A stretch of 64,000 bases of DNA, taken from the NCBI GenBank assembly GCA_904066235.2, contig CAJFCV020000004.1, forward strand, positions 744,001 through 808,000, read 5' to 3'. The position numbers and the translations under genes are program-made. Origin of the DNA: Bursaphelenchus xylophilus. Taxonomy: Eukaryota; Nematoda; Chromadorea; Rhabditida; Aphelenchoididae. The first letter of the stretch is position 1. Every line of letters starts with the position of its first letter. The notes under the pieces were generated by a model. The model saw only the letters and a program-made list of their open reading frames with translations. It made no database searches and was not told the DNA's origin. Positions 1 to 64,000 of this stretch are shown here, in pieces.

Positions 1-296
1 CAACCATCTCCTCACACCCCGAGATTTGGAGATTTTAATTCCCTTTATCCATGAAAAGCCCTCCCAAATGAGACGAAATGGAGGCGGCGAGAGTTCAAAA
101 ATTGGATTAGCAAGATCTCGCAAAAGGAGAAGACGAACATAACAACAAACATTGGGGGAGGGAGAAAGAGTCGATCTGCCAGTTGAGGTTGACTTTTCAA
201 TTTTTGCAATTTGAATATTCAAGTGTTTCGAGTCGGATTGGTTTTCATGAGGGGTGATTTGGAGAGAGAAAAACTGGGAGATTGGCAAAAAAAATG

Positions 297-620
297 AAAA
301 TGAAAAAATAAAAAAAATAAAAAAATAAAATAAAAAAAATAAAATAAAGAAAAATAAAAAAAAAAAAATAAAATAAAATAAAAAAAAATAAAATAAAAGA
401 AAAAATAAAATAAAATAAAATAAAAAAAAATAAAATAAAAGAAAAAAATAAAATAAAATAAAAAAAATAAAATTAAGGAAAATAAAAAAAATAAAATAAA
501 ATAAAAAAAATAAAATAAAGAAAAATAAAAAAAATAAAATAAAATAAAATAAAAAAAAATAAAATAAAATAAAAAATAAAATAAAATAAAAAAAATAAAA
601 TTAAGAAAAATAAAAAAAAT

Positions 621-652
<32 letters not shown>

Positions 653-676
653 AAATAAAAAAATGAAATAAATAAA
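297..676. repeat. AAAAT/AAAAAT low-complexity tract
   Basis: About 380 bp made almost only of A-runs punctuated by single T, a simple-sequence satellite of AAAAT-type units. The reverse-strand reading frame across it (Phe/Ile/Tyr/Leu only) is a composition artefact. Bases 1-296 before it hold no gene I can support. Confidence 0.9.
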
Positions 677-712
677 AATCAAGTGTCTTACAATAAAAGT
701 TATAAAATCAGT

Positions 713-844
713 CTGTCGGGAAAATAATGAGCTCTCTGTTGCATCGAAAATCAAATCGGAAAAAATGAATTGTGTCGCGGCAAAATCAAAAAAAATTTTT
801 TTTTCATTTCAGCAGCGACAGTGTGCTCATTATTTCCCCGACAG
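713..844. mobile_element. MITE with CTGTCGGGAAAATA terminal inverted repeats (copy 1)
   Basis: A 132-bp element opens with CTGTCGGGAAAATAATGAGC and closes with the near-perfect inverse, GCTCATTATTTCCCCGACAG. It has no coding capacity. Two more copies with the same ends lie at 17027-17060 and 60837-60938, so this is a dispersed non-autonomous family. The superfamily is not assigned because no clear target duplication is visible. From 845 to about 1330 I see only AT-rich unique sequence. Confidence 0.75.
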
Positions 845-1329
845 CATAGTATTCGTATAATATTTTGGACAACATATGTAGTCAAAAATTGGCCATATTT
901 TTTTTTAATTTTTCAATTTTTTCCCCAAAAAAATTAATTTATTTTTCCAAAAATATAAAAAAAGTTGGTTTAATTTATAGAGAATAGATGTATTTACGTA
1001 TTTTACCATCAAAACCTAGAATTTTCCCCTCCAAAACTAACAAAACATAAACAAAAATAAAAGTTCAGCTGCCCTCAAAAACTACAAATTTATCCTTCAA
1101 CCCTAAATAAACTCTCTTCCACCTCATTTTACACCCTTAATTCAACTTCAAACCCGTTGTAAACTCTTGATTTGACCAGTTTTGTAAAGGCGAGGAATTA
1201 ATTTTGACAGGACAAGAAGTCGTAAAACCCGATTGGTCAAGAGGAGACAACCGAAACGGAGGGATTTTAATTCCCCTCCCCTTCTGTACAAACCCATTCA
1301 AGCAAGACGCCGAACGAAATTACCATGCA

Positions 1330-1690
1330 AATTTGAATACTTTTGCGCGGTATGTATAACAAATATTGGGAAATGCGAAAAAAAAATATTTGAAAAAAAT
1401 TTTTTTTTTTGCACAGTGCAGTCTCAAACAGACAAAAAGTTTTTGCACAGTGCAAAATTTTATAAAGTTTCCTCTGCACCGTGCATATTCATAAAAATGG
1501 AAAATTTTGCACAGTGCACTGATTTTTTTTTTGTAATTCTTTTGCACAGTGCAGTCTCAGAAAGATAAAAAATTTTTGCACAGTGCAAATTTTTTTTTCA
1601 AATTTTTTTTTTGTGCAAATTTATAAAAATCAAAAATGGCACAGGGCAAATAAGATATTCTTTTGCGCGGTGCAGTCTTCAACAAATTCA
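1330..1690. repeat. GCAC-N-GTGC palindrome block 1
   Basis: About eight copies of the 9-bp odd palindrome GCACAGTGC and variants (GCACCGTGC, GCGCGGTGC, GCACAGGGC), spaced 30-60 bp by T- and A-rich spacers. Some members are decayed. This is the first of many blocks of the same family in the window. Confidence 0.85.
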
Positions 1691-1769
1691 AAAAACGAAC
1701 CAGAAAATTAACTAGAATTGTAAATAGTTGTTTAAAAGGCCAAACACATGAAACTTATCATAGTGCGTC

Positions 1770-3110
1770 TTGACATTTTTCGAAAATTTCGAAATTCCCG
1801 CAATTTTTGGCATTCTGCCCATCTTTCCAAAATTTGCAAAAAACTGCTTAAACTAAAGTTCTAGACTTTGTAGAGGCCAACATACTTATGTAAATTTGTA
1901 ACAGTGCGCTTTGACCTTCTAAAATTCAATGTTCCCGCCATTTTTTGGCATTCTGCCCTACTTTCAAAAATCGATCAAAAACTTATTCAAACTTAAATTT
2001 CAGACCTTATGAAGGCCGCTTACCTCATGAAAATCACATTTAGTCTTGTTTGACACTTAAAAATTTAAAACTCCCGCCATTTTTGGCATTCTGCCCAACT
2101 TTCAAAAACCGGTCGAAAACGTACAAAACTAGAAAAACTAAGTTCCATAAAAGTCATTTATTAACTGAAAATGTATGAAATTATAATTTGACGTTCAAAA
2201 ATCTCAAAATTCCCGCCATTTTTGGCATTCTGCCCAACTTTCAAAAACCGGTCGAAAACGTACAAAACTAGAAAAACTAAGTTCCATAAAAGTCATTTAT
2301 TAACTGAAAATGTATGAAATTATAATTTGACGTTCAAAAATCTCAAAATTCCCGCCATTTTTGGCATTCTGCCCAACTTTCAAAAACCGGTCGAAAACGT
2401 ACAAAACCAGAAAAACTAAGTTCCATAAAAGTCATTTATTAACTGAAAATGTATGAAATTATAATTTGACGTTCAAAAATCTCAAAATTCCCGCCATTTT
2501 TGGCATTGTGCCCAACTTTCAAAAACCGGTCGAAAACGTACAAAACTAGAAAAACTACGTTCCATAAAGGCCATTTACTTACTGAAAATGTCTGAAATTA
2601 TAATTTGACGTTTAAAAATGCAAAATTCCCGCAATTTTTGGCATTCTGCCCATCTTTCAAAAATCGGTCGAAAACGTATTAAACTAGAAAAACTGCGTTC
2701 CATAAAAGTCATTTACTTACTGAAAATGTCTGAAATTATAATTTGACGTTCTAAAATTCAAACTTCCCGCCATTTTTGGCATTGTGCCCAACTTTTAAAA
2801 ATCGATCGAAAATTTGTTCAAACTAAAATTTTAGACGTTACGAAGGCCGCTTACCTCATAAAAATCACATTTAGTCTTGTTTCACACTTAAAAATTTAAA
2901 ACTCCCGCCATTTTTGGCATTGTGCCCAACTTTCAAAAAACCGGTCGAAAACGTACTAAAGTAGAAAAAACACGTTCCATAAGGTCATTTACTTACTGAA
3001 AATGTGTGAAATTATAAGTTGACGTTTAAAAATTCAAAATTCCCGCAATTTTTGGCATTCTGCCCAACCTCCCAAAATCGGTCCAAAAATTTACCAAAAC
3101 CAAAATTTCA
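1770..3110. repeat. Tandem repeat, about 139-bp unit, 10 copies
   Basis: The landmark CCCGCCATTTTTGGCATTCT recurs at about 1796, 1933, 2073, 2212, 2351, 2490, 2628, 2766, 2906 and 3045, a 137-140-bp period. Three central copies (about 2140-2510) are nearly identical and the outer ones are diverged, as expected for unequal exchange. The landmark contains the imperfect palindrome GCCATTTTTGGC. Related single copies occur far away at 20694, 20989, 46381 and in intron 5 of the acyl-CoA synthetase gene. Confidence 0.9.
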
Positions 3111-3218
3111 GACCCCATAAAGTCCATACACCCGTATTCCACCATATTTACACAGAAGACCATATAGCGGACCGCCGTAACGCCTAATACGACGCCATAA
3201 CCCCGAAATGGATAGGGC

Positions 3219-3436
3219 CGGATATGTTTGGCCTGGGTGCCAATCTTTGTTTATTATGTTTACCGTTCGGATCCCCATAAGGCGACGCTGCCGATCGGCG
3301 CGCGACTCTTTACGACCCACGACATTTATATCATAGTTCGGGAATATTGGCGCGAAAAACCGATTAAAAATCTCAAACTGAGACGTTTATGGGAGGCAAA
3401 TATAAGGATTTCGGGGGCCTTCAAGGACGGCATGGT
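3219..3436 (+). other. Possible coding exon, unresolved
   Basis: A GC-richer island with an open frame reading approximately ...SDPHKATLPIGARL...IVREYWREKPIKNL...GAFKDGM followed by a GTATGA donor-like site. It starts with a hydrophobic stretch (WVPIFVYYVY). There is no ATG at the start and no convincing acceptor upstream; a TAG codon lies just before it. Its end phase (0) does not match the next supported exon at 5575 (phase 1). It could be an exon of the gene below with an intermediate exon missing, a separate small gene, or a gene relic. I do not recognise it. Confidence 0.25.
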
Positions 3437-3479
3437 ATGATTTCTGAGGTTAAGATCAGAAAAAAAAGAATAAAATAAA

Positions 3480-4235
3480 ATAAAAAATTTTTTTTTGAAA
3501 ATTAAAAAAAATTCGAAAAAAATCCGAACATCAGATAAAAAATTTTTGAAAATACAGTAACCCAACCAAAATTTTTTGAAATTAAATCGAAAAAATTAAA
3601 AAAAAAAATTTTATTAAAAAAAAATCCAAAAAAAATCCGAACATCAGATAAAAAATTTTTGAAAATACAGTAACCCAACCAAAATTTTTTGAAATTAAAA
3701 TCGATAAAATAAAAAAAAAAAAATTTTTTAATTAAAAAAAAATTCAAAAAAAAATCTAAAAATCCCCAAAAAAATTTTTTTTGAATCCTACAGTAACCCT
3801 ACCACATTTTCTGAAAATAAAATCAAAAAATAAAATAAAAATTTTTTTTTTGAAAATTTTAAAAAATCCAAAAAAATCAAAAAATCCCAAAAAAAAAATT
3901 TTTTTTTAGAAATTAAAAAATTCAAAAAAAAAATTAAAAAACCCAAAAAATTTTTTTAAACCCTATTATAATCCGGCCAAGATTTTTTGAAATTAAAATC
4001 AAAAAAATAAAAAAAAATTTTTTTTGAAAATTTAAAAAATTCCGAAAAAAATCCAAAATTTCCCAAATTTTTTTGAACCCTGCAGCTGCATGCAGTAATC
4101 CGGCTAAAATTTTTTGAAATTAAAATCGAGAAATAAAAAAAAATTTTTGAAAGTTAAAAAAAATCCCAAAAAATCAAAAAACCCCCCAAAAAAAATTTTT
4201 TTTTGACCCCTACAGTAACCCTGCCAAGATTTGTT
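3480..4235. repeat. AT-rich degenerate tandem repeat containing TACAGTAACCC
   Basis: About six diverged units with a period near 115-130 bp. Each has a block like ACAGTAACCCAACCAAA followed by a run ending GAAATTAAAATCGA, separated by long A and T runs (landmarks near 3553, 3667, 3790, 3965, 4095, 4212). Bases 4236-4440 downstream are a GC-richer unique island in which I can place no gene. Confidence 0.7.
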
Positions 4236-4436
4236 TCTCTTGTCCTTTGGTATGTTTTGCGTTGTAACGCGAGTCGCGTCGAGGGTCATTAAGGCGAAAA
4301 ACGGCTTAGCGACGGACCCGGATTAGAGGCGGAAAACGGATTGGGAAAACAAATGGACAAGAAAAAAATGGTCATCAGAGTGTGTAATGAGTGTATTGGT
4401 TGCCATAAATTTGAAATTTAATAAAATAAATGTGAA

Positions 4437-4525
4437 TAAAATTCGATGCACAGTGCAATTTTTGGAATTTTCTTTGTTGCACAGTGCAAGAGAAAAAATT
4501 TTTTTTTTACACCGTGCAGACAAAA
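4437..4525. repeat. GCAC-N-GTGC palindrome block 2 (short)
   Basis: Three palindromes (GCACAGTGC twice and CACCGTGC) within 90 bp, next to an AATAAA-rich stretch. Confidence 0.7.
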
Positions 4526-4667
4526 ATTCAGACTTTACCGGATAATTTTGAAAAAAAAAATTTTGTGAGTTTGATTTCAAATAAAAAAATTTTTTAATTT
4601 CATTTGTTTACCAAGTTGGTGGGGCCTTTGCCCACGTCAAATTCGACATGTTGTTCTTGATTTATGG

Positions 4668-5570
4668 TATGTTACAGTAACCCAATCTTTTTTTATTCCA
4701 GAAACCCGATCTTTTTTATGTTACAGTAATCCAAAATTTTTTCTGTTACAGTAACCCAAAAAAATTCTTGTTACAGTAACACCAGTTTTTCATGTTACAG
4801 TAACCCAGTCTTTTTAGAAAAAGTTCCTTATTTTGGCCACAACAAAGGTACTCCGCGAACTGCGCCCAAGCTTGGGCACTAAATTTAGGAAAAAACGCTT
4901 CGACCTAGTTGGCACTGAATTACTATAATAGCTCTATAGTTTTGAGGATACCTACGAAGGCTATGACGACTCATTTAGTTCCATACGGAGGCAATAAGTT
5001 TAGTTCCGGACATGTTTCATCGTATAAAGTGTAAAATCACAGGCTGCAGCCGTTTTTGAAGGGTAAAGTGGTACGTGAAAAAGAAGGTAACTCACTAACT
5101 AAATCCACTGTCCGGGCATTGACAACGATGAATTGAGCGTGCACGCTAAATTTGGGCTAATTCTGATCAGTTTCCGCAAAGTTATAAGTTGTGGCCAGAA
5201 TAAGGAACTTTTACCCCCAATTTAAGCATTGTACAGTAACCCAGCCCTTATGTTACAGTAACCCCTTTTTTCATGTTACAGTCCCCAATCTTCTTACGGC
5301 ATTGCAATTTAACTTTTTTATGTTACAGTAACCCATTTCTATGTTATAATAACCCAATCTTTCCATTTTGCGATATTCCAATTTTTCCGTGTTACAGTAA
5401 CCCCATATTTTTACGCCATGGTAACCCAATCTTTTTGTACGACAGTAACCCAATCTTCCGGTCTTATTATGCTTCAGTCACCCATCTTTTTTATGTTACA
5501 GTAATTCAATTTTTTTTTGTGTTACAGTAACCCAATCTTTACTTTATAGTAATCCTATCTTTTTTATTTT
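4668..5570. repeat. GTTACAGTAAC palindrome array
   Basis: About a dozen copies of the 11-bp odd palindrome GTTACAGTAAC, usually followed by CC and a short T-rich spacer, at about 4671, 4718, 4745, 4770, 4795 and again from 5230 to 5530. The array is interrupted by a foldback element at 4819-5212. The palindrome shares its ACAGT core and odd-centre design with the GCACAGTGC family. Confidence 0.85.
4819..5212. mobile_element. Foldback element with AAAAGTTCCTTATTTTGGCC ends
   Basis: The outer 25 bp (AAAAGTTCCTTATTTTGGCC then ACAAC) are repeated inverted at 5188-5212 with one mismatch. Weaker inverted similarity continues inward. There are no coding frames. It splits the GTTACAGTAAC array, so it inserted after the array existed. 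Confidence 0.7.
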
Positions 5571-5574
5571 ACAG

Positions 5575-8500
5575 TAGCCCAAATTCTCACGGTTTTCTGC
5601 GCATTTTGCACCGGACTTTTGGCAATTTGGATTCAATGTGGAAATACTCGGAAGCCGAGGCAAGTTCAAGGAAAGCAAGACGTGTTCATCACCAACATTC
5701 CGATTGACGAACCCTCGGAGAGAAGTCAAACTGTGAGAATCAAGCAGCCTCCAGGCGCTTATAACCCCATGTATATGTGAGTTGACCCATGCTCCGTCAG
5801 ATTATCACCTCGTATTTTACTTTTTTTTAGGAAATCCCCGAAATCCAGCACAGCCAAGAAGAAGGCGGACGCCGAGAGGTCGGGGAAACCGAATCCCAAG
5901 GAGAAACCAGATAAACAACCCTCGGAAAGGACGGCAATTCCTGGATCCGAGCTGAAGTCGAAGCTCTCGACTGTGTCCAAGAAGAAGGAGACAAAAAAAG
6001 CGGCGAGCGGAGTGGATAAAAGTGGAAAGAACAGGTAAAATACTAGCAGCTTATCGACGGAAATAATGAGCAATGGGCTCTGTAAAAAAGCGATTGAATA
6101 CGGTAGATTTAGAGTAAAATATTTTGGGAAAGCCGGAGTACTTATTAGAGATTTCCACGGCCAAAATTTCGGCTAGGACTCTTAGTTCTCAGAGCCGGAG
6201 CCGAGGCCAGATTTGGGGCTTTGGCTTCGGCTCTTGGCCAAAACATAGGGGAAGTAAGTACTCCAAGTGCGACGCTCAGATTTTGATGAAACTTGGCACA
6301 AATTTAGAGTAATTTTTTCTAAGATGTATGCGATAATCCTAGTTCGCGCTTTGCAGAAACAACCGAGATTTTTAGCTCAAACGTTGACAAAAATTTGACA
6401 CTTTTTGCCGAACTTTGGCATGAAAAGTTTTATGCATGGTGCTAAATAGTACTACCTGGTACTGTTTAGTACGAGGTGAAAATTTGGCCGGTAATGGTGT
6501 TGGTTTGGTGCTTAGTGCAGCCCAAAAACACATTTTTAACACTTCGTACTATATAGTACCAACTGGTACTGTTTAGTACGAGGTGAAAATTTGGCCGGTA
6601 ATGGTGTTGGTTTGGTGCTTAGTGCAGCCCAAAAACACATTCATAGCACTTGGTACTATATAGTCCTTGAAATAGATTCCAACGACTTCTTGTGGCGAAT
6701 AGTAAATATTATTTAAAAAATCTCTGATTTTTTTGAAATTCTTGGCCAGCTAAAACTATGGTATATGCATCAGAATGGGCTAGTCTCCCTTCAAGCCCTC
6801 GGGAAATGAATTCCACCTTTCAGTTCGACGACTGAGAGCTCCGGAAAACATCGAAAGTCGGGTCGGTCGGGACGAAAAAATGTGGTCAGAGTGGAGAGAA
6901 GAGGAGCGGACAGCAAGAGGTCGTTGGCGGGTAAGTCGATTCCTCAATGTTTAGACCTAGATTTCTGCAAAATCTTTGTAGAAAATCTCAAATTTTGGAT
7001 GCCAAAAAAATAATTTTTTCACCCAGAAATTTAGCCCTGAACTCGGACAGAACGCAATCCGACGCCGAACACGACGATCCCAAGCCGATGACAAAAACCA
7101 AAAAAGAGCGAGACGAGTGGAAGGAAATCCTAAAGGCCGTGAACGATGAGAGCAAGAAGAACAGTACGAAAAATCCAAGCCATAAGCGGAAAAAGGAACC
7201 CGAAAAGAAGCCCTTTAAAGCTCAGAGAAAAGCCGAAGTCAAATCCAAAGGTAGGGCAAAACGATTTGAGAATTTACAAGTTTATCGCACAGTGCAATTT
7301 TGTAGAGTAAATTGGCCTAGGTTTTTGCACTGTGCAGTTTTTAGAGCGAGTCAGCTGCACTGTGCGTTTTGCGTTTTTTTCGCACCGTGCAGAAGAAAAG
7401 AGATTGTTTGTTGCTCCCGCACAGTGCAAAAAGATTTTTTTTTATTTTGCACAGTGCAAAGGATAAAAATTTTGCCGCCATGGTTGCCGTGCAAAAAAAT
7501 TTTTTTTTCCATTGCACAGTGCAAAAAATGTGTATTTTTGCACAGCGCAGTTTTGTAGAGTAAATTAGCCTATTATGTTTTTGCACTGTGCAGTGGAAAA
7601 GACATTGGTTTGTTTGTCGCTGCGCCTGCACAGTGCAAAAAGATTTTTGGCCCTTCGCACAGTGCAATTTTGCAGAGTAAGTTAGCCTATGCTTTCGCAC
7701 CGTGCAGAGGAAAGAAGATTGTTTGTCGCTGCGCCCGCACAGTGCAAAAAGATTTTTGGCTCTTTGCACTGTGCAGTTTTTAGAGCGAGTCGGTTGCACT
7801 GTGCGTTTAGCATTTTTTTCGCACCGTGCAGAGGAAAAAGAGATTGTTTGTCGCTGCGCCTGCACAATGCAAAAAGACTTTTTGGCCCTTCGCACTGTGC
7901 AGTTTCGTAGAGTAAGTTAGCCTACGAATTCGCACTGTGCAGTTTTTGGAGTTCCGCCCGGCTGCACTGTGCGTTTTGATTTTTTTCGCACCGTGCGTAG
8001 GAAAAGAGATTGTTTGTCGCTCCTGCACAGTGCAAAAAGGTTTTTGGGCTCTCTGCACAGTGCAACGATAAACTTGTCTTTTTCCATTCTAGCCGCACAG
8101 TGCAAAGGAATTTCTTTTTTTATTTTGCACAGTGCAAAGAAAAAAAATTTTGCCGCCATGGTTGCCGTCGCCGTTGCACCGTGCAAAAAAATTTTTTTTT
8201 CGTTGCACAGTGCAATAAAAATTTAAATTTTGCACAGTGCAAAAAATGTGTATTCTCGCACAGTGCAGTTTTGTAGGGTAAAAAAGCCTAGGCTTTTGCA
8301 CTGTGCAAAATTTTTTTTAAGTCTTTTTTTTTTTTTTGATTTTTTTCAAGATCTACAAAGAACCCGTTTCAGTGACCAATCTCAGCGATATGATGACAAC
8401 CAGTCTACGAAAATCAAAGAGAAGCAAAAAGAAGTCCAAAAAAGATTCGACGAAAGAGAAGGAAAAGTCGGCCAGATCTGTAAAATTCAGCCGGCATTCC

Positions 8501-8928
8501 AAGGAAAGGCTGAACAGCGTGAGGAGAAAGCTCCGAGACACACTCTCCTCGATGGCCGAGCAAGTGAAGACGGAGTTGGATGGTCCCGGAGCTCGGTTGG
8601 AAGGCGATAAAAAGCCAAAACCCGAGGATAAATCGATGAAATCAAAGAGTTTATTAGTGTAAGTAGTGTTTTTGAGACATATAATAATGAAAATAGAAAA
8701 AAAAATTCAAAAAAATGAAGTTTTTTTGATTAAAATTGACCTCAATGCCATGGATAATATAATTTTTATATTTTAAAGCTCAATGTATGATATGACTATT
8801 AAATTTTCAGCCCCCAACCGCCTTCACGCGGCTCACAAAGAACGCATGTGGATGCTGGAAGCGAAAAGAGCAAAGGAAAATCCACAAAATCTAAACGCAA
8901 CCCGCCGAAGAGCAAAAAAGGGGAATAA
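5575..8928 (+). CDS. Membrane-anchored Lys/Ser-rich protein, 5' end missing
   Basis: Exons 5575-5776, 5831-6034, 6824-6930, 7035-7250, 8373-8658 and 8811-8928 (stop TAA). All junctions are GT/AG and all phases agree, giving 377 C-terminal residues. The first exon starts with a transmembrane segment (about 20 residues, ILTVFCAFCTGLLAIWI) followed by a basic stop-transfer stretch (NTRKPR). The rest is a hydrophilic, probably disordered tail rich in Lys, Ser, Glu and Arg (for example KSKRSKKKSKKDSTKEKEK). I infer a single-pass membrane protein with a long cytoplasmic tail. No known domain was recognised. The 5' exon, ending in phase 1, was not found; the island at 3219-3436 does not fit by phase. 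Intron 4 (7251-8372) is filled with GCAC-N-GTGC palindromes. The 3' UTR after 8928 is AT-rich. Confidence 0.7.
6440..6665. repeat. Tandem duplication, about 107-bp unit, in intron 2
   Basis: The block from TGGTACTGTTTAGTACGAGG to about AAAAACACATT occurs at 6457 and again at 6564. The junction carries the perfect 14-bp palindrome GTACTATATAGTAC (6546-6559), and a decayed form follows near 6654. Confidence 0.8.
7285..8310. repeat. GCAC-N-GTGC palindrome block 3 (intron 4 of the 5.6-8.9 kb gene)
   Basis: About 35 palindromes in 1 kb with short, partly repeated spacers such as GAGATTGTTTGTCGCTGCGC and TTTTGCCGCCATGGTTGCCG. These spacers resemble those of the ordered array at 10.1-13.15 kb, so the two blocks share ancestry. 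Short open frames across it on both strands are non-coding consequences of the repeat. Confidence 0.95.
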
Positions 8929-9064
8929 AACAATTTTTTTAATTTTAAACATATGTTTTTACTCGCAAATATCACTCGATAAATAGTTTAGACTCTAATT
9001 TATTCATTGACATACCTTTCGGAACTGATAACGTTCCTTTATTAGTGAAAAATCCAAAAATTGT

Positions 9065-9715
9065 TTTTCTGCACTGTGCGATTTTCCAAAAGACTTTACC
9101 GCACCGTGCAAAAAAATTTTTTTCTCGTAAAATCCGCACAGTGCAAAACAATATCTTATAGAGCCTGCACTGTGCAAAAAAATAAAAGTCCACCGCACAG
9201 TGCAAAAAGATTTTTTCTTGGAATCTGCACTGTGCGGAAAGTATTATAATAAAGTTTCACCGCACTGTGCAAAATTTTTTTTTTAATCCGCACAGTGCAA
9301 AAAAACTATTTTATAAAGTCTGCACTGTGCAAAAACAGAAAATTTTTTTACTGCACAGTGCAAAGAAAATCTTTTTGTAAAAACCGCACTGTGCAAAAAC
9401 AAATCAAATTTCGCCGCACAGTGCAAAAAAAATTATTTTCTTAAAAATCGCACTGTGCAAAAAATTTCCCAGCACAGTGCAAAAAAAATCTTTTCGTAAA
9501 ATCCGCACTGTGCAAAAACAAATTAAATTTCGCCGCACAGTGCAAAAAACACAATACATAAAATCTCACAGCACAGTGCAAAAAAAACTTTTTCCTGAAA
9601 ATCCGCACAGTGCAAAAAACTTTTTTCAAAAAATCCGCGCGGTGCAAAATTTTTTTTCTAAAAATCCGCACAGTGCAAAAAACTTTTTTCCAAAAACCCG
9701 CACAGCGCAAAAAAT
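9065..9715. repeat. GCAC-N-GTGC palindrome block 4
   Basis: About 24 palindromes spaced roughly 27 bp apart, nearly all extended as CGCACAGTGCAAAAA or GCACTGTGCAAAAA, with AT-rich spacers. It begins about 140 bp after the stop codon of the upstream gene. Confidence 0.95.
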
Positions 9716-9739
9716 GAATAAAATTCTCCCAAATTCCCC

Positions 9740-9970
9740 AAAATTTCGAATGCCAAAAAAATTCCCCTCCCAACTTTTCCCCATTATTCATGGGGACAAT
9801 TGTTTTTGCGGATGTGTTTACCGCGCCGCCGCCTTTTACGCTTTGGCACCATGGGTAATTTTGCGTAATCTCCACAAAAGCGGAAACGTTTTGCGGGGAG
9901 CGGAAAGACAAAGGGCAGTTGGCAAATGGATCCCAAATTGCTTGAAAATTTGCATACGAACGAAATTTCA
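9740..9970. other. Unique GC-richer island between two palindrome blocks
   Basis: About 230 bp free of the palindrome, with normal base composition (for example TTTACCGCGCCGCCGCC near 9818). No splice-consistent reading frame was found. It is either a regulatory segment or a relic; the sequence alone does not decide. Confidence 0.35.
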
Positions 9971-9999
9971 AAAAAAAAAAATCAAAATTTTTTGGTTGC

Positions 10000-12900
10000 A
10001 CAGAGCTTCACAAAACGTTTTTTTTTTGCACCGTGCAGAAGTCAAAAAATTGCACCGTGCGGTTTTTAGGTTTTGCCAGCTGCACTGTGCGTTTTTGTTT
10101 TTTTCGCACCGTGCAGAGGAAAGGAAATTGTTTGTCGCTGCATTTGCACAGTGCCAAAAGGTTTTTGTTTTTTTCGCACCGTGCAGAGGAAAGGAAATTG
10201 TTTGTCGCTGCATTTGCACAGTGCCAAAAGGTTTTTGTTTTTTTCGCACCGTGCAGAGGAAAGGAAATTGTTTGTCGCTGCATTTGCACAGTGCCAAAAG
10301 GTTTTTGTTTTTTTCGCACCGTGCAGAGGGAAGGAATTGTTTGTCGCTGCGCACGCACAGTGCAAAAAGGTTTTTGTTATTTCGCACCGTGCAGAGGAAA
10401 GGAAATTGGTTGTCGCTGCGCCTGCACAGTGCAAAAAGGTTTTTGTTTTCTTTCGCACTGTGCAGAGGGAAGAAATTGGTTGTCGCTGTGCACGCACAGT
10501 GCAAAAAGGTTTTTGTTTTTTCGCACCGTGCAGAGGAAAGGAAATTGGTTGTCGCTGCGCCTGCACAGTGCAAAAAGGTTTTTGTTTTTTTCGCACCGTG
10601 CAGAGGAAAGGAAATTGTTTGTCGCTGCATTTGCACAGTGCCAAAAGGTTTTTGTTTTTTTCGCACCGTGCAGAGGGAAGGAATTGTTTGTCGCTGCGCA
10701 CGCACAGTGCAAAAAGGTTTTTGTTATTTCGCACCGTGCAGAGGAAAGGAAATTGGTTGTCGCTGCGCCTGCACAGTGCAAAAAGGTTTTTGTTTTTTTC
10801 GCACCGTGCAGAGGAAAGGAAATTGTTTGTCGCTGCATTTGCACAGTGCCAAAAGGTTTTTGTTTTTTTCGCACCGTGCAGAGGGAAGGAATTGTTTGTC
10901 GCTGCGCACGCACAGTGCAAAAAGGTTTTTGTTATTTCGCACCGTGCAGAGGAAAGGAAATTGGTTGTCGCTGCGCCTGCACAGTGCAAAAAGGTTTTTG
11001 TTTTCTTTCGCACTGTGCAGAGGGAAGAAATTGGTTGTCGCTGTGCACGCACAGTGCAAAAAGGTTTTTGTTTTTTCGCACCGTGCAGAGGAAAGGAAAT
11101 TGGTTGTCGCTGCGCCTGCACAGTGCAAAAAGGTTTTTGTTTTCTTTCGCACTGTGCAGAGGGAAGAAATTGGTTGTCGCTGTGCACGCACAGTGCAAAA
11201 AGGTTTTTGTTTTTTCGCACCGTGCAGAGGAAAGAAATTGGTTGTCGCTGCGCCTGCACAGTGCAAAAAGGTTTTTGTTTTCTTTCGCACTGTGCAGAGG
11301 GAAGAAATTGGTTGTCGCTGTGCACGCACAGTGCAAAAAGGTTTTTGTTTTTTCGCACCGTGCAGAGGAAAGGAAATTGGTTGTCACTGCGCCTGCACAG
11401 TGCAAAAAGGTTTTTGTTTTTTTCGCACCGTGCAGAGGAAAGGAAATTGTTTGTCGCTGCATTTGCACAGTGCCAAAAGGTTTTTGTTTTTTTCGCACCG
11501 TGCAGAGGGAAGGAATTGTTTGTCGCTGCGCCTGCACAGTGCAAAAAGGTTTTTGTTTTTTTCGCACCGTGCAGAGGGAAGGAATTGTTTGTCGCTGCGC
11601 ACGCACAGTGCAAAAAGGTTTTTGTTATTTCGCACCGTGCAGAGGAAAGGAAATTGGTTGTCGCTGCGCCTGCACAGTGCAAAAAGGTTTTTGTTTTTTT
11701 CGCACCGTGCAGAGGAAAGGAAATTGTTTGTCGCTGCATTTGCACAGTGCCAAAAGGTTTTTGTTTTTTTCGCACCGTGCAGAGGGAAGGAATTGTTTGT
11801 CGCTGCGCACGCACAGTGCAAAAAGGTTTTTGTTATTTCGCACCGTGCAGAGGAAAGGAAATTGGTTGTCGCTGCGCCTGCACAGTGCAAAAAGGTTTTT
11901 GTTTTTTTCGCACCGTGCAGAGGAAAGGAAATTGTTTGTCGCTGCATTTGCACAGTGCCAAAAGGTTTTTGTTTTTTTCGCACCGTGCAGAGGGAAGGAA
12001 TTGTTTGTCGCTGCGCACGCACAGTGCAAAAAGGTTTTTGTTATTTCGCACCGTGCAGAGGAAAGGAAATTGGTTGTCGCTGCGCCTGCACAGTGCAAAA
12101 AGGTTTTTGTTTTCTTTCGCACTGTGCAGAGGGAAGAAATTGGTTGTCGCTGTGCACGCACAGTGCAAAAAGGTTTTTGTTTTTTCGCACCGTGCAGAGG
12201 AAAGGAAATTGGTTGTCGCTGCGCCTGCACAGTGCAAAAAGGTTTTTGTTTTCTTTCGCACTGTGCAGAGGGAAGAAATTGGTTGTCGCTGTGCACGCAC
12301 AGTGCAAAAAGGTTTTTGTTTTTTCGCACCGTGCAGAGGAAAGAAATTGGTTGTCGCTGCGCCTGCACAGTGCAAAAAGGTTTTTGTTTTCTTTCGCACT
12401 GTGCAGAGGAAAGGAAATTGGTTGTCACTGCGCCTGCACAGTGCAAAAAGGTTTTTGTTTTTTTCGCACCGTGCAGAGGAAAGGAAATTGTTTGTCGCTG
12501 CATTTGCACAGTGCCAAAAGGTTTTTGTTTTCTTTCGCACTGTGCAGAGGGAAGAAATTGGTTGTCGCTGTGCACGCACAGTGCAAAAAGGTTTTTGTTT
12601 TTTCGCACCGTGCAGAGGAAAGGAAATTGGTTGTCACTGCGCCTGCACAGTGCAAAAAGGTTTTTGTTTTTTTCGCACCGTGCAGAGGAAAGGAAATTGT
12701 TTGTCGCTGCATTTGCACAGTGCCAAAAGGTTTTTGTTTTTTTCGCACCGTGCAGAGGGAAGGAATTGTTTGTCGCTGCGCCTGCACAGTGCAAAAAGGT
12801 TTTTGTTTTTTTCGCACCGTGCAGAGGGAAGGAATTGTTTGTCGCTGCGCACGCACAGTGCAAAAAGGTTTTTGTTATTTCGCACCGTGCAGAGGAAAGG

Positions 12901-13430
12901 AAATTGGTTGTCGCTGCGCCTGCACAGTGCAAAAAGGTTTTTGTTTTCTTTCGCACTGTGCAGAGGGAAGAAATTGGTTGTCGCTGTGCACGCACAGTGC
13001 AAAAAGGTTTTTGTTTTTTCGCACCGTGCAGAGGAAAGAAATTGGTTGTCGCTGCGCCTGCACAGTGCAAAAAGGTTTTTGTTTTCTTTCGCACTGTGCA
13101 GAGGGAAGAAATTGGTTGTCGCTGTGCACGCACAGTGCAAAAAGGTTTTTGGCCCCCGCACAGTGCAGCCACAAGCTTTTCTTTTTCCACGCTGGCCGCA
13201 CAGTGCAAACAAGTTTTTTCTCGTTTTGCACAGTGCAGAAGGGAAGACACTTTGCCGTCGCAGTTGCACCGTGCAAAAAAGGAACGTTTTTACTTTACGC
13301 ACAGTGCAAGGAAATCTTAAACTTTGCACAGTGCAAAAAATGCGTATTCTCGCACAGTGCAGTTTTGTTGAGTAAATTAGCTTGCAATTTTGCACTGTGC
13401 GAAATTTATTTAATTTTGCACAGTGCAGAA
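10000..13430. repeat. 70-bp higher-order tandem array built on GCAC-N-GTGC
   Basis: From 10105 to about 13150 there are 44 head-to-tail units of 68-70 bp. Each starts CGCACCGTGCAGAGG (or CGCACTGTGCAGAGG) and carries a second palindrome about 40 bp later. Units fall into types: a (spacer CTGCATTTGCACAGTGCCAA), b (CTGCGCACGCACAG, followed by TTATTTCG), c (CTGCGCCTGCACAG) and d (CTGTGCACGCACAG). The order shows a-b-c trimers and c-d dimers. The segment around 11350-11690 recurs 1260 bp downstream at 12610-12950 with the same subtype order. Irregular palindrome copies flank it on both sides. Confidence 0.97.
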
Positions 13431-13499
13431 AGGCAAAAACTTTGTTTTTTTTTAAATCACGTAACAATGCAAAAAATTACTTTACACAGTATAAATTCA

Positions 13500-13770
13500 T
13501 GAACCAAGCTCCAATTCGAAATAAAAATTTATAAAAAAAAGCCTGACTTTCGACGTGAATTTAAAAAATTGAGCCCCCCGGAGGCGCACGAGCCCATTAG
13601 GGGGAATGAGAACAAAGCGTGTCCACAATGTCCATTTATTTCAAATTATTCTAAACAAAGTTTCTTTTGCCCTCGGGGCATTATAAAAAGTCGGAGGTCC
13701 GCGAAAGAAATTGTTTTAAGGAAATGGACATTGAAATTTTTTTTTGGAAAAATTAAAATTTACTGAAAAA
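13500..13770. other. Unique island, no gene seen
   Basis: A palindrome-free stretch with a GC-rich patch (GAGCCCCCCGGAGGCGCACG near 13571) and ATGTCCATTT/AAATGGACAT, a short inverted repeat at about 13629 and 13721. Its short open frame has no splice context. Confidence 0.3.
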
Positions 13771-13774
13771 TAAA

Positions 13775-14315
13775 AAAAATGTTTTGCACTGTGCGGTTGT
13801 TGCGACAAAAAAGTTCTGTTGCACGGTGCAGATTTCTCAAGACTACATTTCTTTGCTGCACTGTGCATTCAATCATTTTTGTCAGCTGCACAGTGCAAAA
13901 CAAAAAAGTTTGTTTTGCACTGTGCAATTGCTGCGACAAAAAACTTCTTTTGCACGGTGCAGATTTCTCAAGACAACATTTTTTGCTGCACTGTGCGTTT
14001 CAGTCATTTTTGTCAGCTGCACAGTAAAACACAAAAAAGTTTGGTTTGCACTGTGCAGCTGATGCGACAAAAAAGTGTTTTTTGCACGGTGCAGATTTCT
14101 CAAGACGGAATTTCTTTTTCTGCACTGTGCATTCAAAGTCCTTCTAAAAACTGCACTGTGCAAAACAAAAAATCAGTTTTGCACTGTGCGGTTGTTGCGA
14201 CAAAAAGTGGTTTCGCACGGTGCAGGTTTCTCAAGACTACATTTTTTTGCTGCACTGTGCGTTTCAATCCTTTTTGTTAGCTGCACAGTGCAAAAAAAGA
14301 AGAAAAATAGCGCAC
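13775..14315. repeat. GCAC-N-GTGC array with a second unit type, about 130 bp x 4
   Basis: Four tandem units. Each carries four palindromes separated by fixed spacers: a GTTGTTGCGACAAAAAAGT spacer, a GATTTCTCAAGAC spacer, and a CATTTTTGTCAGC spacer. The centre base of the palindrome follows its position in the unit (G for the one before GATTTCTC, T or A elsewhere), which shows block-wise amplification. Confidence 0.9.
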
Positions 14316-14599
14316 AGTGCAAAGCTGAGATTTTGATGAAATTTGGACTAAATTCAAATAAAATTCGTAAAGACGTAGATAGAGCTGATATTTAGCTCAA
14401 TTTTCGCCGAAAAAATCAAAATTTTTAGGTGAAAAAATCAAAAAAAAAAATTAAAAAAAAGACAAAAAAAATTTTTTTGCAATTTTCGGGGACAAAAATA
14501 TATCAAAACTGATTTTTATCCTCCTCGTTATAGCCTAGCGACAAAATTTCAGTATTCAAAAAAATTTTTATCTCCAAAAAATTTCCAAAAAGACCCTAA

Positions 14600-14900
14600 A
14601 ATCCCAAAAATTACCGAGCAAGCCGACGATGGCATTTGATTAAGGCCCTGGGGGCATTTTAATGAGGGCAGAAGGTAAGAGAGTCCCCTTCGAAAACAAA
14701 CCTCGACAGAAAAAAAAAAACTTTACTGCGTAATAAAACGGCCCCTCTCTGTCGCTTTTATAACACCTTGGGAGTTTTTAGTAATCGGATTTCCACTCCG
14801 CCGCCCAAAAACTATTAAACCCATAACAATTTGAGAGGGATTCGCAATGTTTTCGGATGTCGTTTTGGCACTTGCCCGAGGCAAAAATTGTCTTGAAAGC
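14600..14900. other. Unique GC-richer island, possible regulatory DNA
   Basis: Non-repetitive sequence with motifs such as CGGCCCCTCTCTGTCGCTTT then TATAACACC near 14752. There is no convincing exon. Bases 14900-15065 are AT-rich with nothing recognised. Confidence 0.25.
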
Positions 14901-15069
14901 GAGAAATCATGATTTTACTGGACAGTTGCAAATTTTGAAGAGAAAAAAGGGGAAAATCCCAGATTTTTGAAAAAAATGTCTTGAAAAGTAGTAAAGTGAA
15001 GATGTAGAACAATAAAAAGTGATGTAAAATACAGAAAATTAAATTTCAAAAAACATTTTTTTTTCTCGC

Positions 15070-15545
15070 CGCACAGTGCAGTCCAAACAGCCCGAAAAAA
15101 CCCACTGCACCGTGCAAAAAGCGAGCAAGAAATTATTGCACAGTGCAAAGTGAACATTTTGTTTTTGCACAGTGCATGTCGCTGAAATCACTCCAGCGGA
15201 TTGAAAAAAGTCAGGGTGCGAGCGACAGCCCAAAAAAGCCTATTGCACCGTGCAAAAAGGCAAGAAATTGCACAGTGCAAAGTGAACTTTTGTTTTCGCA
15301 CAGTGCATGTCGCGGAAATGCAAACTTTTGTTTTCGCACAGTGCATGTCGCTGAAATGCGAACTTTTGTTTTTGCATGTGCGTGTCGCTGAAATGCGAAC
15401 TTTTGCTTTTGCACTGTGCATGCCGTCGATTTTATTTTTTCCGCTGAATTGCACTGTGCGAAAAATGTCAGGGTGCGAGCGACAGCCCAAGAAGCCTATT
15501 GCACGGTGCAAAAAGCAAAAAATGCACAGTGCAAAAGAAGCGCCG
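15070..15545. repeat. GCAC-N-GTGC block with TGTCGCT...AGCGACTT spacer units
   Basis: About 16 palindromes. Alternate spacers are TGTCGCTGAAATCACTCCAG-type, with the short inverted pair GTCGCT/AGCGAC, and AAGTGAACTTTTGTTTTCG. The same unit type recurs at 19975-20275 and 22680-23355. The sequence right after this block, CGCGACGTCGCCAAAAAATT, is similar to that near 19900. Confidence 0.9.
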
Positions 15546-16312
15546 CGGCAACTTCCCGTGTTGCTCTAGCGACATGCTCTTTTCTGCAAGCGCACCACGC
15601 GACGTCGCCAAAAAATTCTACGGACTTTCTGGAACGACTAGTTGTAAGTGCGTCTGTTTCACACAGATTTGTCATTACCACGTCTTGCTTAATGAATATT
15701 TAACGAATCAGGCGTACGTATTTGTTGAAGGTGACTTTGAGGGCTTGCTTGGTTATTTGGAATTCTTGGACTGTGAAACAGGTTGTTTTTTGCCGACCAA
15801 GAGCTAAACTGGTTGTTAAAAGTTATAATTATTGGCAATTTTCGTACGGTTCGCAATACGTATTAGCATATCGGCTATGGAGCAAGTTTTGGGAAAGTTG
15901 CGGAAATGGTGGGATGAGGTAAGTGACAGCGACTACAGACTGTTTAGACAGACTACAGACTGTTTAGGCCCTGTGGGAGGTATGCATAAACCGTTTAGGG
16001 GCTGTGGAAGGAATGTATTTGAGTGTACGATTAAGAGGGAGACATTACGGCACCTCTCTAGCTATACAATGTCGAAAGAAAACCCAGTAAGCTCAAGAGC
16101 CAAGTGATTTGTTTAGTGGAAAGGAGGCCCACGTCAAAACAATTCTTTCAGAAAATTGAAAAAACAAGGAATCTCGGATCATTGATTTTTTGCGAAGTGC
16201 CACAGAATTATCGAGCTTGAAAAATTATTTTCCTCTTCGAAAAAACATTTTTCTCGAAATTCCCTGGGAAAGTTTTCTTTTGTGACTCGATAATTCAGCG
16301 ACGTTTCGTGTT

Positions 16313-16480
16313 GGCGCTAAGCCCCAAATTTGCATAAGTTCGCCAATTCACTATAAAAGACACGGATCAAATCATTTTATAATCACTTTTCCTTCTGTGT
16401 GTGTCCAATAAAGACTCCTTCTCTTTGTCTTCTCGTCTTCCACGACCGGTCGATCCTCAACTTCATTTCTTCTCCTGGCC
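16313..16480 (+). mobile_element. Possible solo LTR-like sequence (copy 1)
   Basis: Begins TGTTGGCGCTAAG, then AAATTTGCATAAG, CTATAAAAGA (TATA-like), CAATAAAGACTC (poly(A)-signal-like), then CGGTCGATC. The same order of motifs appears at 18226-18405. This resembles a short LTR (promoter, then poly(A) signal), but no 3' boundary or target duplication is clear. Between 15545 and 16312, and from 16481 to 16755, I see no supported gene. Confidence 0.3.
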
Positions 16481-16755
16481 TGCCAGTTTTATGGGGGGTT
16501 TCGTCAAAAATCAATGGTCCGAGGTCCCTTGTCCTTTCACTTTTTCTTTGACGTGAGGGATTTTTTAGGAAAGCCCCACGTACGAAAGAACAATCAAATT
16601 TGAATAAATGCAGGTAGCTTCTCGTGGGAAAATCCTCGAAGCTCGGTCGTTTCGCCTCACATATAATAAAACAAGAGGCGTTGATTAGGCTAAATCCATC
16701 TTCATATCAATATGCCTCCGCCGAATACCAACGCTTAATCGTGTTGCTTTAGATC

Positions 16756-18621
16756 ATGCAAATAAACCGCACAACAATACACTCATTTTTTGACACAGTG
16801 TTCTCGATATGGGGGATCATTACGTGCAGTCTGGTCATCTACCTGTCATTGACAAACTACAGAAATAAAGCTTTGAGAGTTTACAGGATTATGTTGGTCA
16901 CTAATGCGACTGTCGACCTGCTCTACGCCATCAACACGTTGTGCACTTTTTGCGTAAGTTTTTATTGCCTCCTACTTGCAAGAGGCAATAAACCAGCGAT
17001 TCTCGACTGGATAGTCTATTAAGAGTCTGTCGGGAAAATAGCTCATTATTATCCCGACAGACTGATAGCACATATAGCAATATCGTCACTACGACCGCGT
17101 GCAGAATAACCTTGTTTTGGAAGACACAATTCCAATTTTCAGACCGCCGCATTCGGCTACAAAGCCGTATTCATGCTCATCGACAACCCATACTGGCCGA
17201 AAACAGTGTGGTGGACGTATGCCGGCCTCTGCACGAACCTTTTTTTCATGTTTCTGAGCGTTGGAATGTTGCCACTGCAGTTCATCTACCGCTACGGGGT
17301 GATGCGGACGAAGGCGTTCACGCGGAAACAAATGTTCGGCTTCTTTTGCGTTGCGTTGGGTTTCGCCACCATGCATGGCTTTGCGTCGCCGTGGACGTTC
17401 ACGCCGCCTTCGGCGGAATGGGAGCCCACAATCCGCGAGGCGCTGTCGTTGGGCGAGGACGCGGACTTGCCGGGTTATGTGGTGGGAGACGTGGTAAGGA
17501 AGCGTGTGTATTTCTGCGTAAACAGGGAGAAGAGTTGGCTGCCGCGCTGGGCCGGGCCGAAAAAAAATTGAAATGGGCCGGGCCAGCCCGAGAGCCATGC
17601 CTAACAGGAACTACAAAATCGATCGATATGGGAGGTAGAGCAGGCGAACACTCAAAAAAAAGGTGTAGTTAGTGCCTACGAGGCTTGACAAAGCCGTTGG
17701 ATGGCCGGCGAAGACTTGGCGAAGGCTCGCGGAGACTTGCGATATGTCCACTTTTTCTAACTATAGCTATTACTAACGTTAGTTTTTATTCATCCTGGGT
17801 TACGGTTACATATAAAAGACCAAACCTTACGACAAAAAAAGCAGACCCGTAACTTTTACCCAGATATTATTAATGTCAGTACATGGAAGATACCTCAAAA
17901 ATAGGTGATAAGCTATCCTAGAACCAGATAAATCTTATTATTTCTAATAACCAAGCCTTCTCCTAGCCTCTAGCATTGTCAGCGTTTTCGTAACACACCC
18001 CGTTTCAGAGAGAATTTGGCGTGATGGCGTTGCACTTCATCGACATCTTTGTCATCATGTTCCTCTCGTACGCAGTGATCATTATAATGGTGGTCTTGTC
18101 CAAGCACACCATCACAATGGACGAGGTGGCGGCCGCAAGTCCGCTGACCAAGGCCGTCCAACGACAAGTCACCCGGATCATCTACGTCCAGGTAAAATGT
18201 GCATATTATTGAACGGTTTGCAACTGTTGGTGATAGTGCCAAATTTGCATAATGGATTTGGCTATAAAAGCCACAAGAATACACTTTTATCTCACTCTTT
18301 TCTCGTCCTTGACGAATAAACTCTCTGTTTTGAGCGGTCGATCTCGTCTCCAGACTACCCAATCTCCTCCTTTCCGTGATCATCTCGTATAGTAACAACA
18401 AATTGCAGGCGATCTACCCGCTCTTTGTCATATGCGCTCCGTGTCTCGCCTTCCCGATCCTGGCCCTCAAGGGCGCCGAGGTGAAGTTCTTCGGCGAATG
18501 GGCCATGCTGTCCATGCACACGCCGCCGCTGGTCAACTCGCTGTCGGTGATCCTGTGCGTGCCCAGCTACCGCCGCGTGGTCACACATCCATTCACGGCG
18601 GCCAAGGTCCGCTCTCTGTAA
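16756..18621 (+). CDS. Nematode 7-TM chemoreceptor (Str-superfamily type)
   Basis: Exons 16756-16953, 17143-17493, 18009-18191 and 18409-18621 (TAA), all phase 0 with GT/AG borders, encode 314 residues. A first hydrophobic helix (VFSIWGIITCSLVIYL) is followed by RVYRIMLVTNATVDLLYAI, typical of the TM2 region of Srd/Srh/Str receptors. TM3 ends PLQFIYRYGV, at the position where these families have a YRY-type motif. TM5 is in exon 3, and SPLTKAVQRQVTRIIYVQ before TM6 matches the conserved pre-TM6 basic stretch. TM7 ends VPSYRRVV. The family call (srd versus srh/str) is not settled. A plasma-membrane chemosensory role is inferred from the family. The ATG follows an in-frame TAG and a TTTAG, so an upstream exon is possible but not needed for length. 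Confidence 0.85.
17027..17060. mobile_element. CTGTCGGGAAAATA MITE, minimal copy (copy 2)
   Basis: A 34-bp near-perfect palindrome: CTGTCGGGAAAATA, then GCTCAT, then TATTATCCCGACAG. It lies in intron 1 of the chemoreceptor gene and consists of essentially only the two terminal repeats of the family. Confidence 0.7.
18226..18405 (+). mobile_element. Possible solo LTR-like sequence (copy 2)
   Basis: Starts TGTTGGTGATAG and ends GTAACAACA, with AAATTTGCATAATGG, GGCTATAAAAGCC, GAATAAACTCTC and GCGGTCGATC in the same order as at 16313. It lies wholly inside intron 3 of the chemoreceptor, immediately before the AATTGCAG acceptor. Confidence 0.35.
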
Positions 18622-19974
18622 GTTCTGTGGCGCACTGTACAAGATTGCTGTAGCTGCCGTGCGGTGCGACGGCACTACAGGGTGTATCACAAAAGACCGG
18701 TTGTTCGTTTGTGTTAAGCTATTCCAAACTCACTCTCATGCATCAGGAGAGTAGAAACTAGGCGTTTAACGGCTTTACAGTAAGTCAGGTGTGCTGAGAT
18801 GGGGAGGTGTTCGAGGTGCGTTGCTCACGAGGGAAGCTGTATCGAAAACGTCAAAAAAATCTGTCGAGAGGCCCGGGGGACAACCGCACGATAAGACGAG
18901 AAGCTCGAGTTCAAGTGATTTATTGAGTGAAAAGCGGCGCTTATATACTGAAATCCCACGTGGGAAAGTACAATCAAATTTGCATAATGAATGATGCTTT
19001 CCGTGGGAATTCGGGCTCGAAGTTCGTCGTTCCGCCTCACATCTTCCGCCTCACAAAATCTGACATGATTTTCGACCGAAAACGTCCGAAATTTCTCGAT
19101 CATTTTCAACCGAAAAACACCCCTTTTCAGGGTAGAAATGCCCCTTCTTCAAAAGGTCGTAGCGACCTTAGTTTGAACTTTTAAATCTTGCTGTTTCATA
19201 GACCAAAGTTAATGTCACTTAAGAATACATATTCCAAAAACGAACTCTCTACGCCGCCTCCGCCGCAAGTTATAGCCACTGGGGATGAGCAACGCATCTC
19301 GAGCGACTTATTGCTGACAAAAAATTTTTAGAAAAGAAAAGTTGTTGCGATGCTTCCACGGAACCAAGACGACTTTCCCCCAGCTACACCCCTCCATTAC
19401 TGCCCCAATCTCTTCCAATCACGCCACATAGTGAATCTCAAAGGCATTTGTATAAAAAGGCGTAAATAAACTACAATTTCCGGCGCGTCTAACTTATAAA
19501 TTTGTTTCATCTTTAGCAACAGCTCGATTAAATTTGAATCTCACGTTGAAATGTCACAGAATCTTTGCTGTCCCAAATTTCTTTTGCACCCGGCAAACGC
19601 TCTTTGCATATAATTTTTTGACATATATATGTCTAAATGCTAGGCATTTTTTAGCAACAGGTGTAAAAAGGCGGTTAAATAACCAAACCATGTTTAACCA
19701 TGCGACAAACTGGTGGTACCATGTTGAAAATTGGTACCGTAGACGAAGCAAGAATGATATGAATTGTAAATAATCTATATACAAATGATTTACAATTCAG
19801 CGTTTTGCTGAATAAACCGGGATTTTTAGATTGAAAGTCGGAAGAGTTTGGCGCTTCTTGCCAAGTTGCGGCCCGGAAAGTTTCATATTGCATCCCGCGA
19901 CACCGCCAAAAAAACATTCCACGAACATTCCGACTAGTAGCATTTTCATAAAGTGCCTGGACATTTTTCCGTTT
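18622..19974. other. Intergenic stretch without supported gene
   Basis: Contains sequence around 18900-19060 (AAGTGATTTATTGAGTG, then CCCACGTGGGAAAGTACAAT, then CGCCTCACATCTTCC) that resembles 16100-16660, so it belongs to a dispersed repeat. A short inverted repeat (GAATTGTAAATAATC/GATTTACAATTC) lies at about 19760-19797. No exon with acceptable splice sites was found. Confidence 0.4.
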
Positions 19975-20275
19975 TTCGCACAGTGCATCTTATTTTTGCA
20001 AAGTGCCGAAAATTGCACGGTGCGAAGCAAACTTAGGTTTCCGCACAGTGCATATCGCCAAAGTCACGCTAGCGACTTACGAACCGATTGCACAGTGCAA
20101 AGTCAACTTTTGTTTCGCACAGTGCATTCGTCGATTTCATTCCGACGACTTGCACCGTGCCAAAACAGTCAGGGTGCGAGCGACAGCTCAAAAAAGCCTA
20201 TTGCACAGTGCAAAAAACAACAAATTGCACAGTGCAAAGCAAACTTTTTTCCGCACGGTGCGGCCACAATAACAA
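19975..20275. repeat. GCAC-N-GTGC palindrome block
   Basis: About ten palindromes with the GTCGC-type and AAGTCAACTTTTG spacers seen at 15070-15545. From 20276 to 21560 there is no gene, but two copies of CCCGCCATTTTTGGCATTCT (about 20694 and 20989), a TTATATTATCCATGAC word (about 21126) and a unique GC-richer island at 21230-21440 ending in a (CT)n run. Confidence 0.85.
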
Positions 20276-21569
20276 GATCAAATTGGCAATAAAAAAGACA
20301 ATAGAAAGTTGCGTAGAGGTCATTTTACCCCCCAACAGCGGAGTATTTTGAATTATGTCGGAGCCAGAAAAGAAAATAAAAACAAAGGAAAAAGGCCATG
20401 TTTTAATATCGGCGGAAGAGAGAAGAAAGAAATTATGCGCGAAAAAAGTTCCATGGCAATCCCAGGGCAACCGAACAATCGGCAATTACATGCGAACATA
20501 TGTGTGTACATAAGGAAATAGTAAAGGGAGGTATTTGAAAAAACATTTTTTCGGGATTTTTTGAATTGTAAAGGGGGAGAAATGGGTATATTATAAAGTT
20601 ATAGTCTTTTTTAAGGGTGTAATATCACTTAGTTGTCTGAATTAGTCCTGAAAAACACTTTAAGGCAAGTTGTTTATTTCAAAATTTAAATTTCCCGCCA
20701 TTTTTGGCATTCTGTTTTAAGTGTCGTAAAGCAAAGAGAACGCCGTCAAATAACCCTTTACATAGGTGTGATACATTTGAAATAAATTTTTAAAGAAACT
20801 TTCAATATTTTTAGCCTCGTCGGAAAACTATCAAGATTTTTAGGCCGAAAAATACCTCAATTTGTAATCTTTTGGCGTTTTCCAAAAGAAAAATTGACCT
20901 TTTCATCAAGCAAGTGTTTGAAATACCCTTAAAACCGCCTCAGAATCGTTTTTCCAACTTGAAAAATTCAAAACTTCAAACTTCCCGCCATTTTTGGCAT
21001 TCTGTTTTACCGGTCGATTTTAGGTAAAAACGTTGTCGAAAATATCAAATAAATCTTAGAATTGCATTTTCTATACCTAAATTGAATTTTAATTCACCTC
21101 CTTCTTATTTTTAAGTCATCAATTTATATTATCCATGACATTAATTTTATAAATTGCCTCAGGCAAAAACCCTAAAACTCCCTCCAAAACAATGAAAACA
21201 AGTCTAAAATCCCTGGAAATCAGCCGAAATCCATCCTCATGACCCGTATTTCGAAGCCATTCACAAACAAGCGGGAAAGCTCTTCAGAACTTTATGCAAA
21301 TTTTAGTAGCTTCCGGCAAGCCGAAGAAAGGGATGAGGGGAATCTTGTCCGGCGGCGAGATTTCTTTGAGCGAAACAAAAGAATCGCCAGCCCGGAAATC
21401 TCTCTCTCTCTCTGACAAATCATCATTATTATGACAATATTATGAGAGAGTGGAGTAAATCGGGGAATAATTAGGGAAAGTTTGGTTTGGGAAAGATTTT
21501 ATTTTATTTTGGGATTTTTACTAGTCTGTTCGTAAAGTTGCTGAGGTGATTTTTGACGTTCGTTGTGCG

Positions 21570-22400
21570 AAAATAGTCGGGGTGCGAGCGACAGCCGAAA
21601 AAGTTTATTGCACGGTGCGAAAAAACAGAAAGCTTGCACGGTGCAAAAAAAAAACAAAAAATTGCATAGTGCGAAAAAATGGAGAAATCAACTGCACTGT
21701 GCGAAAAACAGAGGAATCGCACTGTGCGAAAAGTCAATTTTTTCGCACCGTGCATTCTCAATTTCGTCTCTGTGCTCTGCACGGTGCGAAAAATGGGGGC
21801 GAGCGACAGCCCAAAAAAGTTCATTGCACGGTGCGAAAAAAACAAAAAATATGCACGGTGCGAAAAAACAAAAAATTTGCGCAGTGCAAAAAACATACGA
21901 ATAGCACAGTGCGAAAAAATGGAGAAATCAACTGCACTGTGCAAAAAAACAAAATAATTGCACTGTGCGAAAAATCAATTTTCAATTTTGCACTGTGCAA
22001 AAAATGGGGGGCTAGCGACAACCCAAAAAAGTTTATTGCACGGTGCGAAAAAACAAAAAAATTTGCACGGTGCGAAAAACATACGAATTGCACAGTGCAA
22101 AAAAATAAATAAATCAACTGCACTGTGCGAAAAAACAGAGGGATCGCACTGTGCGAAAAGTCATTTTTTCGCACCGTGCATTCTCAATGTTGTCTCTGCG
22201 CTCTGCACGGTGCGAAAAAATAAAAAAACTCAACTGCACTGTGCAGTTTCAACCCTTTTCAAAAGAATTCATTTCGCACTGTGCGTGATCGCCGGAGTAT
22301 CTCTCTATTCAAAAAAAAGCCTATTGCACGGTGCAAAAAGCATGGAAATGCACAGTGCAAAGTGAAATTTCGTTCTTGCACAGTGCATGTCAAGGAAATG
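21570..22400. repeat. GCAC-N-GTGC array, GCGAAAAA-spacer type
   Basis: About 30 palindromes, mostly GCACGGTGCGAAAAA or GCACTGTGCGAAAAA, arranged in a larger unit of about 240 bp that recurs three times. Landmarks are the GCGAGCGACAGCC-type segment and the CATTCTCAATTTCGTCTCTG segment. The centre base is often G here, unlike most other blocks. Confidence 0.9.
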
Positions 22401-22679
22401 ACCCCAGCGACTTTTCTAACGAACTAATAAACGTTCAACAACAAAAAGCAGTCCAAGGAAAGCCCTGATCCCCCTCCGCTGACATGGCCCCCCTTTCTCG
22501 AGCGTTACATCAAGAGTCATTTCCTTCCGTGTCCATATGTTCGGGACTTACGACGAATGCGGTAAATCGGGACCTATTAGCGCATAAGCTATGCATAATT
22601 CGTTGCGTTCGCTAATCATCTTGGTCATACCTAATTATACGACGAATGGGGGAAAAGAAAAAGTGAAATACGAAAAAGC

Positions 22680-23355
22680 AAAAATGCACTGTGCGAAACG
22701 GAGGGAATCGCACAGTGCGCAAAAACAGAAAAAAAACGCACAGGGCAAAAAAGTTGCACCGTGCAGAAAAGGGCGCGAGCGACAGCAAAAAAAAGCCGAT
22801 TGCACGGTGCAAAAAGCAAAAATTGCACAGTGCAAAGTGAACTTTTGCTTTCGCACAGTGCATGTCGCTAAAATCTCTGCAGCGACATTGCGAAGGATTG
22901 CACGGTGCAGAAAGCAAGGAAGTGCACAGTGCAGAGTGAAATTTTGTTTCCGCACAGTGCATGTCGCTAAAACCTCTCCAACGACTTATGACGATTGCAC
23001 AGTGCAAAAAGAAAGGAACTGCACAGTGCAGAGTGAAATTTTGTTTTCGCACAGTGCATGTCGCTAAAACCTCTCCAACGACTTATGACGATTGCACAGT
23101 GCAAAAAGAAAGGAACTGCACAGTGCAGAGTGAAATTTTGTTTTCGCACAGTGCATTGTCGCCGAAATAACTCCAGCGACTTATGAAGGATTGCACGGTG
23201 CAAAAACCCAAACATTGCACAGTGCAGAGTGAACTTTTGTTTTCGCACGGTGCATGTCGCTAAAATCTCTGCAGCGACTTATGAAGATTGCACAGTGCAA
23301 AAAGCCGAAAATTGCACAGTGCAGAGTGAAGTTTTGTTTTCGCACAGTGCGCGAT
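22680..23355. repeat. GCAC-N-GTGC array, about 100-bp composite unit
   Basis: Six or seven tandem composite units: palindrome, TGTCGCTAAAATCTCTGCAG then CGACTT, palindrome, AAAAGAAAGGAAC, palindrome, AGTGAAATTTTGTTTTC, palindrome. Two neighbouring units (about 22955-23155) are almost identical, so the last expansion is recent. The island before it (22470-22640) is unique, with no gene seen. Confidence 0.9.
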
Positions 23356-23635
23356 AATGCAAAATCTCATATTATATAGTGAAAACTGTGTATAGTTGCA
23401 AATCATCGTGACGTAACTGATCTTAAAGACCAAACCAAAGTTCTTTGCCGCCACCCACACATCACGTTGTTGGTCTTACAACTTTTTCGAGCAATTTAGC
23501 CAACGGTTCTGATTTGTTTCCCGTTTCCCTTCGGGAACGAAAATTTTGACTGATAAGAGGCGCATTTAGCGTGTGGTTATCGACGACCTTGATAATTTGG
23601 GGAAGTTTTGATGTCATTTCGGTCAATGGGGTGGC

Positions 23636-23643
23636 TATAAAAG
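23636..23643 (+). promoter_or_regulatory. TATAAAAG, possible core promoter of the acyl-CoA synthetase gene
   Basis: GGCTATAAAAGATGG lies about 275 bp before the start codon at 23915. The same GGCTATAAAAG core is also found in the two LTR-like sequences, so this may be repeat-derived rather than the gene's own promoter. Confidence 0.25.
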
Positions 23644-23914
23644 ATGGATTTTTTGATCAAATAAGGCAGATTCTTGAACCTCAAGTATGATATTAGGAGG
23701 GGAGAGTGATTTAGTTAGCTGAAGGATGTATTTTACTAACGTAAATTCGCCTCTGATCCACGTTATTTTCGGTTTTTGTCTAAAATGAGACACTTGACTC
23801 AATGGGTCAAGTGTTCTCTCAAAAGTAAAATTATCTTCGTGAATCCTCGAAGCCGAGTTTTCTCCGTTCTTTCACGCTGTTTCACGTTGATTGAGGGTTT
23901 ATGAGTTCAGAAAA

Positions 23915-26900
23915 ATGCTTCGACAACGACTTCCAGTCCTAACCACCAAGAGATTCAATGGAAATTTCGTCAAAGCCGCTGGTTTTGACGAAAAGACGAA
24001 AGACAAAGAGTACGGGTCGAGGCCGTTGTTGATTCGAGACGAAATGAATGCGTTGACCTATGAAGGAGTTAATTTGAGGGTTGGGCAGTACGCAAACTTG
24101 CTCAGCAGCAAGTACGGACTCGGTGTAGGTTCATTTGATATTGTACTTGAAGTTTAGACGATATTGCACTTGAAACTGGTGTAAAATGGAAGCTGATAAG
24201 CTAAAAACGAAGTCAGAGCTATCCTCTAACTTTTATAACGAGCAATTGCTTTTTTACACGTATTTTTTCATCAAATTCGTTAAAACTATCTTGTCCATCA
24301 AGTGCAATATAAATTTTGGCCATTTCAGAAAGGAGACCGACTGCTATCGAGAACCACGAAAACAGTAGATACTGTAGCCTTATATCTCGCTACTCTCAGA
24401 CTTGGAGCCATCTACATTCCTCTCAATCCGGATTATACGACGAAAGAAACGACCCACTTTGTGAATGTAAGTCAAAACATTTTTCGATTATTTTTCTGGT
24501 GTTTAGGATGGAGAGCCTAAAGTCTTGGTCTCCTGTGAAGCCCAGAACGATAAAGTCTTCGAAGACAAAGGAGCTCGAGTTGTTGATGAGAAAGAGCTGG
24601 CCAAGGAGGCGAATTCCCAAAAGCCCGCATTGGAGGTGGAGAATGTCAGTCAAGACGATGTTGCGACAATTCTATACACTAGCGGGACTACTGGTGAGCT
24701 TTATTAGCTACTTTGAACGTTGAGGCGTCTATTAGAAAAAGAATTGGGCTGTTTTACATTGTTTTAGATTGATTTTTTTCAATTTTGGCATCACATGGCA
24801 TAGATAATATAATTTTTTGCTCAAAACTTACTTTTCTTTTATTCTTTTTGTTTCCAGGTCTTCCCAAAGGAGCCATGTTGACTCACAGATGTCTTCAAGC
24901 GAACGGCGAGGCGCTGGCGGACTTGTGGAGGTTCACCAAGGACGATGTTCTTCTTCATCAGCTCCCCTTCTATCACATTCACGGAATGTGCATTACTTTC
25001 AGCACAACCTTGATGAGCAAGTCCTCGACCATCTTCAGACCCAAATTCGATGTCGATGACGCTTGCCATTGGATGCCAAAGTCGAGTATTTACGTCGGAG
25101 TCCCGACTTATTACACGTAAGTGATCTTGGATTTTTTTTTGATTTTTAGATTCCTAAATCACTGATTCTATCGGATTATTGAGCTTCATATGACAGATTA
25201 TGATATAGTTTTTCAATTTTAGCCGATTGATGGCTGATACGAACAAGTTCAACAAGGAGGTTTTCAAAAATATCCGAGTTTTCATCTCCGGATCAGCGCC
25301 ATTGACTCCGGCGACGTGGAATGGGTTCAAAGAACATACCGGACATCCGATCCTGGAACGTTATGGCATGAGTGAAAGTAAGGATCTTAATTTGGCTGTT
25401 TTTTAAGGAAAAATTTTTAAAAAAGTACCATGTATAATATAAATTTGTTGCCAAAAATGGCTGGAAATTTGATTGCCACTCTGAATAGGTTTGAGAATGA
25501 TAGAGGATGAATGATTTTTTGATTTTTTCACTTTTGGACATTGTTTTAGACGGAAAAAAACATTATGCCAAAAATGGCGGGAATTTGAATTTTTAAATTT
25601 CCCAATACCGTAGAAAGTGGGCCTATAGGCTTACTAGATAATTGATGGTGTTTTTTTCACGTTTTGACATTGTTTTAGACGGTAAAAACATAATGCCAAG
25701 AAAGGCGGGAATTTGAATTTTTGAATTTCCTAATACCGTAGAAAGTGGGTTATAGGCTTACTAGATAATTGATGGTGTTTTTTCTTACGTTTTGACATTG
25801 TTTTAGACGGTAAAAACATAATGCCAAAAAAGGCGGGAATTTGAATTTTTGAATTTCCTAATACCGTAGAAAGTGGGTTTATAGGCTTACTAGATAATTG
25901 ATGGTGTTTTTTCTTACGTTTTGACATTGTTTTACAAGGGATCGGCAAATAGTTGTACCCTGCTTTCTTAACGAAACCTATATCATTTGAAAGAGCATTA
26001 AAAATAGTTCACAGCGCAAAAAGAATTAGCTGCCTAAATTCACTTTGGACAAACTTATGGCCAAAATACAGATTTTAGCCTAATTTCCACCTCGCTTTAT
26101 AAGCTCTCGGAACGGGAACAGAGTTGTGTCCAGTTGGCCGAGTGGTAGTGGGCCCACTTCCGGCGCGGCGAGTCCTGGTTTCGAATCCGGTCTTTGTAAA
26201 AATTTTGCGCTTCGTCTCTTATATGCCACAAAACCATGGTATGTTGACATTTTTTAATAATTTTTGTTCCTCTGCAGACAAAATCCATGGTTATGCAATT
26301 TTTCTGAGTTTTTGAATTTTTTTGAAACGACCACAAATTTGATGGTGATGAGAGTGGGTATGTCACTATCGTATAATTACAAGGGTGTTGTGCCAGTAAC
26401 CTGACCGATTATAATTACTGGAGGATAATTCAATTTACAAGGGCCTATAAATATACATTTTTTCGAAAAAATACGAAGATAAAATTGTAAAATCGGCCAA
26501 AGACACTATTGCTGACACAGTGGACCAACCATTCATTTCCTAGCATTGGTAAGGCTAGGACATAAGAAATTTTCGATTTTGAAATTTTCGTTTGTGAATG
26601 ACCACGACGATCATATAAATGTATTTCCAAAGCTTTTTGCTCCAATTTTCCCCTTAACCTAGTTTTATTTACAATTTACTGTAACTAGCAGTAATGTCTA
26701 ATAACATATAACCGAGGATTGGTAAAGCCATAAAACGACCGTGATAGACGTTTTTGGATACCAGGAAATTAATAAAGACGATTTCAAACCGCCAGTATTA
26801 CTGTAATATAAGGAACCGGCGTTTTGGCCGCATATAACCCCTTTCAAAAAGCGGTCGTATCTATGCCCTAAGGTAATTTAGGCAGCTAATTTTTTTTGCG

Positions 26901-28259
26901 GTGTGTACTATTTTTAATGCTCTTTCAAATGATACATGTTTCGTTAAGAAAGCAGGGTACAACTATTTGCCGATCCCTTGTTAGACGGTAAAAACGTTAT
27001 GCCAAAAACGGCGGGAATTTGAATTTTTAAATTTCCTAATACCATAGAAAGTTGCGAGAAAGGCTTAGTAGACAATTAATGGTATTTTTTCACTTTCAGA
27101 CAGTGTTTTAGACGGTTAAAACATAATGCCAAAAATGGCGGGAATTTGAATTTCTTAGTCTGATGGGTTGGGGAAAGCACTATAAATGATGAATTATGTG
27201 TTTAAAAAGTGTTTATTTATTTGTTCCAACAATTCTGGGCTATTTCCGACGCCTCGAACGGAATGCCAAAAATGGCGGGAATTTGAATTTTTTAATTTCC
27301 TAATACCGTAGAAAGGGGCCTGTAGGCTTAATAGAGAATTAATGGTATTTTTCACAGCCTTGGCATCCATTTCGAACCCGTACGAGCCCGAGAAACGCGT
27401 CCCCGGCTCGGTTGGAGTGCCCGTCCCGGGAATGTCGGTGCGCCTCGGCGAGAATGACGTCATTGAAGTGAAAGGTCCATCCGTATTCAAAGGATATTGG
27501 AAGTTGCCGGAGAAAACGAAGAGCGAATTCACCGCCGACGGCTACTTCAAAACCGGCGATGTTGGGCAGGTCGACGAAAATGGATACTATCATATTATGG
27601 CCAGAGAAAAGGACATGGTCATCTCGGGAGGGTTCAATGTCTATCCAAAGGAACTCGAGGACACCATCGACACGATGAAGTTGGTCAAAGAGGCTGCGGT
27701 GATCGGTAGGACGAGAATTTTGAGGTTGATATTGTAGTAGTGGGATCAAAAAAAATTAGTGTAATGTGGAGATGAGTGGGTAAATAGGGTAGACAATAAT
27801 TTTATGAGGTGTTTTAGATGCTGAGAGTTTAATTTTATCAAGTTTTGACCGAAATATCGCAAAAAATTTTTGATGGTTTTGTCATGGATAATATAATTTT
27901 TTCTTTCTAAAGGGCTAAAATTAAGTCAAATTGGTTAGTTAGTATTGTAAGAGTAATTCTATGATCAATTGCGCTGATTTGGAACGAAAAAAATGGATTT
28001 TGGACCTAATTTTAGACACTAATTTTTAGGCGTTCCCCACCCCGATTTTGGCGAAGGTGTGGTCGCGGTTTGTGTCCCACTCCCCGGCACCAACAACGAA
28101 GAAACGGCCAAGAAATTGAAGGCCGAACTCAAGACCCGGCTCGCCAATTACAAACGCCCCAAGAAGTACATCTTTGTGGAGGAGTACCCGAGAAATTTCA
28201 TCGGAAAAATCCAGAAAAACAAGCTCAGAGAGCAGTATAAGGACCTGTTCAAGGCCTAA
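23915..28259 (+). CDS. Acyl-CoA synthetase, ACSF3/MatB (malonyl-CoA synthetase) type
   Basis: Exons 23915-24124, 24329-24466, 24507-24693, 24858-25116, 25223-25377, 27358-27705 and 28030-28259 (TAA). All borders are GT/AG and all phases agree, giving 508 residues. ANL-superfamily adenylation motifs are intact: the phosphate loop YTSGTTGLPKGAMLTH near residue 172, ERYGMSET near 310 (typical of malonyl-CoA synthetases), KTGDVGQVDENGYY, then AREKDMVISGGFNVYPKELE, and the C-terminal IGKIQKNKL with the catalytic lysine at about 492. By family it would activate malonate or methylmalonate to the CoA ester with ATP. The N-terminus MLRQRLPVLTTKRF suits a mitochondrial leader. GAGTTCAG ends 4 bp before the ATG and could be a trans-splice acceptor. 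Intron 5 (1980 bp) hosts a tandem repeat split by a foldback element. Confidence 0.93.
25935..26980. mobile_element. Foldback element, CAAGG/CCTTG ends, TTA target duplication, with tRNA-like core
   Basis: A 1046-bp element with ends CAAGGGATCGGCAAATAGTT and its inverse up to CCGATCCCTTG. Inverted similarity extends more than 110 bp inward, including TTAGCTGCCTAA. TTA flanks both sides. The neighbouring tandem copies show the uninterrupted sequence ATTGTTTTAGACGG, which is the empty site. There is no transposase frame. A 3-bp duplication fits PIF/Harbinger-like or related transposases, but the family is not assigned. Confidence 0.85.
26127..26196 (+). pseudogene. tRNA-derived sequence inside the foldback element
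   Basis: TGGCCGAGTGG (26135-26145) matches the RNA polymerase III A box and GGTTTCGAATCC (26177-26188) matches the B box with one extra T; the spacing is tRNA-like. No convincing 7-bp acceptor stem closes, so it is scored as a tRNA relic or pol III promoter rather than a functional tRNA. Confidence 0.55.
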
Positions 28260-28393
28260 AAGTAGATAGATAGTAAGTATAGGGAGAGTTTTTATACATT
28301 TTTATGGAAATGAATTTGTGATATTTGACTATCAGATGTGCCTTTGTGAATTTCCGGGTTTATAGGAGAAGTTTATATTGTTTAGAAGTGTAA

Positions 28394-28399
28394 AATAAA
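28394..28399 (+). terminator. AATAAA poly(A) signal of the acyl-CoA synthetase gene
   Basis: The first AATAAA after the stop codon, 135 bp downstream, in GTGTAAAATAAAGAGATG. It precedes the palindrome block at 28450. Confidence 0.6.
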
Positions 28400-28449
28400 G
28401 AGATGAATAGGTGTATGAACTCATGGAGAATTCGAGATTTTGATAATTG

Positions 28450-28953
28450 TAAAGTTTTGCACTGTGCGGAAGTCCAATTAGATTTTGCACGGTGCGAAAA
28501 ATGCCAATGAAAGTTAGGAATTGCACTGTGCATAAAATTCGAGAAAAATGAGAGTGAAAGTGCACAGTGCGAAAACGGCGATGAGAATTGCACTGTGCAC
28601 AAAATTGGAGAAAGAGCGGAAGAAAGTGCACAGCGCAAAAAAGCGACAAAAATTGCACTGTGCGCCCCAAAGAAATGGGCGGAGTCTCCGAATTCTTGCA
28701 CTGTGCAATGAAAAAAAACAGCGACAAAAATTGCACTGTGCACAAAATTGGAGAAAAATTGCACATTGCAAAAAAAAGCGACAAAAACTGCACTGTGCAA
28801 AAAATTGGAGAAAAGTTTAATGAAAGTGCACAGTGCGAAAACGGCGATGAGGATTGCACTGTGCACAAAACGACTGCACTGTGCGCCGCAAAATCGAAAG
28901 AAATGGGCGGAGCTTAGCAAATAAGTAATTTTTTATTACACTTGCACTGTGCA

Positions 28954-28970
<17 letters not shown>
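28450..28970. repeat. GCAC-N-GTGC palindrome block between the convergent genes
   Basis: About 18 palindromes with repeated spacers (AAAATTGGAGAAA, AAAACGGCGATGAG, AAAGAAATGGGCGGAG). It ends in a poly(A) run of about 35 bp. Confidence 0.9.
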
Positions 28971-28986
<16 letters not shown>

Positions 28987-29020
28987 ATAAACTTACAAGA
29001 AACAGACCCGATTTTCCTTC

Positions 29021-29036
29021 AATAAATCTCTTTATT
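29021..29036. terminator. Bidirectional poly(A) signal AATAAA-TCTC-TTTATT
   Basis: AATAAA (plus, 29021-29026) and its inverse TTTATT (minus-strand AATAAA, 29031-29036) form a small palindrome. The minus-strand copy is the first good signal downstream of the pxf-1 stop codon at 29534 and would give a 3' UTR of about 500 nt. Confidence 0.5.
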
Positions 29037-29395
29037 ATAAGTTAACATGCTCAAAAATTTTTATACAGTAATTGTACTAACAATATATAAGAATTACTTT
29101 GATTTGGAAGGCCGGTTCTGAGGTACCAGTTCTGTATGACAATGTAAAATACGAAACAAAAGATGAATGAAAGTAGAGCGTACAATATTGGATATTGCCA
29201 GAAAATTATGCCAAGGATTATGTTATGAAATATGCTGAGATACCATGGGGAAAATAGTTGTAAAAAAGTGGAGAGGAAATACGAGAAAATTATGATGAAA
29301 AAGTTGCAAAAAATGTGAAATTTGTACAGTAATCGTGGGGCTGTTTTACAGCAAATGTTACAAGTCACTCAACAGGCAGTAAGACAAAGTTTGAC

Positions 29396-29491
29396 GCGAA
29401 AAGAATGACAAATTTGTGGAAATTCATCAAAAAATCTCTCGAATTTTTGAGATTTTTTGATGAATTTCCACAAATTTGTCATTCTTTTCGC
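29396..29491 (-). ncRNA. Perfect 43-bp hairpin in the predicted pxf-1 3' UTR
   Basis: Arms 29396-29438 and 29449-29491 are exact inverse complements over 43 bp with a 10-nt loop. With one mismatch the pairing extends another 5 bp (TTTGA/TCAAA). It lies 42 bp beyond the pxf-1 stop codon. A transcript of either strand would form a long dsRNA stem. It could be a young foldback element, an endo-siRNA source or a structured UTR element; no miRNA-like mismatches are present. Confidence 0.6.
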
Positions 29492-29533
29492 ATCAAATGC
29501 TCCTAATTGCGTAATAATATCGTATAAGGGCAC

Positions 29534-30532
29534 CTAATTTTCCTCGGCATTGGCTTCGGCCTTCGCGGCGCCAAACGATGGGATCCGTTTCAACGTGTTG
29601 GTGGAGAAGGTCGAGGAGGGTTTTTTCGGCGGAATCAGTGGGCTTTGGCTGGCATTCGGTTTGATTTTCGAGTTCTGGACCAGTGAGAGCATCTTCTGGA
29701 TGGCCTGAGGGGATTCTACACCTGAAATTGGAAAAAAATTATTGGGATTTTTTACAAAATTTTAGTAAAAATAAACTATATAACGAAAAATTGAAGGGTT
29801 ATTAGTGATAAAATTCGTTTTTTGCACAATTGTCATACTAGAGGAGACATTTTATACGAAAAAAAAATTTTCCCAAAAATTTTTTTTTGCAAAATTATGC
29901 AAATTTTTCGTGGTAATTTGAGGGGTTATTAGTGATAAAACTCGTTTTTCGCACCCTTCTCACCTTAGGAGACATTTTATACGAAAAAAAAATTTTTCCG
30001 AAAAAATTTTTTTTTTCAAAATTATGCAAAATTTTTTGTCGTAATTAGGAATACACGTTGTATTTTGACTACAAACGATGCTCTTATCACATTTCTGTGT
30101 CACTAGTATAGTAAAACTTCATTTTTTTCCAAACTTTTCATCCAATGTCTCTAGTGTAATATAAATTGCTCCAAACTCACCAAATTTCGGATGTTGCTGG
30201 AAGAATTTCTTGTTCTGATCGCTCTGATTGGATTGCGACGATAATGAGGAGGGTGTTGGTGAGGGTACGCGTCTTCTCGCCAACGGGACACTGCTCTGGC
30301 CCGCCGTGGACTGGCCCGGTTCGCAGGCGGCGCTCAGCTGATCCAGCTCGTTTTCGTTGTCAATAACTGGCATTTCCGTCAGATAGGTCTTCACTTTTCG
30401 TCGCATCAGTGTCTGTTCGTAGAGCTTTTTGCGCGACAAATTTCCCAACGATTTCACGGTGCCGTTTATGGAATTGGCGCCGTTCATCGCTTTGCGCACC
30501 GTCCCAGCGCCGTTCATTTCGTTGATTGCGGC
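29534..30532 (-). CDS. pxf-1: pxf-1 exons 16-17: basic and Ser-rich C-terminal tail
   Basis: Exon 16 carries LSRKKLYEQTLMRRKVKTYL, the conserved post-catalytic segment, then a Ser/Gln-rich stretch. Exon 17 holds FGVESPQAIQKMLSL (shared with vertebrate RapGEF2) and ends NAEEN before TAG at 29534-29536. The tail is much shorter than in vertebrates. Confidence 0.9.
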
Positions 30533-30977
30533 CTGAAAATGGAGGGATTCAAATTTTTGACGTTTTAAAATTGGAAAAAACGGTGTGTAAAACGAATTTT
30601 GGATGTTGAAAAATTGAACTGTGCGATTAAAAAAAATTTTTTTTGATTAAAAAAATGTTTTTTTTGAGATTGCACAGTGCAATAAAAAAGTTGTTTTTTT
30701 TCTGCACTGTGCGAAAATTTTTTCTTAAAATTGCACTGTGCAATCTTAAAAAGTGTTTTTTTTTCTGAGATTGCACAGTGCAATAAAAAAGTTGTTTTTT
30801 TTCTGCACTGTGCAATCTCAAAAAAACTTCTTTCGAGATTGCACAGTGCGTGGAAAATGATTTTCAATTGCACTGTGCGAAAACAACTTTTGTTTTCACT
30901 GCACTGTGCGATAAAAAAAGCGTTTCCTGCCATTGCACAGTGCGGGAAAAAGTTTTTTTTCTGCACTGTGCAATCTC

Positions 30978-31009
<32 letters not shown>

Positions 31010-34000
31010 AAAAAAAATTTTTTTTGTGACTGCACGGTGCGAAATTTTTTCCAATCGCACAGTGCAGCCAAAAAGATTAAAAATTCAAAAAAAAACCAAA
31101 AAAAAAATTAAAAAATACCAAAAATTTTTACCTGTGCGCTCATAAACTCCAGATCGTATTTCACCGAGCAGAGCATCGTCACGCTTCGAATGATCCGTGC
31201 GATCAGTCGCAATTTGTCGAAATTGATCAGTGCTCCACAACAGGTGGGTTTGCTTTCGTGGGCAAAGGTCAGATCCTTTCGCATTATCGGGTAGATCGGG
31301 ATGACCGGAGGGGTGGGTGAGACGCTGGCCAAGTGCTGACGGTATTTGGACATGTTGCGCGAGGGGTCCAGCAGGCTTTGGATGTCGGCCAACATTTTCA
31401 TGTACTTGCTGCAAATGATTGGAATCAAAAATTGTAAAATACAAAAAAATTGTAAAATACGTTATTGAAAAACCATAGTTACTCACTTATATTTCCAAAA
31501 AATATGTCATTATGACATAATTTTTGGAAATTTAAAAATCGTTCAATTTTTTGTGTCATTTATGCATTTCCGTCATCACGACTGATTTTTGCCAAAAAAT
31601 ATGTCATTATGACACATTTTTTGGAAATCTCAAAAATTTATTAGGTTTAGAAGTATGACTCCGCCGTTTTTTTTGTTTTGTATTTTTTACATGTTAGAAT
31701 AGGAGTTTAGAATTGCTGTTTATATCATCTAAAAGAACGTTGAAAACGCTATCTAATGATATAAGTTTTGTATGGTAAGGCTTTACACAACAGTTTTTAT
31801 AAGGCTTCAAAGATGGCCAACTTCGACCCTCGAAAATCGTCATTTGCGGGGAATTTTACTCTGCACGTGTAATGCGAAGGAACATGTCACTAACATATCA
31901 AATGCTTACAGAAGCTTACGTTAGTCGTGCATGGTGAGAAAAAATCCTTGGGGAATGGGTTCAACGGTGCAAAACCGGTGGTCTTCAAACCCATCTAAAA
32001 AATTGGAAGATGGAGATTACTGAATACAAGACGATGCCCATACGCAAGAAAACGAAACCTAGAAGCTGAAAGTGACGCAGAAAGGAGTTTTACTCAGCTT
32101 GCAGCAGCTAGGAAAAAATCAGAGAGTCGGAACTTGGGTACCATACGAATTGACCTAACACAACATGGGGAACTTGCGAAATTATGACAGAAATACAGAT
32201 AGGAAGTCGTAGCTGCATTGTTTAGTGACCGTAGACGAACAATGGATCGATTTTGACAATCCCAAGCGCAAGCGATAGCAAAATCCAACATTACCAGGAA
32301 GGAAGTGTTGCACTGTATATGATGACATAGAGAAGATGTTCTTTACTGCGAGCTCTTAAAACCCGACAAAACGGTTACTGGCATCCGTTGCCAACAATAG
32401 TTGGTGCAATTGAACGGAGAGCTATGATTACAGCGGTCGGAACGACCAATTTTTATTTTGCTGCATGATCACGCTAGACCCTATGTTGAAAAACTGGTCA
32501 AGGACACCCCAAAACAGCTGAGGTGGGAGGCCATATCCGACCCGCTATACTCTCCGGAAGCCACGCTTTCAGGTTATCACTTGTTTTGACCGATCGCGCA
32601 CGAACTGAGGAAGCAGCGCTTCGCTAAACTCAATGATACCAAAAATTAGGTTGATATTTGGATGGCTTCAAAACGGCCAAAACTTTTCTTTGGTGGATTC
32701 TAAAGTTGACCAAGTTATGCAAACCCTTCGTAATTATCAGTAAAATATAAAAGTGGATAAGCTTTAGTGTAAAAATTTCTTGTTATGATCAAAACAATGA
32801 CCAGAAAAAAACGGCGGAGTCATACTTCTAAACCTAATATCAAAAACCATGAAAACACCTCCAAAACTTTGTAATAATTCATATTTTCTACAGTAAAAAA
32901 ATTTCCAAAAAACCCGTCATGATGACACATTTTTTGGAAATCCCAAAATTTGTCTAAACCGTGAAAACACCTCCAAAACTATGTAACACAACGTTTAGAC
33001 TCTACTAGAAAAGCGGAAGTCGAGCTAAAATTGCGCCATTATCGATCGAATTTTTGTGACACTTCGCTCCAAAAAGGTGGTCTTAAAGATACGATATTTT
33101 CACCCGGTCATCCAAAATTGAGCGACTTGATAAATGGTGAATTGGAAAGAGTAGACAGTTATCTCTCTGTTAGAGGTTCAGAAATTTGTATGTGTTATTC
33201 AGTCTTTGAGATATTCGACTTCAAACTTCCCAAAATTGAGAACTTTGCAATCGCCTAGCGGGCGACGTTTAGTCACGAATCCTACAAAAATGGTCGATCA
33301 GCACTACAACATCATTCTCAATCATCATGCAAAGTTTCAGAACTTTTTCTGGCTCGAAACTCGACTTATTGAGACATCTTTCCTGCTATTATAATGATTG
33401 AAATCGTTGCCCGGGCTTTTCGCAAAATGACAAAATCCTTGGCATTCCGCAACTAGAGATATTTTAATTATCAAACTCATCAAGCATGGTGTTTTTGAAA
33501 GACAAACCAGACCTACTATAACAAGAAAAATTCACTGATAGGGTCTATAGCTTTTTTCTGTCAAGATTTTGTTCAATACTGGGCTAAATTACAATTTTTG
33601 TAATTTCTCGAAGAAGCCAAAAAACATTATTTAACAGTACGCCAAACATTTGTTTTCGTGGCGTGACGCGACCAGAATTCCGTGAAAAAACGTTGTGTAA
33701 TAATTCATATTTCCTACAGTAAAAAAGTTTCCAAAAAATCCGTCATGATGACACATTTTTTGGAAATCTCAAAATTCTTCAAAAACCATGAAAAAACCCT
33801 TCAAAACTATGTAATAATTCATATTTTCTACAGTAAAAAAGTTTCCAAAAAATGTGTCATCATGACGGATTTTTTGGAAACCTCAAAATTCTTCAAAAAC
33901 CACGAAAAAACCCCTCAAAACTATGTAAAAATACATATTTTCCACAGTAAAAAAAAATGTCTAAAAAATCCGTCATGATGACACATTTTTCGGAAATCTA

Positions 34001-34657
34001 AAAATTGTCCAACATCCCAAAAATTCGAGTCATTCAAGTGAAAGCTCTCACTGACCCCGGAATCCTCTCCCAGGTGTGGGTCAGCCTGCGTACGGCCGGC
34101 TTCTCCAGTCCGCTGATGATGGCGAACATGCTGTTGAAGTTGCGCAGATCGCGGCAATGTCGCGCGATCTTGATGAACTTCTTGATGGTTTTGGCGCGTT
34201 TGGAGACGGCTCTCTCCAGGCAGATTTCGGTGACCACCCACCACATCTCCTTGTTGAACTGCTCCTCGAAAATCTGCAGTTTGGGCCAGCGGTAGCGGCT
34301 CTCCAGCTTGAACAAGTTGTCCACGTATTCGGTGGCCTCGATGGAGGAGAAGATCTCAAAGTCCTGCAGGGTCAGCTGGATGGCGACGAACTGCGCGTTC
34401 AGGGCGTACAGGTTGATTTTTGCTTCTTTCATGACGTCGGGCGCCAGCTCGTCCGGCAGCAGGGTCTCGCTTCGCGAATTGGACTTCAAATAGAGCCTCG
34501 AGGCGAGCCCGATGCGCTCGGCCAGGTTTTGGAGGTCGTCGGGGAGGCGTCGTTGTTTGATGAAGACGCGTTTTTCGGCCACGGAGCACACACATTCGCA
34601 GAGGGACCATTCCTGAAAAAAATTGAAATAAAAAAAAATTTAAAAAAATTGAAGTAA

Positions 34658-34700
<43 letters not shown>

Positions 34701-35096
34701 AAATTTTTTTTTGAAATACTGTAAAAAAATCCCCTCCACGTATTTTACCCTCAATTTCAGAGTTAATAATTTTTAAAAAAACTTGCGTCAATGTCTTTTT
34801 CGAATATTTTTTGTCAAAATTTTTACATTTTCGACATAAAAACCTTGGGAATTTTAGCGGCTAAAAATCTCACAGATGTTTTAAAAAACTCCTTTCGTAA
34901 TCAGGGCCAAATTTCAGCAACATTTGACCTTCAGATTTAAAAAAATTTAGATTTTTCCGACTGCACTGTGCGGTCAAAAAAATTTTTTGCACCGTGCAAA
35001 AATCGAAACAATAGTAAAGTTAAGCCCCCATTCAGTTGTAAATCGACTAAATCAACGTGTAAATTACTCAAAAAAGCGAAAAATTCCCAAAAAATA

Positions 35097-35127
<31 letters not shown>

Positions 35128-38100
35128 AAAAAATTTTTTTGCACTGTGCCAAAAATCAAAACTATAGTAAAATTTGGCCCTATAGGGCCCTACAAGGTTC
35201 TACATCTACTAACTCGAGCTGTAAATTACTCAAACGGACAGAAAAAAAAATTAAAAAAAATTTTTTTTTGCACTGTGCAAAAATCGAAACTATAGTAAAA
35301 TTTGGCCCTATTCGCTTCTAAACCGAGTAAATCAAGGTGTAAATTACCCAAAAAAAATCCAAGAAAATTTTTTTTGTCAATTTTCCCCCAAAAAAATCGC
35401 AAAAATCCCCCTTCTTCCTTACCTGTTCATTATGGCTCGCTTCTGATTGCATTCCAAACTCGAGCAGGGCCATTTGGACGATTTGTCTTGCGGTTGTGTC
35501 GGGGAAAACGGTCACAAATCGGAAGGATTGGTCGCTTCGATAGACCTTGACCGCGTGCTCCGGGAATTGGTTGGGATTCCGATGCTGGAGGGCGGGAGAA
35601 TGATGGGATGGGTAGAGATGGGGTTCCCGGAGGTTGGAGGAGATGTCCGGATTGGATCTGCTGGTCCGGAGGGTGCCTGAAATCGAAAAATTAGAGAGAA
35701 AATTGGGGAGAAAAAAAAAATTAAAATAAAATAAATTTTTGTGTATAAAAATCAAATTTTAGCTACTTTTACATAAAAATCATCTTAAAAAAAGTCGAAA
35801 AAATCTCCGGACTTTCCCAAAAATCCCAAAAAAATTTTCGAAAATCCCCCAAAAAAAAATTTTTTTTTGAGGTTTTCTATAAAATCCCTTCAAAAAACAT
35901 GTTGTTATAGAGAGATTTCGCGAAAAAATTCATTACAAAACCCGAAATCAATTAAAAATCGCAAAAAATTTTTCAAAATTTTCAAAAAATCTCAAAATTT
36001 TTTATGTTCGTTATATCGAGTTTTTGCCTAAAAACACTCCAGTACATCCTAAATGCCTCAGAAATTCCTAAAATCCTCTAAAAATAGCAAAAAATCTCCA
36101 AAAAATCGCCAACAATTCGAAAAAACTACCTAAAAATCTCAAAAAAAGCCCAAAACTCACCAAAATTCCTTGCTTCATCGGGCGAATCGGTGGCCAAATC
36201 AATCTCCTGCACCGCTGAGGGTCCATTCTGTCCTTTGAGCATGGTCTTCAGCTTGTCAAACATGGACGCCTTCGCTGCGGGTGTGGTTGTGGCCGACGAA
36301 TAGCCGGAGGAAGCGGATCCGGCCCCATTCCTCTCCTTCGTGATGTCCGTCTGACTGCCCGCGTTCGCCATTTTGCTCTTGTAGGGCAGGGTTTTCTTCT
36401 GGTATCGGCCCATGGTGCCGGTCTGTTTGGAGTGGTCGATGGAGCCGTTTTCTTGGCGCATCAACATCTCCTAAAATCATATAAAAGATTTTAAAAATGT
36501 AAAAAATATATTTTTTTAATTTAGTTTACATCAGATTGCGAGTGAAATTCTTGAAATTTTTTTGGTTTTTGCACGGTGCAAAAGATTTTTTTCAGATTGC
36601 ACAGTGCAAAAAAATTTTTTTCGATTGCACAGTGCAACGAAAAGGTCGTTTTTTGTGTGCACTGTGCATCGAAAATATTTTCTGACTGCACAGTGCGAAA
36701 AAGTTTTTCGACTGCACAGTGCGATAAAAAACAATTGTTAGGAAAAAATTGTTTTCTCTGCACTGTGCAATGAAAACAGTTTCGTGATTGCACAGTGTGA
36801 AAATTTTTTTTTCTTAAAACTGCACAGTGCAATAAAAAGTTGTTTGTTGACTGCACAGTGCGAACAAATTTTTTTCCTAAAACTGCACAGTGCAAAAATT
36901 TTTTTTCAGATTGCACTGTGTTACAAAAAAGTCGTTTTTTGTGTGCACTGTGCATCGAAAATATTTTCTGACTGCACAGTGCGATAAAAAATTGTTAAGA
37001 GAAAGTTGTTTTGTCTGCACTGTGCAATAAAAAAATTTCGCGACTGCACAGTGCAAAAATTTTTTTTCAGATTGCACTGTGCAACGAAAAAGGTCGTTTT
37101 TTTGTGTGCACTGTGCATCGAAAATATTTTCTGACTGCACAGTGCGAAAAAGTATTTCGATTGCACAGTGCGCGAAAAAAACATTTTCGACTGCACAGTG
37201 CGATAAAAAACAATTGTTAAGAAAAAATTGTTTTCTCTGCACTATGCAATGAAAACAGTTTTTATGATTGCACAGTGCGAAATTTTTTTTTTCTTAAAAC
37301 TGCACAGTGGGAATAAAATTTTATTTCTTAAGACTGCACTGTGCATTAAAAAAAACTTTGTGACTGCACAGTGCGAAAAAAAAAATTTCGGCTGCACAGT
37401 GCGAACAAAATTTTTTTTTTCTTAAAACTGCACAGTGCAAAAAAAAGTTGTTTTTGTCTGCACAGTGCAACGAACAAAACTAATATCTTCCGATTGCACA
37501 GTGCAAGAAAAATTTTTTTTTTTTTTTTAAATCCCCAGATTCTCTCCAAAAACTTCCATCAGCCTTCTAAACTGCCTTCCAATCTCCAAAAAAAAAAAAA
37601 AAAAAAAATCAAATAAAAATAAAAAAATTCCTTTTCTCACCTTGTAATTCATCATATTGCTCTTGATGGTCATGCTCAAATGAGTGCTTTCCCTCAAAAT
37701 GTCCAGCGCCCTGGTCAGCGGGATGGTTCTAAAGTTCTGCCCGTTGGCTTCGATGATTTCGTCGCCCCGTTTCAGGCCGTTTTTCTCGGCCGGCGAGCCG
37801 GGCTCCACGTTGGCGATGAAGATTCCGTCGGCCGCCGGCTGATCGGGATGGTGGGCGTTGCCGCCGATGATGCTGAAGGCCAGCTCCTGGTCGCGGTTCG
37901 ACCGCGTCAGGGTGGCTTGGCGAGCGTGGGACTTCACGCTGCAGGTGATGTTGAGCAGGCTCTGTTGGTGGTACAATTCGAACTTTTCGAGGCTCTGAAA
38001 AATGTAAAAATGAAGTTTGTGGGGAAAAAAATATTAAAAAAAAAATTTTTTTTGAGTGCACAGTGAACATCAAAAAAGAAAAAAAAATTTGCACAGTGCA

Positions 38101-41100
38101 GTCGAAAAAAAGAAATTTTCTTATTTTTGCACTGTGCAATCAAAAAAAAAAAAATTTTTCTACGCACAGTGCAACCAAAAAATTATTTCCTATCCGCACA
38201 GTGCAGTTTCCAAAAAAAATTTTTCTGCACAGTGCAGTCAAAATAAAATAATATTTTCCTACCCGCACAGTGCAGTTCACAGAAAAATTTTTTTGCACTG
38301 TGCAATCAAAATCAAAAATTTTCTACGCACAGTGCAGTCAAAAAATATTATCCTATTCGCACAGTGCAGTTTCCAAAAAAAATTTTTCGCACGGTGCAGT
38401 CAAAATAAAAAATTTTCTACGCACAGTGCAGTTGGCAAAAAAAAATTTCTTGCACGGTGCAGTCAAAATAAAATTAAATTCCTGCACAGTGCAATCAAAA
38501 ACAAATAATGATAATAATAATCCTGCACAGTGCAAAATTTCGCGCTCAAAAAAACAAAAACAAAACAAAAAAAACAAAAAAAATATAAAAAAAATCTTCA
38601 AAAAAAAAATCCAAAAATTTCCCACCTGTTCAAAGGCATCGAGTAATTTGAGCATTTCCTGTGAGCATTCAAAGTCATTGAAGTGGCTGTTGACCCAATG
38701 CAACAATAAACAAGTCACTTTATCCCTGTACCTTCGGTCTTGAAACCATTCCAACAGTCGATGCATTATGATTGTGGGATCGGCGATGAAGACGCGGTAC
38801 ATGAGGAAGAAGTCCTGCGCGAAACTGTCGTCAATATTGTTGGGGTCGGTCTCGTCGACCAGGTGTTGGATGAGGCGGTCCGGCTTGGCTTTGATTATGA
38901 CTAGGGCCACCTGTGAACCGACAACTCTGCAAAAAATTCAGTAATTTTTTTTTGGTAAAAAGATGTTTTTCCAAAAAACCCGTCATGATGACACGTGTTT
39001 TCGACGTTTTAGAACCATCAAAATTATGTGAAATTAATTTTAAACCTTACTTTATTCAAATTGAAGGCAATTAAAAAATTTTCCAAAAAATCCGTCATGA
39101 TGACACGTTTTTCGGAACCCTCAAAAAAGCATCTAAAAATGCATAAAACTCAAAATATCCCTATTTTCACTTCAAATCGAAGTCAATTTCAAAATTCCAA
39201 AAAAATCCGTCATGATGACATATTTTTTGGAAATGTCAAAAAATCGTCTAAAACCGTGTAAAACTTGATTTTCCTACATTTTCGCTTCAAATTCAATCAA
39301 TTTTTCAAAATTCCAAAAAATCCGTCATGATGACATATTTTCTGGAAATGTCAAAAATCATCTAAAATCCTATAAAATTTGATTTCCTCATCTCTTCTTC
39401 AAATTCAATCAAATTTTCAGGTTTCCAAAAAATCCGTCACGATGACACATTTTTCGGAAATCTCAAAAACCCCTTTTCTCAAGACTTACCGTCTCTCCGC
39501 TTCCCGGACAATCTCTCCGGTGATGTGATCGCTCTCCTGTTCGATGTGCTGATCCAGGGTGGACATGATGGAGCAGTAGTCCTGGTGTTCCACGAGCACA
39601 AACTCGCAGTCATCGCACAGGGTTCGGGTTTCGCCGTCGTTGAACTGGGGCTGCGGCTGGGGCTGGGCGCCGAACGCGTCGCCGAGGCGGTATTCGAGGC
39701 GTTCGCCGTTCGGTTTCACGGTCTCCACGGCCCCGTTCACCACCACCGACCAGCTGTCGATGCGCTCCGAGTCGTGGAGGATGACGGTGCCCGCCTCGGG
39801 CACCACCGCGAACACCATTTTCAGGCACAGCTGGCGTTTTATCGACAGCGGCAGGGAGGCGAGCGCCGGCATTTGCTGCATGAACTCCTGGAATTGGCGA
39901 GATTTAGCCAATAAAATGCAAAAAAACTTGATTTTAGGTATATTTTTGGGTAAAAATCTCAAATTTTGGCAAAAAATAAATTTCAAATTGCCAAATAAAG
40001 GAAAATTGTTTAATTCTATGCCACATAATTAAATTTTTGACACTCCAAACTTATGAAATTTTACTATTTCCACCAAAAAAATGGAAAAAAACATGATTTT
40101 AGGTACCTTTTTGGTTAAAAATCTCAAATTTTGGCAAACAACTTGCAAAAAACAAGTAAATAACTTCGTTAAAATCAATTTGCGATATTCCATACTCTTT
40201 AAAACCCCAGAAAAACTCCCCCAAAACTCCTAAAAACCGAAAAAGTTTGGTTTCAAATTAAAAAATCCCATTTAATCGAGTTCCAATCAACTTCAATGGC
40301 CAAATTTGGGCCAATTTTGAGTGTGAGGTAATTTGGCGGGGTTTATAGCGTGATAAAAGGGGATTAACTGGGCGTTTCCAGCAAATCCTTTGTTCGGAAA
40401 TTTGGATAATCTCGAAAAATTTTGGTTCAGTGCATAATAAACGACGCCATTTTACGTGGCGGTAATTGCCTTGGGGGGAAATGAAAACATGAACAATTTC
40501 AACGTATTTGGGAGCAAAATTAGTGAAATACGTGGGATTTTTGTCTAGAAAAATACGAAAATTGCAAAAAATTGCCAAAAAATCTCAAAAATACAATTTT
40601 TTTGGATTTTTTGGCGAGTCAAAAGCTTAGGCTGGCTTCCAAATGTCACCATAGACTTTATATTCTGCTTACCAAGCCATAATTTTACACAAAACCCCTA
40701 AAAATTTTGGAAGAATGAAATTTTTCCCCAAAAAACGGGAATTTTTCGTAAAAAATTGCAAAAACCTCTAAAACACGAATTTCAAATCCTCGGACGTGTT
40801 GTCAATTTCTAACACAAGGTCCAAAAAACTCTTATCCATCAACACTTTTCACAAAAACGGCCCAAAATTTTAAAAAAATCAAATTTTTCCCCAAACAACG
40901 GGAATTTTTGAAAAAAAATTGCAAAAATCTCTAAAACACGAACTTCAAAAGGTTGTAATTGCAGTCAAATTCTACTACAAGGTCCACAAAACTCTTACGC
41001 ATCAAAAGTTTCATCAAAAACTGCCCCAATTTTCTTGAAAAATCAATTTTTCATCAAAAAACTCGATTTTCCGGGGAAAAATGGCAAAAACCTCTAAAAC

Positions 41101-44100
41101 ACGAACTTCAAAAGGTTGTAATTGCAGTCAAATTCTACTACAAGGTCCACAAAACTCTTACTCATCAACACTTTTACTAAAAACGGCCCAAATTTTCTTG
41201 AAAAATCAATTTTCCTCAAAAAACCCAATTTTCCGGGGAAAAATTGCGAAAACCTCTAAAATACGACTTTCAAACTGCTAAAATCACCCGCCAAATTCTA
41301 CTACAAAGTCCACAAAACTCTTCTCCATCAACATTCCTATCCAAACGGCCCAAATTTTCTTGAAAAATCAAATTTTCCTCAAAAAACCCAATTTTTCGGG
41401 GAAAAATTGCAAAAACCTCTAAAATACGGCTTCCAAACTTCTAAAACCGCCCACAAAATCCGCTACCACACTCCTCCTTCCCTTCTGCACCCATAATCTT
41501 ACCATTAGGACATGAATATCATCGCTGCTCCGCTCGGCCGGCTCTTTTTCCAGGCATTCGCGGACATTGTCCTTGAGTTCCATGTAGGAAAAGTCATGGG
41601 ATGGGATGGATTCCTCTTCGTCGTCATCGTCGTCGCTGTCCACCGCCGCTTCCGGCAGGCCCGCGAATTCGTCGCCGTCGGTGGTAGATGAGGAGGCCGT
41701 GGAGCGGCCGCGGAACCGGCGCGCGTTCAGCAGCGAGCTCTGCACATTCGAGTGACTGCGCATTCGGATCGAGGAGTTGGAGTCGTCGGAATTCTGAAAA
41801 AAAACCCGGTGAAAAAAATGAAAAATTTTTGAAAAAAAAAACTTTTGTTTTTATTGCACAGTGCGATAAAAAGCTTGCCTTACCACCGCACAGTGCGAGA
41901 AGAAAGTTTTTTTTTTGCACTGTGCAATGAAAATATTTTGTCATTGCACAGTGCGGGAAAAGCCATTTTTTTGCACCGTGCAAAAAAAATTTTGCGACTG
42001 CACCGTGCAATGAAAAAGTTGTTTTTTGCACTGTGCAATGAAAATATTTTGTGAATGCACAGTGCGAAAAAGTTCTTCGACTGCACGGTGCAATAAAGAA
42101 ATAGTTTTTTTTTTCTCTGCACTGTGCATTAAAAATACTTTGTGACTGCACAGTGCGAACAAATTTTTTTTCTTAAAACTGCACAGTGCAACAATGAATT
42201 TTTCCAACCACTGCACAGTGCAATAAAAAAATAGTTTTTTTTGTCTGCACAGTGCGATGAAAATATTTTGTGACTGCACAGTGCGAAAAAAAAATTTCTT
42301 TGACTGCACAGTGCGAAATTTTTTCCAATTGCACAGTGCGATCGAAAAATTCAAAAAAAAAAATAAAAAGAAAAAAAAATCGACTTCCAGAAAACCTAAA
42401 ATACGATTTTCTCACCCCTAAAGCCCCCTAAAAAAGTCTCCACCAAAAATTTCCTTACCTTCCGACTCAATTGGACCCGCATTTTGTTGATTCTTTGTGC
42501 ACTTGGGGCCAAAAATCGGTCTTGGCTTCCGTTTTCGTCCATGTTGGAAAAGTCCGAAATGAAGGGTGCTGGTGGTGGGGGTTGGGATGAGTTGGAGGAG
42601 GAGTTCGATTTCAGTTGGACGCCGGAATCGAAGGAATCCGTCAGCTGGGCCAGCTGGTTTTCGTGGAGGGAGGAGCGTTTCGGCGGCGCTTCTGACGCTG
42701 AAATCAGCGATCGTATTTAACAAAAATTATATCAAAACTTTTGTAAAGGCCTCAAAATTTCATTTTCAGCCTCTTTTCCCATAAATTTAACTCTAAACTG
42801 CCAAAAATATAAAAATATCAAAAAATATCGAAAAATTGCTTAAAAAAAGGCTAAAACTCGAATTAAAACATGGATTTTCGTATTTTAAAACCTTCAAAAA
42901 TAAAATACACACCCTATTTCCACATACGACACTCATTTCACATCCATAAAGACCCAAATTTGAGCAAAAATCGATAAAATTCACCAATTTTGCCTAGTAC
43001 AATATAAAATTTAAAATTTTTCATCCTCTAACCACTTAATTTAACTGTCAAAAACCAACATCTATCCTATCCAGCCACCATCTCACATTTATCCAACCTA
43101 AAACCCTTTAAAACTTTGAAAAATTCGCATTTTTCGGCTCAATTCCACCTAGAAACAGAGAAACCCGGCGAAATTGTCTGAATAACCTCTAATTAGGGAC
43201 GGGGCAAGTTCGCTGCTTGGCCATGACGTCCATTGACATCATTGCCGGCAATAAAACCCATGGTTTGGGTTCAAAAAATTGATGAATTTGGGGCTGGTCT
43301 AATATACGGACCTCCAAAATAATATCCCAATTTGCCCAAAGTTGAGGCCAAATGTTACTAGTGCAATTAAAAAGTAATTCCGGCAACTTTTTACTACGTT
43401 TCAGCGGCAAAAAAGTGTTCAAATTCCGCTTTATCCCAAGTTTTAATCAAAAATTCGAAAAAAATTCGAATTTTTTTCAAATTTCTCAATTACAAACGCA
43501 ATTTCCGGTGGGAAATTAATCCCGTATATACATAACACAACTTTTTATTATAATAACAAGGCTGAAATTGCCTTCGGAGACACCTAATCACCGGATTAGA
43601 CGCCAAAACTCACCATGATTTGAGGGAAAAGCATTAGTGGAGGCTGGAAACGGGCGATTAAAGTGGTTCGATGTGGAGGGCAAGGCGGCCTGCCACATGT
43701 CCTGCTGAAAAATTGGGAAAAATTAGTTCGAATTTGAAAAAATTTGCATAAAATTAAAAAAAAATTAAATAATTGGGAAATTTGCGTTAAAATATCGTTA
43801 AAAAAGTATTAAAAACTTTGTTGGTAGGTCTCAAAAATAGTTGTAAAATACGAGACAGCACTACACTTCAATTGTATATTAATTTCCCCAAAAAATTTGC
43901 ATATTTCCCCTCAAAATATTTAAAAATCTCAAAATTTCTTCGTTTTATCGCCAAAACCCTGCAAAAAATGCTGAAAACTCGGCTAAAAGTATAGCAAATT
44001 ACTAGCTAAACACGTAATTTTTAATGTCCACCCATTTCCCGGCTGTATCAAGTCTGCAATTGAGGATTAACTTGAGAGAATTAGTCTAGCAAATAATATT

Positions 44101-47100
44101 TTACCCAAAAAATTGCATTAGTTCCAGTAATTCCGCCGGGAGGAATTATGGAAGATGACCAAAAATTGTTACATTACATTGATAGCGAAATTGTAAATAG
44201 ACCATAAAGGCTTTAGATTGAACTTTTGGGTTTCTTTGGGTGAAAAAAATCCAAAAAATGGACGAAGATCTCTTGGATAGTATAATTTTTTTCTCACAAG
44301 GAAAGTACTTCTATGGGGTGTGGAATTACCGGTCGAGATACATATCAAAAAATTCGCAAAAATTTTCTGATTCAGAATATATATAAATTAGCTGCCTAAT
44401 TTTGGTCTGATGACATGTTTTTGTCCTCAGAAGTTTTCTCGCGACACCATGCAAGTGTCTTTTTGGCCGTGTTTTTACCAATAAAAAAATTTTGTTTTGT
44501 GCTAAACTAAATTCTGAGGCCTTGACAAGCCTTAAAATATCAAATTGGATTACAACTACACCTTAAAAGTAGTTCCAATGTAAAAAATGGGTTTTAGTGT
44601 GGCAAAAAGAGTCGAACCCGTTCCTCTCGGATTCCTAATCTAGCGCTCTAACCACTCGGCCACACCGCTCTCTTCCGAAGGAAGAGACCGAGCGCGCTTT
44701 TGTTGCCGCAGATTTTTTTCCTCGAGAAAAACATTTATTGAAAAAACTCGCTGATAGACCAAAATTAGGCAGCTAATTTATATATATTCTGAATCAGAAA
44801 ATTTTTGCGAATTTTTTGATATATATCTCGACCGGTAATTCCACACCCCATAGAAGTACTTTCCTTGTCAGAAGCGCGAATTTTGACTAATTTTGGCTAG
44901 ACTCGGCGTTAGGATTGAACATGCGGGCATTTAATTTACAGACCGAGGTGTTTATCTCGGATTTTACGCAACTTTTTCAAATATTAAATGAAAAATCCAA
45001 CGAATCAATCCAAAATTGTCTTTATTACCCCATCTGTACAGTGCCGAACCTGATCCAGTGGCAAAAAACGTGCCATTTTGCATTCGGTAAGTATTAAAAA
45101 ATGTAGCAAAATGCCTCCTCCCAAAGTAAAAAACTCGGATTTCAAAAACGGTTTTTTGGAGAGGGAGGCATTTTGCTACGTTTTTGATACTTCTCGGATG
45201 CAAAATGGTACGTTTTTTGCCATTGGATCAGGTCCGCTACGGCACAAACGGGATAATAAAGACAATTATGGATTGATTCTTTGGATTTTTCGTTTAATCT
45301 TTAAAAAATTTGCGTAAAATACGGGATAAACACCTCGGTGTATAAATTAAATGGCCGCATATTCAATCTTAAAGCCGAGTCAATCCAAAATTAGTGAAAA
45401 TTCGCGCTTCAGAGAAAAAATAATATTATCCATGAGAACTTCGACCATTTTTTGATTTTTTACCCAAAAGAACCCAAAGCTTCAATCTAAAGCCTTTATG
45501 GTCTTTTCAATGTCATTTCAAATTTATATCCACCTTTAAAATACAAATTTCCATCGAATTTATATTATCCATGACAATTTTGACCATTTTTGGCTAAAAA
45601 ATCAAACTTTTGGATCCCAAAAGGACCCAATTTTTTTCTGACCACACTAGACTGTTTTCAATGCCATTACAAAATATATTACACACCTTTACACCACCAA
45701 TTTACATCAAATTTATATTATCCATGACAATTTTGACCTTTTTTCGATTAAAACTCAAAATTTCTCGCCGCAGCCTCCATGAAATCCCTCAAAATCGCTA
45801 GCCAATCATTTTTCGGGGCCTTACCTTCTCCACGGGCGCGTATTCCGCGGACCGGCGGTTCTGCGGGCAACAACAACTTTGGGGTTTGGTGGGCAAGCAA
45901 CGCATCGTTTCGAAGCGACGACGAAAGTGAAAGGAGACAAGAGTATCAACGCTGGAATTCCTTTCTCGATCGACGCTTTCGATTCGGAACTTATCGTTTC
46001 ATTTGCTCCATCAAAAACAAAGGAGAGATGGAGAGAGAAAAGTTTCGTTTTCGTTTCGTTCGCTTGGATGGGTGGAAAAGTTTGCGTAATTAAGCCGTTT
46101 TGGTGCGCGATCACATCCAGCGGTGGCTGGGGATTAGCTTGCGGTTAAGTGGGAAGCCTGCTACGAACATCAGCGTCAAAATTAAGGGGGAAATTTCAAA
46201 ATTTTGCCATCAAAAATGCAATGGACCAGAGATATCATGGATAACATAAATTTGATATCGAAACCTCATATATCTATTTAAAAATATGCTTATATATATT
46301 CACCACAGCAAGAGGATGCGTATTTTACCCTGATATTTATTTTTACACCTGTTTTGGAGCCTTAGCTGCTCTTGAACACAATGCCAAAAATGGCGGGAAA
46401 TTTAATTTTTCAAAACTTTTTAAGCCCTTGACTGTTCTAAACCGTCATAAAAAGCAAATTCAGCCTTTGTAAAACACGAAATCTAAAGTTGTCGGCCTAA
46501 TTTTAGAAAAAATCATCAAAAATCATGATTTCATACCTAAAACAATATAAAAATCTCAAAAAACAAGTCTAAAATTTCCACAAAATCAAAGCTGGTCTCT
46601 AAAATACGCCAACTGTTACTGTTTTTCCTTTTCAGGGTTTTTTTTTCAAACCGCGGAAACCCAATTTCGCATTCTCTCCTAGACATTTGACCTTGTAAGG
46701 TCTTCATAAATAAGACTGGAAAGATCACGGTCTAATGGATTTCGCAATGAGCGAAAAATGCATGAAATTTCCGCTTACGGAAATTACAGCTTGCGTCAGA
46801 ACTTATTAAAAACAACGTCTTCGGGAAAACTGGGAATAAAAATTTGTCATGGATAATGTAATTTTGGTGTCTCAAAATACTTTGTCTACGATTTCCTTAC
46901 TCAAACAGACATAAAAAGGGGTGTTCGACCCAAAACTTCAATTTTAAATAGGTTTTTAGCAAAAAATTATATTACTTTAGGTAAATTTTTTTGTCAAAAA
47001 ACGTATGTTTACGTTCTAAAAAGGCATCTACTACTGTCCCAAGTTATTTTAAAGTCCAAATATCACCTTCTATTTGCTATACACCACAAAACTCGGCAAA

Positions 47101-50100
47101 AAATCGCTTCGAATTGGCTAAGATAAGGTCGGGAAGACCGCATCGCATGTGGTTTTTATCTGTTTTGGATGCGAAACAACCCCCAAGGCGTGTCGGATTA
47201 GCTTTCAAAAACTTATTGAAAGCAAAATTCCGACCATGAAAAATTTCAAGACATCAAAAATGAGTAAACATTTTGGGGAAATGTGATGTCAAACAAGCCG
47301 GAGATGGGGAAAAACAACAACCACGCGTCTTCCGGTGCCACAAATACCCATTTTTGGGGTCTAAAAGTGTTTTTGCGAGGTTTGGGGGAGACTTTTTATA
47401 TTACACTTGACAAAAAAGAGAGAAAAAGTTGATTAAAGTAATGAGAACTGGCAAACACCAAGCGTATAAAAGAAGGAAATGACATTACGTGCATTCTATG
47501 AAAATACCAAAAAAAAACAAATTAAAATCATCAAAATTAGTCCAAAAAAAAGATGATGCTTGTCTAAAACAAGGTAAAAATCTCATTTTCCTCGCTTAAA
47601 ATGCCTTCAAATTAACTAGCTACGACAAAGGACGACGTATTTTACAACCAAAATCCCTTTGCAGCCCTAACAAATCCCAAAAGTCGAAGGAAAAATCGGA
47701 ATTCCCACAAAATTCTGGAGTCAAACCCATTCCGAGGCGGGGGAAATGACATACCCCCCGATCACCCCCAAATATCGCCACTGTTATCCTGGAGACGCAA
47801 ACGAAGAGCGGGCGGATGGAGGGGACCGCTTTCACGCACAATAAAAGATCGCTTTTCGCTGTTCAACGCGTGTTGGGCAACCCGGAGATAAGGCGATAAA
47901 AAATTACCAAGTCGGATTGTTTTGTACTCGGAATATCGCTGAAATGTTCGCGGGGCATGCGAGTTGCTATCAGAGACCGATAACATTGGGGGTTTGGGTA
48001 AACATTAAGGATTTTTATGAGTTTTGAGGGGAGAGGGAGCTACAATAAGATAAAATAATATTGAAAACTCAAAATCTTCGATTTTACAGTGGCGTATTTT
48101 ACCTTTTTATTCAGAAAAATCCCGTGTGAAATAAAAATTTTTGATTTTTTGACAATTTTTTGTCGTTTTCGGTCGAAAAATCAAAATCGATGAGTCAAAA
48201 TCGGCAAAAAACACGTTTTTAGGGGCTTTGCTAACCTTTTACTGTCTTTCTCTTCAACGAAAAGTCCATTAGAGTGACTGACCTGACCCAGTGGCAAAAA
48301 ACGTACCATTTTGCATCCGGGAGGTATCAAAAAATGTAGCAAAACACCTCCTCTCCAAGTGAAAAAACTTCGACTTCAAAAACGCGCCTTTGAAAACGGA
48401 GTTTTTTACTTGGAGAGTGAGGCATCTTGACACATTTTTGATACTTCCCGGACGCAAAATGGTACGTTTTTTGCCACTGAATCAGGTCCGTCACTGTAAT
48501 GGACTTTTCGTTGAAGACAAAGACAATAAACAGTTAGAAAAGCCCCTAAAAACGTCTTTTTTGGCCATTTTCACTCACGGATTTTGACTTTTCGATCAAA
48601 AACGGCAAAAATAATGTCAAAAAACCGAAGCTTTTAATTTCGCACATGATTTGTCTGAATAAAAAGGTAAAATACGTGCAAAAACACCTGTCCGATAATC
48701 TAAAACTATTTCAAAAATAAATTTCCCACCAAAACTATGTGAAATACCACTTTTTAGCACTAAAATTCCTCCAAAGTTTTCGCAAAAATTCCTCCAAAAA
48801 TTCCAGACATCTCCGGTTCGGTGTCGGGGATCGCTTTCACAGCCCGCCAAATTAATCGAAAAAATTACGAAAAATAGTGGAATAAACTCGAACATGGGAA
48901 GAAGAAAGGATCAACTCAACCGAGAGGGATTCGAACAATCAGACGACGGAACCGGGCGGTAAACAACGCAAGTGGAAAGGGTAATGCGAATTCCAACGCT
49001 AATCCAGAAATGGTGCCTGGACTGCTCCCGGATAACACTTTTCGAATTCGAAGACCGTGTTTTCGGTGGTACTTTGGTCGTCTGAGGGCACCGAATTATT
49101 TTGTCGAGCGGATTAGGTGGGGGAAAAAGGCCGCAAGTTCGCTGCGAAATTAATGAGAATTTTTCGAACATTCATTAGCATTTTTTGGTTCGTACCTTTA
49201 AAAACTACTAATCAATTGCTGAATTTTTCGCTGGACTTGGCACAATAATATTTTTAGTCCACCATTGACAGAAACAAACGAGATTTTTAGGGCAAAAATT
49301 CCAAAAAAATTGCTTTTTATCGGAAAGCTTGCCCTAAAAATCTCGGTGATTTCTACAAGTTGTAAGCAAAAAAGTCAAAATTATAATGTTACAATGAGGG
49401 ACCTGATCCAATGACAAAAAACGTCTCATTTTGCATCCCGGAAGAGACCAAAATGACTCCAAACCTTTCCCTTCTCAAGCTAAAAAACTCCGCTTTGAAA
49501 AGCGCGCCCTTTCCTTCAAGGCGGGCTCTTCAAAGCGGGTTTTTTAGCTTAGAGAAGGGAAGGGTTTGGAGACATTTTGGTCCTTTCCGCGATGCAAAAT
49601 GGGACGTTTTTTGCCATTGGATCCGGTCCCTCACTGTAATTTCGCAACAAATGTCTTCGAACTGTCCAAAAAATCCAAAATTTCTGGCACTGTCCAAAAA
49701 TCTCTAAACTTTCCATTTCCCCCCCCCCTCCAGACCTCCAAAAATCCCCAGTCAGATCTGCACAAGACACAAGACCTTGTCTTTCCTAACGTTTCCTCCA
49801 GATTCGACAAAAAAAAATTATGAACAAGATCGAAATGAAGAAAATTCAGACGTTTAACGCGAAGGTCAACAACGGAAAACTGGGGGGACTTCCGAAAGAA
49901 ACCGGGGGAAAAATGAGATTTCCATTCGCGGAGTACAATATTTTTAATGATGAGAAATCAGAAATCCGCAAACATATTGGGCCTTGGGTCAGCCCATTTT
50001 TGTTGTATTTTATATTCAAATTCATCCCCAAAAACCTAAATACATGTCTAATCAAAATTTCTCCCAACTTTCATCCAATTCCACACCATTTGTTCCCAAA

Positions 50101-53100
50101 TTGAACTTCAAAAATCAAAAAAAAATTCAATCAATATGATAATAATGAAACAAAAAATAATATTTTCCACTCCAAATTTTGCTCAAATTGCAGCATCGCT
50201 AGCTCATAAATCCGGACGAAGAAAAATTACAAAAAAATCAATCAAGAAACGCGGGGAGAGAAGAGCAAGAAGGATGATTGAAGAAGCGGCGGCGATTTTG
50301 CGACTTTTTATTGGAATCAAAACACGCCGAAAATCTCTTCCACGAGATCGGGGGAATCAAGAGCTTACAAGAGTGGCCTTGACTAAATTACAAATCCGGG
50401 GTGGATAAAAACCATTAATTCCGGAGGCTGTATTTGCTTTGAATCGCAAGTTTCGCCATTTTATACAGTGAGGGACCTGATCCGTGGCAAAAAACGCATC
50501 ATTTTGCATCCGGGAAGTATCAAAAATGTGGCAAAATGCCTCCCTCTCCAACTAAAAAAAACTCCGTTTTGAAGGGCTCCCTCACAAAAAGAGGGGGCGC
50601 GCGTTTGAAATCGGAGTTTTTTCACTTGGAGAGGGAGGTATTTTGCTGCATTTTTGATACTTCCCGGATGCAAAATGGTACGTTTTTGGCCACTGGATCA
50701 GGTCCCTCACTGTATAAACGTATCTTTAAAAATGGCAAAACTTGCGATTCAAAGCAAATACAGCCTCAGGAATTAATGGTTTTTATTCACCCCGGATTTG
50801 TATTAATTTAGTCAAGGCCACTCTTGTAAGCTCTAGATTCCTCCGGTCTTTCCCCCGTGGAAGAGAGGGATCTGGTCCGCCATTGTATTATTCATGGTAA
50901 AATAGATCAATTTCCTTTATTTCAAGAGCTTTCTTTGGGGTTTATTGACGTCTCATTAATTGAAGAGACAAAAAATACGTATTTTACCCCCGCTAAACCA
51001 ATTTTAAGGCGTTAAAACGACCTCATCCTTCCCCAATCCCCCCTAAAAGTTAGTCAAATCCCCTCAGCTTCAGCTAGCCTCGAATCAAATCGAGACCTCT
51101 CCGATTCCTCGCCCCTGGAGGGCTTTTCGATGAGGGCGACTTCAGTGATTCTTTTTGACAAAGCCGCGCGCGATTTGCGCCAAAAAATGGTGAGGAATCG
51201 AAAAGCTGCAAAAGCGAATAAATACCCAAAGGGCAATAAACATGACGGAGGATAATTACATTGTTCGCAGTGTTATAATAACGCGCTTCGCGGTGCCGTC
51301 ATGGAGTGTACTGTTTTTGGGGCGATAAAACGGGTAAAAACAGCGGTCATGGAGGAGATTTTTAGGCAGAAACAGGTGAAAAAAAATGTCTAAATCAATG
51401 TCAGAGATTTATGAAAATCACTTTTCGCAGCAAACTTTCTCTATATAAGGGCTTATTTTAGTATTTTTAAGCTATATAGAAGCAAAAATCCCCCAAAATT
51501 TGAAAATTTATGATATTATTCATGACATTTTGCTTACTTTTAGCTCAAATTATCTCTTCCCAAAGATAGTATTATCATCCATTACCCTTAAAATCCACAA
51601 ATTCACAAGAAAATCGATCAAATTTGCGAAAAAATTCCGCAAATCTGCTAAAATAAGGTCAACCAAAAATTTTTCAAAACTCCCCAAACTTTTTGATAAA
51701 TCTGATATTTTCCGGTGTTTTTCAAGGCCTTTATGAATCGCTGCGACCGGAAGTCGCCTTCAAGTTTATCAATTTATCGTTTTCCCATCAACTTTTTCAT
51801 TTTTTCCAAAAAATGAAAAAAAAAATCTTTCAAAATTGATCTGATTTCCAGCCGAACAACAACAAAATGCAGCTACGAATTCTCAGAAAATCCCATTGGA
51901 ACCTCAATGAAAGCGAAAGCCCATCAGCAGAGGATGGAAACCGCAAATTGACCCGTTCGGATATGATGAAGTCGTTCTGCGGAGCAAGAAGAAAAAAAAC
52001 AAAAGAAACGAGAGAAATTTCGAAAAATGGAGATCGGAAATGGTAAATACGTCAAGGGGAGGTGTTCAAGAAGTCATTCTTGACATGAGGTTTGTAAATA
52101 TGGGGTTTTAGCGAGAGATTTAGCAAAATTTTTGGTCGCACCGTGCAATAAAAATGTGAAAAGTGATTGCACTGTGCAGAAAAAATGCAATTTGTAATAT
52201 CGCAAAACTTCGAAAGCACCGTGCAAAATTTCAAAAAATCTACCGCAAGTTCCCAAAAAAATTTCTGCACTGTGCAATTCCCAAAGTTTTTTATTGCACA
52301 GTGCAAAATTTCAAAAAAGTTTTACTGCACTGTGCAAAATTCCCAAAAAGTTTTATTGCACCGTGCAAAGTCAAAAACGCTTTTCTCACGCACTGTGCAA
52401 AATTCCCAAAATTTTTTTATCGCACTGTGCAAAATTCCCAAATTTTTTTTTATCGCACTGTGCAAAATTCCCAAAAAAGATTTCTGCACCGTGCAAAATT
52501 CCCAAATTTTTTTTTATTGCTCTGTGCAAAATTCCCAAATTTTTTTTATCGCACTGTGCAAAATTCCCAAAAAAGATTTCTGCACCGTGCAAAATTCCCA
52601 AAAATTTTTTTTTATCGCACTGTGCAAAACTCCCAAATTTTTTTATCGCACTGTGCAAATTCCCAAAAAGTTTTACTGCACTGTGCAAAATTGCCCAAAA
52701 TTGTTATCGCACTGTGCAAATTCCCAAAATCTTTTATCGCACTGTGCAAAATTCCCAAAACTTTTTATCGCACTGTGCAAAATTCCAAAAATTTTTTTGA
52801 TCGCACTGTGCAAAACTCCCAAATTTTTTTTATCGCACTGTGCAAAATTCCCAAAAAAATTCTGCACTGTGCAAATTCCCAAAAATTTTTATTGCACAGT
52901 GCAAAACCCCAAAAATTTTATTGCACTGTGCAAAATTCCCAAAAAAATTCTGCACTGTGCAAAATTCCCAAAAAAATTTCTGCACCGTGCAAAGTCAAAG
53001 CTCTTTTCTCTCGCACAGTGCACAGCCAAAAACAAATAAACGCTTTGGTAAAAAGTCAAAACCCGAGTTAAGAACGGATTGTTGAGTAAATAAGGGTCTC

Positions 53101-56100
53101 AAAGTGAGCAATTCAAGGAGGAGATTGATCCTTTTCATGTTGAAATTTGCGCAAAAATATAACCAAAACATTCACTGTCATTTTTCTACAGTGAACATAG
53201 TTTATACCCGTGCTACAGAGATTTTTTTTTAAAAATGAAGAAAAAAATTATGGTTAATATTTATAAAAAGTTTCCCTTTCCCCAAACTATCAAACTATCC
53301 ATTATAGCCTCCATTTTCTCCCCAAAAAATCGCCAATTTTCCGAAAATCCTCACCTGAGCCGGCCGTTGAAAGTTTTCGTGGTACGTGTAGGACGTTTCC
53401 TTGGCTGGGCCACAAACCGAGATCGAAGCGGAGCGCGGCGCAGGCGAGGGTACCCTTTTCTGGGTGTAGGTCGGCTGTCCGAGGCTGTTTCGTTGATGAT
53501 AATTCGTAAGGGTGGCGTCGGCGTAGTCTTCGGGCGGGTTTTCGGCCGCCACGACGCCCACAAAGGTTTGGAATGGGCGCGTGGGGCTGGGATTGTAGCT
53601 TCGATGGACTGGGATGCTGGTCTGGGGCTGATACTGATGATGTGGATGCTGATTTTGGAGCTGATGCTGATTTTGAAGCTGATGCTGATTTTGGAGCTGA
53701 TGCTGATTTTGCAGCTGATGCTGATTTTGGTGCTGATGCTGATTCTGATGGTGGGAGGTTTGTGCGGCGAATTGCTGATGAAATTCGTAGGCCAGATCGC
53801 CGTTATGCCTCAGGGGATAGCCGGCGCCATTCGTCTTGAAGGCCGGCTGCGGGAAATGATAGGGTTGGGTTCGGTGTGGGAGCGGAGGAGGGATTGATGG
53901 GGCCGGCGGTGGGGCGTGGTTGGCGGGGCGGGGTCGGCCAAGAGTCGCGGAGCCGTTTCCGTAGCGGACCGGGATCCGCTGCACGTCGGGGTAGTCGATC
54001 TGAAATTGAAACAAGATTACAGTGACGGGTTAATAATGGGTGATTTGAAAATACTAATAAGTTTGTAAGACCTTTCTCGTCATGGGTAATATAATAAGTG
54101 GTCGAAATATCCGAAATTTTGATTTTTTAGTTCTGAATAAGGTTTGAAATAGAAAAAACAAGTCATATTTTGGCGACTGACCACGAAGAGGTTTGGTGAG
54201 ATAGCTTTTTAAAACCTAAAATTACCGAAAAATTCGATTTTCTACCTAAAATTTAACTTTTTTCAAAGTTTTTGGCGCTTTTTTGTATTACAGTGATGGA
54301 CCTGATCCAGTGGCAAAAAACGTACCATTTTGGTTCCGGGAAGTATCAAAAAATGTAGCAAAATGCCTCCCTCTCCAAGTAAAAAATTCCAAAGGGCCCC
54401 TCAAAAAAATCGCGGGTGGGTTTTTGAAATCGGAGTTCTTTCACTTGGAAAGGGAGGTATTTTGCTACTTTTTTGATACTTCCTGGATGCAAAATGATAG
54501 GTTTTTTGCCACTGGATCAGGTCCGCCACTGTAATACAAAAAAGGGCCAAAAACTTTGAAAAAAATTAAATTTTAGGTAGAAAATCGAATTTTTCGATAA
54601 TTTTAGGCTTTAAATAGCTATCTCAGCAAACCTCTGCATGGTCAGTCGTCAAAACATGACTTGTTTTTTTTATTTCAAACCTTATTCAGAACGAAAAAGT
54701 CTAAAGTTCGTACATTTCAACCTCTTATTATATTATCCATGACGAGAAAGGCCTCACAAACTTATTTCGAGTATTTTCAAATCACCCATTATTAAAATAC
54801 GGCCCTAATCTGTAATTTTAAGGACTCTCCGACCATCTACAACTCAAAAATCTTCAAAAAAATCAGCATTTTGACCTTCTCCTTGCCAAACAAAGGCTAA
54901 AAATACAAAAAAACCAGCCGCATTTTCGCCGAAACCCCCATCTTTTGGCCATTCTAGGCGCTTTTCAAAGCCTTTCTGGCCTTGTATTTGGTCAAAAATC
55001 AAAAAAAATCTTTGAAATCAGCAAAAAACCAATTTTTGGCCCAAAACCCGATAAAAAAGTCGGTTTGTGGCCCAAAATCAGTCGAAATCGACGTTGTAAA
55101 GCGCCGCTTTCCCACACACATTAACCCGCCATTAATTTCGCGTAAAAATTATGGCCAGCAAAGAGAAAGGGGACAATGAAAGGAAGCGTTTTTTCGAAAG
55201 GCAAGGGCGATTTATTGGGGGGATTAAACTCCCAATTTATAAACTTTTTTAAACAAAACTGTTTATTTACTGCGGCGCTAAATCGAAAGGGGATGGTGCG
55301 CAAGGGCGAGGGGCGCGGAATACAAGTGGAAAATAGGGCTGGGATTAACATTTTGATTTATATTATTTTAGGTGAAAAATTTGAAAAAAAAATGTCAAAA
55401 AGTTTGTTTTTCAAGTGAAAAATTAAAATCCCAGGGCAAATAGGATAATTTTAAACAACGTCAAACCATTACAAAGGCCGCCAGAGGCATTTAAAAAAAA
55501 TAAAATAAAAAATTTTTTTTATTTTTTAAAATTTTTCTTACCACAATCATATCCGATTGTTGGATGACCAAACAGTCACTGCTTCGGCGGAGATTCATTC
55601 CACTGCGCTTGCCAAAACTGAAAAAAACGATCAAATTTATCAAAAAAAAAATTAAATTTTTGAAAACTACCGAAAAATCAATTCACATATCTTAATATTT
55701 AAAAGTCTTTCCCAATTACAATATCAAAAAAGACCATTAAAGATAAAAACGGATAAAAATTATATTGAAAATCACAACTCAGAAAAAAAATTTCAATTTT
55801 GAACTCTACTACTGTGACGGACCTGACCTCGTGTCAAAAAATGTACCATTTTGCAACCAGGAAGTACCAAAAAATGTGGCAAAATGCCTCCCTGTCCAAC
55901 TAAAAACCTCCGTTTTGAAAGGCCCGCACAAGAGTGGGCTTTTGAAATCGGAGTTTTTTCACTTGGAGAGGGAGGTATTTTGCTACATTTTTTGATGCTT
56001 CACGGATGCAAAATGGTACGTTTTTGCCACTGGATCAGGTCCGCCACTGTACAATACAATTTTTTTTGAAAATATCAGCCAAAATTGCAAAAAAGCCCTT

Positions 56101-59100
56101 TAAAATTCCAAATCTGGCTCCACCAGCTTTAAAAGCCCTATAAACCCAAGAAAAATTTATGCAAAAGAACGCACAAAGTTCCTAATTCGAGGCGGCGGAA
56201 AGCTCGTCGCGCTCTCTTTAATCCCACCGAATTTGGGATAAGCGCTCGGACTTCATTAAGGCGTTCCAAACGGCGCAAATGCTCGTGGAGGCTGCTAAAT
56301 AAATCAAGAGTCGGAAGTTATGGGGAGGAAATTTATAGTAGAATAAGTTGATAAACTGCGAAAAGTGGGGAGATAATCGATCAAATAGGCGATTTTATAG
56401 TATAAAAAGTTGGAAATGAGGAATTTTATAGTGTAAAAACTAACATAAGCTCAAACATTTTCTCCGGAAATTGTGAAATAGCACTTTTTTAGAAAAATTT
56501 CATAGGATTATGGGGGGAAAGATAGAATATTTAGAGGTATTTTTGAGGGATTTGAATATTTTATGCCCTAAAAAGGGAGTTGCGATACATTTTTGGGAAA
56601 ATAAATGTTTCGCATCGTTTTTTACTCTACACAACAGATTTTCGTCCCAAAAATTTCAAAAAAATTTCGAAACAATGAAGTTTTTTTCGAAGTTTTCGAT
56701 CAAAACTCGACAATTTTTGGAAATCCCAGGCAAAAAATACCCCGTAGCTCGTAAAAAATTCTACTCAAACTTTACATTCATTAAAATCTGAACCCAAAAA
56801 TTACAGCCCAAAAACAAATTTTCCTTTTATCAAATCGTAAAGCCATCCTTTCCCAAAAAAACAAAAAAAACATTCATCGAGATACTGATTTCCCCATTTT
56901 GAAAACCTCTGAAAAGCAAAACCGTACGGTTTACATTACTTCCGACGTCAAAAGACGAAGAAACAATGACCGCCGCTCGAAAAAACGGCTTATCTCTTTG
57001 CGAGAAAAAGTTGTGGCCATTTTTCGGCCCCAAGCTTCGTAGGGATCCTTTTTCGGAGTGTGGCCGTTACTCATTTATGTCCATTCATCTTTTGGAGAAA
57101 AAAGAGAGGGGACGGAGAAAATGCGGCTAATTTTCGTGGGAGATTATGTTACAATTTCGCGGATTTTGAGGCCTGAGAAAGTCAGATTTATGGGTATGAA
57201 AGTGTAAAAAATGGGTGGGGAATGGGTTCGTTGTATAGTTTAGACCAACAAATCTCAAATTGAAAGAAATTTCAAATTCAAAAAACATCTAAATTCCAGT
57301 TACTTTCAATCCCAGAAAGCCCATAAAACGTCTCTCTCAAATCTTCAAGAATTTACTTTTCCAAAACCTCCAACTCAAAAGAGAGAATCTTCGGTTTACC
57401 TCCCACGGAATCCCTCGACCTGTTGATCTTTATCTCTTTTTCTCCAAAAAATATTGAAAAATAGGGTAGCGGCTGGGGAATAGGAAAAAAAAAGAAAAAA
57501 TTGCAGTCATACTTTTAGACCAAGTACTTCCTTGTTCTAAAAGTAGCCAAACAGGCGATATTATTGTCGGAAAAGATGGTAAAGTTGCGTAAAGTAATGT
57601 CTATTGAGAGATACAGACGTCGAGCCTCGATAAACCAAATTGTTCAGCTATCTTTTTATGCGTCGCGATATTGTTTCAAATCAAGTCTGCGCTTATTAAA
57701 GAGATAATTTTTATCTCTTTTTAACCTCTTTACCGTCTGGCATTAGTCTCAGTCAAGCCCATATAGCCAAAAACAAATCCCACCGCCTCTCTGATGCAAT
57801 AAAACGAATCCTTATGCATCATTCTATGACCGAAATTCTGTTCAGCACCATTTTCGGGCATAGGAGGATGCATAGACGTATTTATTTGCACCAAAGAGGC
57901 GTTTGTTTTTGGCCATATGAGCCGCGTGGAGACTAATCCCAGCCGGCAAAGAGGTTAAAAAGAGATAAAAATTATCTCTTTAATAAGCTCAGACTTTATT
58001 TGAAAAGATATCGCGACACATAAAAAGATGGCTGAACAATATGGTCTTTGAGGTTCGACGTCCGTATCTCTCAAACGACACTACTTTACATAACTTTGCC
58101 ATCTTTTACGGCAATAACATCGCACATGTTTAGCATGACGGATGGCTTTACCACCCGCATTCCCAGCCATAAACTTCCCGAAAACAATTAAGTTTCCGAG
58201 ATGGGCGAAACTTTATATAAAACAATGTGGGATCAACCCAAAACTTTTGCGGTGGGATGTTTTGTGGGTGTTGAGGCGAAACGAACAACAAACTGGTTTC
58301 GTTACAGAAAACAGTATTTTTATGGCTCTTTTAAACAGTTGTAAACACATCAAACAATCAAGCGGATGGGGGGAAGATGAAAACCGTTACTAATTACGGA
58401 TGGAACTTCCGTTTTTGGATTTATCGCCTAAGGAAAATAGATTTTGGTCCTAAAAACTTGTTTCTGGGTCTATTACGGTCTTAAAAATTCCATTCGAAAC
58501 CACAAAATTCGTTGATACAAACAATTCTTGTTGCAAAAAACTTATTGCAACAAGAACTATCTGCAACAAACGATTTCAGCGGTGTCCAGCCAAATTTCTA
58601 GGCCAGCAATAACCTTCCTCCCCACATACGCCATACTGAAAACAAAAAAAACCCAGAAAATCCAAAAATACCCTCAGCCTTGGCTATATGATATCCGTGT
58701 TATTTTTAAGCCGTTTGCAAGAATAATTTGCGAAAAATTTATGGCATTTCCTCTCTTTTTTATTGGATAAGGATTAACCGCACACGAAATATAATTAGCG
58801 GTCAACGATTATGCGAAAAACGATGTGTAACAAGGTCATATGGGCATGCAATCTCGAATTTTCCGGGTTTTTTATCATCTCAAAGCTTTTGGAATACGGT
58901 GAAAACAGTGGGGTTTGGATTGCCTTTTCCTACGACGTCCGTTGTACAAAATGGTCTCTTGAACCACTAATTAGCAGTGTTCTCTTCTCGCAAAAGTTTT
59001 ATGACTCAGGACGTACAAGAGGATTTTCGGCTTTTAACATGTTGTTTTTGTAGTTGTACGTGGAAAGGAGATCAAAAATTGAAAAAATAATATTAGAAAT

Positions 59101-62100
59101 TAAAGGCTTTTAATGTATAATATGTTGCCCTATTTCTTGGAGGAAACTTCTGAGCTGACTCACAAATCTCCTCCTTCAAAACATGGACAACATATTGCAC
59201 AGTAAAAACCTTCAATTTCTGATATCATTTTTTGCAATTTTCAGTGTCCTTTGCACGTACAACTACAAAAACAACATGATAAAGGCCGCAAATCCTCGCG
59301 GACGTCCTGAATCATAAAACTTTTCCGAGAAGAAAATACCGCTAATTCTCTGGCTTGTTTTGGAATCGTATCAGCAGAAATGAGTCATTTCCTCGCCGCT
59401 TCCTATTCAAATAACGAATAATAAAAGAACAGAAAAAGCAGGTCCAAGGTATGAATAAAGAGGGCGAATGAAGCGCCAAGGAGAGGCTGGGCTCTTCGCT
59501 GGGATTTCTAACGCCAGATGGTGAAAAAAATAAAGAAGACGGCTTTGGAATTATAATACGCGAATTTATGGAGGCGAGCAAGATGGCGGGACCTGATGGG
59601 TGTATCAATCTGGTCCAACTTCGGATATCCCTCCAAAAAATCGACCAAACAATATGGTCAAATTTGTAATATGCGGGGTAATGCACTTAGAAAACATGTT
59701 TTCAAAGTCAAAATGCCAAAATACTTCCGAAAATATTCTTTTCAATGCGTTGGCTAATGTCTACAGACATACCCATTAAGAAGATTAAAATTTGAAACTT
59801 TTATTCGGTCTTATTGCCAGGCATATTAATTATTTCGAGGAATATCCGGTGGGAGTACAAATGCTGTCACGCATTTGAACTTTCGCACATTAGTAGAGCA
59901 TAATATTGGGGAAGAAGGAAGATTTCGCTTATTCCGTTCGGGAATTTTGAATTTTCAGTACTGTTGTAAGATTCACGGTAAGAGATCAATTGTAAATCTT
60001 CAAAATTAGGAGTTTATTTCAGTATAATAATTTTATGTTATCCATGGGAAATTTCCCAAAATTTCTTGCAAAAATCCCCAAAAAAAAGGGAAATACTAGC
60101 AAAAAATTAATATACCTTCACCCACAACTTTCTACGAGAAAAACCCATTTACTTTTTCGTAAAATTAACTAATCATCGAGTTTTGACCTTTTGCTGCTTT
60201 CCTCTAAATAACAGCTATTAAAAAGTAGTAAAAGGTGGTGGAAATCCAGTCAAATTTCACTTGTTTGGAACGAGAATTCTTCCGGTAAAAGCCGAGAATT
60301 CTTTCAGTGTCCTTTCGCTTTAATGAGGCGCTCTGAATGAGGAGGAATGGAAGGGTAAAAGTTAATGGGGGTGCTAAGGCAGATGGAAGAAATGATTTAT
60401 TCTGGTGACGGTCGGTAAAATCTGGGTAAGAGAGGGAAATTGCGAGAGCTTTGTGGGGCGATTTTTGCATGAAAATTTGGAAAGACAATGGAAAAAAGAA
60501 TAAAAAGTGAATTTGAAAAAAATAAGTTAGAAATAACACAAGAATTTTCCATAAATCAACTCATGATTTTTATTTTATTTTATGGGATAAACCACTGAGT
60601 CTCACACTTTGAAAAAAATGCCAATTTCCGTCTCCAAAATTTTTTTTTTTTAATTTTCGTCATTTTCCAACCTAAAAATCAAATTGGCCTTGGCTAAGAG
60701 GGGCCTAAAAATCTCCCATATTTCTTCAAAAATCCCAATTTTAATTTGTCTCACATTTTATCAAAATTTGAGCCATCTTTTGAGATTGCCCAGTGCAAAA
60801 ATTTTTGTTTCTAATTGCACCGTGCAACTATCAATTCTGTCCGGAAAATAGTGGCGGGTCGTCGCACATTGGAGTCGTCGATCATCGCTTCGACGAGAAA
60901 CATTTTGCTGCGACGACCCGCCACTATTTTCCCGACAGCCTGATAGTTGCACGGTGCAATCAGAAACAAAAATTTTTTTGCACAGTGCAATCTCAAAAGA
61001 TAGCTAAAACTTTGAAAAAACTTGAGACAAATTAAAATTGGGATTGTTGAAGAAATATTTGAGATTTTTAGGCCCCTCTTAGCCAAAACCAATTAGATTT
61101 TTGGGTTGGAAAATGACGAAAATTCAGAAAAAAAATATTTTTGGGGACGAAAATTCGCATTTTTTCAAAGTGTGGAACTCAGTGGTTTATCCCAGAGATT
61201 TTTTAAAAATCATGGGTTGATTTATGGACAATCTTGTATTATTTCTAACAAGTTTTTTTTCAAATTCACTTTTCATTCTTTTTTCCATTATTTTTTCCAA
61301 ATTTTCATGCAAAAATCGCCCCACAAAGCTTTTGGAGAAGAAAATTCGCACTTTTTCAAAGTGTGGAACTCAATAGTTTATTCCAGAAAATAAAAAAAAT
61401 CATGGGTTGACTTATGGACAAAGTCAGAGAGACTTGAAAATAAAAATTATATTATCCATGACCATATTTTCGATCAAAAAACTGCCATAACTGGTAAATA
61501 AGAAATCCCCCATTTCAATCCAATATTTAAAAAGCTCAATATATTTTTTTTATTTTTCATGTATACAATGCGCAATTCGATCAGTTTTGATCTGGTTTCC
61601 TTTTTTTTGAATAAAGAAGATTCAATTAAGAACCAGTGGGTGCCCCATTTCCTTCCCAAAAAAATCTGATCCAGAACGGGATTTCCTCCACATCGTTACG
61701 GAGTTTGAATTTGTTTTTGAGAGCCGTGAGAACTACAGAGGCTGATTTTATATTACTGTAGAACAGCAAAAAATATTTTTAAAAATCTCATTTACAGAAA
61801 ATAAAAAAATTCTCACAATTCAAATTACTGCTTCCTAATCTACTGTAAATTATTTTAGAACCCAAATTTGAAGCCTATGCCCTCAGGCGGTTCAAAGATT
61901 AACCAAAAAAACTTCAAAAATAAAAAAATTCGAACGCCTCAAAAAATTTGAAATTCGCAAAAAAACGCTCAAATTTCAAAAAATGACAGTTGAAATGGCA
62001 CAATAAGACACGCCCGTCTTCTTTACAAGGGGTTTCTCGAGATAAACGAGATAAAGTTCCATCTATTTTTCGGCCCAAAAATAGACCAACAATGATGTGA

Positions 62101-63463
62101 AAATAGACAAAACAGGATGTTTGAATGCAAAAAAACATGTTACATACAACAAATTGGGTCGGGACTTTTCCAGGAACATTGAGTCCGGTCTAATTTTAGG
62201 GTAAAAAATATTGTTTTAGATCAAATCAAAGTTGTCATGTATAAGATAAATTTTGTTGCCAAAATGATTTGAAATCAATCGTAAAGTGTCAAACGGGGCT
62301 TCCTAGAAGCCTCTAAGATCTGTGCTCGCATTGTAAAAACTGGCTTCATCAATATCGGCTATTATAAAAAAAATAAAAAAACGGCGGGAATTTGAATTTT
62401 CAAAATTTTAAACCCCCTAAATACCTCAGATTGCTCACATTAGCCCTTAATAAACCCATTACTCCTCTTTTTCCAAACAAAAAGCAAAATTTTTGATGTT
62501 TCATATATTATCCATGACAGCAATGATCAAATTTTTGAGACTTCTGACGCAAAACAGGAAAAAATTTCATTTCCTCTTGCAAAAATACGACTCTATGAAT
62601 ATTTATTGCGCCTTTACATCGAGTTGTTGTCAGATTTTTGAGACAATTTGCATTTGCGTACAAAAAAACTTCCCCGTTCGAATAAAAACTCAATTTTCTT
62701 TTGGGAAAATAAGTAAATGATGGTGAAAATACACCCCATCTGGACTGTGAATTTGTTTTTTACAGCTTAGTGATAAACTCCGAGGATATTTCGATATTTT
62801 TTTGAGTAAATTTGTGAAAAATGTAAGTTATCGTCCAAAAATTGACGATATTTATGAAAATCGTATAAAAAATGATAAAAACCCAGCGTCAAATGTATTC
62901 ATTATAGCCCAGACACATTCTATGGAATCTGATTGCCCTAAAAATCAAAAAACGCAAATAAAAACAACACCTACCATCCACTGGGAAGATAAATTTGATT
63001 ATTCATGAGGACTGATCCGCTGATCAAAATGTACCAACACGTTGCTGACTGGCCCTTCCTAAAATACGAAAATTAGCCTTCAAACGTCTCTAGCTTCATT
63101 AAATTTTAATCCTGCCAAAATAAAGTCATTTCAACAAAAAAAAATTATATTATCCATGATACCTGAACAAAATATGATCCTTGGGATGTCGTTCGTGCCT
63201 CGCCGTCTCCGCAATCGATTTCAACGGCCCATCGGCGAGGATGCGGAACACATCGAGCTGTCGGAGGTATAAGAATATCAACTTGATGTCCTGGAAATCA
63301 GTTATATTATTCTAGGCCAGCTTGACGAATAATATAAGAAAAACATCATCGATCAGTCCGATGTGACCTAAAAATCAAAGAGAAAAAGGGCAAAGCGACC
63401 TACCTCGTCCGTTCGTTCTCTCGATGGACGCCTAAGGGCATCAATCACCTTGTTGTTGTTCAT
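29534..63463 (-). CDS. pxf-1: Rap guanine-nucleotide exchange factor, PDZ-GEF (RapGEF2/6, PXF-1)
   Basis: Seventeen exons (plus-strand coordinates, 5' to 3'): 63404-63463, 63163-63290, 62975-63058, 55542-55617, 53355-53999, 43614-43704, 42459-42697, 41503-41793, 39490-39887, 38626-38926, 37641-37994, 36161-36470, 35423-35676, 34056-34612, 31132-31408, 30181-30532, 29534-29721. All junctions are GT/AG and phases agree throughout, giving 4605 nt and 1534 residues. Order: cNMP-like domain, Q/H-rich linker, acidic patch, second cNMP-like domain, REM, PDZ, RA, RasGEF. By family it loads Rap1/Rap2 with GTP at membranes and junctions. The C-terminus (NAEEN) lacks a class I PDZ ligand. The gene spans 34 kb because introns are packed with foldback and palindromic repeats; exons are repeat-free except the Q/H tract. 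Confidence 0.95.
29790..30055. repeat. Two-copy tandem repeat in the last pxf-1 intron
   Basis: GGGTTATTAGTGATAAAA then TCGTTTTT, then GGAGACATTTTATACG with long A and T runs, at about 29796 and 29921 (unit near 125 bp). Confidence 0.75.
30610..31075. repeat. GCAC-N-GTGC block in pxf-1 intron 15
   Basis: About 16 palindromes with AATAAAAAAGTTGTTTTTTT and GAGATT spacers, ending 57 bp from the exon 15 donor. Confidence 0.9.
31132..36470 (-). CDS. pxf-1: pxf-1 exons 12-15: Ras-associating and RasGEF catalytic domains
   Basis: Exon 13 plus the start of exon 14 form the RA domain (AVKVYRSDQSFRFVTVF, FIKQRRLPDDLQNLAERI). Exon 14 continues into the Cdc25-type catalytic domain: IEATEYVDNLFKLESRY, FIKIARHCRDLRNFNSMF, AIISGLEKPAVRRL. 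The exon 14 donor is the less usual GTCAGT. It joins IPG to KYMKMLADIQSLLDPSRN in exon 15, matching the family exactly, then IPIYPIMRKDLTFAHE. All hallmark catalytic segments are present, so the enzyme should be active on Rap GTPases. Confidence 0.93.
31492..33994. repeat. GTCATNATGAC-centred palindromes in pxf-1 intron 14
   Basis: Six copies (near 31492, 31588, 32902, 33728, 33842, 33958) of a 39-bp inverted repeat: TTTCCAAAAAATCC, GTCATGATGAC, ACATTTTTTGGAAA. Those at 33728, 33842 and 33958 are in tandem at about 114 bp, with the middle one in opposite orientation. Between 32840 and 33700 I see no gene. Confidence 0.85.
31641..32837 (+). mobile_element. Decayed mariner-type transposon
   Basis: 1197 bp bounded by inverted repeats TTAGGTTTAGAAGTATGACT then CCGCCGTTTTTT, with TA duplicated at 31639-31640 and 32838-32839. 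Plus-strand fragments read like mariner transposase across shifted frames: TVDEQWIDFDNPKRKR, then HDHARPYVEKLVKDTP, then YSPEATLSGYHLF, KQRFAKLND. Stops and frameshifts abound, so it is inactive. It lies antisense in pxf-1 intron 14. Confidence 0.88.
34955..35290. repeat. Sparse GCAC-N-GTGC block with about 125-bp repeats (pxf-1 intron 13)
   Basis: Three tandem copies of a unit holding GCACTGTGCAAAAATCGAAA then ACTATAGTAAAATTTGGCCC and GTGTAAATTACTCAAA. Palindromes are few (about four). Confidence 0.8.
36565..37515. repeat. GCAC-N-GTGC block in pxf-1 intron 11
   Basis: About 30 palindromes, commonly GACTGCACAGTGCGA or TGCACTGTGCATCGAAAATA. Composite units such as GTGTGCACTGTGCATCGAAA then ATATTTTCTGACTGCACAGT recur three times (about 36655, 36945, 37105). 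Confidence 0.92.
37641..37994 (-). CDS. pxf-1: pxf-1 exon 11: PDZ domain
   Basis: 118 codons holding a full PDZ fold (about residues 790-885): ELAFSIIGG at the carboxylate-binding loop position (FSII in place of GLGF), FIANVEPGSPAEKNGLKRGD, EIIEANGQNF and ALDILRESTHLSMTIK. It directs membrane or scaffold placement in the family. Confidence 0.93.
38055..38535. repeat. GCAC-N-GTGC block in pxf-1 intron 10
   Basis: About 17 palindromes extended as CGCACAGTGCAGT or GCACGGTGCAGTCAAAAT, alternating in spacers of about 25-35 bp. It ends about 90 bp before exon 10. Confidence 0.9.
38626..43704 (-). CDS. pxf-1: pxf-1 exons 6-10: linker, acidic patch, second cNMP-like domain, REM
   Basis: Exons 6 and 7 are Ser/Pro-rich linker. 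Exon 8 contains GLPEAAVDSDDDDDEEE, the conserved acidic motif of PDZ-GEFs, followed by NVRECLEKEPAERSSDDI. Exon 9 is a complete cNMP fold (MVFAVVPEAGTVILHD, DSWSVVVNGAVE). The phosphate-binding loop reads GDAFGAQPQPQP instead of the cyclic-nucleotide consensus with its invariant Arg, so cAMP binding is unlikely. Exon 10 is the RasGEF N-terminal (REM) domain: LVDETDPNNIDDSFAQDF, WVNSHFNDFE. Confidence 0.92.
38968..39460. repeat. GTCATGATGAC-centred palindromes, tandem (pxf-1 intron 9)
   Basis: Five head-to-tail copies at about 38968, 39079, 39197, 39313 and 39421 (period 108-118 bp), each TTCCAAAAAATCC, GTCATGATGACA, then TTTTTTGGAAAT. It is the same family as in intron 14, with the same spacing. 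Confidence 0.88.
40720..41455. repeat. Tandem repeat, about 162-bp unit x 5 (pxf-1 intron 8)
   Basis: The landmark AAAAACCTCTAAAACACGAA recurs near 40761, 40923, 41087, 41248 and 41412, with TCAAATTCTACTACAAGGTC and AAACGGCCCAAATTTTCTTG between. It runs to within 50 bp of exon 8. Confidence 0.88.
41850..42350. repeat. GCAC-N-GTGC block in pxf-1 intron 7
   Basis: About 16 palindromes with TGCACTGTGCAATGAAAATA then TTTTGTGA spacers, starting 57 bp from exon 8. It shares spacers with the intron 11 block. Confidence 0.9.
42700..43600. other. pxf-1 intron 6, nothing recognised
   Basis: AT-rich intronic sequence without palindromes, foldbacks or alternative exons that I could support. Confidence 0.4.
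44297..44867. mobile_element. Foldback element, CAAGG/CCTTG ends, TCA target duplication, with tRNA-like core
   Basis: 571 bp with ends CAAGGAAAGTACTTCTATGG and the inverse, pairing for over 110 bp. TCA flanks both sides. It shares terminal CAAGG and subterminal TTAGCTGCCTAA with the 25935-26980 element. It sits only in the left arm of palindrome P1; the right arm has the uninterrupted sequence, so it inserted after the palindrome formed. Confidence 0.85.
44597..44665 (-). pseudogene. tRNA-derived sequence inside the foldback element
   Basis: On the minus strand GTGTGGC at the 5' end pairs with GCCACAC at the 3' end (7 bp). TGGCCGAGTGG matches an A box and GGTTCGACTC a B box. The loop TTAGGAA would place AGG as anticodon. 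D and T stems pair poorly and the total is only 69 nt, so it is probably a relic or a pol III promoter for the element. Confidence 0.6.
45825..45905 (-). CDS. pxf-1: Probable alternative first exon of pxf-1
   Basis: On the minus strand an ATG (45903-45905) opens a 27-codon frame (MRCLPTKPQS... to ...AEYAPVEK) that ends exactly at a consensus GTAAGG donor in phase 0. This is the phase needed to join exon 6 at 43704 (QDMWQAAL). Upstream, 45906-46130 is unique, repeat-free and rich in CTCTCC/TTTCGTTTCG, like a promoter and 5' UTR. The product would lack the first cNMP-like domain and Q/H linker (about 1230 residues). It could instead be an internal exon if an acceptor is used, but none is obvious. 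Confidence 0.5.
47600..48010. other. Unique GC-richer intronic island (pxf-1 intron 5)
   Basis: Repeat-free, with a minus-strand ATG frame (MLSVSDSNSHAPRTFQRY) that reaches a GTAATT site in phase 1, which does not fit exon 6. It is a candidate internal promoter or enhancer only. Confidence 0.25.
48093..48675. repeat. Palindrome P2 centred on a Tc1-type MITE
   Basis: Arms 48093-48271 and 48497-48675 are 179 bp each and inverse to one another at roughly 80-85% (for example CTTCAACGAAAAGTCCATTA next to the core). The central MITE is 48272-48496. The arm sequence is unrelated to the arms of P1, P3 and P4. Confidence 0.88.
48780..49180. other. Unique intronic island
   Basis: Repeat-free. A minus-strand ATG at 48893-48895 opens a hydrophobic, signal-like start (MFEFIPLFFVIFSINLAG) but no usable donor follows. 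No exon is called. Confidence 0.2.
49392..49636. mobile_element. Tc1-type MITE without flanking palindrome arms
   Basis: 245 bp with TIR CAATGAGGGACCTGATCCAA, inverse ending GGTCCCTCACTG, and TA on both sides (49390-49391, 49637-49638). The halves pair almost throughout (CCATTTTGCATCC, then CTTCTCAAGCTAAAAAACTC on the left). Its flanks are not inverted copies of each other, so this is the simple insertion form. Confidence 0.85.
50335..50865. repeat. Palindrome P3 centred on a Tc1-type MITE
   Basis: Central MITE 50466-50712 (TIR CAGTGAGGGACCTGATCC, TA flanks). Arms 50335-50465 and 50713-50865 are inverse copies: GAGCTTACAAGAGTGGCCTT, GACTAAATTA and GAGGCTGTATTTGCTTTGAA occur in both with a few indels. 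Confidence 0.9.
51060..51310. other. Unique GC-richer intronic island
   Basis: Repeat-free stretch in pxf-1 intron 5 with patches such as GACAAAGCCGCGCGCGATTT. A second such island is at 51850-52050. No splice-compatible exon is seen; possible enhancer or promoter DNA. Confidence 0.25.
52135..53035. repeat. GCAC-N-GTGC array in pxf-1 intron 5, about 36-bp unit
   Basis: About 26 palindromes in near-regular tandem, unit TCGCACTGTGCAAAATTCCC then AAATTTTTTTTA. The ordered 36-bp period and CCCAAA spacer are private to this block. The 300-residue frames through it (Cys/His/Lys/Phe-rich) are repeat artefacts. It ends about 320 bp from exon 5. Confidence 0.95.
53355..63463 (-). CDS. pxf-1: pxf-1 exons 1-5: first cNMP-binding-like domain and Q/H-rich linker
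   Basis: Exon 1 starts at the ATG complement of 63461-63463 (MNNNKVIDALRRPSRERTDE). Exon 2 gives DIKLIFLYLRQLDVFRIL, exon 3 the core TCWYILISGSVLM, exon 4 FGKRSGMNLRRSSDCLVIQ, and exon 5 opens with IDYPDVQ. This is the PDZ-GEF-specific N-terminal cNMP fold (about residues 20-118), spread over four exons and a 7.4-kb intron. Residues 117-331 in exon 5 are low complexity, Pro/Gln/His-rich, and contain the QNQHQL hexapeptide repeat. Upstream 5' UTR exons may lie beyond 64000. The second intron's donor at 63162 overlaps a TATTATCCATGAT word. Confidence 0.93.
53640..53755 (-). repeat. In-frame 18-bp coding repeat (QNQHQL) in pxf-1 exon 5
   Basis: Five to six near-identical copies of an 18-bp unit (plus strand GCTGATGCTGATTTTGGA-like) encode alternating Gln, Asn, His and Leu. 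Unit length is a multiple of three, so copy-number change keeps the frame. It is expected to be length-polymorphic. Confidence 0.85.
54031..54794. repeat. Palindrome P4 centred on a Tc1-type MITE
   Basis: Central MITE 54291-54531 (CAGTGATGGACCTGATCCAG, TA flanks). Arms of 260 and 263 bp are inverse copies over their whole length, including GAATAAGGTTTGAAATA, CGATTTTCTACCTAAAATTT and a TATTATCCATGAC word in each arm. It begins about 30 bp upstream of pxf-1 exon 5. Confidence 0.92.
55812..56049. mobile_element. Tc1-type MITE without flanking palindrome arms (second)
   Basis: 238 bp, ends CTGTGACGGACCTGACC and GGATCAGGTCCGCCACTG, TA on both sides. The halves pair through CCATTTTGCA and GGCAAAATGCCTCCCTGTCC. 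The flanks are not inverted. It lies in pxf-1 intron 3. Confidence 0.82.
57555..58123. repeat. Long inverted repeat (about 570 bp) in pxf-1 intron 3
   Basis: Arms pair for about 250 bp each: AAAGATGGTAAAGTTGCGTA, ATCTTTTTATGCGTCGCGAT and the perfectly shared AAAGAGATAATTTTTATCTC then TTTTTAACCTCTTT. The centre near 57830 contains no recognised MITE. Edges are GCGATATTATTG / CAATAACATCGC. Confidence 0.85.
58969..59347. repeat. Inverted repeat (about 380 bp) in pxf-1 intron 3
   Basis: Arms of about 150 bp: AATTAGCAGTGTTCTCTTCT at the left edge, and ACATGTTGTTTTTGTAGTTG then TACGTG about 70 bp in, both inverted at the right. The central about 80 bp are unpaired. Probably another non-autonomous element; no target duplication is clear. 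Confidence 0.75.
60549..61229. repeat. Palindrome P5 centred on a CTGTCGGG MITE, with GCAC-N-GTGC near the core
   Basis: Central MITE 60837-60938 (CTGTCCGGAAAATA...TATTTTCCCGACAG, inner GTGGCGGGTCGTCG pairs perfectly). Arms of 288 and 291 bp are inverse copies: CCATAAATCAACTCATGATT, GGGATAAACCACTGAGT, GGCTAAGAGGGGCCTAAAAA. Each arm also carries two GCAC-N-GTGC palindromes beside the core. A third partial copy of the arm end lies at about 61330-61415. Confidence 0.92.
61420..62970. other. pxf-1 intron 3, 5' part, nothing but dispersed words
   Basis: AT-rich. Contains TTATATTATCCATGAC-type words at about 61447, 62233 (reverse) and 62506 and one GGCGGGAATTTGAATTTT fragment at about 62383. No exon is supported. 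Confidence 0.4.
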
Positions 63464-64000
63464 GGGTGAGTTTATCGCGTTGTCATGGGCCAGACCAGCT
63501 AAAATTAGGTGAAATAGGTTTTTTGAAAAGCATAAAATTCGTTTTCAAAGCTTCACGGACGAATTTCACAGATGAAACTGCAATTTTAAGGTAAAAATTA
63601 TATTATCCATGACGAAAAAATTATATTATCCATAAAAAATCAAAATAATTCAAGTTCAAGAGGCTCCTGGAAAGCTGAAAAACGACTAACACAGACACCA
63701 AAACATCAAATCCTTCAAGAATCATACGTTTTTCGGCTTAAAAATGGCCAATAAGCGATTTTTAAAAGGCCGATCGTGTCAAACCGAAAGCACTCAATTA
63801 TGACACAAACGGCCCAGCAATCCTTCGGACATGTGAGAGAAGTGACGAATTTTTATCCGACAGATCCATTTCCCAATCAACTCGAAAAAATTATATTATC
63901 CATGATAAGTCCAGAAAAATTTGATAAAAAACGGGTTTCCCGGCGAGTTGAGGGCGAGAAATGAAAGAATAAGATAAACTGGAGCATAATCAAGGTAAAC
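63464..64000 (-). promoter_or_regulatory. pxf-1 5' flank
   Basis: Upstream of the exon 1 ATG. Contains three TTATATTATCCAT(GAC) words (about 63598, 63619, 63891) and a GC-richer patch near 63775-63830. A 5' UTR exon or promoter is expected here or just beyond the window; no TATA box is identifiable with confidence. Confidence 0.3.

Follow-up and report, generated by a model that had tools for sequence, protein, structure and literature searches.

Palindromes centred on a Tc1-type MITE in a nematode genome as probable fossils of foldback DNA synthesis

Why long palindromes should have a short transposon at their centre is the question raised by a 64,000-nucleotide stretch of the Bursaphelenchus xylophilus genome, hereafter the window, in which an earlier note had listed five of them (P1-P5). 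All five proved to be real on self-alignment to the reverse complement, with a whole-palindrome identity, MITE included, of 83-87% (Table 1), and their centres were occupied as described, by the same Tc1-type MITE of approximately 250 bp in P1-P4 and by another MITE in P5. The extents given for P2, P3, and P4 were correct to within a few bases, whereas P5 exceeds the reported 60549-61229. The near-symmetry of arm lengths was confirmed for P2 and P4; P3 has unequal arms, with 13 bases without a partner close to the MITE on the right side, P1, the left arm of which is interrupted by a nested element, consists of equal inner arms and outer pieces, and the P5 arms are longer than the 288/291 bp previously stated. 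The arms have indeed diverged, at 5-16% substitutions in P1-P4 rather than the estimated 10-20%. As a control for chance, 60 left and right flank pairs mismatched across different loci were scored for palindromy; one scored 44 and the others 20 or less, while P1-P4 scored 101-199. Our list of window palindromes omits MITE self-matches, cross-matches between MITE copies, arrays of the GCAC motif, and short tandem or scattered repeats. It contains two palindromes without a recognisable central MITE that were absent from the earlier list.

Table 1. Palindromes, MITE copies, stubs, and related elements of the window (positions are those of the window).
Feature	Position	Strand	Remarks
P1 palindrome, whole	44196-45507	.	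self-alignment to reverse complement
P1 inner part	44865-45416		arms 172/172; inner arm single-copy
P1 outer arm pieces	44196-44291 / 45415-45507		found once the nested element 44291-44873 was set aside
Foldback element nested in P1 left arm	44291-44873	.	118-bp arms 98% alike; tRNA-like sequence inside (by eye)
P2 palindrome	48093-48676	.	arms 177/178, flush with MITE; arm single-copy
P3 palindrome	50334-50866	.	arms 130/152; arm single-copy
P4 palindrome	54030-54795	.	arms 259/262, flush with MITE; arm single-copy
P5 palindrome	60447-61330	.	arms about 389/388; centre is a different MITE
Tc1-type MITE, centre of P1	45037-45244	.
Tc1-type MITE, centre of P2	48270-48498	.
Tc1-type MITE, centre of P3	50464-50714	.
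Tc1-type MITE, centre of P4	54289-54533	.
MITE with CTGTC-type ends, centre of P5	60836-60942	.	limits approximate
Naked Tc1-type MITE copy	49390-49638	.	very diverged (0.30 from consensus)
Naked Tc1-type MITE copy	55810-56051	.
Stub TACAGTGG, left outer edge of P2	48085-48092	+	next two bases, CG, fit stub and arm alike
Stub TACAATGGCGGACCAGATCC, right outer edge of P3	50868-50887	-	read inward; 20 nt, 2 mismatches to family end
Stub TACAGTGACGG, left outer edge of P4	54018-54028	+	one extra G before arm
Palindrome without recognisable MITE at centre	57555-58123	.	single-copy
Palindrome without recognisable MITE at centre	58969-59347	.	single-copy

The element at the centre of P1-P4 has the consensus TACAGTG...CACTGTA, with single changes at the ends of many individual copies, and its TA at both ends and CAGTG-type terminus are what we take to be the signature of the Tc1/mariner family. 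MITEs of this family target TA, end in CAGTG, measure approximately 250 bp, and fold back; the present element resembles them in each of these respects, and no coding capacity was seen in it. It occurs in high copy and has long complementary ends, its reverse-strand matches to itself and to its own copies being 72-84%. Genome searches with this element yielded 3,740 and 3,246 first-look candidates, 40 of each of which were scored, and 97 copies, picked by similarity and not at random, were examined. The flanks of ordinary Tc1/mariner MITEs are unrelated, which, by the criterion used, was also the case in 78 of the 97; both naked copies that had been noted in the window are real. The earlier proposal to ask of every copy whether its flanks are mutual reverse complements was answered positively in 19 of the 97, mostly flush with the element, and these came as 18/72, 1/17, and 0/8 in successive batches, a rate of approximately 20% that is uneven between batches and is not a genome-wide estimate. 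Unmatched bases beside the MITE numbered 0/0 in ten of 18 palindromes, were equal and no more than five in another five, and were unequal or larger in three (P3, L078, and L084); the 19th, L108, has 9/5. Left out of this count were L012, probably a 20th case, in which a CTGTCGGG element interrupts the palindrome, and L109 and L111, which are interrupted and involve apparent dispersed repeats. Also left out were L070, L074, L020 (1226), and L021 (1836), which score above 25 but have arms set off from the MITE, as is likewise the case at L129 (794; 1/241) and L130 (25.5; 453/122).

Arms and MITE might together constitute one larger dispersed foldback transposon, a pattern that the earlier note had itself named as contrary to its inference. 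When one arm each of P1, P2, P3, P4, and L084, the last of which is located on another chromosome, was searched in the 78-Mb genome, it matched its own two arms only, which refutes this reading for these five and agrees with the earlier view of the arms as local flanking DNA outside the element. Among 18 palindromes, strong likeness between arms was limited to L076 and L083, besides three matches of 24-31 nt; the arms of these two are 82-85% alike, so at least these are not unique DNA. The larger-transposon reading does fit a further inverted repeat, at 25916-26997 of the window, which was tried as a second transposon-centred palindrome and rejected: of 20 copies fetched, 19 have flanks that are complementary in a similar way and share the letters at their inner edges, the sole exception (L097) being cut off on one side, and it is therefore an ordinary element with long ends. 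For the MITE palindromes we give this reading almost no credence. The element nested in the left arm of P1 looks to be of the same kind as 25916-26997 and to stand outside the palindrome process; ARAGORN reported no genes in the window. The palindromes L014, L022, and L028, which have a central motif in common by eye, seem to belong to an old dispersed foldback family, and for that reason do not count among the MITE-free palindromes here.

Fragments of the MITE end were found at the outer edges of the palindromes. Four of the 19 (P2, P3, P4, and L084) have at one outer edge an inward-pointing fragment of 8-20 nt, which begins with the first base of the MITE end, stops no more than 2 nt from the arm edge, and scores at least 10. 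These stubs occupy four of 38 palindrome sides, whereas a control with MITE hits masked gave 3 in 15,000 at a score of at least 8 and 2 in 15,000 at a score of at least 10; the other 15 palindromes have no stub on either side. Palindromes are hard to assemble, but an assembly artefact is barely credible in this case because substitutions between the arms amount to 4-16% across the 18 palindromes, the frequency of stubs far exceeds the control, and palindromic copies are spread over contigs C3, C4, C5, and C6.

The stubs may also be compared with the present MITE ends, at one or two bases per palindrome: the two ends are alike, and unlike the stub, at base 8 in P2 and L084 and at bases 8-9 in P3, which would be expected had a broken end been restored by copying the intact one, with the exception of P4, in which the left MITE end is closer to its stub than the right end is. 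In a comparison of 19 palindromic with 70 naked copies, the two ends agreed more in the former, only over the outer 30 nt or so, with values of 0.804 and 0.575, respectively, at bases 8-10 (permutation p 0.001); the p value was 0.0026 for bases 1-12 and 0.0086 for bases 13-30, and no difference was supported for bases 31-60 (p 0.19) or 61-88 (p 0.60). A template switch at the MITE centre, by which one half would be a fresh copy of the other, was rejected since the halves are not more alike over bases 31-88 in palindromic than in naked copies.

In our view the palindromes are very probably fossils of DNA synthesis by foldback, for which the MITE served as the nucleus. The starting state would be X-MITE-R, a naked MITE with X and R as its flanks, and a break or a stalled fork would arise 8-20 nt inside one MITE end, probably near the hairpin base, which would leave X and a short stub of that end behind. 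The 3' end of the remaining MITE would then pair with the opposite, complementary MITE end and prime synthesis, which a polymerase might extend in the direction of R, rebuilding the lost terminus from the other terminus and continuing for about 50-500 nt to give an inverted copy, R', flush with the MITE. Joining of the new end to the stub, through whichever pathway may serve, would yield X-stub-R'-MITE-R; where no stub is found, it was presumably trimmed ahead of joining. The stubs and the outer-end agreement both follow from foldback set off by breakage or stalling within one end and, together with the single-copy arms of the five Tc1-MITE palindromes searched and the mostly flush geometry, they support the order of events in the earlier note, in which the MITE came first and then nucleated the inverted duplication of its surroundings. 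As in foldback duplication, an inverted repeat is central in an inverted copy of local DNA, the outer join bears a trace of the broken end in 4 of 19 cases, and the priming repeat appears to have been recopied at its end, with P4 not fitting. Against this stand the 15 palindromes without a stub, the left end of P4, and the unmatched bases beside the MITE in P3, L078, L084, and L108; the window also contains palindromes without a MITE, so that a MITE is not required for all palindromes. Breakage after excision, which had been suggested as a trigger, is unsupported because Tc1-type excision leaves 2-3 nt and the stubs retain more of the element.

The same product would arise if, instead of a broken end being extended, a nascent strand at a fork entered the MITE, came to a halt 8-20 nt further on at the base of the hairpin, jumped to the opposite strand beyond the MITE, copied back, and returned through the other MITE end. 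We count this two-jump version as a variant inside the foldback explanation and allot to it the lesser, though not a negligible, share. The lengths of the stubs suit a stall at the hairpin base, and inverted copies have been proposed to arise by template switching at forks (PMC10766183), but such a path would require one homology-free jump spanning 100-500 nt, followed by an exact return, and no sequence feature tells the two versions apart.

A MITE that prefers to insert at the centre of pre-existing palindromes, in the manner of a hairpin- or cruciform-seeking transposon, was the leading rival until the edge stubs were found, and we now regard it as improbable. Single-copy palindromes without a MITE do exist, the TA at the centre would follow from such an insertion, and inverted repeats are targeted by a bacterial element, IS1272, which is described as replacing short target inverted repeats, of 22, 24, and 30 bp in three new insertions (PMC5678879). 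That element resembles the MITE in being a transposon associated with inverted repeats, whereas the palindrome comes after insertion in the foldback explanation. Dating is compatible with either order and is neutral between them: among 18 palindromic copies, divergence per arm is greater than the terminal branch of the MITE in 10 (means 0.051 and 0.055, respectively), so the palindromes do not emerge as younger than the insertions, and the two divergences correlate with a rho of 0.30 (p 0.23). However, insertion into a palindrome predicts neither the stubs nor the agreement of the outer MITE ends, and a palindrome predating the insertion is contradicted by the stubs of P2, P3, P4, and L084. 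Such insertion also calls for palindromes that have almost no spacer and carry a central TA. By a crude measure, which counts the columns that precede the innermost stretch of 10 consecutive matches, spacers were 60-198 in four MITE-free palindromes and, outside the MITE, 0-72 in 18 MITE-centred ones (10 or less in half), although much of the centre was paired in the predicted folds of the two MITE-free palindromes of the window.

The earlier note had also proposed one process for all five palindromes and had known of no described system with this signature. Support for the former is limited to the family of P1-P4 and does not extend to P5 and its MITE family: no stub was seen at the edges of P5, and flush palindromic flanks were found only at P5, and possibly at L065, among 24 loci with paired ends. 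When an arm of P5 was searched, matches fell on both arms of the palindrome, on an additional inverted stretch at 61330-61421 of the window, and on 57 nt elsewhere. The latter stands for the small, interstitial, transposon-nucleated fossils, which are new in the literature searched, and not for the mechanism, since in yeast an inverted repeat close to a double-strand break is described as priming synthesis by foldback, with inverted duplication as the result (PMC10622511). There, too, the inverted repeat is central, the 3' end folds back, and fill-in copies the neighbour in reverse, but the product, in cells lacking Mre11/Sae2 nuclease function, is a hairpin-capped and then dicentric chromosome. 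The nematode palindromes show no such product, having arms of 51-509 bp inside contigs, where a transient capped intermediate would leave no visible sign; the copies, of about 50-500 bp, are interstitial and inherited, their far end has been joined again, and a transposon family supplies the repeat. In C. elegans, polymerase-theta end joining is reported to produce snap-back inserts copied in reverse from the flank as a minor class, 37-44% of all inserts mapping within 20 bp of the break (PMC5068794). It resembles the present case as nematode repair with single-nucleotide homology at joins; here the tract of about 50-500 nt, unlike those inserts, begins at the complementary ends of a transposon.

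Foldback priming has been studied mainly through chromosome-scale rearrangements, such as those in yeast (PMC10622511). An animal germline genome appears to carry many natural, heritable, small foldback events, some with a remnant of the broken end, and these palindromes record the position of the break, the length of the copy, and the mode of rejoining. They also show how a non-coding transposon can make a long hairpin out of single-copy host DNA; the outcomes may include double-stranded RNA, introns subject to editing, and new elements of the foldback type. Considering the near-equal mean ages of arms and insertions, the four recognisable breaks all lying 8-20 nt inside one end, and the approximately one fifth of examined copies affected, palindromes might form as part of the MITE life cycle, when the element inserts or shortly afterwards, rather than through random later damage, a proposal that we regard as doubtful. 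If true, the MITE would make long hairpins of local germline DNA and thereby give rise to hairpin-RNA loci and to new, longer foldback elements.

All five palindromes that the earlier note had placed in the window (P1-P5) were recovered when the window was aligned with its own reverse complement. Their limits stood only in part: the palindromes themselves are present, but the left arm of P1 is interrupted by another foldback element, and P5 is longer than had been described. The centre of P1-P4 is a foldback MITE of approximately 250 bp with the ends TACAGTG...CACTGTA, and that of P5 is an unrelated MITE of approximately 105 bp. With two further palindromes at the centre of which no MITE was recognisable, seven palindromes of local DNA were judged in the window. 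The MITE family of P1-P4 is a strong, non-exclusive focus for them because it occupies the centre of four of the seven while its six copies cover 2.2% of the window. Palindromes with no recognisable central element were also observed at two loci elsewhere in the genome (L008, 232-987; L029, 1754-2536), with no match among the fetched loci.

Palindromes and foldback elements located in the window
Feature	Position	Remark
Foldback element	25916-26997	inner TTAGCTGCC...GGCAGCTAA motifs; tRNA-like sequence, by eye
Foldback element	44291-44873	inner TTAGCTGCC...GGCAGCTAA motifs; tRNA-like sequence, by eye; splits P1 left arm
Palindrome, no recognisable MITE at centre	57555-58123	single-copy
Palindrome, no recognisable MITE at centre	58969-59347	single-copy
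P5 palindrome, full extent	60447-61330	

The arms had been regarded as duplicated local flank and not as part of an element, and genome searches bear this out. In 78.25 Mb on eight contigs (the window being 744001-808000 of contig C4), one arm each of P1, P2, P3, and P4 gave exactly two matches, the two arms of its own palindrome, and the same result was obtained with one arm of the contig C3 palindrome L084; these arms are local DNA. The P5 arm matched its own two arms, an inverted piece at 61330-61421, and one 57-nt stretch elsewhere. This additional piece adjoins the right arm of P5 on its outer side, as if P5 stemmed from more than one template switch. Genome-wide searches covered these six palindromes, and the remaining arms were compared among themselves: those of L076 and L083 are related (82-85%), and 24-31 nt are common to three pairs.

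A comparison of left and right flanks at every MITE copy had been proposed, and 19 of 97 copies in a sample chosen by similarity were palindromic (18/72, 1/17, and 0/8 in three sets), defined as having left and right flanks that are reverse complements of each other (score >25) and lie <=40 nt from the MITE on both sides. The sample derives from the best 40 of 3,740 and best 40 of 3,246 first-look candidates, with some neighbouring copies included by chance; the first set of 72 distinct copies is 74 rows minus two L001 rows duplicating window copies. Among 60 mispaired control flanks, one scored 44 and the rest <=20. In the P5 family, the terminal pair was found in 24 of 30 loci, and flush palindromic flanks in P5 and possibly in L065. 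The latter (1199-1548) carries two adjoining CTGTCGGG elements, the outer flanks of which appear palindromic and flush (81/102), making it a possible second case.

No unmatched base separates MITE and arms on either side in 10 of 18 palindromic copies, and in five more the number is equal on both sides and <=5; it is 1/14 in P3, 26/17 in L078, 18/22 in L084, and 9/5 in L108, the 19th copy. If the MITE acts as the fold, a flush arm start is automatic; had the MITE instead inserted into a palindrome that was already complete, a flush start would be coincidental.

Directly beyond the arm, a fragment of a MITE end, or stub, lies at P4 left (11 nt), P2 left (8-10 nt), P3 right (20 nt), and L084 right (14-15 nt), each starting at base 1 and directed inward. 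A uniform test was positive for these four of the 38 sides, and 15 of the 19 palindromes had no stub on either side. In an unmasked control, 138 of 20,000 pseudo-boundaries were positive, a number raised by genuine MITE copies. With BLAST MITE matches masked and the four stub sites excluded, the control yielded 3 positives in 15,000 at the minimum score and 2 in 15,000 at score 10, which all four true stubs attain. Read by eye, the joins share 2 nt in P2 and 1 nt in L084, with one additional base in P3 and in P4.

Bases 8-10 of each end vary among MITE copies, and the two ends agree there in 80.4% of cases in 19 palindromic copies versus 57.5% in 70 naked copies, those without palindromic flanks (permutation p 0.001; the eight copies of the third set were left out). 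The excess declines inward (bases 1-12, p 0.0026; 13-30, p 0.0086) and was not significant in these copies at bases 31-60 (p 0.19) or 61-88 (p 0.60); values were similar for the first 71 copies, with the very diverged copy at 49390 excluded. Since the excess fades inward, the replacement of one end by copying from the other seems to have been confined to its outer part, a stretch about as long as the stubs. At base 8 in P2 and L084 and bases 8-9 in P3, the stub has one variant and both present ends another; P4 does not fit this pattern and would require later mutations.

The simplest reading of these sequences is a foldback of the MITE after an interruption near one end. Starting from flank X, the MITE, and flank R, an interruption would occur 8-20 nt inside one MITE end, the remaining MITE would fold back onto its complementary end, copying would pass through that end into R, and the new end would be rejoined to X and the stub. 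Two jumps between templates at a fork, instead of a broken end, would leave an identical sequence. For the foldback, the closeness of the breaks to the MITE ends suggests an extruded hairpin at whose base the DNA was cut or a fork stalled; canonical excision would leave no more than 2-3 nt. Per-arm divergence (mean 0.051, range 0.021-0.081) and the MITE terminal branch (mean 0.055) in the same 18 copies indicate that arm and MITE ages are close, and dating does not give the order of events: arm divergence was the larger in 10 of 18, the two were not significantly correlated (rho 0.30, p 0.23), and the mean distance to the MITE consensus was 0.075.

Other repeats were also noted. The element at 25916-26997 belongs to a dispersed family, with about 20 of 40 scored matches 93-96% alike over almost the entire query and complementary flanks extending ~85-105 bp past the motif; ARAGORN detected no tRNA in this element or that at 44291-44873. 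A self-complementary GCACNGTGC motif forms large arrays and also lies scattered, at 10091-13151 and at many further positions of the window; one array of 3 kb has periods of 139/208 bp. Motifs resembling TATATTATCCATGA are repeated three times each at 45417-45763 and 63131-63918. Palindromes in L014 (13-584), L022 (430-886), and L028 (665-1492) share, by eye, a central motif near AAATGAGGAGAG and apparently belong to a dispersed foldback family that is old and whose arms have diverged strongly.

Published work describes, in yeast, priming by foldback where inverted repeats lie close to a break, with fill-in yielding dicentric chromosomes (PMC10622511); in C. elegans, joining by polymerase theta, where snap-back inserts form a minor class (PMC5068794); and a bacterial element replacing short inverted repeats (PMC5678879). 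Among titles and abstract openings, with few subscription journals, we found no account of single-copy DNA made palindromic around a transposon and bearing end stubs, a scope that leaves absence unproven. Taken together, the MITE-centred palindromes of the earlier note are confirmed, and its proposal that the MITE nucleates inverted duplication of its surroundings is supported by the stubs, outer-end agreement, single-copy arms, and flush starts. The phenomenon is best classed with foldback-primed inverted duplication, of which it would be a new variant, arising naturally and repeatedly.
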